64,000 nucleotides of DNA, taken from NCBI GenBank assembly GCA_900318465.1, contig ONKQ01000010.1:1-64000 (forward strand), in the 5' to 3' direction. The DNA comes from an uncultured Bacteroidales bacterium. Its GTDB lineage: Bacteria > Bacteroidota > Bacteroidia > Bacteroidales > F082. Both the position numbers and the translations under genes were made by a program. Below the pieces are notes generated by a model. The model ran no database searches and was not told the DNA's origin. It saw nothing but the letters and a program-made list of their open reading frames with translations. This document shows positions 1 through 64,000 of the stretch, piece by piece; the first letter of the stretch is position 1, and each line of letters begins with the position of its first letter.

Positions 1-1850
1 TCGGTTTGCGAACTGACCAAAAGGCTGTCTTCGTTGAAGGTGCGGATTTCTCGGCTGAGGGTCAACCAATCGCCCGAAGTTCCATCGGTATAGCCATCGG
101 TGGTGATGATGACTTGGTTTTCGTTGTATTCATAGGTTTTTTCGGAAGTGGTTCTTATAAACCGTTTTTCTTTATGCAGTCGCCGCAACTCGTCATAAGT
201 ATAGGATATGCTGTCCCATAAAATCAAGGTATCGTCTTCATGATAATTGTTTAAATGCCTTGTATAAGTCATGAGTAGCCCATTTTCATAAATGTAATGG
301 TTGAGGAACGGTTCGGCTCCCATGCCGTAATAAGTGTCGTTTTGTTGAATGACATGATAATCTGAATCGTAATAGAACTTGTAAAAATGGTCATAATCGG
401 CAGACGAACCGGACAAGATGGAAAAAGCGCTTTGTGTATTGAGCAGTCCATTTGGACGGTAGGTGAATCTGGCATGGAAATCACCATATTCACTGCCCAT
501 GCTGCTATTAGGGTCCAACTCAATGACGGCACTGTCGGGCTGGCAGAGGTAGCCGTATGTATAGAGTGATGTGTTTTCCAAGTCTTCGATGAAGTTGGTG
601 AAATAGTTCCAACCCTCGGCATTTTGATAAGCTTCTGTGCAGCTAAAGGGAATATGTACTGGAATGTTTGGATCACATTCATAAAAAGATGAATTGTCAA
701 GCGAAGGTGGTGTGGTGTTTGGAGAATAGATTTCATCAAAGGAGGTGTAAGCAAAGGTGCTAATACCAATCTCGGTGAGCGAGGCAGGCAGTCTTAATAC
801 ACCTGTGAGATGAGTATTGCTAAGCCAATTGTTAAATGCGTGGTTGTCAATATATTCCAAAGAATTTCCTAAAACAAGTTCAGAAAAGTTTGTGCCTTCA
901 AAAGCCATCAAGCCAATATAGGTCACTGAATTGGGGATAACCAAGGTACCCGAAAAATTTGAAGAATAGAAGCTGCTAGTATTTATGGAAGTGATTGATG
1001 AAGGAAGGATTAAGTCACCTGAGAAACCGCAATTGCGAAAAGCAGCTGCTCCAATTTCTGTTACAGTATTGGGGAGGGACAAAGATCCTGTAAAGTTGCT
1101 TTCAGAAAAAGCATTCGCACCAATATATCGCAACGAATCCGACAGCATGAGTGTGCCTGAAAAGTTACAATGATGGAAAGCGTATTCATCAATGGAAATT
1201 ACGGAATTTGGAATAACCAGATTGCCGCCGTCACCAGCTCCTTGGAAGGAGGAACGGCCAATGGCCTCAACATCGTCTGGTATTATGGTTGTCTTGCATC
1301 CTTGTACCAAAACTTTGCCTTGTCTTTTGATAAGGGCATTGTTTTCTGAATAGAACACAGGATTCGCTTCGTCCACTATGATGGACTCCAAAGAACTACA
1401 ATATCCAAATGGAGTACCGTATCCGTAGGAAGCGGAAGAAATTACCTCGGTACTTTTAGGGATACTAATAGTTGTAAAGAAACATCCTTCAAAAGCGCAG
1501 GCTCCAATGGACACAATGCCTTCCGGTATAGTTAAGGACCCTGTTAAATGGCAAGCCCAAAAGGCATTCTTATCAATTGCGGTAACGAAGTATTGAACGC
1601 CATTGTAATCCACAATTGACGGGAGAATAATATCACCTTGCGGCTGAGTAAAGCCCTCATAATAATCGCCGTGAAATCCATTTTCTTCCGAGTAGGGATG
1701 GGTCATTACAGTATGCTCTTCCTCGCTTGAAATGCGATAGTACAAAGTTTGTCCTGTCTCGCATTCGGCAGAGAAGTCGTAATTAAGGATTTGAGAAATT
1801 CCATTCATGGCCAAGGCCATCAAGACTATGATTGCGAATAACTTTTTCAT
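1..1850 (-). CDS. BspA-type leucine-rich-repeat secreted protein (3' end beyond window)
   Basis: The reading frame is open from an ATG at 1850 to the left edge, so at least 616 residues are present and the C-terminus is missing. It starts with a Sec signal peptide (MKKLFAIIVLMALAMNG). Repeats of the LRR_5/BspA kind follow, in which short strands such as 'LVIPNSVTYIG' and 'AFEGC' recur about every 23 residues over roughly residues 80-400. The rest is a Tyr-rich region. Such proteins are usually surface-exposed or secreted and mediate adhesion. Its leader and first 100 residues resemble the gene upstream (2158-4710), so the two are tandem paralogues. It starts only 21 bases after the stop of the upstream gene's sorting domain and may share its transcript. 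A T9SS domain is expected beyond the window but is not visible. Confidence 0.8.
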   Translation of the reverse strand, partial: MKKLFAIIVLMALAMNGISQILNYDFSAECETGQTLYYRISSEEEHTVMTHPYSEENGFHGDYYEGFTQPQGDIILPSIVDYNGVQYFVTAIDKNAFWACHLTGSLTIPEGIVSIGACAFEGCFFTTISIPKSTEVISSASYGYGTPFGYCSSLESIIVDEANPVFYSENNALIKRQGKVLVQGCKTTIIPDDVEAIGRSSFQGAGDGGNLVIPNSVISIDEYAFHHCNFSGTLMLSDSLRYIGANAFSESNFTGSLSLPNTVTEIGAAAFRNCGFSGDLILPSSITSINTSSFYSSNFSGTLVIPNSVTYIGLMAFEGTNFSELVLGNSLEYIDNHAFNNWLSNTHLTGVLRLPASLTEIGISTFAYTSFDEIYSPNTTPPSLDNSSFYECDPNIPVHIPFSCTEAYQNAEGWNYFTNFIEDLENTSLYTYGYLCQPDSAVIELDPNSSMGSEYGDFHARFTYRPNGLLNTQSAFSILSGSSADYDHFYKFYYDSDYHVIQQNDTYYGMGAEPFLNHYIYENGLLMTYTRHLNNYHEDDTLILWDSISYTYDELRRLHKEKRFIRTTSEKTYEYNENQVIITTDGYTDGTSGDWLTLSREIRTFNEDSLLVSSQT

Positions 1851-1871
1851 GGCATTACTGTTTTTAATTGT

Positions 1872-2160
1872 TTATTTTACTACGAATTTCAATGTTTCGC
1901 CTGCAAAGGTAATGAAATACATTCCAGCAGGCAATGATTCGATGTCAATCCTTTGGTTTTCAGCGGTGATGTTGCCCGAAAGGATGGTTTGACCCATCAG
2001 GTTGGTGATGCGGTAGGTCCGGTCTGGTTGAGACGCACGGCCGTGCGTCTCTACGAATAATACGCCATTGGTAGGATTTGGATAGACCACAAATGCCGCC
2101 TCACCCGTCGGTTCGTCAAGGCCGTTATGCAGTTCGGAGTAGATGGCATCGCAGTCGTCA
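1872..2160 (-). pseudogene. Detached T9SS type A sorting domain of the upstream LRR/GLUG gene
   Basis: This frame encodes 'DDCDAIYSELHNG', then 'VVYPNPTNGVLFVE' and ends 'AGMYFITFAGETLKFVVK'. That is the typical C-terminal type A sorting domain that directs Bacteroidota proteins through the type IX secretion system. It has no start of its own. It lies directly behind the stop of the 850-residue protein at 2158 but in a different frame. The two frames overlap at about 2160-2185, near a run of four A. Skipping one base there would join them. It is best read as the original C-terminus of that protein, disconnected by a one-base insertion, a small deletion or an assembly error. Confidence 0.75.
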
Positions 2161-4710
2161 TTGCTGGTTTTCAGAATGGCTCAATAGGCTACCGCTGAAA
2201 TTATCGTTAGGATCGGCGATGGTGAGCCGCTTGTAGGGGATGCCGTCGATATATTGGATTTCTGATTCGTAAACGCGGGTGGTGATGGTCTCGTTCTCCA
2301 CTTCGATAGTCCATTCGTCGCCCACCTCAGCACCGAAATCGTATAACACCGTGAACTTGCCCAAGGTCTTGTTCCACCAATAGACGACACCATTTTCCTC
2401 GTAAACATATTCGTGCGTCACTTCGGAAATCGTGTCGCGGTCGTAGTGCGTGTTGCTGCGGACGATGATTTTAGGTCGCTTCTGGTTGATGGTAGTGTCA
2501 CCCATGCATTGCAGATGCTGGTAGGTAATGGTTCCATCATCGCCGTGGATTTCGTAGTACCATTCCGCACCCACGAAGATGAGACCGTCAGTGCCGAAAA
2601 CAGGATAGCCGTCGTTCTCGTAGGGTTCGGTGTCCATCCCGAACACCGAGCTGCCGTTGTTGAGTTGTTGGACGAAAGCTTCGGTTTTCATGTAGTCGCT
2701 TTCGAGCGGGAGGCCGAAGCCGTCGTCGGGGGCAACAGCTCTATCGAAGAAACAGTTCCTGATGATGGTCATGTTGGTGTTTTGGGCGATGATGCCGCCT
2801 TTATATTTTGAAGATACGAAACCTACATGATAACAGTTCTTGAAGAAAAGTGTAGTGGATGCATCGGCTTTTGCAATGATTCCTCCAGCATACGAATTGA
2901 CATTGGAAGAGGTTGAACTATTTCCAGTGATGGTGTCATTGCTGTAACAATTCAAAATGAATAATGTATCCATATCGGCTACTTTGCCAACAATACCACC
3001 TAAAATAGTGTTACGAAGCTCGCCCCATTCTTCTCCGATAGCCCTGGTCATTGATCCCCTGCTGTAGCAATTCTCGATTCTAATGACACCAGAGTTTGCA
3101 TGAGCTCCATCACATAATCCAACAATTCCTCCCGCACAACCTCGCAAATTCACCATAGTACCCTTATAATTGCAATGGACAATTCCACTTATCCCCTCAG
3201 ATTGCTTATCGTTAATCATTGTACCTACAATTCCACCAGCTGCTCCCGCTTGATTGTACATTTGGGTACATGCATCTATGGTTGTCCGAACCGTGCAATT
3301 CTGGATTAGGCAATTTTCAGCAAATCCCACGATACCCCCTATGGTATTTATAGGATCACACCAATCCACACTACCGCTTCTAATCAATCCGGAAGTGTGA
3401 CAATTTGATATGGTCGAGTTAATGGCCCTGCCTGCCAAGCCTCCAATGATTCTTGAAGTTTTTTGTGAGTTGATGTTCAAATTGTTGATTGTGAGATTGT
3501 AAATGCTGCAATTTGAAACGATACCAAACAGACCACGATAATAGCCAGAAACAGCTTCTTTAGGCCAATAATCATCGTACATAGCATAATTTGAAACCTC
3601 ATGAGTTCCGCCATCAAAATTACCAGAAAAACAAGTGTGATAGTTATTATTGCCATAAAAATCCGGATGTGACAAATCATGAATGGAACCTATGGTTTTC
3701 CAATATAATCCTTGGCCTTTCTGCAAGTCAATATCAATGACCAAGCGGAAGCATGTGTCTTGATAAACATTAACATCATTATAAATATAAGCAATCCATT
3801 GCGCACCTTCAGGACTATAACCTGTGACAGTATCTACATCTGCATGTCTTTGATTAACAGATTGAGCCAACCATGCCAGATTTTCAGCAGATTCAATGAG
3901 GTAAGGATCGTCGGTGGTGCCGTTGCCTTTTGTCCAAGGCTCGGCATTGCCCGTCCAAATGGATTTTTCAACAATGTTGCTGGCAAAACGTGACCAGCCA
4001 GGAGCGTTTTGGTAGGCTTCCTGCATATTATAAGGTACATTAACCTCAATCCAAGTATGAATTTCGTCGAAGGCATTGTCCGCAGTTGTTGGGACGTGTT
4101 TCGCCTTGATGCTGATGGCGTTGATGGAGGTTACGCCTTTGAATGCCTGCTCACCAATGAATGACAAGCTGGCGGGAAGCATCATCATTCCTCTGAAACC
4201 AGAGCAGTTGAGAAATGCTTGGTTGCCAACGTATTGGATTGAGTCGGGGAGGGCGAGTTTGCCCGTAAAGGAAGCGCATCCCGAAAAGGCTTCGTCTTCA
4301 ATTCGGGTCAGAGCATTAGGAATGACAAGATTGCCGCTCAGATTGGAGCAACCTTTGAAGGCACCCGCACCGATGGTCTGAATGGACTCAGGGAATTCAA
4401 GTGTGCCCCGCAATCCCGAGCAACCACAGAAAGCATGGTCGTCAATACCGATGAGGGTGTAATCTATGCCATTATAGGTCACCGTATCCGCAAGGATGAG
4501 CTTGCCTTCAGGTTTGTCGTAACCCCACCAGTAATTGTCGCCGTTTTGGCAAGGATAGGTGACAACCACTTGATCAAGGTTTGCATCAGTGATGCGGTAA
4601 TAGATTTCGTAACCCGTCGAATTGGTGGTGGAAAAGTCGAAATGAGACTCCTGAGTCATTCCGCTCATAGCCAAAGCCATTAATAATGCAATTGCAAATA
4701 ACTTTTTCAT
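2158..4710 (-). CDS. Secreted LRR_5 / GLUG-repeat protein, C-terminus frameshifted
   Basis: The 850-residue product has a signal peptide (MKKLFAIALLMALAMSGMTQ). LRR_5/BspA repeats occupy about residues 85-200. A long central region (about 390-640) holds GLUG-type repeats such as 'GGIVGFAENCLIQNCTV' and 'GGIVGLCDGAHANSG'. A Tyr/Trp-rich module follows. GLUG and LRR_5 domains are common in large Bacteroidota surface proteins. The frame ends abruptly with 'SLLSHSENQQ' just before an in-frame sorting domain in the neighbouring frame (1872-2160), so this product as written lacks its secretion signal. A -7 box (TACTTTTG, minus strand, 4759-4766) lies upstream. The sequence does not show what the protein binds. 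Confidence 0.8.
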   Translation of the reverse strand: MKKLFAIALLMALAMSGMTQESHFDFSTTNSTGYEIYYRITDANLDQVVVTYPCQNGDNYWWGYDKPEGKLILADTVTYNGIDYTLIGIDDHAFCGCSGLRGTLEFPESIQTIGAGAFKGCSNLSGNLVIPNALTRIEDEAFSGCASFTGKLALPDSIQYVGNQAFLNCSGFRGMMMLPASLSFIGEQAFKGVTSINAISIKAKHVPTTADNAFDEIHTWIEVNVPYNMQEAYQNAPGWSRFASNIVEKSIWTGNAEPWTKGNGTTDDPYLIESAENLAWLAQSVNQRHADVDTVTGYSPEGAQWIAYIYNDVNVYQDTCFRLVIDIDLQKGQGLYWKTIGSIHDLSHPDFYGNNNYHTCFSGNFDGGTHEVSNYAMYDDYWPKEAVSGYYRGLFGIVSNCSIYNLTINNLNINSQKTSRIIGGLAGRAINSTISNCHTSGLIRSGSVDWCDPINTIGGIVGFAENCLIQNCTVRTTIDACTQMYNQAGAAGGIVGTMINDKQSEGISGIVHCNYKGTMVNLRGCAGGIVGLCDGAHANSGVIRIENCYSRGSMTRAIGEEWGELRNTILGGIVGKVADMDTLFILNCYSNDTITGNSSTSSNVNSYAGGIIAKADASTTLFFKNCYHVGFVSSKYKGGIIAQNTNMTIIRNCFFDRAVAPDDGFGLPLESDYMKTEAFVQQLNNGSSVFGMDTEPYENDGYPVFGTDGLIFVGAEWYYEIHGDDGTITYQHLQCMGDTTINQKRPKIIVRSNTHYDRDTISEVTHEYVYEENGVVYWWNKTLGKFTVLYDFGAEVGDEWTIEVENETITTRVYESEIQYIDGIPYKRLTIADPNDNFSGSLLSHSENQQ

Positions 4711-4758
4711 GGCATTAGGTTTTTAATTGTTATTGTTTCGTTTTTGAGGTTTGCAATG

Positions 4759-4766
4759 CAAAAGTA
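4759..4766 (-). promoter_or_regulatory. -7 box for the LRR/GLUG gene
   Basis: TACTTTTG on the minus strand fits the Bacteroidota -7 consensus TAnnTTTG and lies about 50 bases before the ATG at 4710. The remaining 4711-4937 spacer shows nothing else that I recognise. Confidence 0.5.
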
Positions 4767-4937
4767 TAGCATTTCTCCAAACGAAAAACAACTTGTCAAT
4801 GCCTTTCGGGGTCTTGTCTATCATTTCGGATAATGTAAAATTTGCAACAGATTGATTTTCTGTTTATTGAAAAAACGACAATCTACGGGTTGTCTATTAT
4901 ATCGTCTATGGTTTTCGACGGTTTTTCCCGCCCAAAA

Positions 4938-6452
4938 TCAACCCCAATACCATTGATTCGCCGTGCGATATCTTTGTTTGGGGCTGTTGGGTTTGTCCTT
5001 GTATTCCGGAATGAGCATCCCAGCTTCAAGTAAGGGCGTAAAAACATTTCGGCGAAAACTCGTGCGGCTCTTGTAGCCGACCTCTTCCATCATTTCAAGA
5101 ATCCCCTGCGGGATACGGCAAAACGCCAAAATGCGACGGGCAGTCTCTTCTTCGCCTTTGCCCAACGCGGGACATTGGAGACGAATGTCCGACAACGGCC
5201 TGTAGTTGTCATCATTGCTGCTCTTGTAGTAGCCATATCTCGGGCTGCTCTCTGCAACAATGCTTCCGTATGGCATCGGATTTGGCCTCTCGAAAGCCTC
5301 AACGGGTCGCTTCATGATGACCTGAAACTGGTTCCCTTCGTCATTGACAAACTCGATGTCCCTGACTTCTTTTGCGGCTCGAATGATGCCTGTGCCCAAG
5401 CCTCTGTAATCCATTGTCTTTGCGCAAAATGCGGCCATCAACGGATTGCGTTGCTTGGTTTTCCCAAAACGGATAGACTCCACATCCACGCCCGTTGGCA
5501 AGCCTCCAGGACTGATGATTTCGACTCGGTTGTCGAAAATCATGATGCGGATGGGGGCTTGTATGAGATAATCACGGTGCACAAGCGCATTTTGGAGGAT
5601 TTCTTTCAAAGCCACTTCCGAGATTTCCAGCTTCCCGACCGAATTGAACGACTGCCCCGCTTGTATGCTGTGAAGATTGGCATTCAGGAAAGCTATTCCT
5701 CCCTCAAACATTCGCGGGATGGTTCCTGTGATGTCTTTGCTGTCGCGATATTCAAGCCCTCCCATATCGTTCCCGAAGAAGGAGACGGCCTTGATAACGA
5801 AAGCAGGCTCGTACATTTGGGGGTGTTTCCCGAAGAATTGCAATCCAGCAAGGGTTACTCGTCCGTCTTTTGTCATGATTTGCAGGTTTTGAAGCAGTTG
5901 CTCAACGGGCAAGCCGAATTCATCGGAACGTTTGCCGTAATATTGCTCCAGATACTCGTTGAGCAGCATCATGTCGATGTCATTGATGCTGGTTCTTCTG
6001 ACGCCTTTTTCGTCGGGCCTGAAGCTGCCCGACTCTTGAAACAAAGCCAACATTTCTGCGTTTTCGACGATGCGGCGTTTGTCGCTGCCTTGCTTGATCC
6101 AGATGTTTCCGCTTTGGTCTTTGTAGGGTTTGTCGATGCCTTCGTTCACGTTCACGACGAGGACGGTTTTTCCATCTACATCGACTGTTTCGGTTTGAAG
6201 ATAAACTGTTGGCCTCACGCTATTGTTTGCCACATTCCCGACATCGCGACTGATTTGTTGAACTTCGTCGTATGTCAGCCCAACAATTTCTCCCGTTTTG
6301 TCTTCCACGCCGATGAGGATGGTTCCTCCGCGATAGTTGGCGAAGGCAACAATCTCTGCGGCGATTTTTGACGGGTTGTCTATTCTCAGCTTGAATTGGA
6401 CTTTGCTGTTTTCGCCCAATGCACAGAGCTCTTTTATTTCTTTTGCGTTCAT
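4938..6452 (-). CDS. Schlafen AlbA_2 / HATPase_c_4 regulator-like ATP-binding protein
   Basis: The product has 504 residues. The N-terminal AlbA_2 (Schlafen-type) domain is at about residues 10-130, with 'VQFKLR', 'EIVAFANYRGGTILIGVED' and 'IWIKQGSDKR'. A GHKL-like HATPase_c_4 region is at about 275-370 ('ALKEILQNALVHRDY', 'PGGLPTGV', 'GLGTGI'). The C-terminal tail looks like a winged helix. Families of this build are usually annotated as ATP-dependent transcriptional regulators or helicase-like proteins, but their biochemical role is mostly unknown. The promoter holds repeated ACTTAACC motifs ending 2 bases from the start codon, which suggests autoregulation. A relative lies at 19141-21105. 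Confidence 0.85.
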   Translation of the reverse strand: MNAKEIKELCALGENSKVQFKLRIDNPSKIAAEIVAFANYRGGTILIGVEDKTGEIVGLTYDEVQQISRDVGNVANNSVRPTVYLQTETVDVDGKTVLVVNVNEGIDKPYKDQSGNIWIKQGSDKRRIVENAEMLALFQESGSFRPDEKGVRRTSINDIDMMLLNEYLEQYYGKRSDEFGLPVEQLLQNLQIMTKDGRVTLAGLQFFGKHPQMYEPAFVIKAVSFFGNDMGGLEYRDSKDITGTIPRMFEGGIAFLNANLHSIQAGQSFNSVGKLEISEVALKEILQNALVHRDYLIQAPIRIMIFDNRVEIISPGGLPTGVDVESIRFGKTKQRNPLMAAFCAKTMDYRGLGTGIIRAAKEVRDIEFVNDEGNQFQVIMKRPVEAFERPNPMPYGSIVAESSPRYGYYKSSNDDNYRPLSDIRLQCPALGKGEEETARRILAFCRIPQGILEMMEEVGYKSRTSFRRNVFTPLLEAGMLIPEYKDKPNSPKQRYRTANQWYWG

Positions 6453-6454
6453 GA

Positions 6455-6584
6455 CTTAACCGTTTTTATGCTGCAAAATTACATATTTCGGTTAAGTTGT
6501 GCAAGTTTTTGGTTAAGTTTTTTACTGTAAATTTACTATAATATTGAATATCAATAGTATAATTTCTAAAGAAATTTGGTTAAG
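6455..6584 (-). promoter_or_regulatory. Promoter with four ACTTAACC motifs before the AlbA_2 gene
   Basis: On the minus strand a TAATTTTG -7 box (6474-6481) is surrounded by CTTAACC/GGTTAAG copies at 6455-6461 (opposite orientation, next to the ATG), 6490-6496, 6511-6517 and 6578-6584. The second and third are 21 bases apart, two helical turns, and cover the -33 region. This is the arrangement expected for a repressor operator. The binding protein is not known; the gene's own product is the simplest candidate. Confidence 0.55.
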
Positions 6585-6599
6585 TTGGTATAAAAACGT

Positions 6600-6631
6600 C
6601 AAAACTTGACCAAAAAAATGGTCAAGTTTTG
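6600..6631 (-). terminator. Perfect 13-bp inverted repeat after glyS
   Basis: CAAAACTTGACCA (6600-6612) and its exact complement (6619-6631) are separated by six A. On the minus strand the hairpin comes 24 bases after the glyS stop and is followed by a T-rich stretch (ACGTTTTTA), so it can act as a terminator. Its arms contain ACTTGACC, one base from the ACTTAACC motif of the adjacent promoter, so it could also be a distal operator. Confidence 0.5.
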
Positions 6632-6654
6632 GCATTCTGTAATTGTTCTTTTGA

Positions 6655-8175
6655 TTATTTCTTCGGCTTCAATTCGTCGAAAATCATGTTGCGTAGGTTG
6701 TCGATCGGGACGCGCACCTGCTGCATCGTGTCGCGGTCGCGCACGGTGACGGTGTTATCGACCAAAGTGTCATTGTCAACTGTCACGCACATCGGCGTGC
6801 CGATGGCATCTTGTCTACGGTAGCGCTTGCCGATGGAGTCTTTTTCTTCGTATTGGCACATGAAGTCGGCCTTTAGCGAGTCGATAATCTCGCGGGCCTT
6901 CTCCGGCAGACCGTCTTTCTTGACCAAGGGCAGCACCGCGACTTTGTAAGGTGCAAGGATGGCCGGCAGCTTCAGCACCACGCGCTCTGAGCCGTCTTCC
7001 AACTTCTCCTCGGTGAAGGCGTTGCTGAACATGGCGAGGAACATACGGTCGAGGCCGATGGAGGTCTCGATGACGTAAGGCGTGTAGCTCTCGTTGGTGT
7101 CGGGGTCGAAGTACTGGAGTTTCTTGCCTGAGTATTTGGCGTGGGCCGAGAGGTCGAAGTCGGTGCGGCTGTGGATGCCTTCGAGTTCCTTGAAACCAAA
7201 GGGGAAGTCGAACTCGATGTCGGTGGCGGCATTGGCGTAGTGGGCTAATTTCTCGTGGTCGTGGAAGCGGTATTTCTCGGCGGGCAGACCCAACGAAAGG
7301 TGCCAGTTGAGGCGTTCTTGCTTCCAGTGCTGGAACCATTCGAGCTCCGTGCCTGGGCGGACGAAGAATTGCATCTCCATCTGCTCAAACTCCCTCATGC
7401 GGAAAATGAATTGGCGGGCAACAATCTCGTTGCGAAAGGCCTTGCCTGTTTGGGCGATGCCAAACGGAATCTTCATGCGACCGGTCTTCTGCACGTTGAG
7501 GTAGTTGACGAAGATGCCCTGTGCCGTTTCGGGGCGCAGGTAGATGGTGTCGGATCCGTCGGCCACGCTGCCCATCTTGGTGGCAAACATCAGGTTGAAT
7601 TGGCGCACATCGGTCCAGTTGCGGGTGCCGCTGATGGGACATACGATTTCGAGGTCAAGGATGAGTTGCTTGATGGCATCAAGGTCGTTTTTCTCCATTG
7701 CACCATACAGGCGGTGGCTGATTTCTTCAATCTTGGCCTTGTGTTCAAGCACACGCGGGTTGGTAGTCACAAACTGCTCCTCGTTGAAGGCATCGCCGAA
7801 GCGTTTGCGGGCTTTCTCCACCTCTTTATTAATCTTCTCTTCGATTTTGGCCATGTAGTCCTCAACGAGCACATCGGCACGGTAGCGTTTCTTTGAGTCG
7901 CGGTTGTCGATGAGCGGGTCATTGAAGGCATCGACGTGGCCCGAAGCCTTCCAAGTGGTAGGGTGCATGAAGATGGCGGCGTCAATGCCGACGATGTTCT
8001 CGTGCATCTGCACCATCGCCTTCCACCAATATTCGCGGATGTTTTTCTTCAGTTCCACACCGTTCTGGCCGTAGTCGTAAACGGCTGAAAGTCCGTCATA
8101 AATTTCGCTCGAAGGGAAAATGAAACCGTATTCCTTCGCATGAGCGGTTATTTTTTTGAAAAAATCTTCTAAGAT
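6655..8175 (-). CDS. glyS: Glycyl-tRNA synthetase (dimeric type), no canonical start codon
   Basis: The enzyme charges tRNA-Gly with glycine using ATP. Class II features are visible, including motif 2 'FRNEIVARQFIFRMREFEQMEM' and motif 3 'SIGLDRMFLAMF', and the anticodon-binding domain is at the C-terminus. The usual N-terminus of the family ('HAKEYGF', 'SSEIYDGL', 'VYDYGQNGVELKKN') is encoded in frame back to 8175. A TAA follows at 8176-8178, and no ATG, GTG or TTG lies between it and the GTG at 8058. Initiation at ATC (8173-8175) would give a length matching the family (about 506 residues). GTG at 8058 would remove about 39 conserved residues. The coordinates given here include the conserved part. 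A non-AUG start or a small sequence error are the main explanations. Confidence 0.85.
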   Translation of the reverse strand: MLEDFFKKITAHAKEYGFIFPSSEIYDGLSAVYDYGQNGVELKKNIREYWWKAMVQMHENIVGIDAAIFMHPTTWKASGHVDAFNDPLIDNRDSKKRYRADVLVEDYMAKIEEKINKEVEKARKRFGDAFNEEQFVTTNPRVLEHKAKIEEISHRLYGAMEKNDLDAIKQLILDLEIVCPISGTRNWTDVRQFNLMFATKMGSVADGSDTIYLRPETAQGIFVNYLNVQKTGRMKIPFGIAQTGKAFRNEIVARQFIFRMREFEQMEMQFFVRPGTELEWFQHWKQERLNWHLSLGLPAEKYRFHDHEKLAHYANAATDIEFDFPFGFKELEGIHSRTDFDLSAHAKYSGKKLQYFDPDTNESYTPYVIETSIGLDRMFLAMFSNAFTEEKLEDGSERVVLKLPAILAPYKVAVLPLVKKDGLPEKAREIIDSLKADFMCQYEEKDSIGKRYRRQDAIGTPMCVTVDNDTLVDNTVTVRDRDTMQQVRVPIDNLRNMIFDELKPKK

Positions 8176-8178
8176 TTA

Positions 8179-8247
8179 AAATTCAAAATTGGCAGTCAGC
8201 TTTCAGCCAGCAAAACTGAGCTAATAGCTGACTGCTGATAGCTGATA
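8179..8247. repeat. Short AGCT-rich repeat / hairpin between queA and glyS
   Basis: The spacer is built from variants of 'agctgatagct' and 'cagtcagct'. CAGTCAGCT (8193-8201) pairs with AGCTGACTG downstream to form a stem. It resembles the small intergenic repeats seen in Bacteroidales genomes. It may influence the glyS message, whose start is unusual. Confidence 0.35.
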
Positions 8248-8248
8248 G

Positions 8249-9307
8249 CTAAATGATTAGCATCGCGTCCCCGTAGGTGAAGAAACGATACTTTTCGGCG
8301 ATGGCTTCCTTGTAAGCCTTCATCAGCAAATCATATCCAGCGAAAGCCGCCACTTCCATCATCATGGGCGACTTGGGCAAGTGGAAGTTGGTAATCATGC
8401 AGTTGGCCACAGAAAAATTGTAAGGCGGGAAAATGAACTTGTTCGTCCAGCCTTTGTAGGGCTTGATTTTTCCGCCGATGGTCATGGCTGTTTCGAGGGC
8501 TTTCAAAGAAGTGGTGCCCACGGCAAACACGTTGTTGTGACGCTCGTTGGCCTCATTGACCAAAGTGCAGCACTCCTCGTCGATGTACATCTCTTCGGAG
8601 TCGGGCTTGTGTTTGGTGAGGTCTTCCACTTCGATGTCGCGGAAGTTGCCCATGCCAGGATGCAGGGTCAGTTCGGCGAAGGAAGCGCCTAGTATTTCCA
8701 TGCGTTTCATCAAGATCTTGCTGAAGTGCATTCCCGCAGTGGGAGCCGAAACGGCACCTTCAACCTTGGCATAGATGGTTTGGAAGTCCTCAGCGTCTTC
8801 GGGACGCTCGTCGCGGTTCAGCTCGCGCGGAATGGGAGTGTGCCCCAGTCCTGACAGGGTTTTCTTGAACTCGTCGTAGGTGCCGTCGTAGAGGAAACGC
8901 AGGGTGCGACCGCGTGAGGTCGTGTTATCGATGACCTCGGCCACCAAACCTTCGCCTTGATCGATGGGACCGAAATAGAGCTTGTTGCCGATACGGATTT
9001 TTCGCGCCGGGTCGACGAGCACATCCCACAGACGGCTCTCATGGTCCAGCTCGCGGAGCAGCAGCACCTCAATGTCGGCTTCGGTCTTTTCCTTCTTGCC
9101 GTAAAGCTTGGCGGGGAACACTTTCGTATTGTTGATGACAAACACGTCGCCATCCTTCACATAGTCGATGATGTCCTTGAAAATGCGGTGCTCAATCTTT
9201 CCGGTCTTACGGTCAACGACCATCAGTCGCGCTTCGTCACGGTTCTCGATAGGGTAGAGCGCAATCAGCTCTTGAGGCAGGTTGAATTTGAATTGTGATA
9301 GCTTCAT
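8249..9307 (-). CDS. queA: tRNA preQ1(34) S-adenosylmethionine ribosyltransferase-isomerase
   Basis: QueA moves the ribosyl part of S-adenosylmethionine onto 7-aminomethyl-7-deazaguanine at tRNA position 34, giving epoxyqueuosine. The length (352 residues) and conserved blocks fit the family: '[30 protein letters not shown]', '[11 protein letters not shown]', '[11 protein letters not shown]' and 'TTSLKALET'. It is followed by glyS and preceded by truB on the same strand. A minus-strand -7 box TATCTTTG (9349-9356) with TTG about 20 bases upstream gives it its own promoter in the 97-base gap after truB. Confidence 0.95.
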
Positions 9308-9348
9308 TATTTACATTTGTTTTGTTACTTTTCGTCCGAAACAAATTA

Positions 9349-9356
9349 CAAAGATA
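9349..9356 (-). promoter_or_regulatory. queA -7 box
   Basis: TATCTTTG on the minus strand, with a TTG element about 20 bases upstream, matches the Bacteroidota TTTG/TAnnTTTG promoter. It lies 42 bases before the queA ATG. Confidence 0.55.
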
Positions 9357-9404
9357 CGACAAAAACAGAATTTTGTCAAGTTTTTTTTCATAAGATATTG
9401 ATTG

Positions 9405-10148
9405 TCAACCTTGTTTTTGGTCTTTCTCCAACTGCGCCTTTTTCCATTCCTTAAACTCATCCCCCGTTTCAACAATATGCTGCCGCAATTTTTCCAAAGG
9501 CCAAGCATCCTCCACACGGAAGTCGCCGATGCGTGTCCGGTGCAATGATTTCAAACAAGCACCGTTGCCCAAGGCCTTGCCGAAGTCGTTGGCGAGGCTG
9601 CGGATGTAGGTGCCTTTGCTGCAAGTGACCTCGAAGTCGAGTTCGGGGAAGCGGTCGAGGCTGATTTTGAAGTCGTCAATATGGATGTCGCGGGCCTTCA
9701 GTTCGATTTCCTCGTCGGAGCGGGCATAGTCGAAGGCGCGTTTCCCCTTGATTTTGATGGCGGAATACTTCGGCGGGTATTGCTTGATGTCGCCGATGAA
9801 CTTCAATCTGGCGGCTTCAATCTGCTCTGGCGTGATGCCCGCGGTGGGGAAGAAGGCATTAGGCTCGCTCTCCAAGTCGAAAGTCGGAGTGGTTTGTCCT
9901 AAAAGAATCGTTCCAGTATAAGTCTTCACCTGCGCTTGGTAGGTGTCGATTTGCTTGGTCATCTTTCCAGTGCAAAGAATAAGCAAGCCCGTCGCCAAAG
10001 GGTCCAAAGTGCCTGCGTGGCCAACCTTCAGCTTGCGGATACCATAGCAACGGTTGACCAACGACCGGATGAAGTTGACCGTGTCGAACGAGGTCCAGTC
10101 CAAGGGCTTGTCGATGAGGATGACCTCGCCGCTTTCAAAGTCGAACAT
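9405..10148 (-). CDS. truB: tRNA pseudouridine(55) synthase
   Basis: TruB makes pseudouridine 55 in the T-loop of tRNAs. The catalytic segment 'GHAGTLDPLATGLL' contains the conserved Asp, and 'IDKPLDWTSFD', 'QYPPKYSAIKIKGKRAFDYAR' and 'CSKGTYIRSLANDFG' are family signatures. I chose the ATG at 10148 (MFDFESGEV) because it overlaps the uppP stop as TGATG, which suggests coupled translation. A longer frame to 10202 would add a poorly conserved Arg-rich leader inside uppP. The 247-residue product has the usual length for the family. Confidence 0.93.
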   Translation of the reverse strand: MFDFESGEVILIDKPLDWTSFDTVNFIRSLVNRCYGIRKLKVGHAGTLDPLATGLLILCTGKMTKQIDTYQAQVKTYTGTILLGQTTPTFDLESEPNAFFPTAGITPEQIEAARLKFIGDIKQYPPKYSAIKIKGKRAFDYARSDEEIELKARDIHIDDFKISLDRFPELDFEVTCSKGTYIRSLANDFGKALGNGACLKSLHRTRIGDFRVEDAWPLEKLRQHIVETGDEFKEWKKAQLEKDQKQG

Positions 10149-10969
10149 CAGGCAAAGATTATGGCGACGATGCCGACGATGGCGCAATACACTGCAAACC
10201 AAATCAGTTTGCCCTTCTTCACGATGTTAATCATCCACTTGCAGGCGATGCAGCCGAAGATGAAGGCAGCCAAGAACCCGACGATGGCCGCCACAGGCGA
10301 AATGCCGCTCATGGCCTCGCTGAAACCGACCTCAAAAATGTCCTTGATGTCCAGAAGTGCCTCACCTAAGATGGGCGGAATGACCATCAGGAAGGAGAAT
10401 TGGGCAAGTTTTTCCTTTTTGTTGCCGAGGAGCAAACCTGTGGCAATCGTTGAGCCGGAGCGCGACAAACCTGGCATGACGGCGCAGGCTTGGGCGATAC
10501 CGATAATGAAAGCGTGTACAGGGCTGATGTTCTCCTTTTGCCTCGGTTTAGCAAAGTAGGAGAAGGCTAATAATGAGGCTGTTACCAAGAGCATAATGCC
10601 CACGATGAGCAGTCCTGAGCCGAAGACTTCCTCTACCTTGTCCTTGAAGAACAAACCGACAATCATCACAGGAATCATTGAAATCAGAATGTTGATGGCG
10701 TATTTCGTGCCGCCGTTCAGGTTTTGGTAACCATTCCAAGATTGTTTGGTGAACAAATCCTTGAAAATCCACACGATTTCCTTCCAAAGGATGACCAAAG
10801 TGCTAAGCACGGTGGCCACATGGAGCAAAACCGTGAAAGTGAGGTTCGATTCGCCGTCTTCGAGGCCGAAGAGCGCTTGACCGATGGCCAAATGGCCGCT
10901 GCTGCTGACGGGAAGGTATTCCGTCAGGCCTTGGATAATACCGAGTAATAATGCTTGTAACCAGTTCAT
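10148..10969 (-). CDS. uppP: Undecaprenyl-diphosphate phosphatase
   Basis: An integral membrane phosphatase that recycles the undecaprenyl carrier for peptidoglycan and surface glycans. It carries the two family motifs: '[17 protein letters not shown]' near the N-terminus, holding the catalytic Glu, and '[15 protein letters not shown]' in the second half. About eight hydrophobic segments are visible in 273 residues. The start at 10969 ([10 protein letters not shown]) matches the family; an upstream extension to 11038 has no support. The gene overlaps truB by one base and follows the DUF3098 gene, a gene order common in Bacteroidota. Confidence 0.93.
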
Positions 10970-11120
10970 AATATGTTTTTTTGTCACAAAACTTACAAAA
11001 CCCGTCAAAACTTTTCTTTGGTGTGGGCGGCGTCCCAACCGGTCGCCGCTGGAAAGCAGCCGGTTGGCGTGCTTTCCCTGTCTGTTTCTTTAGGTTTTGC
11101 TCGTTTTGTTGGTTTTGTGA

Positions 11121-11396
11121 TTATTTTTTCCCTTTCCAGAATATTGCGACGATTTCAACGACGAAGCCCGCCAAAACCAAAATAGTTGACAAAGTAATAC
11201 GTTGAAAATCAAACATTTTTTCATTGAACACATCGGGGTCATTGGAGCCTCCGCCCAACATGAGGATGAAGCCCAAGGCAAGCAGGGCAATACCGATGAG
11301 CAAGATGATGAAATTCTGTTTGCCGAAAAGCATGACTTTTTGATTGTCAGTACTTTCAGCAACCTCTTTTTGTGCTTTACTTATTTCTTTTGCCAT
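11121..11396 (-). CDS. DUF3098 small membrane protein
   Basis: A 91-residue protein with two hydrophobic segments ('FIILLIGIALLALGFILMLGG' and 'LSTILVLAGFVVEIVAIFW') separated by the conserved 'DPDVFNEKMFDFQRITLS'. This is the DUF3098 family found between ftsX and uppP in many Bacteroidota. No biochemical role is known; the constant neighbours suggest a link to cell division or envelope assembly. The ATG at 11396 fits the family start, whereas a longer frame to 11534 only reads through ftsX sequence. Confidence 0.85.
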   Translation of the reverse strand: MAKEISKAQKEVAESTDNQKVMLFGKQNFIILLIGIALLALGFILMLGGGSNDPDVFNEKMFDFQRITLSTILVLAGFVVEIVAIFWKGKK

Positions 11397-11425
11397 AGTG
11401 CTAAATTTTTGCAAAGGTACGGATT

Positions 11426-12304
11426 TTATGCATACAGTCGGTCGACATCGGCGTGGAGGTACTTCCGCAGGGCGATGCGGGTGGAGAGTCCACCGAGCAG
11501 AATGCCTAAGACGATGATGCCGACAAAGATACAAATGATGATTCTATAGTCTTGAATTAGAGTCAGTTCTGGAAGGCGTTGCATGAGGCCGTAGAGCAGC
11601 AGGATTAGGAAAAAGTCGGCCAACAAAGCCCCGAAAAGCCCTTGAGAAATGCCACTCTTGATGAAAGGACGGCGGATGTAGGAGGCCGTGGCTCCCACCA
11701 ATTGCATACTGCGCACCAAAAAACGCTTGGAATAAATGCTGAGACGTATCGTGTTGCGTATCAAGGTAATGGCGACAAGGAGCAGGATGATGCTGGCCAC
11801 TATCAGGCCGAAACCGATGCGGCGGATATTCTGGTTAATCAACTCGACGAGCGACTTTTGGTAATAGATTTCCTTGACGTTGGTGTTTTTCAGCAGTTGG
11901 GCTTGGATGCGGTCGATGCTGTCGTTGTTGGCCCAAGCCGCATTGAAACGCACGTCGATGGAGGGAAGCAGCGGGTTTTCCTCGTTGCCGAGCCATTGCA
12001 GGAAGTCCTCGCCGAGGTCGTCGCTCAGGCGGCGGATGGCCTCGTCCTTGGTGATGTATTCGGTGGATTTCACGGCGGGCATGGCGTCGAGTTCTTGTTG
12101 CAGTTTGAGGATGTTGGCTTCTTTCGTATTGCTGTTCATCACAATTTCGAAGCCGATGTTTTCCTTGAGGTGGTTGGAGAGTTTTTGGGCATGCATCATC
12201 AGCAGGGCAAACACACCTAACAAAAAGAGTACCAACGTGATACTCATCAACGAAATGAAATATGACCCTGCCACGCGGCGCTTGCTTGAACTTTTCTCTG
12301 ACAT
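11426..12304 (-). CDS. ftsX: Cell division permease-like protein
   Basis: FtsX pairs with the ATPase FtsE and controls peptidoglycan hydrolases at the septum. The 292-residue product has one N-terminal membrane segment ('FISLMSITLVLFLLGVFALLMM'), an extracytoplasmic domain of about 130 residues, and three C-terminal membrane segments with the family 'SIYSKRFLVRSMQLVGAT' loop between the first two. ftsE is not in the window, which is common for this phylum. It heads the ftsX-DUF3098-uppP-truB series and is transcribed away from the carboxylase gene, with a minus-strand -7 box at 12336-12343. Confidence 0.92.
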   Translation of the reverse strand: MSEKSSSKRRVAGSYFISLMSITLVLFLLGVFALLMMHAQKLSNHLKENIGFEIVMNSNTKEANILKLQQELDAMPAVKSTEYITKDEAIRRLSDDLGEDFLQWLGNEENPLLPSIDVRFNAAWANNDSIDRIQAQLLKNTNVKEIYYQKSLVELINQNIRRIGFGLIVASIILLLVAITLIRNTIRLSIYSKRFLVRSMQLVGATASYIRRPFIKSGISQGLFGALLADFFLILLLYGLMQRLPELTLIQDYRIIICIFVGIIVLGILLGGLSTRIALRKYLHADVDRLYA

Positions 12305-12335
12305 TTGGGCTTGTCGAACTATGGGTTTGAAACGG

Positions 12336-12343
12336 CAAAGATA
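12336..12343 (-). promoter_or_regulatory. ftsX -7 box
   Basis: TATCTTTG on the minus strand, 32 bases before the ftsX ATG. It forms a divergent promoter pair with the box at 12376-12383. Confidence 0.5.
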
Positions 12344-12375
12344 CGGGAATTATTTCATTGGCACCATTTATTTTG

Positions 12376-12383
12376 TATTTTTG
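12376..12383 (+). promoter_or_regulatory. -7 box of the carboxylase gene
   Basis: TATTTTTG lies 20 bases before the ATG at 12404 and matches the Bacteroidota -7 consensus. Confidence 0.5.
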
Positions 12384-12403
12384 CCGTCTAAAACCACAGA
12401 ATC

Positions 12404-14011
12404 ATGCAAACTCTGAAATCAAACATAAAAACAGACTCCGAAGAGTTCAAGCAAAACGAGAAAAACATGCTCGCGCTGATGGCGCAATACCGCGAGGCGA
12501 TGTCGGCCTCGATGCAAGGCGGCGGCGAAAGTGCCGTGGCCAAGCACAAGAAACGCAACAAACTCCTTGCCCGCGAGCGCATCGACCTGCTCATCGACCC
12601 GAACACACCCTTCCTCGAACTTTCGCCGATGGCGGCTTACGGCACCTATAATAATGACTTCCCCTCGGCGGGAATCATCACCGGCATCGGCGTGATTCAA
12701 GGCCGCGAAGCGATGATTGTGGCCAACGACGCCACCGTGAAAGGCGGTACCTATATGCAATACACCGTGAAAAAACACCTTCGCGCCCAAGAGATTGCGA
12801 TGGAAAACCACTTGCCTTGCGTCTATATGGTCGACAGCGGCGGTGCCTTCCTTCCCGAGCAGGACACGGTCTTCCCCGACCGCGACCACTTCGGGCGGTT
12901 CTTCTACAACCAAGCCCGCATGTCGGCCTTGGGCATCCCACAAATCGCCATCGTGATGGGTATGTGTACCGCTGGCGGTGCCTACGTTCCGGCCATGAGC
13001 GACGAAACCATCATCGTGCGCAACCAAGGCACGATTTACCTTGGCGGACCGCCCTTGGTGAAGGCCGCCACGGGTGAGGTGGTCACGGCGGAGGAGTTGG
13101 GTGGCGGCGAGATGCACACCTCCATCTCCGGTGTGGCCGACCACTTGGCAGAAAACGACCAACACGCCTTGCAGATCTGCCGCAACATCTTCAAGACTTT
13201 GGAAAAGTCGCACCGCCAAAAACTTGACATGTTGCCCGTTGAGGCGCCTCTCTACGACCCGCACGACCTCTACGGCCTCGCCCCAATCGACTTCCACAAA
13301 TTGGTCGATCCTCGAGAGATTATCGCAAGAATCGTGGATGGCAGCCGTTTCCAAGAGTTCAAGTCGAGGTATGCCACCACGCTCGTTTGCGGCTTCGCGC
13401 ATTTGATGGGCTTCCCCGTGGGCATCCTTGCCAACTTTGGCGTATTGTTCTCAGAATCAGCACTGAAGGCCACTCACTTCATCGAGCTTTGCTGCCAAAG
13501 GAACATCCCGTTGGTGTTTTTGCAGAACATCACGGGCTTTATGGTGGGCAAGCAGTACGAGCAGGGTGGCATCGCCAAGGACGGTGCCAAGATGGTACAC
13601 GCGGTGAGCAATGCCAACGTGCCGAAGTTCACCGTCATCTTCGGCGGCTCGTTTGGTGCGGGCAACTACGGCATGGCGGGTCGCGCCTACAGTCCGAGGT
13701 TGCTTTTCATGTGGCCCAACGCCAAAATCTCCGTCATGGGCGGCGAGCAGGCGGCCAGCGTACTTGCCACGGTGAAGGAAGACCAATACAAATACAAAGG
13801 ACTTGAAGTGCCGAAAGACGAAATCGCGCAACTGAAGAAGGAAATCTTGGCCAAGTACGACTACGAAGGCTCGGCCTTCTACAGCACTGCCCGCCTTTGG
13901 GACGACGGCATCATCGACCCCATCGACACGCGCAAAATCCTCGCCTTGGGCATCGCCGCCTCATTGAACCAGCCCTTCCCGCCGCAGCAGTTTGGGGTGT
14001 TTAGGATGTGA
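12404..14011 (+). CDS. Acyl-CoA carboxylase carboxyltransferase (beta) subunit
   Basis: A biotin-dependent carboxyltransferase of the crotonase fold that moves CO2 from carboxybiotin to an acyl-CoA. Signatures closest to the methylcrotonyl-CoA carboxylase beta chain are '[37 protein letters not shown]', '[16 protein letters not shown]' and '[27 protein letters not shown]'. At 535 residues it is full length. No biotin carboxylase or biotin carrier gene lies nearby, so the partner is elsewhere. The last 25 codons are part of a 76-base direct repeat (13934-14009 and 15890-15965) that brackets the restriction-modification cassette. The present gene end may therefore come from another allele. The substrate is not certain. 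Confidence 0.9.
13934..14009 (+). repeat. Direct repeat, copy 1 (3' end of carboxylase gene)
   Basis: These 76 bases match 15890-15965 with five differences (93 %). Both copies encode the same peptide from Lys-Ile-Leu-Ala to the final Phe-Arg-Met, and every difference is synonymous. Copy 1 ends in TGA, copy 2 in TAG. The restriction-modification genes lie exactly between the copies. Confidence 0.9.
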
Positions 14012-14016
14012 TGGCT

Positions 14017-14024
14017 TATGTTTG
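14017..14024 (+). promoter_or_regulatory. -7 box of the restriction endonuclease gene
   Basis: TATGTTTG sits 25 bases before the preferred start at 14050. A TTTG -33 element (13991-13994) lies inside the repeat copy 1, 22 bases upstream. The promoter is thus formed across the insertion junction. Confidence 0.45.
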
Positions 14025-14049
14025 TAAAACAAATCAAATTGAGGGAAAA

Positions 14050-14961
14050 ATGTTCACACAATACGCAGAAAAGCAGCATAAAACATATAAAGAAGCTCAG
14101 GCTTATTTTGGCCAAAATCCGCAGAGACTGATTGATGCCGAGAAGTTTGTCATGGATGAAATCTTGCATTTCATCGACATCCACCAGCCTGAAATCAAAA
14201 GGGATTATGACGAGGCTTCTTATCTTTATTCATTTTGGAAAAACTATCCGCCGATGGATAGAGGCAGGGCTCCTGTTGGTGACCAATACCCTTGGATTGA
14301 GGTAGGTGAGCAGGTATTTGGCAATAAATTGCAACGGCATTTCAACGCCAATTTCTCAGTAAAAGATTCAGGGTTGCCATCTGGTGCTGACGACCGTTGT
14401 GTCATTTCAAGCGAGCGCATACGGCAAATTCTCGGGATTACTGATTCCGTATGGGTGTTTGTTGACATCAAGTCAGCAGGTCCTCGAGACAATTATGACC
14501 ATGCTGTGATGTCACCTTATCAAATTTCCGGCACGGGTGATTGGGCTAGTATTACTGATGGTGTCAGTAACAAGCCCATCAAGGCCGAAGGAAACAGAGT
14601 AATCCATGATTTCTTCTGTTCGCTTGCCCCTATTTATGTTCTAAGTGACGGTACGGTTGCTCCCCTTCTCACTTTCGTTATCAAGCCCGTCTATGAAATG
14701 ATGAAGGATGAAAAGGACAAAACCATCGGTCAACCACTTGCGAAAATCAAGGTTGCAAGTATTCCCAATGGTATTTTGCTAACGAAGAATCCCAATTACA
14801 ACAAATTGTATCCCGGACTGTTTTTCCCCGGCAAGGATGATAGGAATAAAGACTTAAGGAAAATACGTGCAAGAATTTCGTTCAGCCTGTTGAGGGAAAT
14901 TGCTGTGTGGAGAATCAAAGAGATAGAAGTAAAACAAAGTCAATATGTTAGAAACCAATGA
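14050..14961 (+). CDS. BglI-family type II restriction endonuclease
   Basis: The product resembles BglI (cuts GCCNNNNNGGC) along its length as I recall that sequence. Shared blocks include 'FWKNYPPMDRGRAPVGDQYPWIEVGE', 'GLPSGADDR', 'FVDIKSAGPRDNYD', 'GTGDWA', 'LSDGTVAPL' and 'FFPGKDDR'. The Asp in 'GADDR' and the Asp-Ile-Lys of 'VDIKS' correspond to the metal-binding catalytic residues of BglI. The ATG at 14050 gives 303 residues, matching BglI. An upstream ATG at 14011 overlaps the carboxylase stop (TGATG) and would add 13 residues. It overlaps the methylase gene by 17 bases. The exact recognition sequence is inferred, not proved. Confidence 0.88.
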   Translation: MFTQYAEKQHKTYKEAQAYFGQNPQRLIDAEKFVMDEILHFIDIHQPEIKRDYDEASYLYSFWKNYPPMDRGRAPVGDQYPWIEVGEQVFGNKLQRHFNANFSVKDSGLPSGADDRCVISSERIRQILGITDSVWVFVDIKSAGPRDNYDHAVMSPYQISGTGDWASITDGVSNKPIKAEGNRVIHDFFCSLAPIYVLSDGTVAPLLTFVIKPVYEMMKDEKDKTIGQPLAKIKVASIPNGILLTKNPNYNKLYPGLFFPGKDDRNKDLRKIRARISFSLLREIAVWRIKEIEVKQSQYVRNQ

Positions 14962-15886
14962 GATATATTGCGGAGATTCGAGAGAACTCCTAATGCAGAT
15001 TGAGCCTGATTCTGTCGCTCTTTCTTTTTGGTCGCCGCCCTATTTTCTTGGGAAAGACTATGAGCAAGGCGTGTCATACGAGCAATGGCAGAGTATGTTG
15101 AAAGAGGTCATACGACTGCATTATGACATTCTGAAGCCCGGTGGTTTCATGGTCATCAACATTGCGGACATTTTGGCTTTTCAGGACGAAAACATGCCCC
15201 GCATCCAAGCCGACAATCCGTCGAACAAAAAATGTTCGGTGACGCGAGAAATGGTTTTGGAGGCCAGACGGCTACATCCCGATTACAACAGGGACCAACT
15301 TGCGGCTTTCCTGAATTGCAGCGAGCAAACCGTTGACAGGCGACTTAACGGAAACAACATTCGCGGAGGCAAACACGCTGTTGGCACTCATGTGAAACTT
15401 GTTGGTGGTCAACTCGAACAATACGCATACGAAGCGGGTCTTTACCTTTACGACAAGCGAATTTGGGTGAAAGACCCCGCTTGGGCCAACAGCAAATGGA
15501 CGACCAGCACATTGAAGGCCGTCAGCGAAACAGAAGACTTGTATGTCTTCTGGAAGCCAGGCACTTACGTTGTCAATCGCGACCGCCTCACCCCTTCGGA
15601 ATGGAAAGAGTGGGGTTTAAGACAGGTATGGAATATTCCAAGCGTAAGAGCCAACGACATCCATCAAGCCATGTTTCCAATGAAATTGGCTTATCGTGTC
15701 ATCAAGTTATATACCGACGAGGGAGATATAGTGTTAGACCCGTTTCTCGGTAGTGGCACCACTGCCCTCGCCGCCATCGAGGCCAACAGGCAGTTTATTG
15801 GGATAGAGTTGATGGAACAATATGCATCCTTGGCGCAAAAGAGAATTAATGAAGTGTTGAAAACACCGAAATTGGAATTTGCCTAA
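14945..15886 (+). CDS. Site-specific DNA methyltransferase (N4-cytosine type, BglI-like)
   Basis: The partner of the upstream endonuclease; it should protect its sites by methylation with S-adenosylmethionine. The catalytic motif 'SPPY' (residues 30-33) is typical of N4-cytosine methylases. The cofactor motif 'DPFLGSGTT' follows near residue 260, so the motif order is that of the beta class. In between is an insertion with a helix-turn-helix look ('DQLAAFLNCSEQTVDRRLNG'), probably part of target recognition. It ends at 15886; three bases later the second copy of the carboxylase 3' end begins. Its 17-base overlap with the endonuclease indicates one transcript. Confidence 0.9.
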   Translation: MLETNEIYCGDSRELLMQIEPDSVALSFWSPPYFLGKDYEQGVSYEQWQSMLKEVIRLHYDILKPGGFMVINIADILAFQDENMPRIQADNPSNKKCSVTREMVLEARRLHPDYNRDQLAAFLNCSEQTVDRRLNGNNIRGGKHAVGTHVKLVGGQLEQYAYEAGLYLYDKRIWVKDPAWANSKWTTSTLKAVSETEDLYVFWKPGTYVVNRDRLTPSEWKEWGLRQVWNIPSVRANDIHQAMFPMKLAYRVIKLYTDEGDIVLDPFLGSGTTALAAIEANRQFIGIELMEQYASLAQKRINEVLKTPKLEFA

Positions 15887-15889
15887 ACT

Positions 15890-15965
15890 AAAATCCTCGC
15901 CTTGGGCATCGCGGCCTCGCTCAACCAACCCTTCCCGCCGCAGCAGTTTGGGGTGTTTAGGATGT
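15890..15965 (+). repeat. Direct repeat, copy 2 (orphan carboxylase 3' end)
   Basis: This copy of the last 25 codons of the carboxylase gene is followed by TAG and has no gene attached. It differs from 13934-14009 at five synonymous positions. It is followed directly by the promoter region of the flavodoxin gene and is probably the original gene tail left behind by the insertion. Confidence 0.9.
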
Positions 15966-15970
15966 AGGTT

Positions 15971-15978
15971 TATACTTG
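15971..15978 (+). promoter_or_regulatory. Probable -7 box of the flavodoxin gene
   Basis: TATACTTG differs by one base from the consensus. TTTG (15947-15950) inside repeat copy 2 lies 20 bases upstream as a -33 element. Confidence 0.4.
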
Positions 15979-16006
15979 CTAAATGAAATTCTATAATTTA
16001 CTCAAT

Positions 16007-16867
16007 ATGAAAAGTTTAAAATTGATTTTGGTCTTTGCGACCGTGACGTTGGCCGCCATTTCATGCGGTCCTAAGAAAAACACACAAAAGGATGAAGCCC
16101 AAAAAGTAGAGGCTCCCAAAATGTTGGTGCTCTACTACTCCCAAACGTCGAACACGAAGGCCGTAGCACAAGAAATCGCTACACGACTGGGTGCCGACAT
16201 TGAGGAGATTGTCGCCGCGAATCCCTACGATGGCGATTTTCAAGCCACCATCGAGCGCGGCAAGAAAGAACTCGACGAGGGTATCTACCCTGAAATTCAG
16301 CCGCTTAAATCCGACATCGCCAAGTATGAAGTCATCTTCATCGGCTATCCCGTTTGGTTTGGCACTTATGCCCCGCCTATCATCACTTGGTTGAATCAAG
16401 TGGACTTGAGCGGCAAAAAGGTGGTCCCGTTCTGCACTTTCGGCAGCGGCGGATTGGATTCCAGCGTGAGGGATTTGGCTGAGGCTGAGCCTAATGCGAA
16501 GATTCTTCCCGGCTATGGTGTGCGTGCAGCACGGTTGGAAGCCATGCCCAAGGAGATTGACCAATTCCTGAAAGCCAACGGTTTCATCGAGGGCGAATTC
16601 ACCAAATTGGAGGCCTTCCCCGAACAACATCCCGTAAGCGAAGAGGAAGCCGCCATCTTCAATGCCGCCGTTGAAGGCTATCCGATGCTCAATGCGGAGG
16701 CAAAGACTGTCGCCTCGCGCACCCTCCCGAATGGCACGGAATATCTTTTCACTGCCGCCGACCGTCCCCGCGAGGACAAACCGAACATGCCTCCTGCGGG
16801 CGAGCTGAAAGTCTATGTGACTGTCGTTGAGGGAGAAGCACCCGTATTTACGCAGGTGGTGAGATAA
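16007..16867 (+). CDS. Flavodoxin-domain lipoprotein
   Basis: The signal peptide ends in a lipobox (AAISC), so the protein is predicted to be lipid-anchored. The flavodoxin-like domain (about residues 37-185) has the FMN phosphate loop 'YYSQTSNTKAVAQ', 'GYPVWFGTYAPPIITWL' and 'FCTFGSGG'. An extra C-terminal region of about 80 residues has no family that I recognise. Membrane-anchored flavodoxins of this kind probably serve extracytoplasmic or membrane-face redox reactions. I chose ATG at 16007 over 15983 because it begins a normal signal peptide. It ends three bases before the TfoX-domain gene. Confidence 0.85.
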   Translation: MKSLKLILVFATVTLAAISCGPKKNTQKDEAQKVEAPKMLVLYYSQTSNTKAVAQEIATRLGADIEEIVAANPYDGDFQATIERGKKELDEGIYPEIQPLKSDIAKYEVIFIGYPVWFGTYAPPIITWLNQVDLSGKKVVPFCTFGSGGLDSSVRDLAEAEPNAKILPGYGVRAARLEAMPKEIDQFLKANGFIEGEFTKLEAFPEQHPVSEEEAAIFNAAVEGYPMLNAEAKTVASRTLPNGTEYLFTAADRPREDKPNMPPAGELKVYVTVVEGEAPVFTQVVR

Positions 16868-16869
16868 AA

Positions 16870-17190
16870 ATGGCCTCCACAAAAGAATACTTCGATTTCA
16901 TCCTCGAACAGCTTTCGGGCTTGGACGATATCACCGCACGTTATATGATGGGCGAATACATCATCTATTACCGAGAGAAAGTCATCGGCGGCGTTTATGA
17001 CAACCGTTTTTTGGTGAAACCGACAAAATCCGCACGGGAAAAGATGCCAGACGCGCCACTCGAATTACCTTACGATGGTGCCAAACCCATGCTTTTGGTG
17101 GACAATCTGGAGAACCGCGACTTCCTGAAAGAATTGGTTTCAGGCATGTTTGACGAACTGCCCGAACCGAAAAAACCGAGAAAGAAATGA
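16870..17190 (+). CDS. TfoX/Sxy N-terminal domain protein
   Basis: A 106-residue protein consisting only of the TfoX N-terminal domain: 'FDFILEQLSGLDDITARYMMGEYIIYYREKVIGGVYDNRFLVKPT' (described here in parts: DITARYMMGEY, YYREKVIGGVYDN, FLVKPT). The C-terminal helix-hairpin domain of full-length Sxy is absent. In gammaproteobacteria Sxy activates competence genes; single-domain versions in Bacteroidota have no settled role. It directly follows the flavodoxin gene and converges on the GH20 gene, five bases away. Confidence 0.85.
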   Translation: MASTKEYFDFILEQLSGLDDITARYMMGEYIIYYREKVIGGVYDNRFLVKPTKSAREKMPDAPLELPYDGAKPMLLVDNLENRDFLKELVSGMFDELPEPKKPRKK

Positions 17191-17195
17191 TTCGC

Positions 17196-19010
17196 CTATC
17201 GTTTCTTGAAGACATAGCCCTTCTGCTCATAGAGGGGCTTTTCTTTTGCGTTGACTATGCTATAGAAACGGTCGAAGTCAGTAGTGAAAGCTTCGTTGGA
17301 CGGCCAGTCGAGATAGGCGTTCCAAGCCCGCTCAACCACACCAAGGGCCTTGGGAAGCATTTGGTAGGTGACATCATCGAAACTGCGCAACTGCGACGAC
17401 CAAAGCTGCGCCTGAACACCGATGATGTTGCCCGTGTAATCCTTTGGTTGCAAAGCAAAAGCCTTGCGCTCGTCCACATAACCCGCCCATGAAAGGCCGA
17501 TTTCGTCGGGAGCATCGCTATAGGCCAAATCCAAATAGGTGTATGCCGCCGGTGAAAGCACAACAGGGAAACCCTCAACGCCGTTGGTGTTCCAGACATT
17601 CAGGAAATAAAGCGAGCGTTTGAGCCGTTCCTCGGTCTCAGGTTCCAAGTTGCGGGCAATGTCTTCCCATCCAGCGAGGCGGATGCCGCGCGTTTCGGCG
17701 AGGTCGAGCATGTTGTTGGTGAAGATTTCCTTCATCTCATGTCGATCACTGCCAGACCAGGCACCATTGGGCACCTCATCGCCACCGATATGGATGGCGG
17801 GCAGCGGCACACCAGCTTCTTGGTGCAGGCGGATGACCCCATCAAAGACCACACCGTAAAACTTGTAAACGCTTGACAAATAAACACTCAGCACATTGTC
17901 AGTGAAGTCCTGCGCCGACCAATAATGTGAAGTGTCGGCAGGGTCTTGCAGGCGGAAAGACGTGTCGCCCGTGCGCCGCTCGTAGGCTTGCATTGCTTTG
18001 ATGGATGCCCGCGAATGGCCGGGGGTATCGAATTCGGGAATCACCCTAATGCGGCGTTCCCATGCATAGTGAAGAATCTGCTTATATTCTTCCGCGGTGT
18101 AATAAGTCACATTCCCAATGCGCCCGTTGGCGGTGGGTTTCAATGCCGAGGTCTCTCGAAGGTTCCAATCTGGGAGGGCATGATGTGCGCCGTATTCCGT
18201 AAGTTCCGGAAAGTCCTTGATTTCCAAGCACCACGATTCATCATCGGCCAAATGGAAATGCAAGGTATTGAGTTTCCAAGAGGCCATCAAGTCGATGATT
18301 TCTATCACTTCATCCACCGTTCGGAAGTCGCGAACCACATCGAGCATAAAACCACGATAAGGCATGTCGGGCCAATCCTCAATGGTCATGGGTTTCAAGG
18401 GCCGTGGCAGCTTGTCAAGCGTGACTTGAGCGTAGAAAGTACCGTCTTCGTCATCGGCCTCCACTTTGGGGTCCCCGTCCTCCCCTATCGTGATGCGATA
18501 CCATCCAGCAGGATGTGTTTCGGCAGTTTTCACCGACTCCAATCCATAATGCACCCGCTTGATTTGCGGAATGATGTCGACAGGTTGAACCTCATAGTGG
18601 CAAATGAATCCGTCCAAAGAATCCGCAATTTCAGGCTGTTCCAAGAAATGGTAAACCGCCTTCATTGGCACGTCAGGCTTTCCTTTTTGCTGCAAGATAA
18701 AACCCTCAGGTTCCCAAGAATGTCGCGGCAGCGGCCGACCATAATACTTCAAAGTAACAGTCCCGCTCGTTGGAATGTCGATGTACCACGAGGTGCCTTG
18801 ATAATGGTTCATTTTTGGCCCTTCCACGGAGGTCTTGCCATCGAAAAGCTCCTGAAACCACACACGCGAGCCTTTGGGCACGTCTTTTAAAACCAAGGTG
18901 TGCAGTGCGTGGCCGTCAAACTCTGCCGAGCCTTCAGTCCATTCGGCTGTTGGAACACGAGTGCAGGCGGCTATCAAGAATAGGAGTGTTATGAATGTTA
19001 TTTTGCGCAT
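17196..19010 (-). CDS. Family 20 glycoside hydrolase, beta-N-acetylhexosaminidase lipoprotein
   Basis: The enzyme removes terminal beta-linked GlcNAc or GalNAc from glycans. Lipobox 'LIAAC' puts the lipidated Cys at position 16, so it should be anchored to the outer membrane. An N-terminal alpha/beta domain precedes the barrel. The barrel has 'YRGFMLDVVRDF', 'NTLHFHLADDESW', 'PEFDTPGHS' and 'IHIGGDEV', where Asp411-Glu412 are the expected substrate-assisted catalytic pair. The length (604) is normal. A minus-strand -7 box TATTTTTG lies at 19030-19037. It faces away from the AlbA_2 gene at 19141. Confidence 0.92.
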   Translation of the reverse strand: MRKITFITLLFLIAACTRVPTAEWTEGSAEFDGHALHTLVLKDVPKGSRVWFQELFDGKTSVEGPKMNHYQGTSWYIDIPTSGTVTLKYYGRPLPRHSWEPEGFILQQKGKPDVPMKAVYHFLEQPEIADSLDGFICHYEVQPVDIIPQIKRVHYGLESVKTAETHPAGWYRITIGEDGDPKVEADDEDGTFYAQVTLDKLPRPLKPMTIEDWPDMPYRGFMLDVVRDFRTVDEVIEIIDLMASWKLNTLHFHLADDESWCLEIKDFPELTEYGAHHALPDWNLRETSALKPTANGRIGNVTYYTAEEYKQILHYAWERRIRVIPEFDTPGHSRASIKAMQAYERRTGDTSFRLQDPADTSHYWSAQDFTDNVLSVYLSSVYKFYGVVFDGVIRLHQEAGVPLPAIHIGGDEVPNGAWSGSDRHEMKEIFTNNMLDLAETRGIRLAGWEDIARNLEPETEERLKRSLYFLNVWNTNGVEGFPVVLSPAAYTYLDLAYSDAPDEIGLSWAGYVDERKAFALQPKDYTGNIIGVQAQLWSSQLRSFDDVTYQMLPKALGVVERAWNAYLDWPSNEAFTTDFDRFYSIVNAKEKPLYEQKGYVFKKR

Positions 19011-19029
19011 ATAGAGTTGTTTTCTTTTG

Positions 19030-19037
19030 CAAAAATA
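19030..19037 (-). promoter_or_regulatory. GH20 -7 box
   Basis: TATTTTTG on the minus strand, 19 bases before the GH20 ATG. No clear -33 element was found at the best spacing. Confidence 0.4.
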
Positions 19038-19094
19038 GTAATTCTTTTGTCAACGGGATTTCTTTTCTTGGTTTTGTTGTTGACGGATTTTTGC

Positions 19095-19140
19095 TATTTT
19101 TGCAAAAAATTCCAGTTTGGTTAATCCAATGACTTAACAA
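19095..19140 (+). promoter_or_regulatory. Promoter and start-proximal ACTTAAC motif of the second AlbA_2 gene
   Basis: A TATTTTTG -7 box (19095-19102) is followed by TTGGTTAA (19117-19124) and ACTTAACA (19132-19139), which form an imperfect inverted repeat directly before the ATG. The ACTTAAC core is the motif repeated at the promoter of the other AlbA_2 gene (6455-6584). Confidence 0.45.
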
Positions 19141-21105
19141 ATGAGAACAGCTCAAGAGCTTTTCGAGGAGTTGAATTCCTATGACGAGAGCGTCAGAATC
19201 GAGGCTAAAAAGGCTTCCGAAGTCGGGCGAAGCATTATGGAAACCATTTGTGCGTTTTCTAATGAGCCTGATTTGGGTGGGGGATATGTTTTGTTGGGTG
19301 CTGTCAGGAAAGGCTTTGACGAAAACGGTTTACCGCATTACGAGCCTGAAAATATTACAAACCCCGACAAGATTCAAACCGACATCGCCAATCAATGTGC
19401 ATCGGTTTTCAATGTGCGTATTCGTCCTCAAATAGAGACAGATGTTGTCGATGGCAAAACGGTTGTCGTGGTAAAAGTGGACGAGGCTCCCGCTTCGCAA
19501 AAACCCATTTATTTTGAGAAAAGAGGCCTGCCACAAGGTGCTTTTCGTAGGATAGGGCCTACCGATCAGAATTGTACCGAAGAGGACTTGCCTATTTTTT
19601 ATTCATCGGCAGACGACTACGAAACTGCAATAGTAAAAGGTTCGAGCCTTGATGACATTGACGAAAATGCGGTTTCCTATTACCGCAGGTTGCGCAAACA
19701 AGTGAATCCATTGGCCGAGGAACTGTCATACGACGACACGGATTTGCTTTTGGCTTTGAAGGCTTGCGAGAAAAATCGTTCGGGCGATGTCGTACTCACC
19801 AATGCAGGATTGATTGTTTTCGGCAAATCCATGTCGTTGCGCCGATTGATGCCAGCGCTTCGCGTGGACTATATTCGTGTGTCTGGCAATCGTTGGGTTG
19901 AAAGTTCCGACAAACGTTTTGAATACACCATTGATATGCGAGGAGCCTTTATCCTGTTGGCAAACAGGGCAGTGAATGCCATCACCGACGACCTTCCCAA
20001 AGGTTTTGAACTCAAAGATGGAGAATTGCAGGCATCCACACCCATTGACATTCCCAATGACACTTTGCGTGAGGCTATTGTAAATGCGCTCATGCACCGT
20101 TCGTTCCGTGTGAACCGTCCGATACAGATTATACGCTATTCCAACCGTTTGGAAATCAGCAACCCCGGTTTTTCATTGAAATCGCCTGAACATTTGGGCG
20201 AACCCGGTTCGGAGTTGAGGAATCCATACATTAGCGCGATTTTCCACGACACCAATTTGGCCGAAACCAAAGGCTCGGGCATTCGGTCTATGCGAGAACA
20301 GATGAAAATGGCACATTTGATGCCGCCTACTTTTGAATCCAACCGCGAAACCAATTCGTTCACTATTCGTTTGTTGCTTCACCATCTACTTGGCGAAGAT
20401 GACATCAAGTGGCTTGCGTCATTTGCTCATTTTGACTTGAGCAATGAACAAAGGCTGTCACTCATTTTCGTCCGCGAATTGGGCGCTATTGACAACATTA
20501 CTTATCGTCAGTTGAACAGTGATATTACCTCCAGAAAAGCAACTTTCGACCTTCATCGTATGTGTCAAGAAGGTTTATTTGAATTGAGAGGACAGAGGAG
20601 AAATGCCTATTATATCGCTGGACAGGAATTTGTGCGGCTTAATAGTAGAGGTGATGACCTTAATAGTAGAGCCAACGGCCTTAATGGTAGAGCCGATGAA
20701 AAAATGTATGGAGGTGACGGTGAAATGTATAGAGCTGACGGAGAAATGTGTAGAGCTGACGGAGAAATGTGTAGAGCTGACGGAGAAATGTGTAGAGCTG
20801 ACGGAGAAATGTGTAGAGCTAATGGAGAAATGTGTAGAGCTGACATTTTACCATTGGTATTACAAGAAAGAATCAAAAAAATTGGGAAAAGAGCCGCGTC
20901 TTCTGAAATTAGAAGTTTGATTATAGAATTGTGCACCTTCGCTCCTTTTGGAATAGCCGGATTAGCCCAATTATTAAACAGAGATATGAAAGCATTAAGA
21001 TACCATTACATAAATCCACTTCTAAAACAGGGCAAACTCTTCTACACCATCCCTGAAATGCTCAACCATCCCAACCAAAAATACACCACGAAGAAAAAAC
21101 AGTAA
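19141..21105 (+). CDS. Schlafen AlbA_2 / HATPase_c_4 protein with heptapeptide repeats
   Basis: The product has 654 residues. The AlbA_2 domain is at about 10-150 ('RIEAKKASEVGRSIMETICAFSN', shown by its core 'ETICAFSNEP' and 'GGGYVLLGAV'). The ATPase-like region is at about 310-400 ('DTLREAIVNALMHRSF', 'NRLEISNPGF', 'ETKGSGIRSMR'). A winged-helix-like stretch lies at 430-495. Residues about 500-569 are ten tandem 7-residue units, the central ones Gly-Glu-Met-Cys-Arg-Ala-Asp. The C-terminal 85 residues look like another helical DNA-binding domain ('LAQLLNRDMKALRYHYINPLL'). It is a relative of the protein at 4938-6452 and is probably a regulator. The repeat places four identical Cys-containing units in a row. 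Confidence 0.85.
   Translation: MRTAQELFEELNSYDESVRIEAKKASEVGRSIMETICAFSNEPDLGGGYVLLGAVRKGFDENGLPHYEPENITNPDKIQTDIANQCASVFNVRIRPQIETDVVDGKTVVVVKVDEAPASQKPIYFEKRGLPQGAFRRIGPTDQNCTEEDLPIFYSSADDYETAIVKGSSLDDIDENAVSYYRRLRKQVNPLAEELSYDDTDLLLALKACEKNRSGDVVLTNAGLIVFGKSMSLRRLMPALRVDYIRVSGNRWVESSDKRFEYTIDMRGAFILLANRAVNAITDDLPKGFELKDGELQASTPIDIPNDTLREAIVNALMHRSFRVNRPIQIIRYSNRLEISNPGFSLKSPEHLGEPGSELRNPYISAIFHDTNLAETKGSGIRSMREQMKMAHLMPPTFESNRETNSFTIRLLLHHLLGEDDIKWLASFAHFDLSNEQRLSLIFVRELGAIDNITYRQLNSDITSRKATFDLHRMCQEGLFELRGQRRNAYYIAGQEFVRLNSRGDDLNSRANGLNGRADEKMYGGDGEMYRADGEMCRADGEMCRADGEMCRADGEMCRANGEMCRADILPLVLQERIKKIGKRAASSEIRSLIIELCTFAPFGIAGLAQLLNRDMKALRYHYINPLLKQGKLFYTIPEMLNHPNQKYTTKKKQ
20638..20847 (+). 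repeat. Ten in-frame 21-bp tandem repeats inside the AlbA_2 gene
   Basis: The units are 21 bases. The first three read Leu-Asn-(Ser/Gly)-Arg-(Gly/Ala)-(Asp/Asn)-x. The later ones read Met-(Tyr/Cys)-Arg-Ala-(Asp/Asn)-Gly-Glu. Four consecutive units at about 20751-20834 are identical at DNA level, so they arose recently by slippage or unequal exchange. Copy-number changes keep the frame. Confidence 0.9.
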
Positions 21106-21131
21106 TCAAATCATTAGTAATAAATGGTTAG

Positions 21132-23465
<2,334 letters not shown>

Positions 23466-23485
23466 AGACCCAAGTCTCGCGTCCT

Positions 23486-25519
23486 TCAAAACACTATCAC
23501 AGCTCCACCGCCTTTGGCCAGATGGAGCTTTATTTTGTTGCCCATTACTTGAATCTGTTCGGCCACATAATCCTTGGCCACTCGGTTGGCATTGACCCCG
23601 TCACGGAAGATATGCCCCGACTTGGCGCCGAAGTTGGGCAGCACTGAAAGGTCGAGATAAATGTCGCGCTCCTCCCAATTGGTTATTGCGCCCACATACC
23701 AACGGAAGTCTTTGCGGCGGGCAATAACCAAATACTCGCCGACCTTGCCGTCCAAAACAACCGTTTCGTCCCAAGTGGTAGGCACATTGGCGATGAATTG
23801 CGTACACTCGTCCTCATTGAGGTAGTTGCTCGGGCTGTCGCAGAGCATGTTAAAAGGCGACTCAAAAATCACGTATTCAGCCAATTGGCGGCATCGTGTG
23901 CCTTGGCTCATCGGCTCAGTGTAGATGGCGGCAAAATTGTTCTTTTGGGCGTTTTTCATTGCGCCTTGGGTGTAGTCCATCGGGCCGGCCACCATGCGGA
24001 TGAAGGGGATTGTCACTTCGTTGGTGACAAGGTCGCTTTGGTTGTCCCACTTGGCTTGTTCAAGGCCGTACACACCTTCGTGGTTCAGCACGTTGGGATA
24101 AGTGCGATGCAATCCCGTGGGCTTGTAGGCACCGTGGAAGTCAATGAAAAGGTGATATTTAGCTGCTGTTTCAGCCATGCGGTAATAGAAATCGACAATC
24201 ATCTGGTCATCGCCGTCCATGAAATCGACCTTGAAGCCTTTCACGCCCAAGTCGGAATAGTGTTGGCAAACATGTTCCATGTCCTTGTCGATGGCGGCAT
24301 AGCCCACCCAAAGCACAATGCCTACATTGCGCTCTTCGCCATAGTCCACCAACTCCTTGATGTCGATTTCAGGCACCACTTGGAAGAGGTCGGCCTGCTT
24401 GTTGACGGCCCAACCTTCGTCGAGGATGACATACTCAATGCCATATTGCGAAGCAAAGTCGATATAATATTTATAGGTGTCGTTGTTGATGCCCGCAGGG
24501 AAATCAACGCCATAGATGTTCCAGGCATTCCACCAATCCCAGGCCACCTTGCCAGGCTGGATCCAAGAAACATCCTCCACACGGCTCGGCGCGGCCAAAA
24601 GATAAACCAAATCGCTGTCGGCCAGTTCCTTGTCGCTTTCGGAGATGACAATGCAACGCCATGGGAAACTGCGTTTTCCTTCCACTTTGGCGATATAGTT
24701 CTCGCGTTCTTTTACAATCCATTGCAGGTTGTTGTGGCCGCCTTGTTCGCGGGTCTTGGGATAAGGTGCATGGACAGCGGAGAGTCCGTTTTTGCCGTTT
24801 TCGTTGCGGAGATACAGCCCAGGAAAGTCCTCCAAGTCGGCCTCGGTGATGACAGCTTTCTTGCCATCCTTGAGTTCGACCAACAAAGGCAGGAAGGCCA
24901 GTTTTTGGGTGTCCATCTGGCTCAGTGCCGTGTGCGTGTAGGTGTTCTCAAAAGAATTATAGAACTGCTGGTTAATAAGGTCGCCTTCTTGTCCGGCGCG
25001 TCTGAGGACATACGGTACAAGTGCTTGATAATCATCATCGAAATTGAATTGGGCAGTTTCGCGCCTCACTTCGAAAGGTTTTTTGAAATCGGTCTGAAAA
25101 CGATAGGCAACACCTTCGTTATAGGCGCGGAAAATCACCTTATAATTCCCTTTAAAACTGAGTACCAACTCGTTATATTGGTCACGAATCTCGGCTCTCT
25201 TGTAAAATGGTGCCTTGACGGTTTGATCCATGGATTTGGTCTTGGCAGAAGTGATGGATGGCTTGGAGGAAATGCCAAGCGTTCTGCCGTTATCGATATG
25301 CATGGCTATTTCCGACTTGTCCAAGACAACGGTTTCCTCGTGTTTTACGGAATAGTTTAACCAGTACTCAGATTGTTCGGAATTCATCTCAATTACCTCA
25401 TCTTCTGAGACGGTCACGGTGATTTTCCCGTCAGGTGATTGCAAGGTGTATTGCTTTTGGGCAAAGGCGCTCACGGCAAGCAAGAGGAGCGCGGAAAGAA
25501 AGAATGTTGATTTATTCAT
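23486..25519 (-). CDS. Family 97 glycoside hydrolase, retaining (alpha-galactosidase-like) branch
   Basis: A secreted 677-residue protein with signal peptide 'MNKSTFFLSALLLLAVSAFA'. Asp432 in 'KVDFMDGDDQ' and Glu487, 55 residues later, match the nucleophile and acid/base of the retaining GH97 enzyme BT1871, an alpha-galactosidase. The SusB-type Glu residues are not conserved. Family features 'RVEDVSWIQPGKVAWDWWN' and 'GPMDYTQG' are present. It lies 12 bases behind trkH on the same strand and is probably on that transcript, an unusual partnership. The sugar specificity is inferred from the branch only. Confidence 0.9.
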   Translation of the reverse strand: MNKSTFFLSALLLLAVSAFAQKQYTLQSPDGKITVTVSEDEVIEMNSEQSEYWLNYSVKHEETVVLDKSEIAMHIDNGRTLGISSKPSITSAKTKSMDQTVKAPFYKRAEIRDQYNELVLSFKGNYKVIFRAYNEGVAYRFQTDFKKPFEVRRETAQFNFDDDYQALVPYVLRRAGQEGDLINQQFYNSFENTYTHTALSQMDTQKLAFLPLLVELKDGKKAVITEADLEDFPGLYLRNENGKNGLSAVHAPYPKTREQGGHNNLQWIVKERENYIAKVEGKRSFPWRCIVISESDKELADSDLVYLLAAPSRVEDVSWIQPGKVAWDWWNAWNIYGVDFPAGINNDTYKYYIDFASQYGIEYVILDEGWAVNKQADLFQVVPEIDIKELVDYGEERNVGIVLWVGYAAIDKDMEHVCQHYSDLGVKGFKVDFMDGDDQMIVDFYYRMAETAAKYHLFIDFHGAYKPTGLHRTYPNVLNHEGVYGLEQAKWDNQSDLVTNEVTIPFIRMVAGPMDYTQGAMKNAQKNNFAAIYTEPMSQGTRCRQLAEYVIFESPFNMLCDSPSNYLNEDECTQFIANVPTTWDETVVLDGKVGEYLVIARRKDFRWYVGAITNWEERDIYLDLSVLPNFGAKSGHIFRDGVNANRVAKDYVAEQIQVMGNKIKLHLAKGGGAVIVF

Positions 25520-25531
25520 GATATTTGTAGA

Positions 25532-26995
25532 TTAATTTTTCCAAAACCCTCGAGAAAACAGTGTAATCAGCGTGAAGAGTTCCACCCTGCCGAGCAGCAT
25601 CAGCAGCATGAGAATCCATTTGTCGAACAGGGGAAAACCGACATACGAACCGCCTGGCCCAACATTGCCAATGCCCGTGCCGACGTTGCCCAAAGAGGCC
25701 ACCGACGCACCCAAGGCGGTGTTGAAGTCGGAGCCCGTGAAGAGCAACAAGATGCCGCCCACGAGAAAAAACAGGAAATAGATGATGATAAAAGTCGTGT
25801 TCTTGAAAACTCCGCTGGTGGAGATGGCTTTCCCGTTGACTTTCACGGGCAGCATGGCGTTGGGATGGATGATGCGCTTCAGCTCAAGCACCGAGTTCTT
25901 GACGAAAATCAGGTGACGGAACATCTTCACGCCGCCCGAGGTGGAACCCGAACAGGCACCGATGAACATGAGCAAAAACAGCACGACCCACAAGAACGAA
26001 GGCCAAGCCATGTAATCGCTGACGAAGAAGCCAGTGGTGGTCATGGTGGAGATGACGCTGAAAAAGGCCTCGCGGAACGAGGTGCCAAGGCTGTGATGGG
26101 CAACAAAAACCAAAACCAAGGCGATGGCCACGCTCGCCACCAGCACATAGTGAAGGAAATTGCGAAACTCCTGATTCCTAAAGATGGTGAACGATCTCCA
26201 ACTCAACGAGAGCAACAGCAACGAGAAATTGCAGCCCGACAGCACCATAAAGACGCTCACCACGACTTGCGAATAGTTGGAAAACGCACCCAGACTCTCA
26301 GTCCGGGTGGAGAATCCTCCCGAGCTGATGGTGCTCATCGAGTGGCAGAGGGCATCGTAAAAATCCATGTCGCCAAGATAGAGCAACAGGGTTTCCAACA
26401 GCGTGAAAAACAGATAGATGCCCCAAATCCGCCAAACGGTGTGCATGATACGGGGATGCAGTTTGTCGTAAGTGATGCCGTTCATCTCAGAGATGAAAAG
26501 CTGCATTCCGCTCATGCTCAAATAAGGCAGAATGGCAATACTGAAAACGATAATGGCCAAGCCGCCAATCCATTGCGTCATGCTGCGCCATAACAGGATG
26601 TCTTTCGGCACGGTTTCGATACGCGTGAGGATGGTGGCACCGGTGGTAGTGAAGCCTGACAAAGCCTCAAAAAAACCATCGGTGAAGTTGGGCACGCTCT
26701 TGCTCAACAAATAAGGCATGGCGCCGAAGAGCGAGAGCACGAGCCACGAAATGCAAACGACAAAAACGCCGTCGCGCGAAGTGGTTTTTTCGTTTTTGTG
26801 TTGTCGCGTAGCGATAATAAGGATGACTCCAGTGAGCAAAGTAATCAGTGCCGAGAAGGGCATACTGAAAACGTACAACCCGTGATGCAGGTAGGTCACG
26901 GGAAGCACCGTCAGCATGAAGAAGCTTTCCATGAGCAGCAGGAAGCCTTCAATCCGCAGCACCAAAGGGATGTTTATTTTGCTCTTGAATTTCAT
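25532..26995 (-). CDS. trkH: Trk potassium uptake membrane subunit
   Basis: The ion-conducting part of a Trk/Ktr-type K+ uptake system in the inner membrane. The 487-residue product has about ten to twelve hydrophobic segments and the four pore-loop repeats with selectivity-filter-like glycines: 'SGFTTTGAT', 'TISSGGFSTR', 'MTTTGFF' and 'SLGNVGTGIGNVGPGG'. It follows trkA with a three-base gap, so both are made together. Confidence 0.94.
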   Translation of the reverse strand: MKFKSKINIPLVLRIEGFLLLMESFFMLTVLPVTYLHHGLYVFSMPFSALITLLTGVILIIATRQHKNEKTTSRDGVFVVCISWLVLSLFGAMPYLLSKSVPNFTDGFFEALSGFTTTGATILTRIETVPKDILLWRSMTQWIGGLAIIVFSIAILPYLSMSGMQLFISEMNGITYDKLHPRIMHTVWRIWGIYLFFTLLETLLLYLGDMDFYDALCHSMSTISSGGFSTRTESLGAFSNYSQVVVSVFMVLSGCNFSLLLLSLSWRSFTIFRNQEFRNFLHYVLVASVAIALVLVFVAHHSLGTSFREAFFSVISTMTTTGFFVSDYMAWPSFLWVVLFLLMFIGACSGSTSGGVKMFRHLIFVKNSVLELKRIIHPNAMLPVKVNGKAISTSGVFKNTTFIIIYFLFFLVGGILLLFTGSDFNTALGASVASLGNVGTGIGNVGPGGSYVGFPLFDKWILMLLMLLGRVELFTLITLFSRGFWKN

Positions 26996-26998
26996 GGC

Positions 26999-28339
26999 TT
27001 AATGGAACAACCTTTCCACGGCAGGGATGGCGTTGGGCAAAGCCAAAACCACCACCTGGTCGTCGGTCTCGATTTGGAAGTCTTCGGTGGCGATGTAGCT
27101 CTCGCCGTCGCGGGTGATGCCGCAGATGATGGCATCGGAGGGCATGGCCAACTGGCCGATGGCCTTGCGCGTCACCGCCGAGCCAGCCCTGACCTCAAAC
27201 TCCACAATGTCGGCATCAATGCCGCTCAAGCTCTTCAGGGTTGAGACTTTCGCGCCAAGGGTGTATTTCACCATGTAGCTGGCCGCAATGAGTTTCTTGT
27301 TGATGATGGAGTCGATGCCAATGTTCTGCGAGATGTCGATGTAGTCGATGTTCTCGACAAGGGCGATAGTCTTTTTCACGCCAAACGACTTGGCTTGCAG
27401 GCAAGTGAGGATGTTGGTCTCGGTGTTGTCGGTCACAGCAATGAAAGCGTCCATATCCTTGATGCCTTCGTCTTCCAAAAGGTCGAGGTTGCGGGCATCG
27501 GCATTCACAACCAAGGCTTCCGAGAGATAGTTAGTCAAGTCCATGCAACGTTCCTTGTCCATCTCCAAAACCTTGATGTTCAGCTCGTTTTCCAAGCGTT
27601 TCGCCGTAATGCGACCCACACGACCACCACCTACAATCATCACGTTGTGGACGTTGATTTGCTTTTTGCCGCTCAATCGGATGATGTCCTTAATGGCATG
27701 GGGCTTGGTGACCACATACACCATGTCACCCACTTGAAACATTTCCTCACCTTGCGGGACAAAGGTGCTTTGGCGGCGATGGATGGCGGCCACACGAAAT
27801 TCGATGTGTTCGTATTGGTCCATGACCTCGTTGACGGTCTTGCCGAGAATTTCGGCTTCCGACTCAAGCTTGACCATGAAAAGCTGCAAGTTGCCGCCTG
27901 CAAAGTCGTAGGTTTCCGATGAGGCGTTTTTCTTCAGCAACGAGATAATCTCTTGTGCTGCAATGTCTTCTGGCGAAAGCAACCCGTCAATACCGAGGTC
28001 TTGATACATGCGCCACACATCGGGACTCAAGTTCTCCATCGTATTGACACGGGCAATGACTTTCTTTGCGCCCAATTTCTTGGCGATGATGCCCGTCAAT
28101 AGGTTGATATGTTCGTCGTGCAGCACGGCGATGACAAGGTCGGCGCGTTTCACATTGGCGCGTTGCAGCACCGCAGTCGAGGTGGAGTCGCCCGTGATGG
28201 TCATCAGGTCGCTATGCGATTCCATCATTTTCAGCAGTTCCTCGTGCGGGTCGACGATGGTGATGTTATGGTTGCTGCGCACCAATGCCTCCGCCAGATG
28301 CATACCTACTTCTCCGTCTCCAGCTATTACTATGTTCAT
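26999..28339 (-). CDS. trkA: Trk potassium uptake NAD-binding regulator
   Basis: The cytoplasmic gating partner of TrkH. It has two RCK halves. The first begins 'MNIVIAGDGEVGMHLAEAL' and the second has 'NVMIVGGGRVGRITAKRLE'; both are nucleotide-binding Rossmann motifs, each followed by a TrkA-C region. The length of 446 is typical of the duplicated form. It has its own minus-strand -7 box TACTTTTG (28361-28368), although the outer-membrane gene upstream ends only 45 bases away. Confidence 0.95.
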   Translation of the reverse strand: MNIVIAGDGEVGMHLAEALVRSNHNITIVDPHEELLKMMESHSDLMTITGDSTSTAVLQRANVKRADLVIAVLHDEHINLLTGIIAKKLGAKKVIARVNTMENLSPDVWRMYQDLGIDGLLSPEDIAAQEIISLLKKNASSETYDFAGGNLQLFMVKLESEAEILGKTVNEVMDQYEHIEFRVAAIHRRQSTFVPQGEEMFQVGDMVYVVTKPHAIKDIIRLSGKKQINVHNVMIVGGGRVGRITAKRLENELNIKVLEMDKERCMDLTNYLSEALVVNADARNLDLLEDEGIKDMDAFIAVTDNTETNILTCLQAKSFGVKKTIALVENIDYIDISQNIGIDSIINKKLIAASYMVKYTLGAKVSTLKSLSGIDADIVEFEVRAGSAVTRKAIGQLAMPSDAIICGITRDGESYIATEDFQIETDDQVVVLALPNAIPAVERLFH

Positions 28340-28360
28340 TTCAATTCAGTTTATAAACCG

Positions 28361-28368
28361 CAAAAGTA
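28361..28368 (-). promoter_or_regulatory. trkA -7 box
   Basis: TACTTTTG on the minus strand, 22 bases before the trkA ATG, matches the Bacteroidota -7 consensus. Confidence 0.5.
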
Positions 28369-28384
28369 TGCTTTTTTTTATTCA

Positions 28385-29017
28385 TCACCAAATATCCGAC
28401 CAAGTGACCGAAATCACATGGTTGGTCGACTTCTCGCCTTCCTTGAAAACATTGGCCATGCCGTAGGTGTAGCGCACTTCAACATACCAATAGCTGATGG
28501 CGGCAGTGAGGCCGTAATCAATGCGGTTGAAAGTGCCTAATTCCCACGGCGTGATGTATTGTTGTCGCTTTTTGCCTTTCACGTCAATGACATCGTTTCC
28601 GCCGATGCAAAAACCGATTTGCGGCCCGATGCGCAGTCGCGGAATCATTGATTCGTCCTCGTCGTCTTCGTTCCATTTTCGCAGGTAGATGTTCAGCAAA
28701 AGTGGCACATTGATGTAGTGCGATTTCTCCAAATATCGGATGGTGTTTTCGCTTTCGTCCAAACCTCTCTTCGAGCTTGTACCCTGTCGAGAATAAAGGA
28801 CATCAATTTCGGCACCGATGATAAAACGCTTGGGAATGAGGGCGATACGCACACCTCCAGTAAAGTCGGTGCGGAAAGTGGTGCTGTCGTTGTCACTAAG
28901 ACTCATCGTTGAGAAAACCGGACCGACCATCAAGCCGCCACCGAGTCTTTGGGCCATGAGGGAAGACAGTCCAACCATCAGAAACGAAAAGAGAATGATT
29001 AATCGTTTGTATTTCAT
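28385..29017 (-). CDS. Outer-membrane beta-barrel protein (PorT-like family)
   Basis: A 210-residue protein with signal peptide 'MKYKRLIILFSFLMVGLSSLMA' and alternating hydrophobic/polar strands. It has the pattern 'GGGLMVGPVFSTMSL', 'GVRIALIPKRFIIGAEIDVLYSRQG', 'HYINVPLLLNIYL' and 'RLRIGPQIGFCIGG', seen in outer_membrane_beta-barrel_2/PorT-like proteins of Bacteroidota. The last residue is Trp, common for barrels. A -7 box TACTTTTG (minus strand) is at 29039-29046. No specific cargo can be stated. Confidence 0.85.
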   Translation of the reverse strand: MKYKRLIILFSFLMVGLSSLMAQRLGGGLMVGPVFSTMSLSDNDSTTFRTDFTGGVRIALIPKRFIIGAEIDVLYSRQGTSSKRGLDESENTIRYLEKSHYINVPLLLNIYLRKWNEDDEDESMIPRLRIGPQIGFCIGGNDVIDVKGKKRQQYITPWELGTFNRIDYGLTAAISYWYVEVRYTYGMANVFKEGEKSTNHVISVTWSDIW

Positions 29018-29038
29018 TCAGAAAATGGATTTGAACCG

Positions 29039-29046
29039 CAAAAGTA
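29039..29046 (-). promoter_or_regulatory. -7 box of the beta-barrel gene
   Basis: TACTTTTG on the minus strand, 22 bases before the ATG at 29017. Confidence 0.5.
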
Positions 29047-29148
29047 AGGGATTAAAGCGAAATCCGCGCATTATTCTTTCATATTTTGTTATTTTTGCAA
29101 TCCGAAAAGCTTCTTGGAACAAGAAATGTAAAGAAAAGGACAAAACTA

Positions 29149-29772
29149 ATGAACATCCGACTGGAACAACCCCAAGACTGGCGCGAGGTGGAGAACCTCA
29201 CGCGCGAGGCATTCTGGAACGTCTATCGTCCGGGATGCACCGAGCATTATGTGCTCAACCAATACAGAAACAACCCCGATTTCATTCCCGAATTGGACTT
29301 TGTGATGGAAGAAGACGGAAAAATCATCGGTCATGTGATGTTTTCTAAAGCCAAAATCATCCTCGACGACGGAACCGTGTTCCCCTCATGGACTTTCGGC
29401 CCCATCAGCATCCATCCCGATTACAAACGCAAAGGCTATGGATTAAAGCTACTTCAACATGCGTTAGAAAAAGCAAAAGCGATGGGTATCGGCCTGCTCC
29501 AAATGGAGGGCAACATCGACTTCTACCGCCACGCAGGCTTCGACCTTGCCAGCAAACTGAAAATCCATTATCACGCCGAACCAAGAGAGGCGGAAGTACC
29601 GTATTTCCTCGCCCAAGAACTAATCCCCGGCTATTGGGGCAACCGCGAGGGCACCTATTGTCCGCCAAAAGGTTACTTTGTGGCCGATGAGAACCCAGCG
29701 GCTTTTGAGGCGTATGAGGCGACTTTTCCGTATAAAGAAAAGAAAGTATTACCCGGACAACTTTTTCAATGA
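29149..29772 (+). CDS. GNAT family N-acetyltransferase
   Basis: The 207-residue product shows the acetyl-CoA-binding signature 'GPISIHPDYKRKGYGLKLLQHALEKA' (core R-K-G-Y-G) and 'GFDLASKLKIHYHAEPREAEVPYF'. The closest description is the predicted acetyltransferase family YhbS-like, whose substrate is unknown. ATG at 29149 is preferred, since the frame upstream to 29086 lies over a -7 box (TATTTTTG, 29090-29097). It is followed three bases later by the S41 peptidase gene. Confidence 0.87.
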   Translation: MNIRLEQPQDWREVENLTREAFWNVYRPGCTEHYVLNQYRNNPDFIPELDFVMEEDGKIIGHVMFSKAKIILDDGTVFPSWTFGPISIHPDYKRKGYGLKLLQHALEKAKAMGIGLLQMEGNIDFYRHAGFDLASKLKIHYHAEPREAEVPYFLAQELIPGYWGNREGTYCPPKGYFVADENPAAFEAYEATFPYKEKKVLPGQLFQ

Positions 29773-29775
29773 CCC

Positions 29776-30657
29776 ATGAAAAAAGCATTGTTTATTTTGC
29801 TAACTGCCTGCTTGATGGCATCTTGCAGCAACCCCAATGAGAATTATGTCAAGAAAGCCGTCCGCATCATGGACAGGAACGGCATCTACGCCCAAGGCCC
29901 CGAATGGGAAAAAACCAAAGCAGAGGCACTGGCAGCAAAGACTTCAAGCCTTGAGGAAGCACAGAAAATCGTCATGCAAACCGGCAAAGTGGCTGGAGGC
30001 AAACACACCTTCCTGATGACCGCCGACGAGGTGACGGAAAACGCCACCGCCAACTGGGAAATGCCCACGGTTGAACTGTTGGAAAACGGCATCGCTTCTA
30101 TCAAGTTGCCGCAATTCATGGGCAATGCGGAAGATGGAATCAAGTATGCCAATACGGTGCTGAACGCCCTTCCAAACACCCTGCAAGGCGCCATCATCGA
30201 CCTGCGCGGCAACCGTGGAGGCAACATGTATCCAATGATTGCCGCCGTGCATCGCTTTTTGCCCAACGACAACATTTTACAATTGCGGACACGTCGCAAC
30301 AACATGAAAATCAATGTGGAATATGTTCTAAGAATTGCGAATGTCGCCCAACAAGCACACATTGATTGTCCTGTTGCGCTCCTGACCGACGAATGGACGG
30401 GCAGTTCGGGCGAGGCGGTTTTGCTTTGCTTCCGAGGCATGGAGAATGCCCACACTTTCGGTTCACCTACAGCAGGTTATGCCTCATGCAACCAGTCATT
30501 CAACCTTCCGGGAGGTTCGCAATTGGTGCTTACAACCGGCGAAGACGTTGCCCGCACAGGAGAAGTTTTCTGCGACGACCCCATCAACCCTAATGTGCTG
30601 ACCGAGATGCCTTCCGAGGCCGCGTTAGAGTGGATTAACGACAATACCAAAAGATAA
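29776..30657 (+). CDS. S41-family peptidase-like lipoprotein (nisin-resistance-protein type)
   Basis: Lipobox 'LMASC' predicts a lipid-anchored protein of 293 residues. The S41 fold is shown by 'AIIDLRGNRGGNMYPMIAAV', 'PVALLTDEWTGSSGEAVLLCF' with the likely catalytic Ser210, and 'TFGSPTAGYAS'. The latter pattern resembles the nisin-resistance-protein branch rather than the classical tail-specific proteases, whose catalytic Lys is not obvious here. No PDZ domain is seen. It probably acts on peptides at the cell surface; the target is unknown. Confidence 0.82.
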   Translation: MKKALFILLTACLMASCSNPNENYVKKAVRIMDRNGIYAQGPEWEKTKAEALAAKTSSLEEAQKIVMQTGKVAGGKHTFLMTADEVTENATANWEMPTVELLENGIASIKLPQFMGNAEDGIKYANTVLNALPNTLQGAIIDLRGNRGGNMYPMIAAVHRFLPNDNILQLRTRRNNMKINVEYVLRIANVAQQAHIDCPVALLTDEWTGSSGEAVLLCFRGMENAHTFGSPTAGYASCNQSFNLPGGSQLVLTTGEDVARTGEVFCDDPINPNVLTEMPSEAALEWINDNTKR

Positions 30658-30685
30658 GTAGATGAGCAAATTTAGTTTACATATT

Positions 30686-30756
30686 GGACACGAGACTACG
30701 GGACTGCGAGACTACGAGGATTTTGCTTGTCCCGAAGTCTCGAAGTCCCGTGTCCC
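30686..30756. repeat. Imperfect inverted repeat with CGAGACT/AGTCTCG units
   Basis: GGACACG (30686-30692) pairs with CGTGTCC (30749-30755). Between them are alternating 'gagacta' and 'gtctcgaag' units that can fold into a long imperfect hairpin. It lies between the S41 gene and the next gene. Related 'agtctcgcgtc' strings occur at about 23470 and 55640, so this is probably a dispersed intergenic repeat that may end transcription. Confidence 0.4.
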
Positions 30757-30803
30757 GAAGTCAAAAGATATTGCAGTTTAATTTTGAACAGTTACTTAAA
30801 AAT

Positions 30804-31538
30804 ATGGAAAACGAAATGAAATTTTGTCAGAGCTGCGGAATGCCGCTCACCAATGAAATCCTCGGCACCAATGCCGACGGAAGCAAAAACGAAGAGTACT
30901 GCATGTATTGCTATAAGGACGGTAAATTCCTGCAAGACTGCACGATGGACGAAATGATTGAGCATTGTGCCCAATTTGTGGACGAAGTGAACAAGGGTCT
31001 GCCCCAACCCATCACGAAGGAAGAATACATCGGGCAGATGAAGATGTACTTCCCGCACCTGAAACGCTGGCGCGAAACCATGAAAGTTGCGGACGATGCC
31101 ATACCTGAAAATCCTGCTTTGGCGGGCGTTAAAGACCTCATTGCACAAATGGCCGACACGCTTCCCTTGGCCTTCATTTCCTCGGTGGACGAAGAAGGCT
31201 ATCCATGCACCAAAGCGATGCTTGCCCCGCGCGTCCGTGAAGGCATCAAGGTATTCTATTTTACCACCAACACCTTCTCGCTGCGTGTGGCGCATTACAA
31301 AGCGAACCCCAAGGCCAGCATCTATTTCTGCGACGGAGAAGGCTTCAAGGGCATGATGTTGCGCGGCACGATGGAGGTGCTGACCGACGCCAAAAGCAAG
31401 GAGATGATTTGGCGCGATGGCGATACTGAATATTACCCCGGCGGCGTCACCGACCCGAATTACTGCGTACTGAAATTCACCGCCACCGATGGCCGTTTCT
31501 ACAGCGACTTCTATCCGAGGAGCTTTGTAATCAAGTAA
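30804..31538 (+). CDS. Zinc-ribbon plus pyridoxamine-phosphate-oxidase-like fusion protein
   Basis: The first 35 residues carry a putative zinc ribbon ('FCQSCGMPL' and 'EYCMYCYKDG') followed by a helical linker with 'CTMDEMIEHCAQFVDEVN'. From about residue 115 on there is a split-barrel flavin-binding domain of the pyridoxamine 5'-phosphate-oxidase type ('LAFISSVDEEGYPCTKAML', 'FYFTTNTFSLRVAHYKANPKASIYF'). Such fusions are common in anaerobes, and their ligand and substrate are unknown. ATG at 30804 is chosen, as the frame upstream reads through the inverted repeat. The length is 244 residues. Confidence 0.85.
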   Translation: MENEMKFCQSCGMPLTNEILGTNADGSKNEEYCMYCYKDGKFLQDCTMDEMIEHCAQFVDEVNKGLPQPITKEEYIGQMKMYFPHLKRWRETMKVADDAIPENPALAGVKDLIAQMADTLPLAFISSVDEEGYPCTKAMLAPRVREGIKVFYFTTNTFSLRVAHYKANPKASIYFCDGEGFKGMMLRGTMEVLTDAKSKEMIWRDGDTEYYPGGVTDPNYCVLKFTATDGRFYSDFYPRSFVIK

Positions 31539-31547
31539 ATTGTTTTG

Positions 31548-32051
31548 ATGAAACATCTGCCAAACACCATAACGACACTTCGATTTATTGGAGCCGTTAG
31601 TCTCTTGTTTTTCGATGTCGGGAGTGCTGCCTTTTGGTCCATCTATCTCGTCTGTGGCCTAAGCGATATGGCAGATGGCTATCTCGCCCGAAAACTCAGA
31701 TGCGAAAACAAGACGGGGGCGTTGCTGGATAGTTTGGCAGATTTGGTTTTTGTGGCTTGTTGCTGCTTTAAGTTGATACCTGCTTTGGCATTCCCAAAAT
31801 GGTTGTGGATTTGGGGCGGAGTGATTGTCGCCACCAAAATCATCAATCAAATCTCTGCGTTAGTGATGTACAAGAAATGCGTTTTTCCTCACACCATTGC
31901 AAATAAAGTAATAGGAGTTCTGCTTTTCGTTGGAGTTCCTTTGACGGTATTTTTGGAATCGATTGTTCCAATGGTCATTATAGCCGTTGTCGCAACATTT
32001 GCTGCTGTTCAAGAGGGGCATTTCATCAGAACGGGGTTGGAGAAACCATGA
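31548..32051 (+). CDS. CDP-alcohol phosphatidyltransferase
   Basis: A membrane enzyme of phospholipid head-group synthesis. The signature D-x2-D-G-x2-A-R-x8-G-x3-D-x3-D is complete in 'DMADGYLARKLRCENKTG' followed by 'ALLDSLADLVF'. About five hydrophobic segments fit a 167-residue family member. The alcohol (glycerol phosphate, serine or inositol) cannot be told from the sequence. It starts 9 bases after the previous stop, so it is probably cotranscribed with the zinc-ribbon gene. Confidence 0.85.
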   Translation: MKHLPNTITTLRFIGAVSLLFFDVGSAAFWSIYLVCGLSDMADGYLARKLRCENKTGALLDSLADLVFVACCCFKLIPALAFPKWLWIWGGVIVATKIINQISALVMYKKCVFPHTIANKVIGVLLFVGVPLTVFLESIVPMVIIAVVATFAAVQEGHFIRTGLEKP

Positions 32052-32059
32052 AATTGCTG

Positions 32060-32067
32060 TATTTTTG
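32060..32067 (+). promoter_or_regulatory. sstT -7 box
   Basis: TATTTTTG followed by 'cggcataattcagc'. Nearly the same string follows the box at 50720-50727 in front of the GNAT gene. Confidence 0.5.
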
Positions 32068-32103
32068 CGGCATAATTCAGCTAAACAACAATAAATCCAT
32101 GCC

Positions 32104-33351
32104 ATGAATAAAGCTGCCCAAATTCTCAAGAAATACACCCATGTCAGCCTGATGCTGCGAATTTTCATCGGGTTAGTCATCGGAGCAGTTTTGGGTTTGC
32201 TTGTGCCTTCATGGACGGGCATCGGCATCCTTGGCAGGATGTTCGTCAGTGCTTTGAAGGGCATCGCTCCCACATTGGTGGCGGTATTGGTGACTTCTTC
32301 CATCGCTAAAGCTGGTAAAGGGCACGGGCACCGTTTTGCCGCTCTGATTGCGGTTTATATGCTGAGCACTTTCATCGCGGCCATCTGTGCTGAGGTGGGC
32401 AGTTCCATGTTCCCCGTGACTTTGCAGCTGGGCGAGGTGACCGAGATGGAAGGTACCGTAGGCTCGTTGTCGGAGGTGTTTACCAACCTGCTGACGGGTA
32501 TGCTGACCAACCCTATCATGGCCATTGCCAATGCCAACTATATCGCCATCCTGTTTTGGTCCATCATCATCGGCATCGCACTCAAGAAGTTGGCCAATAA
32601 GTCTACCATTGCCGTGGTTCACGATTTTGCCACGGTTATTTCCAAAGTGGTGAAGTGGATCATTGAGTTTGCCCCATTCGGCATCCTCGGACTGGTCTTC
32701 ACGACCGTGTCGGAGAATGGCCTTGAGGTCTTCACGACATACGGTCACTTGCTGCTGCTTTTGGTGGGTTGTATGTTGGTCAACACCTTTGTTTTCAATC
32801 CGCTCATTTCTTTTGTCATGCTGCGGAAAAACCCTTATCCGTTATTATTTACCTGCTTGAAGGAGAGTGGGGTGAATGCCTTTTTCACGCGCTCGTCGGC
32901 GGCCAATATCCCCATCAACATGGCTTTGTGCAAGAAACTCAACCTTGACGAAGACTTCTATTCCGTGAGCATTCCTTTGGGTGCGACCATTAATATGGAC
33001 GGTGCCGCCGTGACCATTACCGTTTTTGCTCTTGCAGTGGCGCATACTGTGGGAGTGGAGGTCAGTTTTGCTTCGGCTGTGTTTCTGGGACTTGTCGCCA
33101 CCCTCGGTGCCTGCGGAGCCTCGGGTGTGGCGGGTGGTTCGTTGCTGCTCATCCCAATGGCTTGCTCGTTCTTCGGCATCGGCAATGATGTGGCCATGCA
33201 AGCTGTCGCCATTGGCTTCATTATCGGTGTGGTGCAAGACTCGGTCGAGACCGCCCTTAATAGCAGCGGCGATGTGTTCTTCACAGCTACTGCGGAATAC
33301 TACGACAGAAAAAGACAAAAAGGACAACCGACCCATCGAAAGTCAAAGTGA
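32104..33351 (+). CDS. sstT: Sodium:serine/threonine symporter
   Basis: A dicarboxylate/amino acid:cation symporter in the inner membrane. The 415-residue sequence carries SstT-type blocks: 'GLLVPSW', 'FTRSSAANIPINMALCKKL', 'SIPLGATINMDGAAVTITV' and 'GGSLLLIPMACSFFGI'. The Asn-Met-Asp-Gly and hairpin regions of the transporter core are intact. It has its own promoter and no partner gene. Confidence 0.93.
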   Translation: MNKAAQILKKYTHVSLMLRIFIGLVIGAVLGLLVPSWTGIGILGRMFVSALKGIAPTLVAVLVTSSIAKAGKGHGHRFAALIAVYMLSTFIAAICAEVGSSMFPVTLQLGEVTEMEGTVGSLSEVFTNLLTGMLTNPIMAIANANYIAILFWSIIIGIALKKLANKSTIAVVHDFATVISKVVKWIIEFAPFGILGLVFTTVSENGLEVFTTYGHLLLLLVGCMLVNTFVFNPLISFVMLRKNPYPLLFTCLKESGVNAFFTRSSAANIPINMALCKKLNLDEDFYSVSIPLGATINMDGAAVTITVFALAVAHTVGVEVSFASAVFLGLVATLGACGASGVAGGSLLLIPMACSFFGIGNDVAMQAVAIGFIIGVVQDSVETALNSSGDVFFTATAEYYDRKRQKGQPTHRKSK

Positions 33352-33472
33352 CACCGCGATGGCCTCGAAAACGACAAACAGAATGATGGCGGTTTTGTAG
33401 TTTTTCAATTGGTTAATAGTTATTATGCCATTGCAAAACAATTATTCCATTTTCAACTTCAGACATTTTCCA

Positions 33473-33480
33473 TATTTTTG
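33473..33480 (+). promoter_or_regulatory. Orphan -7-like box
   Basis: TATTTTTG (33473-33480) points right into the decayed radical SAM gene on the other strand, with no plus-strand gene after it. The spacer 33352-33522 otherwise holds only low-complexity sequence. Confidence 0.25.
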
Positions 33481-33522
33481 CCGCACGCGGCGCGAATGGC
33501 AAGCGAAGCAAGGGCTATCCCC

Positions 33523-34132
33523 CTACACATCCTCTCGTGGATGAACTTTCAGCAAGCATTTCTTGGATTTCACATAAAGCTTTGAACACAACGCTTTTTT
33601 CAAACCGACTTCAAACACGTTTAACCCATAGTCACCTGTTGTGTACGTGCTACACCCCAAAAAACGACCATCCCAATTGATTTTGGGGGCTAAGAACAAA
33701 TTGTTGCGAATCGTATCTCCACAATATGATTCTTTTGTCCATTCAGCGTATTCTCTTCGGGTCAAAGAAGTCAGGCCTGTCTCGCGTATGAAAAAATCCA
33801 AATGGGTTGGTTTATAGTTCGTATCCCAATCCAATGAAAACTTGATGGCTATCTCATCCACCAACTTCTTGAAATTCTGAAAAGTCAAATAACCGGTGCC
33901 TAATGCGCAATGGTTGTTGCGTTGGAAGCCACAGCCTGTACATCTCAATTGGCAAAGGGTACTCGCTTCAACTTTGAGTACCTACGGCATATAAAATGGG
34001 CTGGTCCTCCAAAAACTGTCATGCGTCTTCTTGCCGGCATGACTATCCAGATTTTCCACCTCTGTTTAACAGCATGATACGATGGTTTTCCACAAAAATG
34101 CTGGCGATGAAAGTTCGGATTGTTTGTTTCAT
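33523..34132 (-). pseudogene. Decayed radical SAM / SPASM gene remnant
   Basis: The 5' part starts with ATG at 34132 and reads 'MKQTIRTFIASIF', very like the start of the intact radical SAM gene upstream (MKLTIRTFIAKIP), then runs into a stop. After another stop the frame 33966-33523 contains 'STLCQLRCTGCGFQRNNH', a CxxxCxxC cluster site, and 'LTFQNFKKLVDE'. It then jumps to a C-terminal 'LFLAPKINWDGRFLGCS' SPASM-like region. The middle of the barrel (perhaps 150 residues) is missing. It is a broken gene of a radical SAM type different from its neighbour. Confidence 0.8.
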
Positions 34133-34152
34133 ATTTGTCGATTATTGTCTTG

Positions 34153-35367
34153 TTATTCACTCATGAGTTTCTTTTGTTCCAGTCTTTTTTTTTCTATGAA
34201 CTTCTTCGCGGCGACTGGTGACTTAAACTTTGGAATGCAATAATTCACGCTACATCCGCACCTGCTTTTTGTACATTGAACACCATGAATCCAATCCTCA
34301 CGCAAAAAAGGATTCTCCTCAAAAATGTTGCAATTGAGACGGTCGAGATGGTCGAGTACACAAACCATCCCTTTCACTCTTCCATCCGCTTCAATACGGA
34401 TAATGTTTGTTCCCGCGCAGCAAGTCATGCCTGTGAAGACACTTCCCGTCAATTCCTGAAATTCGGATTGGGAAATCTGCTCATATTTCTCAACTACACC
34501 TCTCACATTTCTTACCACCAAGAGTTCCTCTTTCGTAGTTTTTGGACAAGCTTTTGTCCATTGGGTTCCTACTATAGCCACTTCATCAAATCTTTTTTTT
34601 GTTTTTTCAGCCCACTCAAAATGCTCTTGAGTATATCGATGGTCATACTTGTCAAAAGTTGGCCATCCTTCTCTCAGCAAACCCATTTCCATATCAAAAG
34701 AATAGTCCCTACGAAGACTGCATAAAATATCAGTCATCGCCACAGCTTTCTCGAACAAATCGGGTTGGAACATAACTCTTATATTCAAATATATCCTATT
34801 CGAAAAGCGTTTCACCAATTCAACAACACGCTCAATACTAATATATTCCAAATGAACGGAAATAGCCAATTTCACATTAACTTGCTCTCCCGCCTTTAAA
34901 ATGGCTTCCATCTGGCTTTCACTAAATGAACCATTCGAGGTAATTTGCAGCACTTCCAAACGGTTGCCAAGATGTTTATGTAAGAGGGAAATGATTCCAA
35001 CCAAATGAGGATGGGTTGTCGGCTCACCGCCCATCAATTCCACCCGATAACTTGGTCGGTTGGCAGAAGCAAGATGCTTGATGGTTGTTTCGGCCTGTTC
35101 GAGCGTACAAAAATCCTTTTTGTATCCTTTTCTTGCATTAAAGCAATAAGAGCATCTAATATTACAGTTCGATGTTAAATCCCAAACAACTTGGATGGGC
35201 AAGCCCTCGAAACATTCGAGAGAGCCTTGCCGGATGATGGGTTGTTTCTTTCTTATTTGGTCTTGCAAACGCTGACGGTGAAGTTCTTCACGTCTCTGTT
35301 TAACCGCATAATACAATGGTTTTGCCAAAGGAATCTTGGCGATGAATGTTCGGATTGTTAGTTTCAT
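34153..35367 (-). CDS. Radical SAM protein with C-terminal cysteine cluster
   Basis: The product has 404 residues. Cys68, Cys72 and Cys75 in 'CNIRCSYC' bind the iron-sulfur cluster that splits S-adenosylmethionine, and 'ELMGGEPTTHP' is the usual second motif. The C-terminus has an extended cysteine set ('GMTCCAGTN', 'GMVCVLDHLDRLNC', 'CTKSRCGCSVNYC'), as in SPASM or twitch domains holding extra clusters. The substrate is unknown. The location beside glycosyltransferases and a Wzt-type ATPase suggests surface-glycan or sugar modification. ATG at 35367 matches the remnant gene's start; ATG at 35409 is an alternative. A -7 box lies at 35442-35449. Confidence 0.88.
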   Translation of the reverse strand: MKLTIRTFIAKIPLAKPLYYAVKQRREELHRQRLQDQIRKKQPIIRQGSLECFEGLPIQVVWDLTSNCNIRCSYCFNARKGYKKDFCTLEQAETTIKHLASANRPSYRVELMGGEPTTHPHLVGIISLLHKHLGNRLEVLQITSNGSFSESQMEAILKAGEQVNVKLAISVHLEYISIERVVELVKRFSNRIYLNIRVMFQPDLFEKAVAMTDILCSLRRDYSFDMEMGLLREGWPTFDKYDHRYTQEHFEWAEKTKKRFDEVAIVGTQWTKACPKTTKEELLVVRNVRGVVEKYEQISQSEFQELTGSVFTGMTCCAGTNIIRIEADGRVKGMVCVLDHLDRLNCNIFEENPFLREDWIHGVQCTKSRCGCSVNYCIPKFKSPVAAKKFIEKKRLEQKKLMSE

Positions 35368-35441
35368 ATCGTATTTGTTTTTTCGACTCTCAACGCCTTT
35401 GTTTTTCATACATGATAACCTCAACTCTCTTGAATAGGATG

Positions 35442-35449
35442 CAAAAATA
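35442..35449 (-). promoter_or_regulatory. -7 box of the radical SAM gene in a duplicated promoter block
   Basis: TATTTTTG on the minus strand. The surrounding block 35439-35466 is almost identical to 41403-41430 before the glycosyltransferase operon, differing mainly in the length of the T run. Confidence 0.5.
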
Positions 35450-35541
35450 ATGTTTTTTTGAATTACAAATAATTTGTTTTCAATACCGCTTAAAAAAAAA
35501 CCCGAACCAGTCTACTGATAAAAACCAGCCTACTGATAAAA

Positions 35542-36831
35542 TTAGAACATAAATCGAATAGCTCTTCCATCAAAGCACTTTTTCAGCTTAGCTGGCACAC
35601 GCTTCAACCGGTCTGCACGAATAGAATTCTTCAACCACATCCACATTATAATCGGTTTCCACCACAAAGCCCTGATTTGTTTTTCGTAGGCTTCTATTTC
35701 TTCTTTCGAGATACCATCTGATTTCATCTGTTTCGCAAATCCTTTGGCTCTATAGATAAGCGCAGGAAATTCTTTATAATACTCAGTATGGGATTGCAGG
35801 AAATTGACACGCCTAACGACAACATCTGCATAGTCTTCAGGTTGGGACACACTCCATGGTGAACAATATGGGATCTCAGCCAAGTTTTGGCCATAATCTA
35901 CAAGTGCACAAACAGTACAGTCATTGCCTTTGATAGTATTGATTGAAAGATAGTTTATAGCTACACTTCTCAAATCTACAAGGAATTGGGCTGCAGCCTC
36001 TTCCATCCCAGGCATACGGCTCACATGCCTTTGCAATGATAAATAACCCTTTAAAAACATTGAAAAAGACAAATCCATGTAAGGATTCTGTAAGATGTGA
36101 TTATTCAGGTATATTATCTTGTCATTTAACGCGATAGCCCTTTCATCCAAACTAACTTTTGTGATTACATTTGAGGCCGAAGATTTACGACGCAGATAAT
36201 GATATTCTGCATGTTCTTCAATGCCGAAGGATTCAGCAATATGGCACACTTTTAGCAGAAAGGTAGTATCTTCAGCAATTGATGTCAAGCCAAACCTGAC
36301 ATCAGGATTTGCGAAGAGCTTGCTATGATACAACCCACTTTGAAACTCATATTGAAAAAGGTAAAACAACGGTTGGTTACTTGCCTTTCCTATCAAAATC
36401 TCATCATTCAGTTTGTATCTTTTCTGAACAGCGGTTCCATCCTCTTTTTCATAGACATACTTGCCTTTTACAATATCCAATTTGTCGGCAACTGCCTTTA
36501 TGTAAAGCCGTTCCAAGAAAACAGTATTTACATAGTCATCCGCATCGACAAACGAAAGGTACTCGCCTCGAGCCTCTTTGATACCTTTGTTACGGGAAAT
36601 TCCAGGGCCAAGATTCTCAGGGTTTTCTATAATACGGATACGTGGGTCTTCCTTCGCCGCTGCGTGCACCACATCCATCGCATTGTCCGTGCCGCAATCG
36701 TCCACGAAAATCATCTCTATATCCTCAAGCGTCTGGCCGCGCAACGATTCCACACAGCGACGGATGCCTGGACCAGGGTTCCACACCGGGATGATGATAG
36801 AAACTTTAGGAGTAATCTCGTTGTTCGTCAT
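35542..36831 (-). CDS. Family 2 glycosyltransferase
   Basis: The 429-residue product has an N-terminal GT-A domain with 'VSIIIPVWNPGPGI', 'MIFVDDCGTDNAMDVV' and the metal-binding 'FVDADDYVN', giving a nucleotide-sugar-dependent transferase. About 200 C-terminal residues are helical and less conserved. The first 110 residues are nearly the same as in the genes at 38304 and 40016. It is the last gene of a four-gene minus-strand series, 12 bases after the previous one. The sugar and acceptor are unknown. Confidence 0.9.
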   Translation of the reverse strand: MTNNEITPKVSIIIPVWNPGPGIRRCVESLRGQTLEDIEMIFVDDCGTDNAMDVVHAAAKEDPRIRIIENPENLGPGISRNKGIKEARGEYLSFVDADDYVNTVFLERLYIKAVADKLDIVKGKYVYEKEDGTAVQKRYKLNDEILIGKASNQPLFYLFQYEFQSGLYHSKLFANPDVRFGLTSIAEDTTFLLKVCHIAESFGIEEHAEYHYLRRKSSASNVITKVSLDERAIALNDKIIYLNNHILQNPYMDLSFSMFLKGYLSLQRHVSRMPGMEEAAAQFLVDLRSVAINYLSINTIKGNDCTVCALVDYGQNLAEIPYCSPWSVSQPEDYADVVVRRVNFLQSHTEYYKEFPALIYRAKGFAKQMKSDGISKEEIEAYEKQIRALWWKPIIMWMWLKNSIRADRLKRVPAKLKKCFDGRAIRFMF

Positions 36832-36843
36832 GCATTCTCAATT

Positions 36844-38307
36844 TTATTTTTGTTCGTCTTGATTCCGCACACGTATGACCATCGGCTTCATCTTGGACAA
36901 TACATGTCCGCATCGGCTATTGTAAAACCATTTCTTCAAACGTATATACTTGGACTCCGGCCTGTGCCACAAAGCCCAATCGATCTCCAAAACCGATTGG
37001 CATTTAGCTAATTCCTCTGCTGATGCGCCATTTTGTTCCATCTCGGCAATAGCGACGTTCATGTCTTTAAGAAAATGCTCATATCCGTCAAGGTACCTCT
37101 TGTCACAACGGGGATGCGCCACCAGAAACTCCCGCCAATTCGACAACATCTGCAGATAGCATGGTGGCGTTCGAAATTTGTATCCCCACAACTTGTCACG
37201 CAAAATGGCACCATATTCGGTCAGTGCACGTGCCGCAATAAACCTGTCACAAAGTCCTTTTATATCGGGAAGATCCTTCAGAGCTTTCCGCATAGCTTTA
37301 ATGGCATTTTCCAGCTTTTCACTTGAAATCCCATTTGATTGCTGACGATTGATTTCCAATAGCGAGTAATGGATAGGCCAAATACGTACATCCATCGAAA
37401 CAATATTGTGTTCAGACAAACCTGAAACTATAGCAAGTTTTTGAACCCTGCATATTGCATTACATAAAACCGCATCTTCTTCCTGAAACAAAGTGTCTTT
37501 CCCAATCCTAAGCAACTGTTGCGACAAGCCGTCCTCTCCTCCATAAAAATCGCACAACAATCGCCACATTTCCGTTTCCCTGCCAACCAATAACATCTCG
37601 CGATGAAAACCATGCCTCAAACCGGCTTTCTGAGTCATTGGAATTTCTATCGACTTTTCATTGCCACAATCGACATAAACAACAGGCACACCAGCAAGTA
37701 TCTCATGCACCTTAAGCCATGAATCATCGTTAAACAATACATCATTAATATTACAATACTTCTTGATTGCCAACTTATCGAACGCCCTCGAATCGCACGA
37801 ATGTGGCGGATACAAGATGCCTCTGCTCCCGATGGCCATCAGTTGCATAGATGGTTTGCCGCATATCTTCTGAAATGGAATAATCCAGCGCGAGCACGGC
37901 AGAAGATTCCCGTCTGCGTCAAACAACATGAGACTAACACAATTGGCCGATACAGCATTGGAGTATCTTTGATAAGATTCGTAAAGTCGGCGTATCATGT
38001 CCGTATCATAATACATATCATCATCCACCGTAACGATGATATCGTCGGGAAACTCTTGCATGGCGTAGAAATACTTCTTGTGAGATCCTATGTCGTCGCA
38101 CCAGCGCAACTCGAACTTGTCTTCCACCGCATCCTTTACTAGATTATTGGGCAAATCCGCCTCACGTCCAGGGAACTGCTCCTCGGCCAACCAAAGCAAA
38201 ATTTTGTCGGGCTTCATGCTCTGGGCATAAAGGCTCTCCAGCACCTGCGGCACCGCATAGATGCGTGCTGGATAGGACGTGAAGGAAACAATCAGCAATG
38301 GTTTCAT
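36844..38307 (-). CDS. Glycosyltransferase-like protein (SFTSYPARI type)
   Basis: The 487-residue product begins 'MKPLLIVSFTSYPARI' and has 'IIVTVDDDMYY', a metal-binding acidic triplet of a GT-A fold, but it is not a standard family 2 member. From about residue 300 it shares a helical C-terminal domain with the neighbour at 38304-40019 ('YLQMLSNWREFLVAHPRC' against 'YLQMVQNWREFFMVHPDC'). The ATG at 38307 overlaps the stop of that gene by four bases (ATGA). It probably adds one sugar of the same surface glycan. Confidence 0.82.
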   Translation of the reverse strand: MKPLLIVSFTSYPARIYAVPQVLESLYAQSMKPDKILLWLAEEQFPGREADLPNNLVKDAVEDKFELRWCDDIGSHKKYFYAMQEFPDDIIVTVDDDMYYDTDMIRRLYESYQRYSNAVSANCVSLMLFDADGNLLPCSRWIIPFQKICGKPSMQLMAIGSRGILYPPHSCDSRAFDKLAIKKYCNINDVLFNDDSWLKVHEILAGVPVVYVDCGNEKSIEIPMTQKAGLRHGFHREMLLVGRETEMWRLLCDFYGGEDGLSQQLLRIGKDTLFQEEDAVLCNAICRVQKLAIVSGLSEHNIVSMDVRIWPIHYSLLEINRQQSNGISSEKLENAIKAMRKALKDLPDIKGLCDRFIAARALTEYGAILRDKLWGYKFRTPPCYLQMLSNWREFLVAHPRCDKRYLDGYEHFLKDMNVAIAEMEQNGASAEELAKCQSVLEIDWALWHRPESKYIRLKKWFYNSRCGHVLSKMKPMVIRVRNQDEQK

Positions 38308-40019
38308 TTCTTTTTCTTTTTTGTTATGGAATACAATTTCAAAAAGTCTCGTTTCCATTTCCTTACACATATACGCAAAGGAAGTCCATGCCATCCAGCA
38401 TGTACAGCCTTCCGGCATCTTACCAAACTCTCCGCCGATTCGCCTTTCCTTTCCATCTCTGCAATGGCCCAGCGCATGTCCTCAAGGAGTTTTTCGTAGC
38501 CTTCGAAATATCTCCCTTCACAATCAGGATGTACCATGAAGAACTCTCGCCAATTCTGCACCATTTGCAGATAGTTCTTGGCTTGTCGGAAACCACCCCA
38601 AAGGCTTATCAAAAGCACCACACCATAGTCGAGAACCGCACGTATCTCCACAATTTGGGAATGTTCCGCCCATGTTTGGATTTCGGGCATCAGACGAAGC
38701 ATCCACTCCAAAACCTGCAATCTGCGGCAAGCCACATCTTTTTTTCCTTCTGCCATAATCTGGTTGCACAGTGAAAGTTGGTAGTTGGCGTAATCTTTCA
38801 ACTCTATGCCATTCCCCATTTTCTTGGACACATTGCGTGCCTTTGTTGAGAAACAACGAAACATGTCACTAATTTGCGATTTGTATATCTCAATCCTATT
38901 CTGTGGAATGCCATCTTCCACCATCTTTCCTGCAAACTGGGCAGCAAGGATGACGACTCTCGACCATCTATCAAGATGCTCAGGATGGGATGCTAAGAAA
39001 CCAATCCATCTTTCAATGACCCCCATATAGGCTTCATACTGCGCTACTTCCCAAGATGAACAATAGGGCCGTTCTGTCAAAGCCTCGCCATACTCTGTCA
39101 ATGCAAAGATGGCCAAGTCGGTGGCTTTCATGGATTTGATAGCAGGATAGTCCAATGCTATGTTGCGCAAACTGGCAAGAAAACGTGATGCTGCTTCTTC
39201 CATTCTTGCTGTTTGGTTCACATATACTTGAATGGTAAGATAGTATTTCAACCTATTCACCATATAACGTTCCGCATAAGGATTCGGCTCAACATGACCA
39301 AGAAGATATGCCGCCTTGTCGCGTAAAGACAAGATCAATCCTTCAAGGTTTGCCTCAGCCATGGTGTTTAGAGCCGATTTAGATCTGTAAAGATAATGGT
39401 AGGCCACTCGGTCGTCGATATCGAAAGACCTTGTTATATGGCAGGCTTTTAGCAAAAAGGTAGTATCCTCGCCGTTCGAAGTTAAGCCAAACCGAATAGC
39501 AGGATTGGTAAAAAGCCATCTGTTATACAATGCACTTTGGAATTCATAATTGAAAATATAAAACAGAGGTGTGTTGTTCAGCAATCCTTCACGAATTCCA
39601 TTATTTAGCAGATATGACCTTGAAACGACTTTCCCGTCCTCAAATTCGCAAATATGGAAACCTTTCACTATGTCAAGGCTTTCTGTCTTGCCCTTATGGT
39701 AAAGGACTTCCAAGAAATCGAAGTCAATGTAGTCGTCAGCATCTACAAAACCCAAGTATTCGCCTCGTGCCGCTTCGATTCCTGCATTTCTCGAAGCACC
39801 TGCACCCATGTTTTTCTTGTTTGCGATGATGCGGATGCGTGGGTCTTCCTTTGCCGCAGCACGCACCACATCCATCGCATTGTCCGTGCCGCAATCGTCC
39901 ACAAAAATCATCTCGATGTCCTCAAGCGTCTGACTGCGCAGCGATTCCACACAACGGCTAATGCCCGAGCCTGGATTCCAAACTGGAATAATGACGGAAA
40001 CATGGGGATTCTCTTTCAT
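38304..40019 (-). CDS. Family 2 glycosyltransferase with extended C-terminal domain
   Basis: 571 residues. The GT-A domain (1-220) has 'VSVIIPVWNPGSGI', 'VDDCGTDNAMDVV' and 'FVDADDYID'. The middle is similar to the gene at 35542 ('FGLTSNGEDTTFLLKACHI'). Residues about 395-560 are the same helical domain as in the gene downstream. Translation is coupled at both ends, with ATGA overlaps to 40016 and 38307. The chain of domains suggests exchange between neighbouring genes. Confidence 0.9.
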   Translation of the reverse strand: MKENPHVSVIIPVWNPGSGISRCVESLRSQTLEDIEMIFVDDCGTDNAMDVVRAAAKEDPRIRIIANKKNMGAGASRNAGIEAARGEYLGFVDADDYIDFDFLEVLYHKGKTESLDIVKGFHICEFEDGKVVSRSYLLNNGIREGLLNNTPLFYIFNYEFQSALYNRWLFTNPAIRFGLTSNGEDTTFLLKACHITRSFDIDDRVAYHYLYRSKSALNTMAEANLEGLILSLRDKAAYLLGHVEPNPYAERYMVNRLKYYLTIQVYVNQTARMEEAASRFLASLRNIALDYPAIKSMKATDLAIFALTEYGEALTERPYCSSWEVAQYEAYMGVIERWIGFLASHPEHLDRWSRVVILAAQFAGKMVEDGIPQNRIEIYKSQISDMFRCFSTKARNVSKKMGNGIELKDYANYQLSLCNQIMAEGKKDVACRRLQVLEWMLRLMPEIQTWAEHSQIVEIRAVLDYGVVLLISLWGGFRQAKNYLQMVQNWREFFMVHPDCEGRYFEGYEKLLEDMRWAIAEMERKGESAESLVRCRKAVHAGWHGLPLRICVRKWKRDFLKLYSITKKKKK

Positions 40020-41296
40020 TTTGACAAACCTCTTTTTTTAAGAAATGTTGACATTCCTCTTTTGATCCGCCTAATCTTCATCTTGACATTGAAAGCAAAC
40101 GGTTGACAATCTACGAATATACGAATACGTTGGTGAAATGGAAGCCTTTTCGCCTGTGTTATCAAACTCCTTTTGATCCCATCCGAATGGTTCTCTTTTT
40201 TGCGCAGCATAAACGCTTCGCGAAACAAACGATATAAATCTGTTTCCGCATCGTTCATACAATCTGGATGTTCGATGACAAAATCAACCCATTCCTTCAC
40301 CGTTTCCACATAGTCCTCTGCCTTACGGCTCTCCCATGGCAACTTAAATGGTCGTAGAGCCAAATCAGCCCCATAATCGCACAAAACACGCACAACGAAA
40401 GACTCTCTTTTCAGTTTCTCCAATTGCGGGAAACGAAGCACCTGATTGCGAAGGCCATTGACGAAATCTTCAGCAGGATCACGGCATTCAGGCATCTGCT
40501 TGTAATAACTACAAAGCATTAAATCAAAATTAACCATTCCTGCAATATATTGGGAAAGGCATTTTTCACTTGTCATGCTTCCTACGATATAATCCATTTT
40601 TTCCTGAAAAGCGTGAAGCCTTCTTTCGAATGTATGGGGACGCATATCATGCATAAGTGAATTGTTTCGTTCGCAAAAATGGTATTCAGCAGTTTCCTCA
40701 AAGTCAAAACGCTCTGCTTTGTGACAGGCTTTCAAAAGGAATGTATCATCCTGACCTCTACGCGATGTGCCATAATAAATATCGTGTTTCAAAAGAAAGC
40801 CACACCTATAAATAGCACTTTGATGCTGAAAAGAAAACAAATAAAAAAGAGGCTCACCCGATTTAAGACCCTTACGAATCATATCGTTGAGTTCAAAACG
40901 TTTCACTATAGATCCGTCTTCTTTCTCATAGACAATCTTCCCCTTCACAATATCCAATTTGTCGGCAACCGCCTTCGTGTATAGCCTTTCCAAAAAAAAC
41001 GGATTCACGTAATCATCCGCATCAAAAAAAGCAAGGTACTCTCCACGCGCTACATCAATACCGTTGTTGCGGGAAATCCCTGGACCAAGATTCTCAGGGT
41101 TCTCCAAAATGACAATACGCTGGTCTTCCATCGCCGCTGTACGCACCACATCCATCGAACCATCCGTGCCACAGTCGTCCACGAAAATCATCTCGATATC
41201 ATCAAGCGTCTGATTACGCATTGACCCAATGCAACGCGAAATCCCTGGACCAGGATTCCAAACAGGAACAATGACTGAAACTTTGGGTGACATCAT
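40016..41296 (-). CDS. Family 2 glycosyltransferase, first gene of the series
   Basis: 426 residues with 'VSVIVPVWNPGPGI', 'IFVDDCGTDGSMDVV' and 'FFDADDYVN'. Residues 75-130 are nearly identical to the gene at 35542 ('ERLYTKAVADKLDIVKGK'). The C-terminal half differs from the other members. An ATGA overlap joins it to 40019. The minus-strand -7 box at 41406-41413 lies in the shared promoter block, so this is the head of the operon. Confidence 0.9.
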   Translation of the reverse strand: MMSPKVSVIVPVWNPGPGISRCIGSMRNQTLDDIEMIFVDDCGTDGSMDVVRTAAMEDQRIVILENPENLGPGISRNNGIDVARGEYLAFFDADDYVNPFFLERLYTKAVADKLDIVKGKIVYEKEDGSIVKRFELNDMIRKGLKSGEPLFYLFSFQHQSAIYRCGFLLKHDIYYGTSRRGQDDTFLLKACHKAERFDFEETAEYHFCERNNSLMHDMRPHTFERRLHAFQEKMDYIVGSMTSEKCLSQYIAGMVNFDLMLCSYYKQMPECRDPAEDFVNGLRNQVLRFPQLEKLKRESFVVRVLCDYGADLALRPFKLPWESRKAEDYVETVKEWVDFVIEHPDCMNDAETDLYRLFREAFMLRKKENHSDGIKRSLITQAKRLPFHQRIRIFVDCQPFAFNVKMKIRRIKRGMSTFLKKRGLSK

Positions 41297-41687
41297 AATA
41301 ATTGATTATCTCTTTTCTTTTTATTTAATTCTATCATTTTAGGAACTTCTTCATCAGTTGCATAAAACCGCTGAAATTGACTTATCGATTACTTTTATTT
41401 CGATGCAAAAATAATGTTTTTTTTGAATTAAAACTGAAAAAAATCGACAATTGACAAACAACAACACAAAAGCAATGATAATGCCAATCGTGATGTCCTC
41501 ATCTTTCCCAAACAATACGTGGATCCTCTCTCGATGTGCGTCCATGATGCTTTTATTCATTTTTTTCTCGCACATTCCCAAAATATCGTACTTTTGCGCC
41601 ACCGTTTCGAAAAGAATCTTTATGTTAATGTACCACCCTCAACATTAAAATGATTTGAAATCATAACTCGAAGTCATAACCCAATGT
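41297..41687. promoter_or_regulatory. Divergent intergenic region between the glycosyltransferase operon and the Wzt gene
   Basis: In these 391 bases I see two promoters: TATTTTTG on the minus strand (41406-41413) for the transferases and TACTTTTG on the plus strand (41589-41596) for the ATPase. A block at 41403-41430 is shared with the radical SAM promoter. The long leader of about 90 bases in front of the ATPase gene shows no riboswitch that I recognise. A weak minus-strand frame in this region lacks any family features and was not called. Confidence 0.55.
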
Positions 41688-42989
41688 ATGTCAACAGCAA
41701 TAGAATTCAATAATGTCAGCAAACTATATCGGTTGGGATTGGTTTCATCCGGCACTCTAAGTCATGATCTGGATCGTTGGTGGCGGATGAAAGTCAAAGG
41801 AGAAGAGGATCCGTTTTTAAAGATTGGCGAAACCAACGACCGCACGACCAAGGGCAAAAGTGACTATATTTGGGCTTTGAAGGACATCGATTTCAAGGTA
41901 GAGGAAGGTGATGTGGTTGGCATCATAGGCAAAAACGGTGCAGGCAAAAGCACTTTGCTCAAAATACTATCAAAAATCACCTCGCCTACCACCGGAACAA
42001 TCAAAGCCAATGGCCGTATTGGTTCTTTGTTAGAAGTAGGAACAGGATTCCATTCCGAGATGACAGGACGCGAGAATATTTATCTCAATGGTGCCATCCT
42101 CGGTATGACCAAAACAGAGATTGAGAAAAAATTAGACGAAATCATAGATTTCAGTGGTTGCGAGCGATATATTGACACCCCTGTGAAACGTTATTCCAGC
42201 GGCATGAAGATGCGTCTCGGTTTCGCTGTTGCGGCACAACTCGAACCTGAAATTCTTGTTGTGGACGAAGTGCTTGCTGTTGGCGATTACGAGTTTCGGA
42301 AAAAAGCCATCAGGAAAATGCAAGAATTGAGCCAAGGCGAAGGACGAACCGTAATCTTTGTAAGTCACAATTTGTCAAGTATCAAGCAACTATGCAAGAC
42401 AGGCATAGTGCTGAACAACGGGATGATGGACTATTATGGAACAATTGAAGAGGCAATAGACTTCTATTTAGCAAACGACATAGCAAATAGTTCGGAGTCG
42501 GAAAAACCTTTTGATTCAAACAAGGATGGAAACGGTGCTTTGAGGTTTAAGACCATCCGCTTTTTCAGTAAGAATGGAACGGAACGAAATCTTTTTGAGG
42601 TTGGAGAGGAATGTATCATCAGAATCGGTTTTGACGCGACAAACAGGCTAAAGCAAAGCCATGATTCCAAGATTAGCGTATTAATTAATGATAAAAACAG
42701 AAAAGAAAGGGTAGCTTGGTTAAGTTCTACTATGTTCTCGGAAAGAATCAATCCTGACGCAGGAATGATCCAATTCAAGATTCCTAAATTGATGCTGAAC
42801 CAAAGCATTTACACAGTGAGTCTTTATGCAGAAGTGGATGGAGAAAAGGCGGATTTCATTTGGAATGCAGCCCAATTTGAAACGACATACCAAGACTATT
42901 TCGGTTCGGGAAGAACTCCAATTAAAAAAGTTTCAATCGTGGGTAACACTTTTTTGGATTATGCCATTTCATGGAAAGAGAAGGTCTAA
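41688..42989 (+). CDS. Wzt/TagH-type polysaccharide export ATPase
   Basis: An ABC ATPase that powers export of a lipid-linked polysaccharide. It has Walker A 'GKNGAGKST', signature 'YSSGMKMRLGFA', Walker B 'ILVVDEVLA', and the long insertion before Walker A typical of this group. After residue 265 there is a beta-rich C-terminal domain like the glycan-binding domain of Wzt ('VSLYAEVDGEKADF'), which reads the terminal sugar. The membrane partner (Wzm) normally sits next to it, but none is in the window. The glycosyltransferases next door may build its cargo. Confidence 0.9.
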   Translation: MSTAIEFNNVSKLYRLGLVSSGTLSHDLDRWWRMKVKGEEDPFLKIGETNDRTTKGKSDYIWALKDIDFKVEEGDVVGIIGKNGAGKSTLLKILSKITSPTTGTIKANGRIGSLLEVGTGFHSEMTGRENIYLNGAILGMTKTEIEKKLDEIIDFSGCERYIDTPVKRYSSGMKMRLGFAVAAQLEPEILVVDEVLAVGDYEFRKKAIRKMQELSQGEGRTVIFVSHNLSSIKQLCKTGIVLNNGMMDYYGTIEEAIDFYLANDIANSSESEKPFDSNKDGNGALRFKTIRFFSKNGTERNLFEVGEECIIRIGFDATNRLKQSHDSKISVLINDKNRKERVAWLSSTMFSERINPDAGMIQFKIPKLMLNQSIYTVSLYAEVDGEKADFIWNAAQFETTYQDYFGSGRTPIKKVSIVGNTFLDYAISWKEKV

Positions 42990-43051
42990 AACATGAAACA
43001 TGAAATCAGAAATCCACATTGTAAGAATAACTATTTTTGTTTTGTCCATTA

Positions 43052-43200
43052 TTATAAGCCTTTGAAATAGGCGAACCTCTCTAAATATCGCTCCACAAAG
43101 TCCCAAACCAGCCTAAACACCGGCTCATAACTATAGAAAACTGCATTCTCGTAGGTGTCGAAAATGGTGTGGTAGTATGGGAAAGCGTTGCCTTCTTGGT
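43052..43200 (-). pseudogene. 3' fragment of an M28 peptidase gene
   Basis: The minus strand encodes 'NQEGNAFPYYHTIFDTYENAV' through 'FVERY', nearly the same as the C-terminus of the intact M28 peptidase at 51292-52545 ('NQEGDAFPYYHTIFDTYKNAV'). A short extra tail 'LERFAYFKGL' precedes the stop at 43052. Homology starts abruptly at about 43200, where the promoter of the acetyltransferase gene begins. The rest of the gene is absent. Confidence 0.85.
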
Positions 43201-43209
43201 TTTTTGATG

Positions 43210-43217
43210 TATTTTTG
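43210..43217 (+). promoter_or_regulatory. -7 box of the CAT-family gene
   Basis: TATTTTTG lies 10 bases beyond the end of the peptidase fragment and 49 bases before the ATG at 43266. Confidence 0.5.
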
Positions 43218-43265
43218 CAGCATCAAAAACCTGAATTATTTGACAAAATTCCTGAAATCAAAACC

Positions 43266-43883
43266 ATGAAAATCGAAATTCAACCTCAAGAGAGCAAACG
43301 GGCGGAGGCATTCAGTCTTTGGACGACCTCGCCCATGCCTATGGTGACTTTGGTGAAGACGATGAACATCGAGAACCTGCTGAAGTTCAGCCGAAAAAGC
43401 AGCATGAAACTGACCATGTTGATGTGTTGGTGCATCGGCAAGACGGCCAGCAAAATGGAGGAATTCTTTGTCTTGCCCGAAAAAGGGAAACTGTTCCGCT
43501 ACGACCGAATAGCCATCAACGTGATTGTGACCAACCGCAACGGCGGCATCAATTCTTGCGACATTCCTTTTTCCGACGACCTGAAACGCTTCAACCAAGA
43601 TTACCTTGAACTGACCTCCAAAACCGCCAACGATTGTGAGAGCAGTTTCTTTGAAGACCACATGGTCGTCGGCACCTCGGCCATGCCACAGACCGAACTT
43701 GACTGCATTGTCAACCAATACACCGACCTGTTCTGCAACCCGATGGTGATGTGGGGCAAATACCGCAAAACCCTGTTTAAGACCACTTTGCCTGTCAGTT
43801 TCCAGTTCCATCATGTACAGATGGACGGCGGACATGGGGCGCGGTTCTTGGACGAACTACAAAAAACAATCAATGCATTATGA
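43266..43883 (+). CDS. Chloramphenicol acetyltransferase-fold protein
   Basis: 205 residues with the CAT catalytic signature 'FHHVQMDGGHGARFL' (HHxxxDG; the second His is the catalytic base) and 'SSFFEDHMVVGTSAMPQTELD'. It is shorter and more divergent than classic type A CAT, so drug resistance should not be assumed; many such CATA-like genes in Bacteroidota have unknown acyl acceptors. ATG at 43266 is used, as the longer frame would run over the promoter. It overlaps the next gene by four bases. Confidence 0.85.
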   Translation: MKIEIQPQESKRAEAFSLWTTSPMPMVTLVKTMNIENLLKFSRKSSMKLTMLMCWCIGKTASKMEEFFVLPEKGKLFRYDRIAINVIVTNRNGGINSCDIPFSDDLKRFNQDYLELTSKTANDCESSFFEDHMVVGTSAMPQTELDCIVNQYTDLFCNPMVMWGKYRKTLFKTTLPVSFQFHHVQMDGGHGARFLDELQKTINAL

Positions 43884-44287
43884 CAAAATTCCTGAAATTC
43901 TTGACCTTGTTCATCGGCATCGGTGCCGTGATGGGTGCCGTGATGATGTGGATTGACCCCTCGGGACAGACGTGGGGCGGCGAGCCACTTTTGGAAATGT
44001 TACGAGCAAAAATGCCTTGGCCAGACGTCTTTTTCAGAAATTTCATCCCTTCGGGATTTGTGCTGCTCTTCTTGAATGGCTTCACCCAATTTATCGCGGC
44101 GTTTCTCCTGTTCAAGAAACATCGCCTCGCGCCTCATGCCGTTCTCGTATGTGGCATCATCCTCATGCTTTGGATTGTCCTCGAATGGTGGGTGTGGGGC
44201 CTCAATGCCATGAGCAATATCTTTTTCGTTTTCGGATTGGTTGAAGCCATGTTTGCGGTGATTAGTTTGCGGAAACAAAAAGACTAA
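43880..44287 (+). CDS. Small four-helix membrane protein
   Basis: 135 residues with four hydrophobic stretches ('FLKFLTLFIGIGAVMGAVMMW', given here by its core 'LFIGIGAVMGAVM', then 'GFVLLFLNGFTQFIAAFLLF', 'VLVCGIILMLWIVLEWWVWG' and 'IFFVFGLVEAMFAVI'). I do not recognise the family. The ATGA overlap with the acetyltransferase gene means the two are translated together, so they may work as a pair. Confidence 0.75.
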   Translation: MTKFLKFLTLFIGIGAVMGAVMMWIDPSGQTWGGEPLLEMLRAKMPWPDVFFRNFIPSGFVLLFLNGFTQFIAAFLLFKKHRLAPHAVLVCGIILMLWIVLEWWVWGLNAMSNIFFVFGLVEAMFAVISLRKQKD

Positions 44288-44391
44288 ACCAGCCACATTG
44301 ATGGCAAATGGAATTAGGACGGCCCTGAGAAGTGGCTGTTGATAAACGGATTTCTACGCAAAAAAAGTTGTCAAGTCAATTGAAAATACAA

Positions 44392-44399
44392 TATCTTTG
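44392..44399 (+). promoter_or_regulatory. -7 box of the ComEC-like gene
   Basis: TATCTTTG with TTG (44368-44370) 21 bases upstream, a good match to the Bacteroidota promoter. Confidence 0.55.
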
Positions 44400-44433
44400 C
44401 GCTTGAAAACTAACACTTACAATCTTTTAAGTC

Positions 44434-45933
44434 ATGGCTACTATATTAAAAAAGGCATTTGCTGTTTATCCATCAGTAAAAATGAAAGGATTCAAGAAGA
44501 ATTCAAAAACTGGAAAAATGGAGTTCGTCTTCCTCAAAGAGTTGCTGTTTGGCGACTATATCCAACCTTTTGTGGTCGACAATGATTACGTGAGAAAAAA
44601 AGTTACCGAGGGGAAGAAAGAGGTGGAATACATCAAAGTAAGAAGCCGCAGGAAAAACGGATACATAAAGGAATCGGACATGCAAGCCGAGAGAATCCTT
44701 GAAATCAATTTCGTTGATGTGGGGCAAGGCGACGGATGCCACGTTGTAACCCCCGACGACAAGCATTTCATAATTGACTCAGGTGGCTCCGACAACATGT
44801 ATCGTTTCCTCAAATGGCGGTTCAACCTGAATACCTCCAAGAACACCCCGCCGCCGTTCACGGTGGTCATTTCACATTCAGATTCAGACCATTACCAAGG
44901 CTTCGGGAAAATATTCGACAAGACGGAAGGTTCCGCACAGCAGTTCACCATCAACAAAATCTATCACAATGGCATGGTGGAAGCGAGCGGGTCGAATCTC
45001 GATACGTTAGGCACGGTAATCAAGCACGATGATTGCAAATACATTACCGACTTGTGCGACACGCAAGCCGATTACGAAGAACGGCTTAAGAACATAACCA
45101 AAGCCGGAGTTTATATCAATACACTAAACAAATCGGCTGCCCCCAAACAATCGCTGCGACTTGGCTCGAAACCCATCCACGACAAAGGTGGAATGAAGAT
45201 GGAGATATTGGGTCCCGTGGCGGAAAGAATTGACGGGAAAGACGCTTTGCCTGTTTTTGACAACAACAAAGGCAAAACCAAAAACGGACATTCGGTGGTA
45301 ATCAAACTTACGATTGGAAAACTGAGGCTTTTGCTCGGAGGCGACCTGAACACGGAGTCGGAATACCACCTGATTCGCCACTTTTCCGGGATAGACGTGG
45401 CCCATATCAAGACCCAACTGAACGACAAATCTCTCGACGAGGCTCAAAGACAAGCCCTGAAATCGCAATTGGACGAAGCCGTCATGAAAGCCAGAGAAGC
45501 CTTGGAAGTGGACATCGCAAAATCGTGTCACCACGGCAGTGCTGACTTCACAAGCGAGTTTCTGCGGGTGCTCAATCCGATAGCGACGATTATTTCAAGC
45601 GGCGACGATGAGCCATACGCGCACCCTCGCCCCGACACATTGGGAACCATTGGCAAACACAGCCGTGGCGAGCGCTCGTTGATATTCTCAACCGAACTGG
45701 CTCGGTCGGGCAAAGAATACATTGAGTTGAAAACGGAGAAACTAACCGAAAAAAAGCGTGAGAGAGTGGTTACGGTGTATGGCATGATCAATGTGCGAAC
45801 CGACGGCGAAAGAGTAATCATCGCGCAAAAACTCGAAAAATCTGCCTCAAGCAAAAACTGGGATATTCATAAATTGGAATGGAACAAGGAGAAAGGGGAA
45901 TTTGAATACAACCAATACAAAATGTACGAATAG
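44434..45933 (+). CDS. SH3-like plus ComEC-type metallo-beta-lactamase-fold hydrolase
   Basis: 499 residues without signal peptide or membrane segments, so probably cytoplasmic. The first 85 residues look like an SH3-type barrel ('YIKVRSRRKNGYIKESDM'). The MBL fold then starts with 'INFVDVGQGDGCHVV'. The metal site is 'SHSDSDH' (HxDxDH), followed by 'LLLGGDLNTESE' and 'SCHHGSADFTSEFLRVLNP'. This is the pattern of the ComEC C-terminal nuclease domain, but here stand-alone. Such proteins probably act on nucleic acids or nucleotides and are often found in variable genome regions. Metal ligands appear complete. No partner is obvious. Confidence 0.85.
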   Translation: MATILKKAFAVYPSVKMKGFKKNSKTGKMEFVFLKELLFGDYIQPFVVDNDYVRKKVTEGKKEVEYIKVRSRRKNGYIKESDMQAERILEINFVDVGQGDGCHVVTPDDKHFIIDSGGSDNMYRFLKWRFNLNTSKNTPPPFTVVISHSDSDHYQGFGKIFDKTEGSAQQFTINKIYHNGMVEASGSNLDTLGTVIKHDDCKYITDLCDTQADYEERLKNITKAGVYINTLNKSAAPKQSLRLGSKPIHDKGGMKMEILGPVAERIDGKDALPVFDNNKGKTKNGHSVVIKLTIGKLRLLLGGDLNTESEYHLIRHFSGIDVAHIKTQLNDKSLDEAQRQALKSQLDEAVMKAREALEVDIAKSCHHGSADFTSEFLRVLNPIATIISSGDDEPYAHPRPDTLGTIGKHSRGERSLIFSTELARSGKEYIELKTEKLTEKKRERVVTVYGMINVRTDGERVIIAQKLEKSASSKNWDIHKLEWNKEKGEFEYNQYKMYE

Positions 45934-46043
45934 GGCAAAAAGATAAAAAAATCCAAGTTGACGTCACCTTTTGCCATCCAGACTTGTTATATGGGCGAAC
46001 TGGTTCAAGAAAACAGAAGTCCAACATTTACTCTTAAATCAAA

Positions 46044-47792
46044 ATGAAAACTGTCATCATCAAAAAGATGTTACTATTATTGTCCTTGTTTCTGCTGCTT
46101 GATACTGCTGAAGCCCAAATGAACCTTAATGAGATTGCCGATGCCGAACCATTTCACAAGGTTGCGCAAATTAAAGGCACGGAAAATCTCCTTAGAGATT
46201 ATTTCTCGGGAATATCTAACGAAAACGATACGCTTTATGTCGTTCTCTGCCCGTTGATGTTCTGTCCGCGCTGCGAGGCTGAAATCAATGTCGTTCAGGA
46301 ATTGCTTTATATGCGTAGACCTGACAACCCCATGGTTATGATAGCATCTTCTCCCAACAAACAGGCGGCACAAAAATACGTGGCGAAGAAATTCGATTTC
46401 GAAGATGTGATTTATGACACGGATTTGTCTTTCAAGTCGTTTCTTGCTTTCAGGACGGAAGAGCCGCGCATACCTTTCATCATGAAAATAGACAGGAAAT
46501 CTGGGCGTTTGCTTACGGGTGGCGATTATATCGTCATTAACGATGAATTTGCAGATGCCTTAATTCGACATACAGAGCCCATGCCCTATTACGGCGAGTT
46601 ATGGGAAGGAACCATCTCATTCCAGCCTGCCGCTTCAGATTGTGAAGACGGTCATTATAAGAAAGCCGAACTATTCAGCAGGATGATGGTGCCTTCCGAT
46701 AGCAACACCATCGTGTCAAACATCACTTTCCCTAAGATAAGCAAAGGCTATCTTTCATTTGCCGACGAGCTGGACAACAGCATTTATTTGTATTCGTTAT
46801 CCGAAAACGCTGACAATCTTTCGTTTGTGGGAAGATTTGTTCCGAATGAGAGTGAAGAATTGGCGTTTGTCTCTATCGAGCATGAAAAGTATTTCCAATT
46901 GCGAGCCAATAACATGGTACTTGCCATGTGTCTTACTGGTTCCATGATTAACCCGAATACGCTGGCGTTTTCCGTCTCTGTGCCCAATCTTAAATACAAA
47001 GAAGGAAACAACATGGCCTACTGCAACGCCCCTGCCGTTGTTTTCCAAAACATTCACAACGAAAAGGAGAGAGAGTTTATTCCAATGGAACTGTTCGGAA
47101 GTATTGACAGCATCACATACATAGGGCATGAAAGCTTTTATTATTCAGAGGAACTTGACTTGTTGTTTTTCGCCTCGTTCAAAGGCTATCCGTATTTTGA
47201 ATTGACCAATGAGCATCAAAATCCTTTTGAAGAACGCTTTTATAATGAAACACCTTTGTATACGGTTTATGGTACCGATAAAAAACCTGTCGGACGCATT
47301 GGGCAATTGGGACAGATCCACATGGACTTGCATTTGGGCTATGCCTACTGCAACCCCAAAATAACAAGCCATGGAAGCACAATAGCAGTAACAGACGGCA
47401 CATCAGGGATCCTATCAATATACGATAATAACGATTTGGGAAAACCGCTGTCGACTATAGAAGTGTTCAATGTTTCTGCCGATGATTTTACGATTGATAG
47501 CACACTATACGGAACAGAAGAATACGCTTATCAGTTTCAGGACAATTTCCAGGACTTGATTGTTGACATCTTAATAGATGAAACAAGCATTTATACATTG
47601 TCAATTGAAAGCGGCTGCTACTTCAAAAAGACATTCGACAGGGATGGAAACCTTAAAAACACGATTCTTGTTCCGAACATGATAGAGTCACATCAGTTGG
47701 AAATCACAGGATTGTGTCTTGTTAAGAATAAAGTCCTTGCCGTTGGGTTTTATTATGACAAGGAAAAACATAATATGGTGTTGCTGGATTGA
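46044..47792 (+). CDS. Secreted redoxin-like / propeller-like protein
   Basis: 582 residues with signal peptide (MKTVIIKKMLLLLSLFLLLDTAEA). An N-terminal thioredoxin-like part carries 'LYVVLCPLMFCPRCEAEIN', with a CPRC pair that could be redox-active. From about residue 190 the sequence consists of repeating strands such as 'YLSFADELDNSIYLYSL', 'IAVTDGTSGILSIYDNNDLG' and 'DETSIYTLSIESG', as in a 6-bladed beta-propeller. I do not know a precise family. It follows the ComEC-like gene after 110 bases. Its leader 'gaaaacagaagt' recurs before the gene at 47888. Confidence 0.75.
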   Translation: MKTVIIKKMLLLLSLFLLLDTAEAQMNLNEIADAEPFHKVAQIKGTENLLRDYFSGISNENDTLYVVLCPLMFCPRCEAEINVVQELLYMRRPDNPMVMIASSPNKQAAQKYVAKKFDFEDVIYDTDLSFKSFLAFRTEEPRIPFIMKIDRKSGRLLTGGDYIVINDEFADALIRHTEPMPYYGELWEGTISFQPAASDCEDGHYKKAELFSRMMVPSDSNTIVSNITFPKISKGYLSFADELDNSIYLYSLSENADNLSFVGRFVPNESEELAFVSIEHEKYFQLRANNMVLAMCLTGSMINPNTLAFSVSVPNLKYKEGNNMAYCNAPAVVFQNIHNEKEREFIPMELFGSIDSITYIGHESFYYSEELDLLFFASFKGYPYFELTNEHQNPFEERFYNETPLYTVYGTDKKPVGRIGQLGQIHMDLHLGYAYCNPKITSHGSTIAVTDGTSGILSIYDNNDLGKPLSTIEVFNVSADDFTIDSTLYGTEEYAYQFQDNFQDLIVDILIDETSIYTLSIESGCYFKKTFDRDGNLKNTILVPNMIESHQLEITGLCLVKNKVLAVGFYYDKEKHNMVLLD

Positions 47793-47887
47793 TATGGCGA
47801 CATAAGCAACCAATCTGCGGGGACGCAGATTGCGACAATGAAATAAACACAGAAAACAGAAGTCTAACACTTAAAACGATAAGAAAA

Positions 47888-48355
47888 ATGAATAACACTT
47901 ATTTAATTCTGGATGAACTCATCAGTATGTTACCCGTCATTTTATGCGGATGCGTACTTCCCATCATCTTCATTTGGATGGAAACACGTCGTAAAATGAA
48001 CGAGACCAATGCTCGCACGCAAATCGTCACGGCGGCCATCGAGAAGAATCCCGACATGGATGTCGAGGAACTGCTCAAAAAGATTTCGCCGAAGAAAAAG
48101 CTCTTGAAGGAGAAACTGCTTTCGAAACTGTTGTGGGGTTTCATTACCTCATTGACGGGCATAGGTTTGACAGGCCTTGGCATTTACATGAAAAGTAGCG
48201 GATTAGGTATTGACGTTGATGTTCAGACCGCCCTTTGCTTCGGCTTGATTCTGTTGGCCATTGGTGCTGCCTTTATCATCAACTATGGCGTAGGTAGAAA
48301 GATGCTCGCCAAGGAGATTGAAGCCGAAGAAAGCAAAATGACCACGCAGGCCTAA
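47888..48355 (+). CDS. Membrane protein upstream of an ECF sigma gene (DUF6249-like)
   Basis: 155 residues with three hydrophobic segments ('SMLPVILCGCVLPIIFIWM', 'LLWGFITSLTGIGLTGLGIYM' and 'ALCFGLILLAIGAAFIINYG') and a charged helical loop ('NPDMDVEELLKKISPKKKLLK'). Proteins like this regularly sit before an ECF sigma factor in Bacteroidota. ATG at 47888 is used, as the upstream frame lacks similarity to anything. The sigma gene starts two bases after the stop. Confidence 0.75.
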   Translation: MNNTYLILDELISMLPVILCGCVLPIIFIWMETRRKMNETNARTQIVTAAIEKNPDMDVEELLKKISPKKKLLKEKLLSKLLWGFITSLTGIGLTGLGIYMKSSGLGIDVDVQTALCFGLILLAIGAAFIINYGVGRKMLAKEIEAEESKMTTQA

Positions 48356-48357
48356 CC

Positions 48358-48834
48358 GTGACACGCGAAGGATTCATAGCACTTGTGGAGCGCGAGCAAG
48401 AGGCACTTCGGGGCTTCTTGCTCTACCTCTGCTGCGGCAACAAGGACGAAGCCGACGACATCGCGCAAGACGCTTTGGTCAAGGCTTACCTCTCTTCGGC
48501 AGGCTATCAGGAGAAGGGACGGTTCCGCTCGTGGCTGTTCAAGATTGCCCACAACACCTTCCTCAACCACAAGGCAAGTTGCCGCACCACGGAAAGCATT
48601 GACGAAGCTCGAACACTTATCAGCGACACCGCAGCCGATGCCTCCTTCGAACACCAAGACCTTTATCTTGCCTTGCGCACCCTGCCGCCCAAAGAACGCT
48701 CAGCCATCACGCTGTTTTATCTCAACGGATACAATATCAAGGAGATAGCAGTGATTACCGAGACATCGGAAGATGCTGTAAAAAAACAACTCTCACGTGG
48801 ACGTGACCAACTGAAAGAAAAACTGAAGTTATGA
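48358..48834 (+). CDS. ECF-type RNA polymerase sigma factor (first module)
   Basis: 158 residues. Region 2 is at about 10-75 ('NKDEADDIAQDALVKAYLS' and 'FRSWLFKIAHNTFLNH'). Region 4 is at about 105-155 ('TLPPKERSAITLFYLNGYNIKEIA' and 'TSEDAVKKQLSRGRDQLK'). Such sigma factors direct transcription of small stress or envelope regulons. The start codon is GTG (48358), two bases after the previous stop. It overlaps the membrane protein gene downstream by ATGA, whose product is probably its anti-sigma factor. Confidence 0.9.
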   Translation: MTREGFIALVEREQEALRGFLLYLCCGNKDEADDIAQDALVKAYLSSAGYQEKGRFRSWLFKIAHNTFLNHKASCRTTESIDEARTLISDTAADASFEHQDLYLALRTLPPKERSAITLFYLNGYNIKEIAVITETSEDAVKKQLSRGRDQLKEKLKL

Positions 48835-49232
48835 ACAAAGACAAAGAACTTGAGGAGCTTTTCCTCGCCCAGAAACCCCAATTCGATGACAGCGATGTCT
48901 TTATGACATCACTCCAAAAGCGTTTGGATGCCGTCGAGTACATCAAGCAGCACCAAGAGGCCACGATTCGCCGCTATAAAATGGCCTTAGTGGTCGCCTT
49001 TGTCGTGGGCATAATCAGCGGCATCGTCACCATAGTCTTTATGCTTACCATGCCTGCTGCCGTTCCTTTGTTCACCTTCCGAGTGCAAACGGGCTGGCTT
49101 TCCTGGTTGGCCGCCAACTCCCGCCTGCTGACGGCCACAGTACTATCCTTATTGGTCACGTTTGGGCTTATCAGCATTGTCAGTAATATTCAGGATATTC
49201 GGAGTATGAGAGTTGAAAGTGAGAAAATTTGA
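48831..49232 (+). CDS. Small membrane protein, probable anti-sigma factor (first module)
   Basis: 133 residues: an N-terminal cytoplasmic stretch ('MNKDKELEELFLAQKPQFDDSD') that could hold the sigma factor, then two membrane segments ('MALVVAFVVGIISGIVTIVFML' and 'LLTATVLSLLVTFGLISIV'). There is no zinc-binding anti-sigma motif, so the role rests on the ATGA overlap with the sigma gene. Confidence 0.7.
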   Translation: MNKDKELEELFLAQKPQFDDSDVFMTSLQKRLDAVEYIKQHQEATIRRYKMALVVAFVVGIISGIVTIVFMLTMPAAVPLFTFRVQTGWLSWLAANSRLLTATVLSLLVTFGLISIVSNIQDIRSMRVESEKI

Positions 49233-49375
49233 ATAAAAAGCGTGGTTTATTAGCCCTGATTTCCCAGTTTTTCTACGAGAAATCAAGGCTATATAATTCC
49301 TTAAATCCATGAAAAACAAACTGATTATCAATTTGTTTTCATTCTACCTTACCACAGTTTCTAAGTGTTTTCATT

Positions 49376-49454
49376 ACGAACTTTTCGTAACGAACTTTTC
49401 GCAATGCAAAAATAGATATTTTTGTTTTAATCACCATTTTTTTCGCTATTTTTG
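49376..49454 (+). promoter_or_regulatory. Promoter region of the second ECF sigma gene
   Basis: The motif ACGAACTTTTCG occurs twice (49376-49387 and 49390-49401), 14 bases apart, directly before a -7 box TATTTTTG (49417-49424). A second TATTTTTG lies at 49447-49454. The doubled motif could be a site read by the sigma factor or by a regulator. The rest of 49233-49514 shows nothing I recognise. Confidence 0.4.
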
Positions 49455-49514
49455 AAACTTTTTTTGCAGTCTGCTGTAATTATTCCGTTTTTCCTGCGAC
49501 TAACGAAGCAAACG

Positions 49515-50018
49515 ATGAAAGCTAAAAAAATGGAGACGAAAGAATTAGAGAAAGAATTTCTGGAGGTGATTGAGGCTCAAAAGCGGACCATCTACAAGGT
49601 GTGCTACATCTATGCCAACAATCAGGACGACCTGAACGACCTGTTTCAGGAGACGGTGCTCAATCTATGGAAGAGTTTCCCGCGCTATAGGGGAGATAGC
49701 AAACTCGTGACATGGGTCTATCGCATCGCCATGAACACCTGCATCACGTTTCTGCGTCGCTCTGGCACCCGTCCGCAAGCCATTCCCTTATCAGCGGATA
49801 TGGCACAGATTGCAGCCGATGAGGGTACTGCTGCTCAGCTTCAAGAACTTTACAAACTCATCAACCAGTTAGGGAAATTGGAACGCGCGCTGATTCTCCT
49901 TTGGCTCGAAGAACGGAGTTATCAGGAAATGGCTGATATCTTTGGCATCTCTAAGACTAACGTCGCCGTGAAGCTCAATCGTGTCAAAGAAAAACTCAAG
50001 AAAATGTCTAACAGTTAA
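49515..50018 (+). CDS. ECF-type RNA polymerase sigma factor (second module)
   Basis: About 167 residues with region 2 ('NNQDDLNDLFQETVLNLWKSF' in core 'DDLNDLFQETVLNLW', and 'SKLVTWVYRIAMNTCITFLRR') and region 4 ('LGKLERALILLWLEERSYQEMAD' in core 'ERALILLWLEERSYQEMA', and 'ISKTNVAVKLNRVKEKLK'). ATG at 49515 or 49530 are both possible starts; the longer frame to 49452 runs through the second -7 box. It precedes a membrane protein, as in the first module, but is not closely similar to the first sigma factor. Confidence 0.88.
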   Translation: MKAKKMETKELEKEFLEVIEAQKRTIYKVCYIYANNQDDLNDLFQETVLNLWKSFPRYRGDSKLVTWVYRIAMNTCITFLRRSGTRPQAIPLSADMAQIAADEGTAAQLQELYKLINQLGKLERALILLWLEERSYQEMADIFGISKTNVAVKLNRVKEKLKKMSNS

Positions 50019-50031
50019 AATTCAAAGTAAT

Positions 50032-50643
50032 ATGGAACTTGACGAATTAAAAACCAGTTGGAACGCACTCGACAAGCGTTTGGCAGAAACAGAAATAGTG
50101 AATCTTCGCGTGGTAAAGGAGATGATTCAGCAGAAAACCAAGTCCGCCTACAACGGTATCGTGGGACAGAACCTTTACTCCTTTGTGGTTAACATTCTAA
50201 TCATAGGTGTCTTATTCCCCTATATCTATATGAACACACCTATTCGAACCATTTCGTTCGCAATCGTTGAAGCCATGATGATATTGGGATTGATTCCGAT
50301 AATTTGGAAACTTTCTTTACTGTCGAAGTTCGACATGGGAGGCATGAGTTGCAACGAACTCAGCCGACTGGTTCTACGCTACAAACAGATAAGTCATCAA
50401 CAAAAGTATTGGGGAATTGCAGCCGTTTGTTTGGCCATGGTTGCCTTCTACATCATAGAACTTGGTTTCAACCCAACGGCTGGCTATGCGTTTGAAGCCA
50501 ATAGGGTGCTGATCGTTATTGGGCTCACGCTATTTACCTTCGCGATGGCTTTTGTGCTCGGCCTCTGGCAACGCCGCCGCCATGCGCAGCAGATGCAGGA
50601 AATAGAACGTGGCCTCGAAGAACTCCGTGAGTTTGAGAATTGA
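50032..50643 (+). CDS. Membrane protein paired with the second ECF sigma factor
   Basis: 203 residues starting 'MELDELKTSWNALDKRL', a beginning seen in Bacteroidota proteins encoded after ECF sigma genes. Four hydrophobic stretches follow ('YSFVVNILIIGVLFPYIYM', 'AIVEAMMILGLIPIIWKLS', 'IAAVCLAMVAFYIIELGF' and 'VLIVIGLTLFTFAMAFVLGL'). The C-terminus is a charged helix. A role as anti-sigma factor is inferred from position; the soluble N-terminus is only about 50 residues. Confidence 0.75.
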   Translation: MELDELKTSWNALDKRLAETEIVNLRVVKEMIQQKTKSAYNGIVGQNLYSFVVNILIIGVLFPYIYMNTPIRTISFAIVEAMMILGLIPIIWKLSLLSKFDMGGMSCNELSRLVLRYKQISHQQKYWGIAAVCLAMVAFYIIELGFNPTAGYAFEANRVLIVIGLTLFTFAMAFVLGLWQRRRHAQQMQEIERGLEELREFEN

Positions 50644-50719
50644 ATAGTCTCGGTATTTGAGATACTGATCATGTTTTTTGAATACAAGGCGCAGTCGCAA
50701 AACGGTTGCGCCATTTTTG

Positions 50720-50727
50720 TATTTTTG
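50720..50727 (+). promoter_or_regulatory. -7 box of the RimJ-type acetyltransferase gene
   Basis: TATTTTTG, followed by the leader 'cggcacaattcagc', which is almost the same as the leader after the sstT box at 32060-32067. Confidence 0.5.
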
Positions 50728-50750
50728 CGGCACAATTCAGCAAAACTATT

Positions 50751-51287
50751 ATGATGCAAACCGAAAGAATCCTTCTCCGTCCTTGGCGTGAAGACGATGC
50801 CAAGGCTTTGTTCAAATACGCCTCCGACCCAGAAGTAGGCCCTCGCGCTGGATGGCCGCCGCATAAAAGCGTTGAAGAAAGTCAGGAAATCATACGAACC
50901 GTATTCGGCACCGAAACCATGTGGGCTGTTGAGTGGAAAGAGACTGGCGAGGCCATCGGCTGCGTGGGTTACCTCCCTGCATCCTCATCGAACTTGCAGA
51001 TTGACGAAGACCAATGCGAGGTGGGCTATTGGATTGCCCGCCCCTATTGGGGAAAAGGCATCTGCACGGAGGCGCTTCAATTGGTTATCGACTATTGTTT
51101 CAACGAAAAAGGCTTCACCGTCCTCTGGGGCGACTATTTCCTTGACAATCCCGCCTCTGGCCGCGTGATGGAAAAATGCGGCTTCAGGGATACGGGCGAG
51201 GAAACACGATGCACTAAGTTAGAAGTCGGCGCAGACCGGCCTGTAAAAGTGATGAAATTGACAATCGAACAGTACCGCCGAAGTTGA
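50751..51287 (+). CDS. RimJ/RimL-type GNAT acetyltransferase
   Basis: 178 residues with the order of the RimJ/RimL group: 'TERILLRPWREDDAKALFKYASDPEV', shown by 'RILLRPWREDDA' and 'YASDPEVGP'. The acetyl-CoA motif follows as 'EVGYWIARPYWGKGICTEAL', and 'NPASGRVMEKCGF' near the end. The group acetylates protein N-termini or small amines; the substrate here is unknown. The start is the first of two ATGs (50751). Confidence 0.9.
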   Translation: MMQTERILLRPWREDDAKALFKYASDPEVGPRAGWPPHKSVEESQEIIRTVFGTETMWAVEWKETGEAIGCVGYLPASSSNLQIDEDQCEVGYWIARPYWGKGICTEALQLVIDYCFNEKGFTVLWGDYFLDNPASGRVMEKCGFRDTGEETRCTKLEVGADRPVKVMKLTIEQYRRS

Positions 51288-51291
51288 AACT

Positions 51292-52545
51292 TCAATACCG
51301 CTCCACAAAATCCCGAACCAACCTAAACACAGGCTCATAACTGTCAAAAACGGCGTTCTTGTAGGTGTCGAATATGGTGTGGTAATAGGGGAAAGCGTCA
51401 CCCTCTTGGTTCTCGAGGAAGATGCAGGGCACATGGCGTGTGGCGAAGGGGTAATGGTCGCTGTTGCCGGCCAATTCGCCACGATTCAGACTCTTGAAAT
51501 AGTGCTGTTTGTCGTTGATTTGCTCAAATAGGGCAAAGCCACGCATCCCCTCATCGCTGACCTCACAATATTGCACTGGATTGTTGTCGCCAATCATGTC
51601 GATGTTGAAGAGATACTTGATTTGCTCCAACGGCACAATGGGGCTCTTGGCATAAAACTCCGAGCCGCGAAGGTTGGCATCCTCGCCCGAAAAAGCGATG
51701 AAATACATGTCGTATTCGGGGCGGTTTTTCGCGTAATATTCGGCCAAAGTCACGATGGTGGCAGTGCCAGAGGCGTTGTCGTTGGCTCCAGCGTAATACA
51801 CCTTTCTACCGAGGTTGCCGAGATGGTCATAGTGCGCAGTAAAGACATAACAACTGTCGTGCTTGCGTCCTTCCACTTTGGCAATGACATTGAAAAGTTC
51901 GTAGTCCTTCAAGAACTTGTTGTCAATATCCACACGAATGGATTTCACCCCTTCAATGGATTCGGGTGTCGTCCAAATGATGGGTTTCTCCACCACGCGA
52001 TGGCCGTAAGCCTTATAGAACTTGATGGGCGAAGTCCAAGTGTTGATGATTCCAGCATTGGGACACTCGCCAGGTTTTTGAAGTCGCCCAAAAGCCTCAT
52101 GATGCCGATAAGAGAACCAGAACTCACAGACCACGAAGCAGTTGGCATATTCGGGCTTGGCCAAGTCTGCAAACATCTTTTCGGGGTCAAAATTCAGGGT
52201 ATCGACATGATACACAGGAAATTCACCATGTACGCCAGGGGAATACTCACGCATGGAGAAATCCACGCCCGGGGTGAGTTTCTTTCCGTCGGCCCACATC
52301 TTCATCTTTCCGGGGAAGGTGTTGATGTCGATGGTGAAAGGCTGGCAGATGACCTCATCCACGCCCGCCTTTTCGAACTCCTTCTTCAAATACTTCCCAG
52401 CTTTGTTGGCGCCATCCTTGGCATAGCCGCGACCTTGGTATTTCGCGGAACTCAATTCCTTGACAATCTGTTTGTAATGCGTCAGATTCTGCGCGTTCAG
52501 TTGCATGGCGACAAGGGCCAGCAAGATAATGAATAGTTTTTTCAT
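51292..52545 (-). CDS. M28-family zinc peptidase, secreted
   Basis: 417 residues with signal peptide 'MKKLFIILLALVAMQLNA'. The M28 two-zinc site is visible: His and Asp in 'TAHYDHLG', Asp in 'GANDNASGTA', Glu in 'AFSGEDANLRGSEFY', Asp in 'NIDMIGDN' and a late His in 'YHTIFDTY'. It is an aminopeptidase-like enzyme acting outside the cytoplasm. A fragment of a close paralogue is found at 43052-43200. ATG at 52545 opens the signal peptide; the frame upstream to 52644 runs over the divergent promoter region. Confidence 0.92.
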   Translation of the reverse strand: MKKLFIILLALVAMQLNAQNLTHYKQIVKELSSAKYQGRGYAKDGANKAGKYLKKEFEKAGVDEVICQPFTIDINTFPGKMKMWADGKKLTPGVDFSMREYSPGVHGEFPVYHVDTLNFDPEKMFADLAKPEYANCFVVCEFWFSYRHHEAFGRLQKPGECPNAGIINTWTSPIKFYKAYGHRVVEKPIIWTTPESIEGVKSIRVDIDNKFLKDYELFNVIAKVEGRKHDSCYVFTAHYDHLGNLGRKVYYAGANDNASGTATIVTLAEYYAKNRPEYDMYFIAFSGEDANLRGSEFYAKSPIVPLEQIKYLFNIDMIGDNNPVQYCEVSDEGMRGFALFEQINDKQHYFKSLNRGELAGNSDHYPFATRHVPCIFLENQEGDAFPYYHTIFDTYKNAVFDSYEPVFRLVRDFVERY

Positions 52546-52570
52546 TGATTGAACATTTATGATTGAGCGA

Positions 52571-52619
52571 CAAAAATACGAAAAAACTTGCTCATGAAAA
52601 GATTTTTTTCCTACTTTTG
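52571..52619. promoter_or_regulatory. Divergent promoters of the M28 and AbrB-type genes
   Basis: TATTTTTG on the minus strand (52571-52578) serves the peptidase. TACTTTTG on the plus strand (52612-52619), with TTG (52588-52590) 21 bases upstream, serves the regulator. Confidence 0.5.
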
Positions 52620-52664
52620 CAGCAAAATATGAAAAATCAAACAAATCATAAAAATTAAATCATC

Positions 52665-52889
52665 ATGGTAGCAGACAATGGAAAATACATTTTCGGTGTA
52701 GTGAAAGTGGGCGAGCGCGGACAAGTCGTCATCCCGAAGGAAGCTCGCGAGCAATACCAAATCAAGGCCGGCGACAACTTAATGGTGCTTGGCGACCAAA
52801 GAGGCATAGCGATGCTCAAGACGGAAGTGTTTCAAGAAATAATCAATCAAGCGATGGGAGGCTTACAAAATGAGAAAACATTGGATTGA
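52665..52889 (+). CDS. AbrB/MazE/SpoVT-type DNA-binding protein
   Basis: 74 residues with the swapped-hairpin DNA-binding domain at about 12-55: 'VVKVGERGQVVIPKEAREQYQIKAGDNLMVLG' (core 'GERGQVVIPKEAR'). Such proteins are transition-state regulators or antitoxins; no toxin gene lies next to it. It overlaps the acyltransferase gene by 20 bases, so it probably controls its own operon. Confidence 0.88.
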   Translation: MVADNGKYIFGVVKVGERGQVVIPKEAREQYQIKAGDNLMVLGDQRGIAMLKTEVFQEIINQAMGGLQNEKTLD

Positions 52890-53970
52890 CAATCTGCGCT
52901 GGGTAACGGTACTTTTGGTGCTGTTGTATCATGTCTTCTATTTCTACAACAACAAGGGCGTGTTCGGTGGCATCGGTGGTTTCGGAGAATATCCGCAGCA
53001 TCCACAATATCAAGACATTGTGATGTACATCCTCTATCCTTGGTTCATGCCGCTGCTGTTCATTCTGGCGGGTATCAGTGCCCGCTATGCGCTTCAGAAA
53101 CAATCGGCCAAAGAATGGTTCAGGGCGCGTACCCGTAAGTTGCTGGTACCAGGAACAATAGGACTCTTCGTGTTCCAATGGATGGTCGGCTATTTCAATA
53201 CCGTTGTGGCAGCTCGACAAGGCGTGTTCGACGGTATACCCGCGTTGGCCAAGTATGCCATGATGGTCTTAAGTGGCACGGGGCCGCTGTGGTTCATTCA
53301 AGTGCTGTGGCTGCTGTGCCTTGTGCTGCTTTTGGTACGAGCCATAGACAAAAAAGACCAACTCTGGAACTGGTGCGGAAAGGCCAATCTCGTAGCCATC
53401 ATCCTATTAGGCATACTTTTCTGGGTTGGTGAGCAAACGCTTGTCAAGCATCCCCGCCCAGAATCTTTGGATGGTCTCCTTAACTTGTATAAGCCTGTTT
53501 TCTATCTGATTCCCTTCCTGTTAGGCTATTTCGTGTTTTCACATGATGAGGTGCAGGAGAAATTGGAAAAGGCTTGGATTCCGCTGATGGCAAATGCAGT
53601 AGTAGCAGGCGCGGTATTGATTATCACCACCTTCGGGCAGGACAACACTTCGCCGCAATACTTGGGCAGCCCGCTCAATTGTCTCTACGGCTGGTTGATG
53701 TGCTTGGCGATGATGGCTTGGTTCAAGGCGCGCTTCAACCGCACGGGAGCTTTCGCAAACTATATGACACGCTCCAGTTTTGGTGTCTATATCCTTCATT
53801 ATTTGGTAATTGCATCGTTGGGCTACATGATGAAGGTACACACCAACATAGCCCCGTGGTTGCAGTATGTCATCCTCTTCGCGGCCGTGATGACGATTCC
53901 GTTCCTCTTGAACGAGGTGATTAAGAGGATTCCGTTTGTCAGGTGGTGTGTGTTGGGTATCAAGAAATAA
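52870..53970 (+). CDS. Acyltransferase 3-family membrane protein
   Basis: 366 residues with about ten hydrophobic segments. The family start 'MRKHWIDNLRWVTVLLVLLYHVFYFY' contains the conserved Arg and His. 'SSFGVYILHYLVIASLGYM' near the C-terminus is also typical. These enzymes O-acetylate or otherwise acylate surface sugars or peptidoglycan at the membrane. It overlaps the AbrB-type gene by 20 bases. Confidence 0.87.
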   Translation: MRKHWIDNLRWVTVLLVLLYHVFYFYNNKGVFGGIGGFGEYPQHPQYQDIVMYILYPWFMPLLFILAGISARYALQKQSAKEWFRARTRKLLVPGTIGLFVFQWMVGYFNTVVAARQGVFDGIPALAKYAMMVLSGTGPLWFIQVLWLLCLVLLLVRAIDKKDQLWNWCGKANLVAIILLGILFWVGEQTLVKHPRPESLDGLLNLYKPVFYLIPFLLGYFVFSHDEVQEKLEKAWIPLMANAVVAGAVLIITTFGQDNTSPQYLGSPLNCLYGWLMCLAMMAWFKARFNRTGAFANYMTRSSFGVYILHYLVIASLGYMMKVHTNIAPWLQYVILFAAVMTIPFLLNEVIKRIPFVRWCVLGIKK

Positions 53971-54028
53971 GCCAAACCAATTAAGCACAACAGCGACAGT
54001 TCAAAGAAAGCACCATCGCCCTATGAAC

Positions 54029-55603
54029 TTATCGAATCACTTTGGCCGAGAAGGCCTGCCCTCCTCCTTGAACCACAAGGAGATAAGTACCTTTTACCAA
54101 CGGCCCAAACAATTCTCCCAAGGCAATGCGGTTGAGTCCTACATGGGAAAAACCTAAGTTTTTGTCAACCAATAGTTTCCCGTCAATCGAATACACTTTT
54201 GCCATGGCATAGCCTGCCTTGTTGAACTCGATTTCCGCATAGCTTGCCTCAGATATCGGATTGCCAACAATGCACATCTGTGGCCTTTCGTGTTCCATTT
54301 CGTTTATGCCAAAAGCGGAATATTCGTAAGCACCTATATCTATGCGGTCGCCGCAAACGCGCCAATTTCCATCGAGGTCAAGACCCTCTGTTTCAAAAGT
54401 ATAGCCAGCATTGATGCAAGGACTGTTGGCACTTAGATGGAAATTATCGTGCTCGGAATCAACGAAAAGCGGGTCTTCATCGAGGCAATCCTCGTAGATG
54501 GAAATGACTTCATTGTTGGAGATGTTCTCAAGGCCATATTGTACCAAACAGTTATAAAAACTAGGCTGATAGCCCTCGAAAGTCCAGGTCCACATCTGCA
54601 CGGGCTTTTCAGACGTACTTTCGTTGGTGTTGCCATAAACGATGCAATTCCACAACACGGGCGAGCTGTTTTGGTAGAAGAAGATACCACCACAGTTTAC
54701 GCCTATGGAGTGATTGTTCACCACGGTAAGATTACTGATTAAGGGCGACGAGTCGCTGATGGCCAATCCACCGCCAAAGTGCCCTGAAATGTTATTGGCA
54801 AAGAGGCTGTTGGTGATGCGACATTCCAAATCGTTGCTTCGGATAAGATAGAGACCACCTCCGTTGATGCCGTAGTTGTATTCAAACTTGCAGCGATCAA
54901 TGTTCGCCGCGCAGCTATCAAGGCTTAAAGCTCCTCCGATGGCTCCTTGACCATTGTTATGGCTGAAATCAGTAGTGGTGATGTCCACCTCGCATTTCAG
55001 GAAACGCAAGGCACCGCCATACATAAAGTAGATAGTATCTATTTCGCTATATGTCAAGTTATTGTACACATCACAATCATGCATCACCACTTTAGAGTTT
55101 TCTGCATTCAAGGCACCGCCGTGTTCGCGTGAGAAATTGCAATTGAGCGTACTGTTGCCGATTTCCACATCATAGCAACCAAAGATGCGCAGGGCACCGC
55201 CGTCTTGGTCGGCATCACGTGCCGCCTTGCCATACTGGAAACGGCAGTAATCGAACCGTGAGGCTTTGGCTTTTTCGAGCCAGATGCCATTCCAACCTCC
55301 GCGACCATTGTTAAAGACGTAAAAACCCGTGGTGTCGGCCACAGTGAAAGTGATGGAATCAGCGGCAGTGCCAAGGGCGTTAAAAGTAGCCCCCTCCCCT
55401 ACCTTGATGCCATAATATCCTCGGAAAAGCACCGTAGTACCGGCAGTAATGCGAAGAGAGTCTTCAACGCTCACATCGCCTACAACAAACACCGTATCGG
55501 CTTCCCATGTGCCTGATTGATAGCCGACTACTTCTATGTTCTGGGCGTGTGCAATTATTACATTAAACGCCAAAATTGCCAAAGTGATGAGTTGTTTTTT
55601 CAT
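54029..55603 (-). CDS. T9SS-secreted parallel beta-helix protein
   Basis: 524 residues with signal peptide 'MKKQLITLAILAFNVIIAHA'. Right-handed beta-helix repeats span about 40-420 ('GGALNAENSKVVMHDCDVYNN', given by the cores 'GGALNAENSKVVMHDC' and 'GGALSLDSCAANIDRC'). A choice-of-anchor style 'SPCINAGY' and 'DIGAYEYSAFG' follow. A T9SS sorting domain ends 'GTYLLVVQGGGQAFSAKVIR'. It is probably surface-bound or released; some such helices bind or cut polysaccharides, but no catalytic site is evident. ATG at 55603 starts the signal peptide. Confidence 0.87.
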   Translation of the reverse strand: MKKQLITLAILAFNVIIAHAQNIEVVGYQSGTWEADTVFVVGDVSVEDSLRITAGTTVLFRGYYGIKVGEGATFNALGTAADSITFTVADTTGFYVFNNGRGGWNGIWLEKAKASRFDYCRFQYGKAARDADQDGGALRIFGCYDVEIGNSTLNCNFSREHGGALNAENSKVVMHDCDVYNNLTYSEIDTIYFMYGGALRFLKCEVDITTTDFSHNNGQGAIGGALSLDSCAANIDRCKFEYNYGINGGGLYLIRSNDLECRITNSLFANNISGHFGGGLAISDSSPLISNLTVVNNHSIGVNCGGIFFYQNSSPVLWNCIVYGNTNESTSEKPVQMWTWTFEGYQPSFYNCLVQYGLENISNNEVISIYEDCLDEDPLFVDSEHDNFHLSANSPCINAGYTFETEGLDLDGNWRVCGDRIDIGAYEYSAFGINEMEHERPQMCIVGNPISEASYAEIEFNKAGYAMAKVYSIDGKLLVDKNLGFSHVGLNRIALGELFGPLVKGTYLLVVQGGGQAFSAKVIR

Positions 55604-55674
55604 AATCGATAGTTTTGAAATAATTCCGCGTTCCGCAGTCTCGCGTCTCTTATTATAATTAATTAAAGGTATAT

Positions 55675-57453
55675 TCAAAATTGCTCTGCAAACTTGATGT
55701 CCTTCACATTGAGTTGCAGGGTGGTTTTGCCTTGCCAGGTATTGTATTCGAGATGATAGCAAATACTGAATGGCTCGCCTGAGTGTACACGGTCGATAAG
55801 GTCGCCTTTTTGGAATGCGATGCCACTGAATGGAGCAATATTGGTTTCTTGGTCGCCATCCTGCATCACAGTGAGTTTCAAATGCTTATGTGCACCAACA
55901 GCCCTTGAGCCACCGGCATCACGCACGTTGTCGGTCCAGAAAACGGGCGACATGTTGCCTGGTCCGAAAGGCGCAAATTGGTTGAGGATGCGCATGAACT
56001 TTGACGTAATATCGCAGAAATTAATCTTCATGTCGACCTCCAACTCCGGCACAAAGTCTTCCTCCACAAGATGCTTGCTGACGTATTCCTCGAAACGACG
56101 ACGAAACTCAGGCAGGTGCTCTTCCTTCATCGAGAGGCCAGCGGCATATTTGTGTCCTCCAAAGTGTTCAAGCAGGTCGGAGCAGTTATCGATGGCATCA
56201 TAAATGTCGAAACTCTTGATGGAACGGGCCGATCCGGTGATAAGTCCATTGGCACGAGTCAGCACTATGGTGGGACGGTAGTAATAATCGGTGAGGCGAG
56301 AGGCCACGATACCGATGACACCACGATGCCAGTTTTCGTTGAAGACCACCGTACTCTTGGCATCTTTCAATTCCTGATCGTCGGCAATCATGCCAAGGGC
56401 TTCTTCAGTGATACGGTTGTCGAACTCGCGCCGCATATCGTTGAGGTCGTTGATGGAATTGGCCAGTTTTGCGGCATGGTCTGGCTTGTCGGCAATGAGC
56501 AGACGCACCGAGTCAGAGGCCTTATCGATTCGCCCGGCAGCATTAATACGCGGCCCTATAAGGAACACCAAGTCGCTGACTGTCAATTCGCGAGTCAAAA
56601 CATTATCGTTCTCGTCAATTTCGTCTTCGTCGCGACGCACAATGTTGGCATGTTGCAAAATGGCTTCGATGCCCGGACGGGGGTTTTTATTGAGTCGTTT
56701 CAGGCCAAAATAGGTCAACACTCGGTTCTCGCCTGTGATGGGCACAATGTCGGCAGCGATACTCACAGCAAGAAGGTCGAGCAGGTCGTAAACTTGCTCA
56801 ATGGTTCCCAAACCCCTCATCGACAAAGCGGTGATCAGTTTGAAGCCCACGCCACACCCTGAAAGCTCATCGTAAGGATAGTGGCAATCAGGACGTTTGG
56901 CATCAAGCACGGCAACGGCATTGGGAATGACATCGCCCGCACGGTGGTGGTCACAAATAATGAAATCGACACCCCGCTCATTGGCATACTCAATGCGCTC
57001 CACCGCCTTTATACCACAATCGAGGGCAATGACAAGCTTGAAGCCGTGCGCAGCAGCATAATCAATGCCTTTGTGCGAAATGCCATACCCTTCCTCGTAA
57101 CGGTCAGGGATATAGAACTCTATCTTCTTCTTCTTGAAAAACGGTTTGAGATAGGTGTAAACCAAAGCCACGGCAGTGGTCCCGTCCACGTCATAGTCGC
57201 CGTAGACCAAGAGTTTTTCACCGTTATTGATGGCTTGCAACACACGATCGACAGCACGGTCCATGTCCTTCATTAGGAAAGGATCGTGAAGCTGCGAAAG
57301 GTCGGGGCGGAAGAAGGTTTTGGCCTCCTCAAAAGTGGTAATTCCGCGTTGCACAAGCAATGTGGCAAGGTTCTTGTCGATACCAAGATCCTTGGATAAT
57401 TCCACAACTTTCTGATTGTCAACTTCTTTATTTAGAATCCACTTCGTTTCCAT
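55675..57453 (-). CDS. recJ: Single-stranded-DNA-specific 5'-3' exonuclease
   Basis: RecJ degrades single-stranded DNA in recombination and mismatch repair. DHH motifs are visible: 'YGDYDVDGTTAVAL', 'ALDCGIKA', 'IICDHHRAGD' and 'DELSGCGVGFKL'. DHHA1 features 'NENWHRGVIGIVASRL' and 'HFGGHKYAAGLSM' and a C-terminal OB-like domain follow. The length of 592 is normal. It lies 71 bases upstream of the beta-helix gene on the same strand. Confidence 0.95.
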   Translation of the reverse strand: METKWILNKEVDNQKVVELSKDLGIDKNLATLLVQRGITTFEEAKTFFRPDLSQLHDPFLMKDMDRAVDRVLQAINNGEKLLVYGDYDVDGTTAVALVYTYLKPFFKKKKIEFYIPDRYEEGYGISHKGIDYAAAHGFKLVIALDCGIKAVERIEYANERGVDFIICDHHRAGDVIPNAVAVLDAKRPDCHYPYDELSGCGVGFKLITALSMRGLGTIEQVYDLLDLLAVSIAADIVPITGENRVLTYFGLKRLNKNPRPGIEAILQHANIVRRDEDEIDENDNVLTRELTVSDLVFLIGPRINAAGRIDKASDSVRLLIADKPDHAAKLANSINDLNDMRREFDNRITEEALGMIADDQELKDAKSTVVFNENWHRGVIGIVASRLTDYYYRPTIVLTRANGLITGSARSIKSFDIYDAIDNCSDLLEHFGGHKYAAGLSMKEEHLPEFRRRFEEYVSKHLVEEDFVPELEVDMKINFCDITSKFMRILNQFAPFGPGNMSPVFWTDNVRDAGGSRAVGAHKHLKLTVMQDGDQETNIAPFSGIAFQKGDLIDRVHSGEPFSICYHLEYNTWQGKTTLQLNVKDIKFAEQF

Positions 57454-57602
57454 CCGCTAATTTTGAACTTGTAAAAATAAAGAATTTTCCAATGCATTCA
57501 ACCGAAAAACGAAAATAAAATTCGTTTACGTTCTTATTTCATTCATTTACAAATAATTAGTTTTAAATTCATCAGTTTTTTCCATTGTCTTGTTTTTTCG
57601 CT

Positions 57603-57610
57603 TACCTTTG
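57603..57610 (+). promoter_or_regulatory. -7 box of the YjbH-like operon
   Basis: TACCTTTG matches TAnnTTTG and lies 13 bases before ATG 57624. This supports a start at 57624 or 57633 rather than further upstream. Confidence 0.5.
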
Positions 57611-57623
57611 CAGCCGAAAATTA

Positions 57624-58541
57624 ATGATTGCCATGTATCGACACAATTCAATTCGTCTTGGTTTCATCGCTGCCGTGTTCCTTGCCTTGTTTCTAAGGGC
57701 AGGCCAGCCAAAAGCAATAGGACAAACTTCATCCCCCGGAATAGATATCTTTTCGGGCTTAGACTTCAACTTCAAGGATATGGATTTCGAGACCCAGTAT
57801 AAATTCTTGATTCGCCTAACCCCTGGCTTCAAGTGGAATATGGGGAATCATTGGCAATTTGCGGGACAATTGCAGATCCCAATTGTAAACCAATATGGCA
57901 TCGATTACAGTTTTGTCGAACTGAGAGCATTCAATGTCAGCAAAGAGTTCAACATCAAGAGTTTGTACCTCAAGGCTTCGTTGGGTGCCTTCAGTCAAAA
58001 TCGTTATGGCTTGGACTTGAAGGCATTCCTGCCAGTGTGCGACTGGTTCGCTTTTGAAGGCCAAGCGGGATATGTCGGCTCGGTTTTCCTGTTTCCTTAT
58101 TGGGAAATCGTAGCGCCCAACCGATTTGTGGGAACCATCGGAGGCGACATCTATCTGCCGCGTTGGAATACCCAGTTTCGGGGCGTTGTTGGCAAGTATT
58201 TGTACGACGACATTGGCGTTGAGGGTGAGGCCATGCGCCATTTCAACCACACCACCATTTCGGTGTATGCCCGATGGAGCAACAAGTTCAGTTTCGACGG
58301 AGGTTTCAAGGTCGTCATCATGCTTCCACCCTATCGGCGCACCCACAGGGCAGTGAACATCCGACCAGCCTCCAACTTCCGCATGGCCTATACGGTGATG
58401 TACAGGCAATTAAACAACAGGATGTACTTTACTGACCCCGAACAAAACGAGCGCGACGGATGGTTCAGTCGCGACCTTCTGCATTGGGGCAGCCACAACA
58501 TGGAACCCGATTTCATCATTAAAGAAAAGACGAAGAAATGA
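57624..58541 (+). CDS. Outer-membrane beta-barrel protein of YjbH-like operon
   Basis: About 305 residues with a signal peptide ending near 'AGQPKAIGQ' and regular amphipathic strands ('FDFNFKDMDFETQYKFLIRL'-type, 'NHWQFAGQLQIPIV', 'SLYLKASLGAFSQNRYGLDL'). It looks like an outer-membrane barrel. It overlaps the next gene, a YjbH-like protein, by ATGA, so the two probably form one assembly. ATG at 57624 and 57633 are both possible. No exact family is recognised. Confidence 0.75.
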   Translation: MIAMYRHNSIRLGFIAAVFLALFLRAGQPKAIGQTSSPGIDIFSGLDFNFKDMDFETQYKFLIRLTPGFKWNMGNHWQFAGQLQIPIVNQYGIDYSFVELRAFNVSKEFNIKSLYLKASLGAFSQNRYGLDLKAFLPVCDWFAFEGQAGYVGSVFLFPYWEIVAPNRFVGTIGGDIYLPRWNTQFRGVVGKYLYDDIGVEGEAMRHFNHTTISVYARWSNKFSFDGGFKVVIMLPPYRRTHRAVNIRPASNFRMAYTVMYRQLNNRMYFTDPEQNERDGWFSRDLLHWGSHNMEPDFIIKEKTKK

Positions 58542-59305
58542 AACACCTTTATATAATAGCAGCATTAATGCTTTTGTGGTGGTTGCCACAAACAGTTCAA
58601 GCCCAACAGTATACGGGCATTTCGGGGCTTGTTCATATTCCCTCAGCCGAAATGAACCACGAGGGCGACGCCTTCATAGGTGCGCACTTCCTCAACAAGG
58701 CCATGACACCCGACATAGGCTTTCTCTATCAGGGTGAAAAATACCACACTTTTGACTACTATGTCTCTCTGACACCATTCAGTTGGCTGGAAATGAGTTA
58801 TGTATGCACCGAACGTATCTACCGCAAGGACGCACAAGGAAACATCGTCAACTGGAGCAAAGACCGTTATGCTTCGGTAAAGATTCGGCCTTTGAAGGAA
58901 GGCAAATACCATCCCGCCGTGGCCATCGGATGCAACGATGTTTGGACTTCCGCCTTTTTCCCCGACCAACACGAAGTGCAGCTTTATTTCCAGAATTTTT
59001 ACATTGCGGCCACCAAGCATTTCGAGTTCAAGGGCAACGAGTTGGGCTTGACACTTGCCTACCGCCATTTTTACAGAGATTACAATTCCAAATGGAACGG
59101 CATAGTGGGCGGCATCACCTTCAGGCCATCGTTTTTCCCGCAATGGAGGTTGATGGCCGAGTACACAGGCAATGATTTCATTCTTGGTACCGATATGTTG
59201 CTTTGGCAACATCTGCGTTTGCAAGCCAGTGTGAAGGATTTCAAGCACTTCTATGGAGGGGTATGCCTGCAATTCAACCTGCTCGGAGATAAATATCTGT
59301 ATTAA
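58538..59305 (+). CDS. YjbH-like outer-membrane protein
   Basis: 255 residues with signal peptide (about 1-22). The start of the mature part, 'GISGLVHIPSAEMNHEGDAFIGAHFLNK', resembles the YjbH/YbjH exopolysaccharide proteins, which begin with a similar 'GL-x-IPTA' segment and form barrels. 'FEFKGNELGLTLAYRHF' and 'WRLMAEYTGNDFILGTDM' are typical strands. Export of a surface polysaccharide is the usual suggestion for the family and is inferred here. Confidence 0.75.
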   Translation: MKHLYIIAALMLLWWLPQTVQAQQYTGISGLVHIPSAEMNHEGDAFIGAHFLNKAMTPDIGFLYQGEKYHTFDYYVSLTPFSWLEMSYVCTERIYRKDAQGNIVNWSKDRYASVKIRPLKEGKYHPAVAIGCNDVWTSAFFPDQHEVQLYFQNFYIAATKHFEFKGNELGLTLAYRHFYRDYNSKWNGIVGGITFRPSFFPQWRLMAEYTGNDFILGTDMLLWQHLRLQASVKDFKHFYGGVCLQFNLLGDKYLY

Positions 59306-59351
59306 TTTGAGAAAAAACAGAAAAAATTGTTGCAGGCATGAAAAATATCCT

Positions 59352-59389
59352 TAATTTTGCGGCGTGAATTAATGTACAACAAATGTACA
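59352..59389 (+). promoter_or_regulatory. Promoter of the Cys/His-rich lipoprotein gene
   Basis: TAATTTTG (59352-59359) with TTG 19 bases upstream. The leader then carries the palindrome TGTACA twice, at 59373-59378 and 59384-59389, eleven bases (one helical turn) apart. This may be an operator. Confidence 0.45.
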
Positions 59390-59431
59390 GTAACTGAATT
59401 TGAGTATTATAATATTAAAAACATTACAACT

Positions 59432-59851
59432 ATGAAGAAATTTATTATGACTTTTTTAGTGGCCAGCCTGATGATTACATCGGTTTTGAGCCTCAATTCG
59501 TGCAAAAAGACAGACACGGATGCAAGTGCAGGTATGAAAGATTGGGTTCCTACCGTTTACGATGTTATTACTCCTGAAAACAATACAAGGCAAGGAGATC
59601 CTTTTATTATTTGTTATTATTGCAATGATACCCTTTGGAGATGCGATCACGAACTTAATTTAGAAAACGGAGCGTTGTATTGTGCAATTCATTCACATGT
59701 TGAATTCTTTAATGCTACTGATGATTGTACTGCTCCAAATCAAATAACGGGTTGCGAGTATAACGGAGTTCGTTGTCATTATCATATCTTGACCTATACT
59801 CCTAAGTATTATCATCATAGTTGGCATGTCGGTGGTGGTGTTTGCCCGTAA
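59432..59851 (+). CDS. Cys/His-rich small lipoprotein of unknown family
   Basis: 139 residues. A signal peptide with lipobox 'SLNSC' is followed by a short spacer. The mature part contains a CxxC pair ('CYYC'), six further Cys and many His: 'LWRCDHEL', 'LYCAIHSHVEF', 'DDCTAPN', 'GCEYNGVRCHYH', 'YHHSWHVGGGVCP'. The spacing suggests disulfides and/or bound metal. I do not recognise the family. It stands alone with its own promoter and a strong terminator, so it is an expressed single-gene unit. Confidence 0.75.
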   Translation: MKKFIMTFLVASLMITSVLSLNSCKKTDTDASAGMKDWVPTVYDVITPENNTRQGDPFIICYYCNDTLWRCDHELNLENGALYCAIHSHVEFFNATDDCTAPNQITGCEYNGVRCHYHILTYTPKYYHHSWHVGGGVCP

Positions 59852-59876
59852 TTCAATACTAAATATAGAGAATTAA

Positions 59877-59910
59877 AAAAACGAGGACAGTTTTTGCTGT
59901 CCTCGTTTTT
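59877..59910 (+). terminator. Intrinsic terminator after the lipoprotein gene
   Basis: A perfect 14-bp inverted repeat (AAAAACGAGGACAG and its complement) around a six-base loop, ending in a run of T, 26 bases after the stop at 59851. This is a classical terminator. Confidence 0.9.
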
Positions 59911-60005
59911 GTTGAAATTTTGTTCAAAAAAAATGTTCCAAACTCTTGCGCCGTTTCCTTTTTTTTGGTAATGTTGCAAATTAAAATCTTTCAAATTTTA
60001 GTCCA

Positions 60006-61523
60006 TTGAAGAAAATTAAAACAGCTTTAATATCAGTATTTTACAAGACTGGGATTGACCGCATTGTCAGCTTGCTGAAGCAAAACGATGTGCAAATTTA
60101 CTCGACTGGCGGCACATACGATTATATCCGCGCCATCGACCCCACGGTGAAGACCGTCGAATCGCTTACGGGCTACCCATCCATCCTCGGTGGGCGAGTC
60201 AAGACACTACATCCCAAAGTGTTTGGCGGCATTCTGGGACGCACCCAACTTGAGTCGGACCAACGCGAGATGCAGCAATACGACATTCCGCCCTTTGATT
60301 TGGTGATTGTAGACCTCTACCCTTTCGAGGAAACCGTGGCCAACACCGATGACGCTTCAGCCATCATCGAGAAAATCGACATCGGAGGCATTTCTCTCAT
60401 TCGCGCGGGTGCCAAGAATTTCAACGACGTGCTGATTGTGCCTTCACAAAAATACTACAGCGAACTCATCCAACTGCTTGAAAAACAAAACGGTGAAACC
60501 TCGTTGGACGACCGTCGGCGTTTCGCCATGTATGCCTTTGGTGTCAGTTCGCACTACGATAGTGCCATTTACAATTGGTTTGCAAAAGATGAGGATAATA
60601 AAGCCATGCGCCTTGGAGAAGACCAAGCCTTTGCCCTGCGCTACGGCGAGAATCCCCACCAACGCGGCACATTCTACGGCGACTTGGATGCAATGTTTGA
60701 CAAATTGCATGGCAAAGAGCTGTCGTACAACAACCTGCTCGACCTTGATGCAGGCCTCAACCTCATCCGCGAATTTGACGAGCCTACCTTCGCCATCCTC
60801 AAGCACAACAACCCTTGCGGATTGGCCTGCCGTGCTACCGTGAAAGAGGCTTATATTGCCGCCCTTGCTGGCGACCCCGTGTCGGCATTCGGTGGAGTTT
60901 TGGTTTGCAACCGTCCCATCGACCTTGAGGCTGCTGAAGAAATCAACAAACTCTTCATCGAAGTCATTGTGGCACCTAATTATGAAGACGGCGTACTCGA
61001 CTTGCTCTTCTCGAAAAAGAACCGTGTCGTGCTTCGCTTGAAGTCTGACCCCTATAAACCACAGACGGTGAAGACCGCACTAAACGGCTACCTCATGCAA
61101 GACCGCGACCTTCACACCGAAACAGCCGCCGACTTCAGAGTGATCACTGAAAAAGCACCTTCTGAGTCTGAAATCAATGATATGGTTTTTGCCAACAAAA
61201 TTGTGAAGCACAGCCGCTCCAATGCCATCGTTCTCGCCAAAGGCAAACAGCTTTATGCATCGGGCATCGGGCAGACTTCGCGAGTGGATGCCTTGCGTCA
61301 AGCCATAGAAAAAGCCAAGACCTTCAACTTCGACTTGAAGGGGGCGGTTTTGGCCTCCGACGCCTTCTTCCCTTTCAGCGACTGCGTGGAGTTGGCTCAT
61401 GAAGCAGGTATCACGGCTATCGTGCAACCTGGTGGCTCAGTGCGCGACCAAGAGTCCATCGACAGCTGCAACAAGCATGAAATCAGCATGGTATTCACTG
61501 GATTTAGACATTTTAGACATTAA
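60006..61523 (+). CDS. purH: Bifunctional AICAR formyltransferase / IMP cyclohydrolase
   Basis: It catalyses the last two steps of IMP synthesis. The MGS-like cyclohydrolase domain is at 1-150 ('ALISVFYKTGIDRIV', 'STGGTYDYIR', 'GGRVKTLHPKVFGGIL', 'VDLYPFEETVA', 'IDIGGISLIRAGAKN'). The transformylase domain has 'LRYGENPHQRGTFYG', 'FAILKHNNPCGLA', 'DPVSAFGGVL' and 'SDAFFPFSDCVE'. The start codon is TTG at 60006, since no ATG occurs after the in-frame TAA at 59982-59984. The length of 505 is normal. mreB follows after 18 bases. Confidence 0.95.
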   Translation: MKKIKTALISVFYKTGIDRIVSLLKQNDVQIYSTGGTYDYIRAIDPTVKTVESLTGYPSILGGRVKTLHPKVFGGILGRTQLESDQREMQQYDIPPFDLVIVDLYPFEETVANTDDASAIIEKIDIGGISLIRAGAKNFNDVLIVPSQKYYSELIQLLEKQNGETSLDDRRRFAMYAFGVSSHYDSAIYNWFAKDEDNKAMRLGEDQAFALRYGENPHQRGTFYGDLDAMFDKLHGKELSYNNLLDLDAGLNLIREFDEPTFAILKHNNPCGLACRATVKEAYIAALAGDPVSAFGGVLVCNRPIDLEAAEEINKLFIEVIVAPNYEDGVLDLLFSKKNRVVLRLKSDPYKPQTVKTALNGYLMQDRDLHTETAADFRVITEKAPSESEINDMVFANKIVKHSRSNAIVLAKGKQLYASGIGQTSRVDALRQAIEKAKTFNFDLKGAVLASDAFFPFSDCVELAHEAGITAIVQPGGSVRDQESIDSCNKHEISMVFTGFRHFRH

Positions 61524-61541
61524 CATAAAAACAACACACCC

Positions 61542-62564
61542 ATGGGACTATTCAAATTCCTCAACAAAGAAATCGCTATTGACCTTGGTACGGCCAATAC
61601 CATTATCATATATAACGACAAAGTGGTCGTCGATGAGCCTTCAATTGTGGCTATGCAACGCGACACCAAGAAAATCATCGCCGTCGGCAAACGAGCCATG
61701 ATGATGCATGGAAAAACCCACGACAACATCAAGACCATCAGACCTTTGCGCGACGGTGTCATCGCCGACTTCCAAGCCGCCGAATACATGATGCGCGAGA
61801 TGATCAAGATGATCCAATTCAAGAATACCATTTTTCCGCCCAGCCTCAAGATGGTCATCTGCATCCCTTCGGGCATCACCGAGGTGGAGGAACGCGCTGT
61901 GAAAGACTCGGCTGAGCAAGCCGGCGCCAAAGAGGTGCGACTCATCCATGAGCCTATGGCAGCGGCCATCGGTATCGGCATCGACGTGCTTGAGCCAACG
62001 GGCAACATGATTATCGACATCGGTGGCGGTACCTCCGAAATCGCCGTCATCGCTTTGGGTGGCATCGTCAACAACAAGTCCATCCGCATTGCTGGTGACG
62101 ACTTCACTGCCGACATTGAAGAATACATGCGCAAGCAACACAACATCATCGTAGGCGAGCGCACCGCTGAACGCATCAAGATTGAAGTTGGTTCAGCCAT
62201 TACCCAATTGGACAATCCGCCCGATGACTACGCCGTGCAAGGCCGAGACATGCTGACGGGTATCCCGAAGGAAATCAAGGTGAACTACGCCGAAATCGCC
62301 CACTGCTTAGACAAGAGCGTGATGAAGATTGAGACCGCAGTGCTCAACGCCCTTGAACAGACCCCGCCTGAGCTGTCAGCCGACATCTATCGCACAGGCA
62401 TCTACCTTACCGGCGGTGGTGCCTTGTTGCGCGGTTTGGACAGACGTCTCAATGCCAAAACAAAGCTGCCCATCCATGTGGCCGACGACCCGTTGCGCGC
62501 CGTGGCCCGTGGCACCGGTATCGCACTGAAGAACTTCGACAGGTTTACCTTCCTTATCAAGTAA
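61542..62564 (+). CDS. mreB: Rod-shape-determining actin homologue
   Basis: MreB polymerises under the membrane and positions cell-wall synthesis. It has 'IAIDLGTANTIIIYND' (phosphate 1), 'MIIDIGGGTSEIAVI' (phosphate 2) and 'IYLTGGGALLRGLDRRL' (adenosine site), 340 residues in all. It is first of mreBCD and lies 18 bases behind purH, so it may share that transcript. Confidence 0.96.
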   Translation: MGLFKFLNKEIAIDLGTANTIIIYNDKVVVDEPSIVAMQRDTKKIIAVGKRAMMMHGKTHDNIKTIRPLRDGVIADFQAAEYMMREMIKMIQFKNTIFPPSLKMVICIPSGITEVEERAVKDSAEQAGAKEVRLIHEPMAAAIGIGIDVLEPTGNMIIDIGGGTSEIAVIALGGIVNNKSIRIAGDDFTADIEEYMRKQHNIIVGERTAERIKIEVGSAITQLDNPPDDYAVQGRDMLTGIPKEIKVNYAEIAHCLDKSVMKIETAVLNALEQTPPELSADIYRTGIYLTGGGALLRGLDRRLNAKTKLPIHVADDPLRAVARGTGIALKNFDRFTFLIK

Positions 62565-62567
62565 GGC

Positions 62568-63383
62568 ATGTACAACCTGTGGCGTTTCATACTGAAACAT
62601 CACTTCGTCATCTTGTTTATCCTGCTCGAAGTGATTTCAATCTTGTTGCTCGCCCGCAGCCAAAACTTTCATCGCAACCGTGTGGTCAATACTACCAACG
62701 ATGCGGTGGGACAAGTGTATGAGTGGAGCAGCGAGGTGGGTAATTATTTTCGCCTGAACAAGACTAACCAAGATCTTGCCGAAGAAAACGCCTGGCTGAG
62801 ACAACAGTTAGCCATGACCACCGACACGACCCGCAGCTTTTTCGACATTGAGGGGCGCGACACCATCTACGAGTACATTCCCGCCCAAGTCGTCAACAAC
62901 AGCATCGGGCAGGCCAACAACTATATCATCATCAACAAGGGAAGAGCCGATGGCATAGAGCGCGACATGGGTGTCATCTCATCCGATGGCATCGTTGGCG
63001 TGGTGGCCGATGTGAGCCGTCACTATGCCTCCATTCTCAGCCTGCTCCACAGCCACTCCGTTGTGGGCGTGAGGTTCAAAAACAACCAGGAACTTGGCAG
63101 CCTGAAATGGGGCAACAACAACTACCGTTACGGCATCGTGGAAGATATACCTGCCCATGTGGTGCTTCAAGAAGGCGACACCGTGCTCACCAGCTCCTAT
63201 TCCTTCATTTTCCCCGAAGACCTCATGGTTGGCACAGTGGAAGAAAGTCGCCCCATCTCAAGCGGAGCACTCAATACGGCCAAGATACGTTTCGCCACCG
63301 ATTTCGCCACTTTGCGTTATGTCTACGTCATCCACAACCTGCACAAGCCCGAGCTTGACTCTCTCAAAGCCAATTTCCAATGA
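62568..63383 (+). CDS. mreC: Rod-shape-determining protein MreC
   Basis: 271 residues with one N-terminal membrane segment ('HHFVILFILLEVISILLLA'), a coiled coil ('LNKTNQDLAEENAWLRQQLA') and the MreC beta-domain ('AQVVNNSIGQANNYIIINKG', 'GIERDMGVISSDGIVGVV', 'EGDTVLTSSYSFIFPEDLMVG'). It links MreB to the extracytoplasmic wall enzymes. It starts three bases after mreB and overlaps mreD by four. Confidence 0.93.
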   Translation: MYNLWRFILKHHFVILFILLEVISILLLARSQNFHRNRVVNTTNDAVGQVYEWSSEVGNYFRLNKTNQDLAEENAWLRQQLAMTTDTTRSFFDIEGRDTIYEYIPAQVVNNSIGQANNYIIINKGRADGIERDMGVISSDGIVGVVADVSRHYASILSLLHSHSVVGVRFKNNQELGSLKWGNNNYRYGIVEDIPAHVVLQEGDTVLTSSYSFIFPEDLMVGTVEESRPISSGALNTAKIRFATDFATLRYVYVIHNLHKPELDSLKANFQ

Positions 63384-63901
63384 ATAAGACCGCTCTCCAA
63401 ATCCTTCGTTTCGTCGTGCTGGTGCTTTTTCAGGTGCTGGTCATCAACCATATCCGCTTGGGAGGCTACGTCCACCCGTGCATCTACTTGATTTTCATCA
63501 TGCTACTGCCCGTCTATATACCGAATTGGCAGTTACTTTTATTAGGTTTCGGATTGGGATTTTCCGTCGACCTGTTCACTGGGACCCCAGGCCTTCATGC
63601 CGGTGCCACCACCCTGATGGCGTTCTGTCGACCAAGTATCATCAGGCTCATTTCGGGTACCCAAAAATTCGAAAACATCCATGAACCCAACCTCGACCAA
63701 TTGGACGGCATGTGGTTTCTGCGCTACACTATCTGCATGGTCTTCGTACATCATTTCGCGCTGTTTTTCCTTGAGTCATTCAGTTTCCACCTTATCGGCC
63801 AAATCCTGCTACGTATCCTGATAAGCGTCCCCATCTCCGTTTTCCTTATCATGATGATTCTCTACATTTTCAAGGCAAACAAGAAAGGAGAAAGGCGATG
63901 A
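63380..63901 (+). CDS. mreD: Rod-shape-determining membrane protein MreD
   Basis: 173 residues with about five hydrophobic segments and the family-like '[34 protein letters not shown]', visible as '[18 protein letters not shown]'. It is the membrane partner of MreC. ATGA overlaps link it both to mreC and to the next gene, mnmA. Confidence 0.9.
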
Positions 63902-64000
63902 GCATTGCAGCATTGGTATCGGGAGGCGTGGACAGTTCCGTGGTGGTGCCGCTACTCAAGGAGCAGGGCTACGACCCTCATATCTTCTATATTAAAATAG
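63898..64000 (+). CDS. mnmA: tRNA-specific 2-thiouridylase, start only
   Basis: Only the first 34 codons are in the window: '[20 protein letters not shown]' and '[14 protein letters not shown]'. The ATP-pyrophosphatase loop SGGVDSS and the following pattern fit MnmA, which thiolates U34 of tRNAs for Lys, Glu and Gln. The ATG overlaps the mreD stop (ATGA). In many Bacteroidota mreBCD is followed by the penicillin-binding protein and rodA genes instead. Confidence 0.8.

Follow-up and report, generated by a model that had tools for sequence, protein, structure and literature searches.

A carboxylase gene end present as two alleles around a BglI-type restriction-modification pair, at a possible landing site for defence genes in Bacteroidales

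How small defence modules without a recombinase travel between species is an open question in the field. The window analysed here, a stretch of 64,000 nucleotides from an uncultured gut bacterium of the Bacteroidales, poses it in a concrete form: why does the end of an intact carboxylase gene occur a second time, in a different allelic version, directly beyond a restriction-modification (R-M) pair?

Two versions of one gene end

The carboxyltransferase gene (12404–14011, forward strand) is an intact open reading frame of 535 amino acids with a Carboxyl_trans match of 497 bits; its top NCBIfam model is methylmalonyl-CoA decarboxylase subunit alpha, at a score under the model cut-off. A 76-nt direct repeat (13934–14009 and 15890–15965; 71/76 identical, 93%; BLAST E 1e-25) covers its last 25 codons. 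The upstream copy (U) lies within the gene and ends in TGA, and the downstream copy (D), on the same strand, ends in TAG; they agree as far as the first base of the stop codon, T, and diverge after it. Their five mismatches, at repeat positions 24, 30, 31, 33 and 39, all fall within positions 24–39, positions 40–76 being free of any, and affect four codons synonymously (U/D: GCC/GCG, TCA/TCG, TTG/CTC and CAG/CAA). The encoded peptides are the same, an outcome with a probability of about 0.001 for five random changes. The initial annotation had described a tail duplicated around the R-M pair, separate stops, an intact host gene and a pair of copies that is not decaying, and this description holds: the copies act like two alleles. 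A promoter-like pattern that spans the U junction was left out of the evidence.

The insert between the tails (14010–15889) is a BglI-type R-M pair. The endonuclease gene (14050–14961, forward) is counted from the ATG supported by alignment to homologues, its reading frame opening at a GTG at 14008. Its product belongs to the BglI family (Pfam 353 bits; 1dmu E 1e-71) and is a near full-length homologue, residues 15–299 pairing with BglI 1–289. The catalytic D/D/K residues are present as the D of GADDR and the DxK of VDIKS, which align with D116, D142 and K144 of the BglI active site. An amino-methyltransferase gene (14945–15886, forward; N6_N4_Mtase 145 bits, MTase_II 451 bits) adjoins it, the second mark of a BglI-family type II R-M system; its product carries the DNA methyltransferase motifs SPPY and DPFLGSGTT. 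BglI-family systems cleave GCCNNNNNGGC, and the same specificity is putative for the enzyme described here. GC content is 42–48% in segments of the R-M pair versus 53–58% in those of the carboxylase gene. No inverted repeats were found in 13980–15990, and besides the two genes the insert holds just short reading frames that overlap them or the tails; neither insertion sequences nor terminal inverted repeats, the marks of a composite transposon, are seen.

The same gene end in related genomes

The comparison set comprised 69 related carboxylase loci from other species, or 70 with this genome (G000). A second tail is absent at 66 of the 69, many of which carry insertions, and in seven of these 66 the site is empty, with a GH97 gene directly after the carboxylase stop. 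The single-copy loci in relatives that the initial annotation proposed to look for were thus found, and the target is single-copy in cassette-free relatives, all of them other species. In the window, the GH97 gene (21165–23465, forward) lies further downstream, behind a flavodoxin-like gene (15983–16867, forward), a TfoX_N-domain gene (16870–17190, forward; domain match), a GH20 family gene (17196–19010, reverse) and a gene with SLFN_AlbA_2 and HATPase_c_4 domain matches (19141–21105, forward). G022, G052, G077, G088, G095 and G102 also have the last of these no further than 6 kb past the carboxylase. The flavodoxin-like gene is absent behind the carboxylase at all 69 related loci; many genomes have one on other contigs. 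A similarity between the flank of D and the GH97 leader was too weak and was set aside.

At two of the related loci the tail is repeated around unrelated cargo: a C5-methylase/MutH-like R-M system in G080 and an 11.8-kb insert in G090. The tail differences are again all synonymous, 6/6 and 4/4 respectively, as are the 5/5 here (P = 1e-4, 0.003 and 0.001). In G000 and G080 every difference falls at position 39 or before and positions 40–76 are identical, which is not so in G090, and the downstream copies begin at positions 1, 19 and 14 across the three loci; a fixed attachment core is therefore not seen. Orphan tails of this kind occur at 2/69 loci, the window excluded, versus 1/884 other reading frames (Fisher P = 0.015, with search thresholds that differed between the groups). 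Not counted were three tail-to-tail pairs of neighbouring genes in the background contigs, which were taken as gene relatives, and G101, which has just decayed carboxylase fragments. Matches of chance size were also disregarded (12–15 nt in the tail at six loci, 24 nt in mid-gene at five).

Defence-type genes of eight kinds lie within 6 kb behind the carboxylase stop at 15 of the 70 loci, a count made at this site alone. Among relatives the same flank thus bears different defence systems, as in a defence hotspot. Since other defence genes occupy the same spot in some relatives, immunity genes acquired from elsewhere appear to settle preferentially at the carboxylase end. A tail copy accompanies only two of the 15 (G000 and G080), G101 has its decayed fragments and the other 12 have none, so entry does not depend on the duplication. 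Phage_integrase matches were absent from the site's contig in all 10 genomes tested, in a search that covered tyrosine-type recombinases only and in which two contigs were short (4.6 and 11.4 kb); each of the 10 has such matches on other contigs.

The initial annotation had tied the tail to the BglI cassette, and had named in advance, as a refutation, the cassette occurring elsewhere without it. This is what homologous cassettes show. No carboxylase was found near any of 34 BglI-type loci elsewhere, in flanks of at most 5 kb per side and with many contigs ending early; these loci are relatives, with endonucleases 40–85% identical, and not the same cassette. As the duplication also recurs with unrelated cargo in G080 and G090, the tail is a property of the site and not of the cassette. 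The flanks of 16 of the 34 share no sequence by eye. Two other BglI-type systems in the genus (G058 and G022) lie elsewhere and lack a long flanking repeat. One cassette outside the carboxylase site, L179, does lie between 143-bp direct repeats of 97% identity. A 69-nt repeat at L165 was rejected as a target duplication, as it reflects homology between two Rnf-Nqr genes, and weaker repeats at L181, L184, L186, L191 and L192 are of chance size and were disregarded. The endonuclease had no match on plasmids or phages; viral contigs yielded one distant relative, 51% identical.

Origin of the second tail

Which copy is native can be judged in part from the siblings. The first 39 nt of U are the same as in G087, and over the whole tail U differs by one base from G087 and by two from G018 and G084, while D has at least four differences from every one of the 69 related loci. 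The stop codon is TAG in G018, G082, G083, G084 and G087 (TAA in G090), and D's TAG is followed by GGTT, as in G082, G083 and G084. This stop pattern is the expectation if U combines a native left part with a foreign end and D a foreign left part with a native end. By chance, the insert itself could have supplied the GA in the stop codon of U. That U is native and D foreign is only a leaning from these comparisons, because G077 and G086, outside the clade, also show two differences from U and are as near to it as G018 and G084, and because G082 and G083 are five and four differences away in the first 39 nt. The initial annotation's question of which copy fits the local lineage is thus answered in part: U is near the closest siblings, but two more distant genomes are as near as two siblings, and a donor of D was not found among 99 genus genomes including this one (best 95%, in G012 and G052).

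We favour, at a probability of roughly 0.47, a reading in which the carboxylase end is a defence hotspot whose modules, with no recombinase of their own in evidence, are gained when related species recombine, and the duplication marks an additive event. The foreign R-M pair would have been joined directly at the carboxylase stop codon in one such event, with recombination in or beside the gene tail. One tail allele would stay in the gene, so that the carboxylase stays intact, and a second, different allele would be left beyond the R-M pair. The incoming DNA probably brought one of the two tails, and the agent would be homologous recombination or end joining rather than a dedicated enzyme. The reading builds on several observations: the tail is duplicated and its copies are two alleles, relatives have a single copy, the pattern recurs with other cargo, defence-type genes are found at the site, and in ten genomes the contig shows no match to a tyrosine recombinase. 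The stop pattern, the GC contrast, the frequency of orphan tails and the patchy carboxylase similarity to siblings given below also speak for it; the missing donor of D, the genomes that blur which copy is native and the 12 defence-bearing loci with no tail copy speak against it. The initial annotation's proposal that a related lineage supplied DNA by recombination fits the data. A broader version, which we consider doubtful, is that a conserved housekeeping gene offers its final codons as a homology dock: a tail from a related species would let cargo add behind the gene without an integrase, the allele-swapped tail would be the footprint, and selection for defence would make the site an immunity hotspot in a gut species group.

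A classical long target duplication is possible, if on the unlikely side. Here the R-M pair inserted and doubled the tail in place, and recombination with another allele later replaced one of the initially identical copies, most likely the one in the gene. PMC3031569 describes target duplications of long and variable extent for R-M systems, and the varying left ends of the downstream copy and the repeats of L179 agree with them. Overwriting is consistent with patchy carboxylase similarity to three of five siblings (P = 0.008 for G018, 0.027 for G084 and 0.04 for G090; not significant for G087, P = 0.39, or G083, P = 0.20), in a weak mosaic test with five uncorrected comparisons. However, an extra event is required at each of G000, G080 and G090, and the D tails, which have no amino-acid change, must still be young.

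A false contig join at the 37 identical tail bases is improbable. The genome is a draft of 132 contigs, probably metagenome-assembled, and a shared 37-mer is a place for such joins, but two other draft assemblies show the same architecture with different cargo, and the R-M pair and both flanks lie on a single 71-kb contig. Site-specific integration at the gene 3' end, by a recombinase since lost or acting from elsewhere, is more improbable still. It would account for a rebuilt gene end, a tail again on the far side and a boundary at the stop codon; the initial annotation's suggestion of such a mechanism nevertheless went unsupported, given the ten contigs without a Phage_integrase match, the lack of inverted repeats, three left ends instead of a common one, unrelated cargo, and 66/69 loci that have no second tail, many with insertions. 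Least probable of all is a simple in-place duplication followed by neutral drift, which has nothing in its favour beyond the repeat itself and has against it 15/15 synonymous differences over three loci and their confinement to positions up to 39 in G000 and G080.

Relation to known systems

One gene with unrelated modules behind it, some with a readable allele footprint, makes the route of such modules traceable, and each footprint can reveal the native side and the point of strand exchange. Orphan gene tails behind conserved genes offer a search rule for recent arrivals, and the hotspot may contain unrecognised defence genes.

The endonuclease aligns over nearly its whole length with that of the BglI system; unlike that system, the pair here sits directly behind a host gene, and its specificity is putative. 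Prophages integrate at gene 3' ends, in tRNA genes and in icd (e14 and phage 21). As with e14 and phage 21, the gene end is present twice and the gene is intact, but here no integrase or fixed attachment core was found, and the cargo is small and unrelated. In the part of PMC12707154 that treats it, the immigration control region of E. coli is hotspot 36, contrasted with the integrase-linked hotspot 37. It resembles the present site, as described there, in variable defence cargo framed by core genes and in that no recombinase was found at the site; the present site differs in its anchor genes, its phylum and the tail duplications at its left anchor. The long target duplications that accompany R-M insertion (Nobusato 2000, Furuta 2010, as cited in PMC3031569) come close as described there: an R-M pair inside a long direct target repeat of variable length, with single-copy relatives. 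Against that description, the copies here are different alleles, one gene end is reused and the cargo extends beyond R-M. Long target duplication by R-M systems was already known; what is new is that one gene end is duplicated recurrently, in differing alleles and around varied cargo.

A restriction-modification pair between two carboxylase gene ends

Directly behind the stop codon of the carboxylase gene (12404-14011) lie genes for a BglI-type endonuclease (R) and a DNA methyltransferase (M), after which the final 25 codons of the carboxylase appear once more. The copy within the gene (U, 13934-14009) and the downstream copy (D, 15890-15965), each of 76 nt, differ at five bases, all five synonymous and all within repeat positions 24-39. 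Alignment to homologues places the start of R at the ATG at 14050, which leaves about 40 bases between the carboxylase stop and R. The R-M pair is richer in A+T than the carboxylase. Both enzymes look intact as predicted from their sequences: R conserves the BglI catalytic residues, and M contains the methylase motifs SPPY and DPFLGSGTT. Inverted repeats were not found in 13980-15990, nor was a tRNA in 10000-25000. A promoter-like pattern of the Bacteroidetes type (TTTG-N22-TATGTTTG) lies across the U junction at 13990-14025, with its first half inside the carboxylase tail, and may be due to chance.

The same site in related genomes

A search of 99 genomes of the genus (own genome included) with the 76-nt D tail gave matches in 68. 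The related set comprises 69 loci, after omission of the own genome and G093 (a partial match of 33 nt) and addition of three of the 31 genomes without a D-tail match, which an earlier search with a longer gene end had found (G001, G008 and G020). Within the sequence available behind the gene (up to 18 kb per locus, shorter at contig ends, at one locus 566 bases), 66 of the 69 loci have no second tail. G080 carries a 58-nt fragment of its own gene's tail 3.5 kb away, G090 carries one of 63 nt 11.8 kb away, and G101 has decayed fragments only. Tail matches of 12-15 nt and mid-gene matches of 24 nt in related loci were taken as chance. The stop is followed by a short leader and a GH97 gene in G002, G021, G047, G055, G078, G086 and G098; the window counterpart of this gene lies at 21165-23465, and a deep branch has a putative enoyl-CoA hydratase-like gene in its place. 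The AlbA_2/HATPase gene of the window encodes a short tandem repeat (RADGEMC) at 20638-20844, with multiple overlapping matches in several relatives, so the length of this gene may vary.

The tail pairs of the window (G000), G080 and G090 differ at 5, 6 and 4 bases, respectively, and none of these 15 changes alters an amino acid (probability of synonymous-only differences by chance 0.001, 1e-4 and 0.003). Their downstream copies begin at positions 1, 19 and 14 and all reach the stop; over positions 40-76 the two copies are identical in G000 and G080 but not in G090. The cargo of G080 is a C5 methylase with a MutH-like type II enzyme, and that of G090 spans 11.8 kb, in which the gene nearest to the downstream tail encodes a DUF4143 ATPase (PADLOC label PDC-S01). 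The initial annotation found the pattern to fit an R-M pair that arrived with the tail of a diverged carboxylase allele; the duplicated tail, however, goes with the site and not with the cassette. No carboxylase was found within up to 5 kb on each side (contigs often end earlier) at any of 34 BglI-type R-M loci in named genomes, two of which (L162 and L167) were taken as the same loci as G058:C93 and G022:C91. The pair in G022 sits between genes that by eye are glycosyltransferase-like and glycosidase-like, and a BglI-type R-M at L165:4355-7510 has an Rnf-Nqr subunit gene on either side, the first of which ends about 22 bases before it.

The site is read as a defence hotspot. PADLOC and Pfam scans of 16 selected site proteins from other genomes and three window proteins, with representatives extended to the remaining loci by tblastn, found that 15 of 70 loci have defence-type genes in the first 6 kb behind the stop, a count based on markers picked from the site itself without a matched control and in which PDC labels are candidates only. 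Besides BglI R-M (G000), these are a C5-methylase/MutH-like R-M (G080), a double C5-methylase R-M (G016), Septu PtuAB (G083, G084), candidate PDC-M29A (G082, G084), PLD-SNF2 (G022, G077, G088, G095, G102), the candidate PDC-S27 ATPase (G077, G094, G100, G101) and NsnB (G104, 5 kb after the stop, with NsnC- and type IIG-like genes further on, beyond 6 kb).

Origin of the two copies

A tree of 65 carboxylase genes, tail excluded (5 of 70 rows, including G082, were dropped for differing length), grouped the window with G018, G083, G084, G087 and G090 in a clade with full support, and the 1.5 kb upstream of the gene is likewise nearest to G082, G018, G084 and G087 (92-93%). Over the tail, U is one base from G087 and two from G018 and G084, but also two from G077 and G086, both outside the clade; D differs from each of the 69 related loci by at least four. 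U differs from G082 at five bases and from G083 at four (first 39 bases), thus indicating that tails vary within the near-relative group and that D is unplaced, not proven foreign. The stop is TAG in G018, G082, G083, G084 and G087 and TAA in G090; the TGA of U occurs in none of these six and in 8 of the 69 related loci, and D ends in TAG, with GGTT as the next bases, a combination also present in G082, G083 and G084. This pattern, a matter of only a few bases, would fit one exchange inside the tail, which would leave U with a native left part and a foreign end, and D with a foreign left part and a native end.

The favoured reading, at a little under even odds (about 0.47), is that DNA of a related lineage was added by recombination; these odds were slightly lowered because G077 and G086 are close to U. 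Its main rival, somewhat less probable, is that the target was duplicated in place and one of the copies was later exchanged; that such exchange occurs is suggested by patchy carboxylase similarity (P 0.008 for G018, 0.027 for G084 and 0.04 for G090; not significant for G087 and G083). Integrase action is less likely, and a Phage_integrase search of ten of the 15 defence-bearing genomes gave 36 matches, none on the contig of the site (two of these contigs are short: G082, 4.6 kb; G016, 11.4 kb). Drift and assembly error are also less likely.

Orphan tails elsewhere and known systems

One comparable orphan tail (G097), which may be a gene duplicate, was found among 884 ORFs (100 aa or longer) on six long contigs of other genomes, with three tail-to-tail pairs left uncounted. 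Against this background, the carboxylase has orphan tails at 2 of 69 loci when the window is left out (P 0.015) and at 3 of 70 when it is counted (P 0.0014), from searches with differing thresholds, although the G080 and G090 tails pass the stricter scan too. A wider scan (104 loci, 1156 ORFs) revealed more at an M28 peptidase gene in the window, a topoisomerase gene (L160) and a 150-aa ORF (L186), and duplicated tails therefore occur at genes other than the carboxylase as well. The last 118 nt of the M28 peptidase gene (51292-52644, minus strand) are repeated 8 kb away (43084-43201 and 51294-51411) at 85.6% identity with some amino-acid changes, which makes a second, apparently older tail duplication in the window. 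In L160 an 81-nt repeat of the topoisomerase gene end (6994-7074 and 7892-7972) surrounds a 253-aa ORF, and the BglI-type R-M directly adjoins this repeat, outside it. Single genes that by eye are ATPase-like lie between direct repeats of 57-67 nt at G087:C6 31024-32661 and 139125-140422 and at G018:C3 33014-34651, and are possibly small mobile cassettes.

Among the matches listed, no title or abstract opening names a carboxylase-end site, and the part of PMC11834463 (rumen defence systems) considered here lacks the words 'insertion' and 'integration' and has 'hotspot' only in its reference list. An excerpt of PMC12707154 sets an E. coli defence island against one anchored by a tRNA-linked integrase. 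R-M systems are able to insert with long, variable target duplications, according to part of PMC3031569. Locus L179, from a Dysgonamonadaceae genome, has its R-M within a 143-bp direct repeat of 97% identity (4283-4425 and 6353-6494), and long repeats around this BglI-type family are thus not unique to the window.
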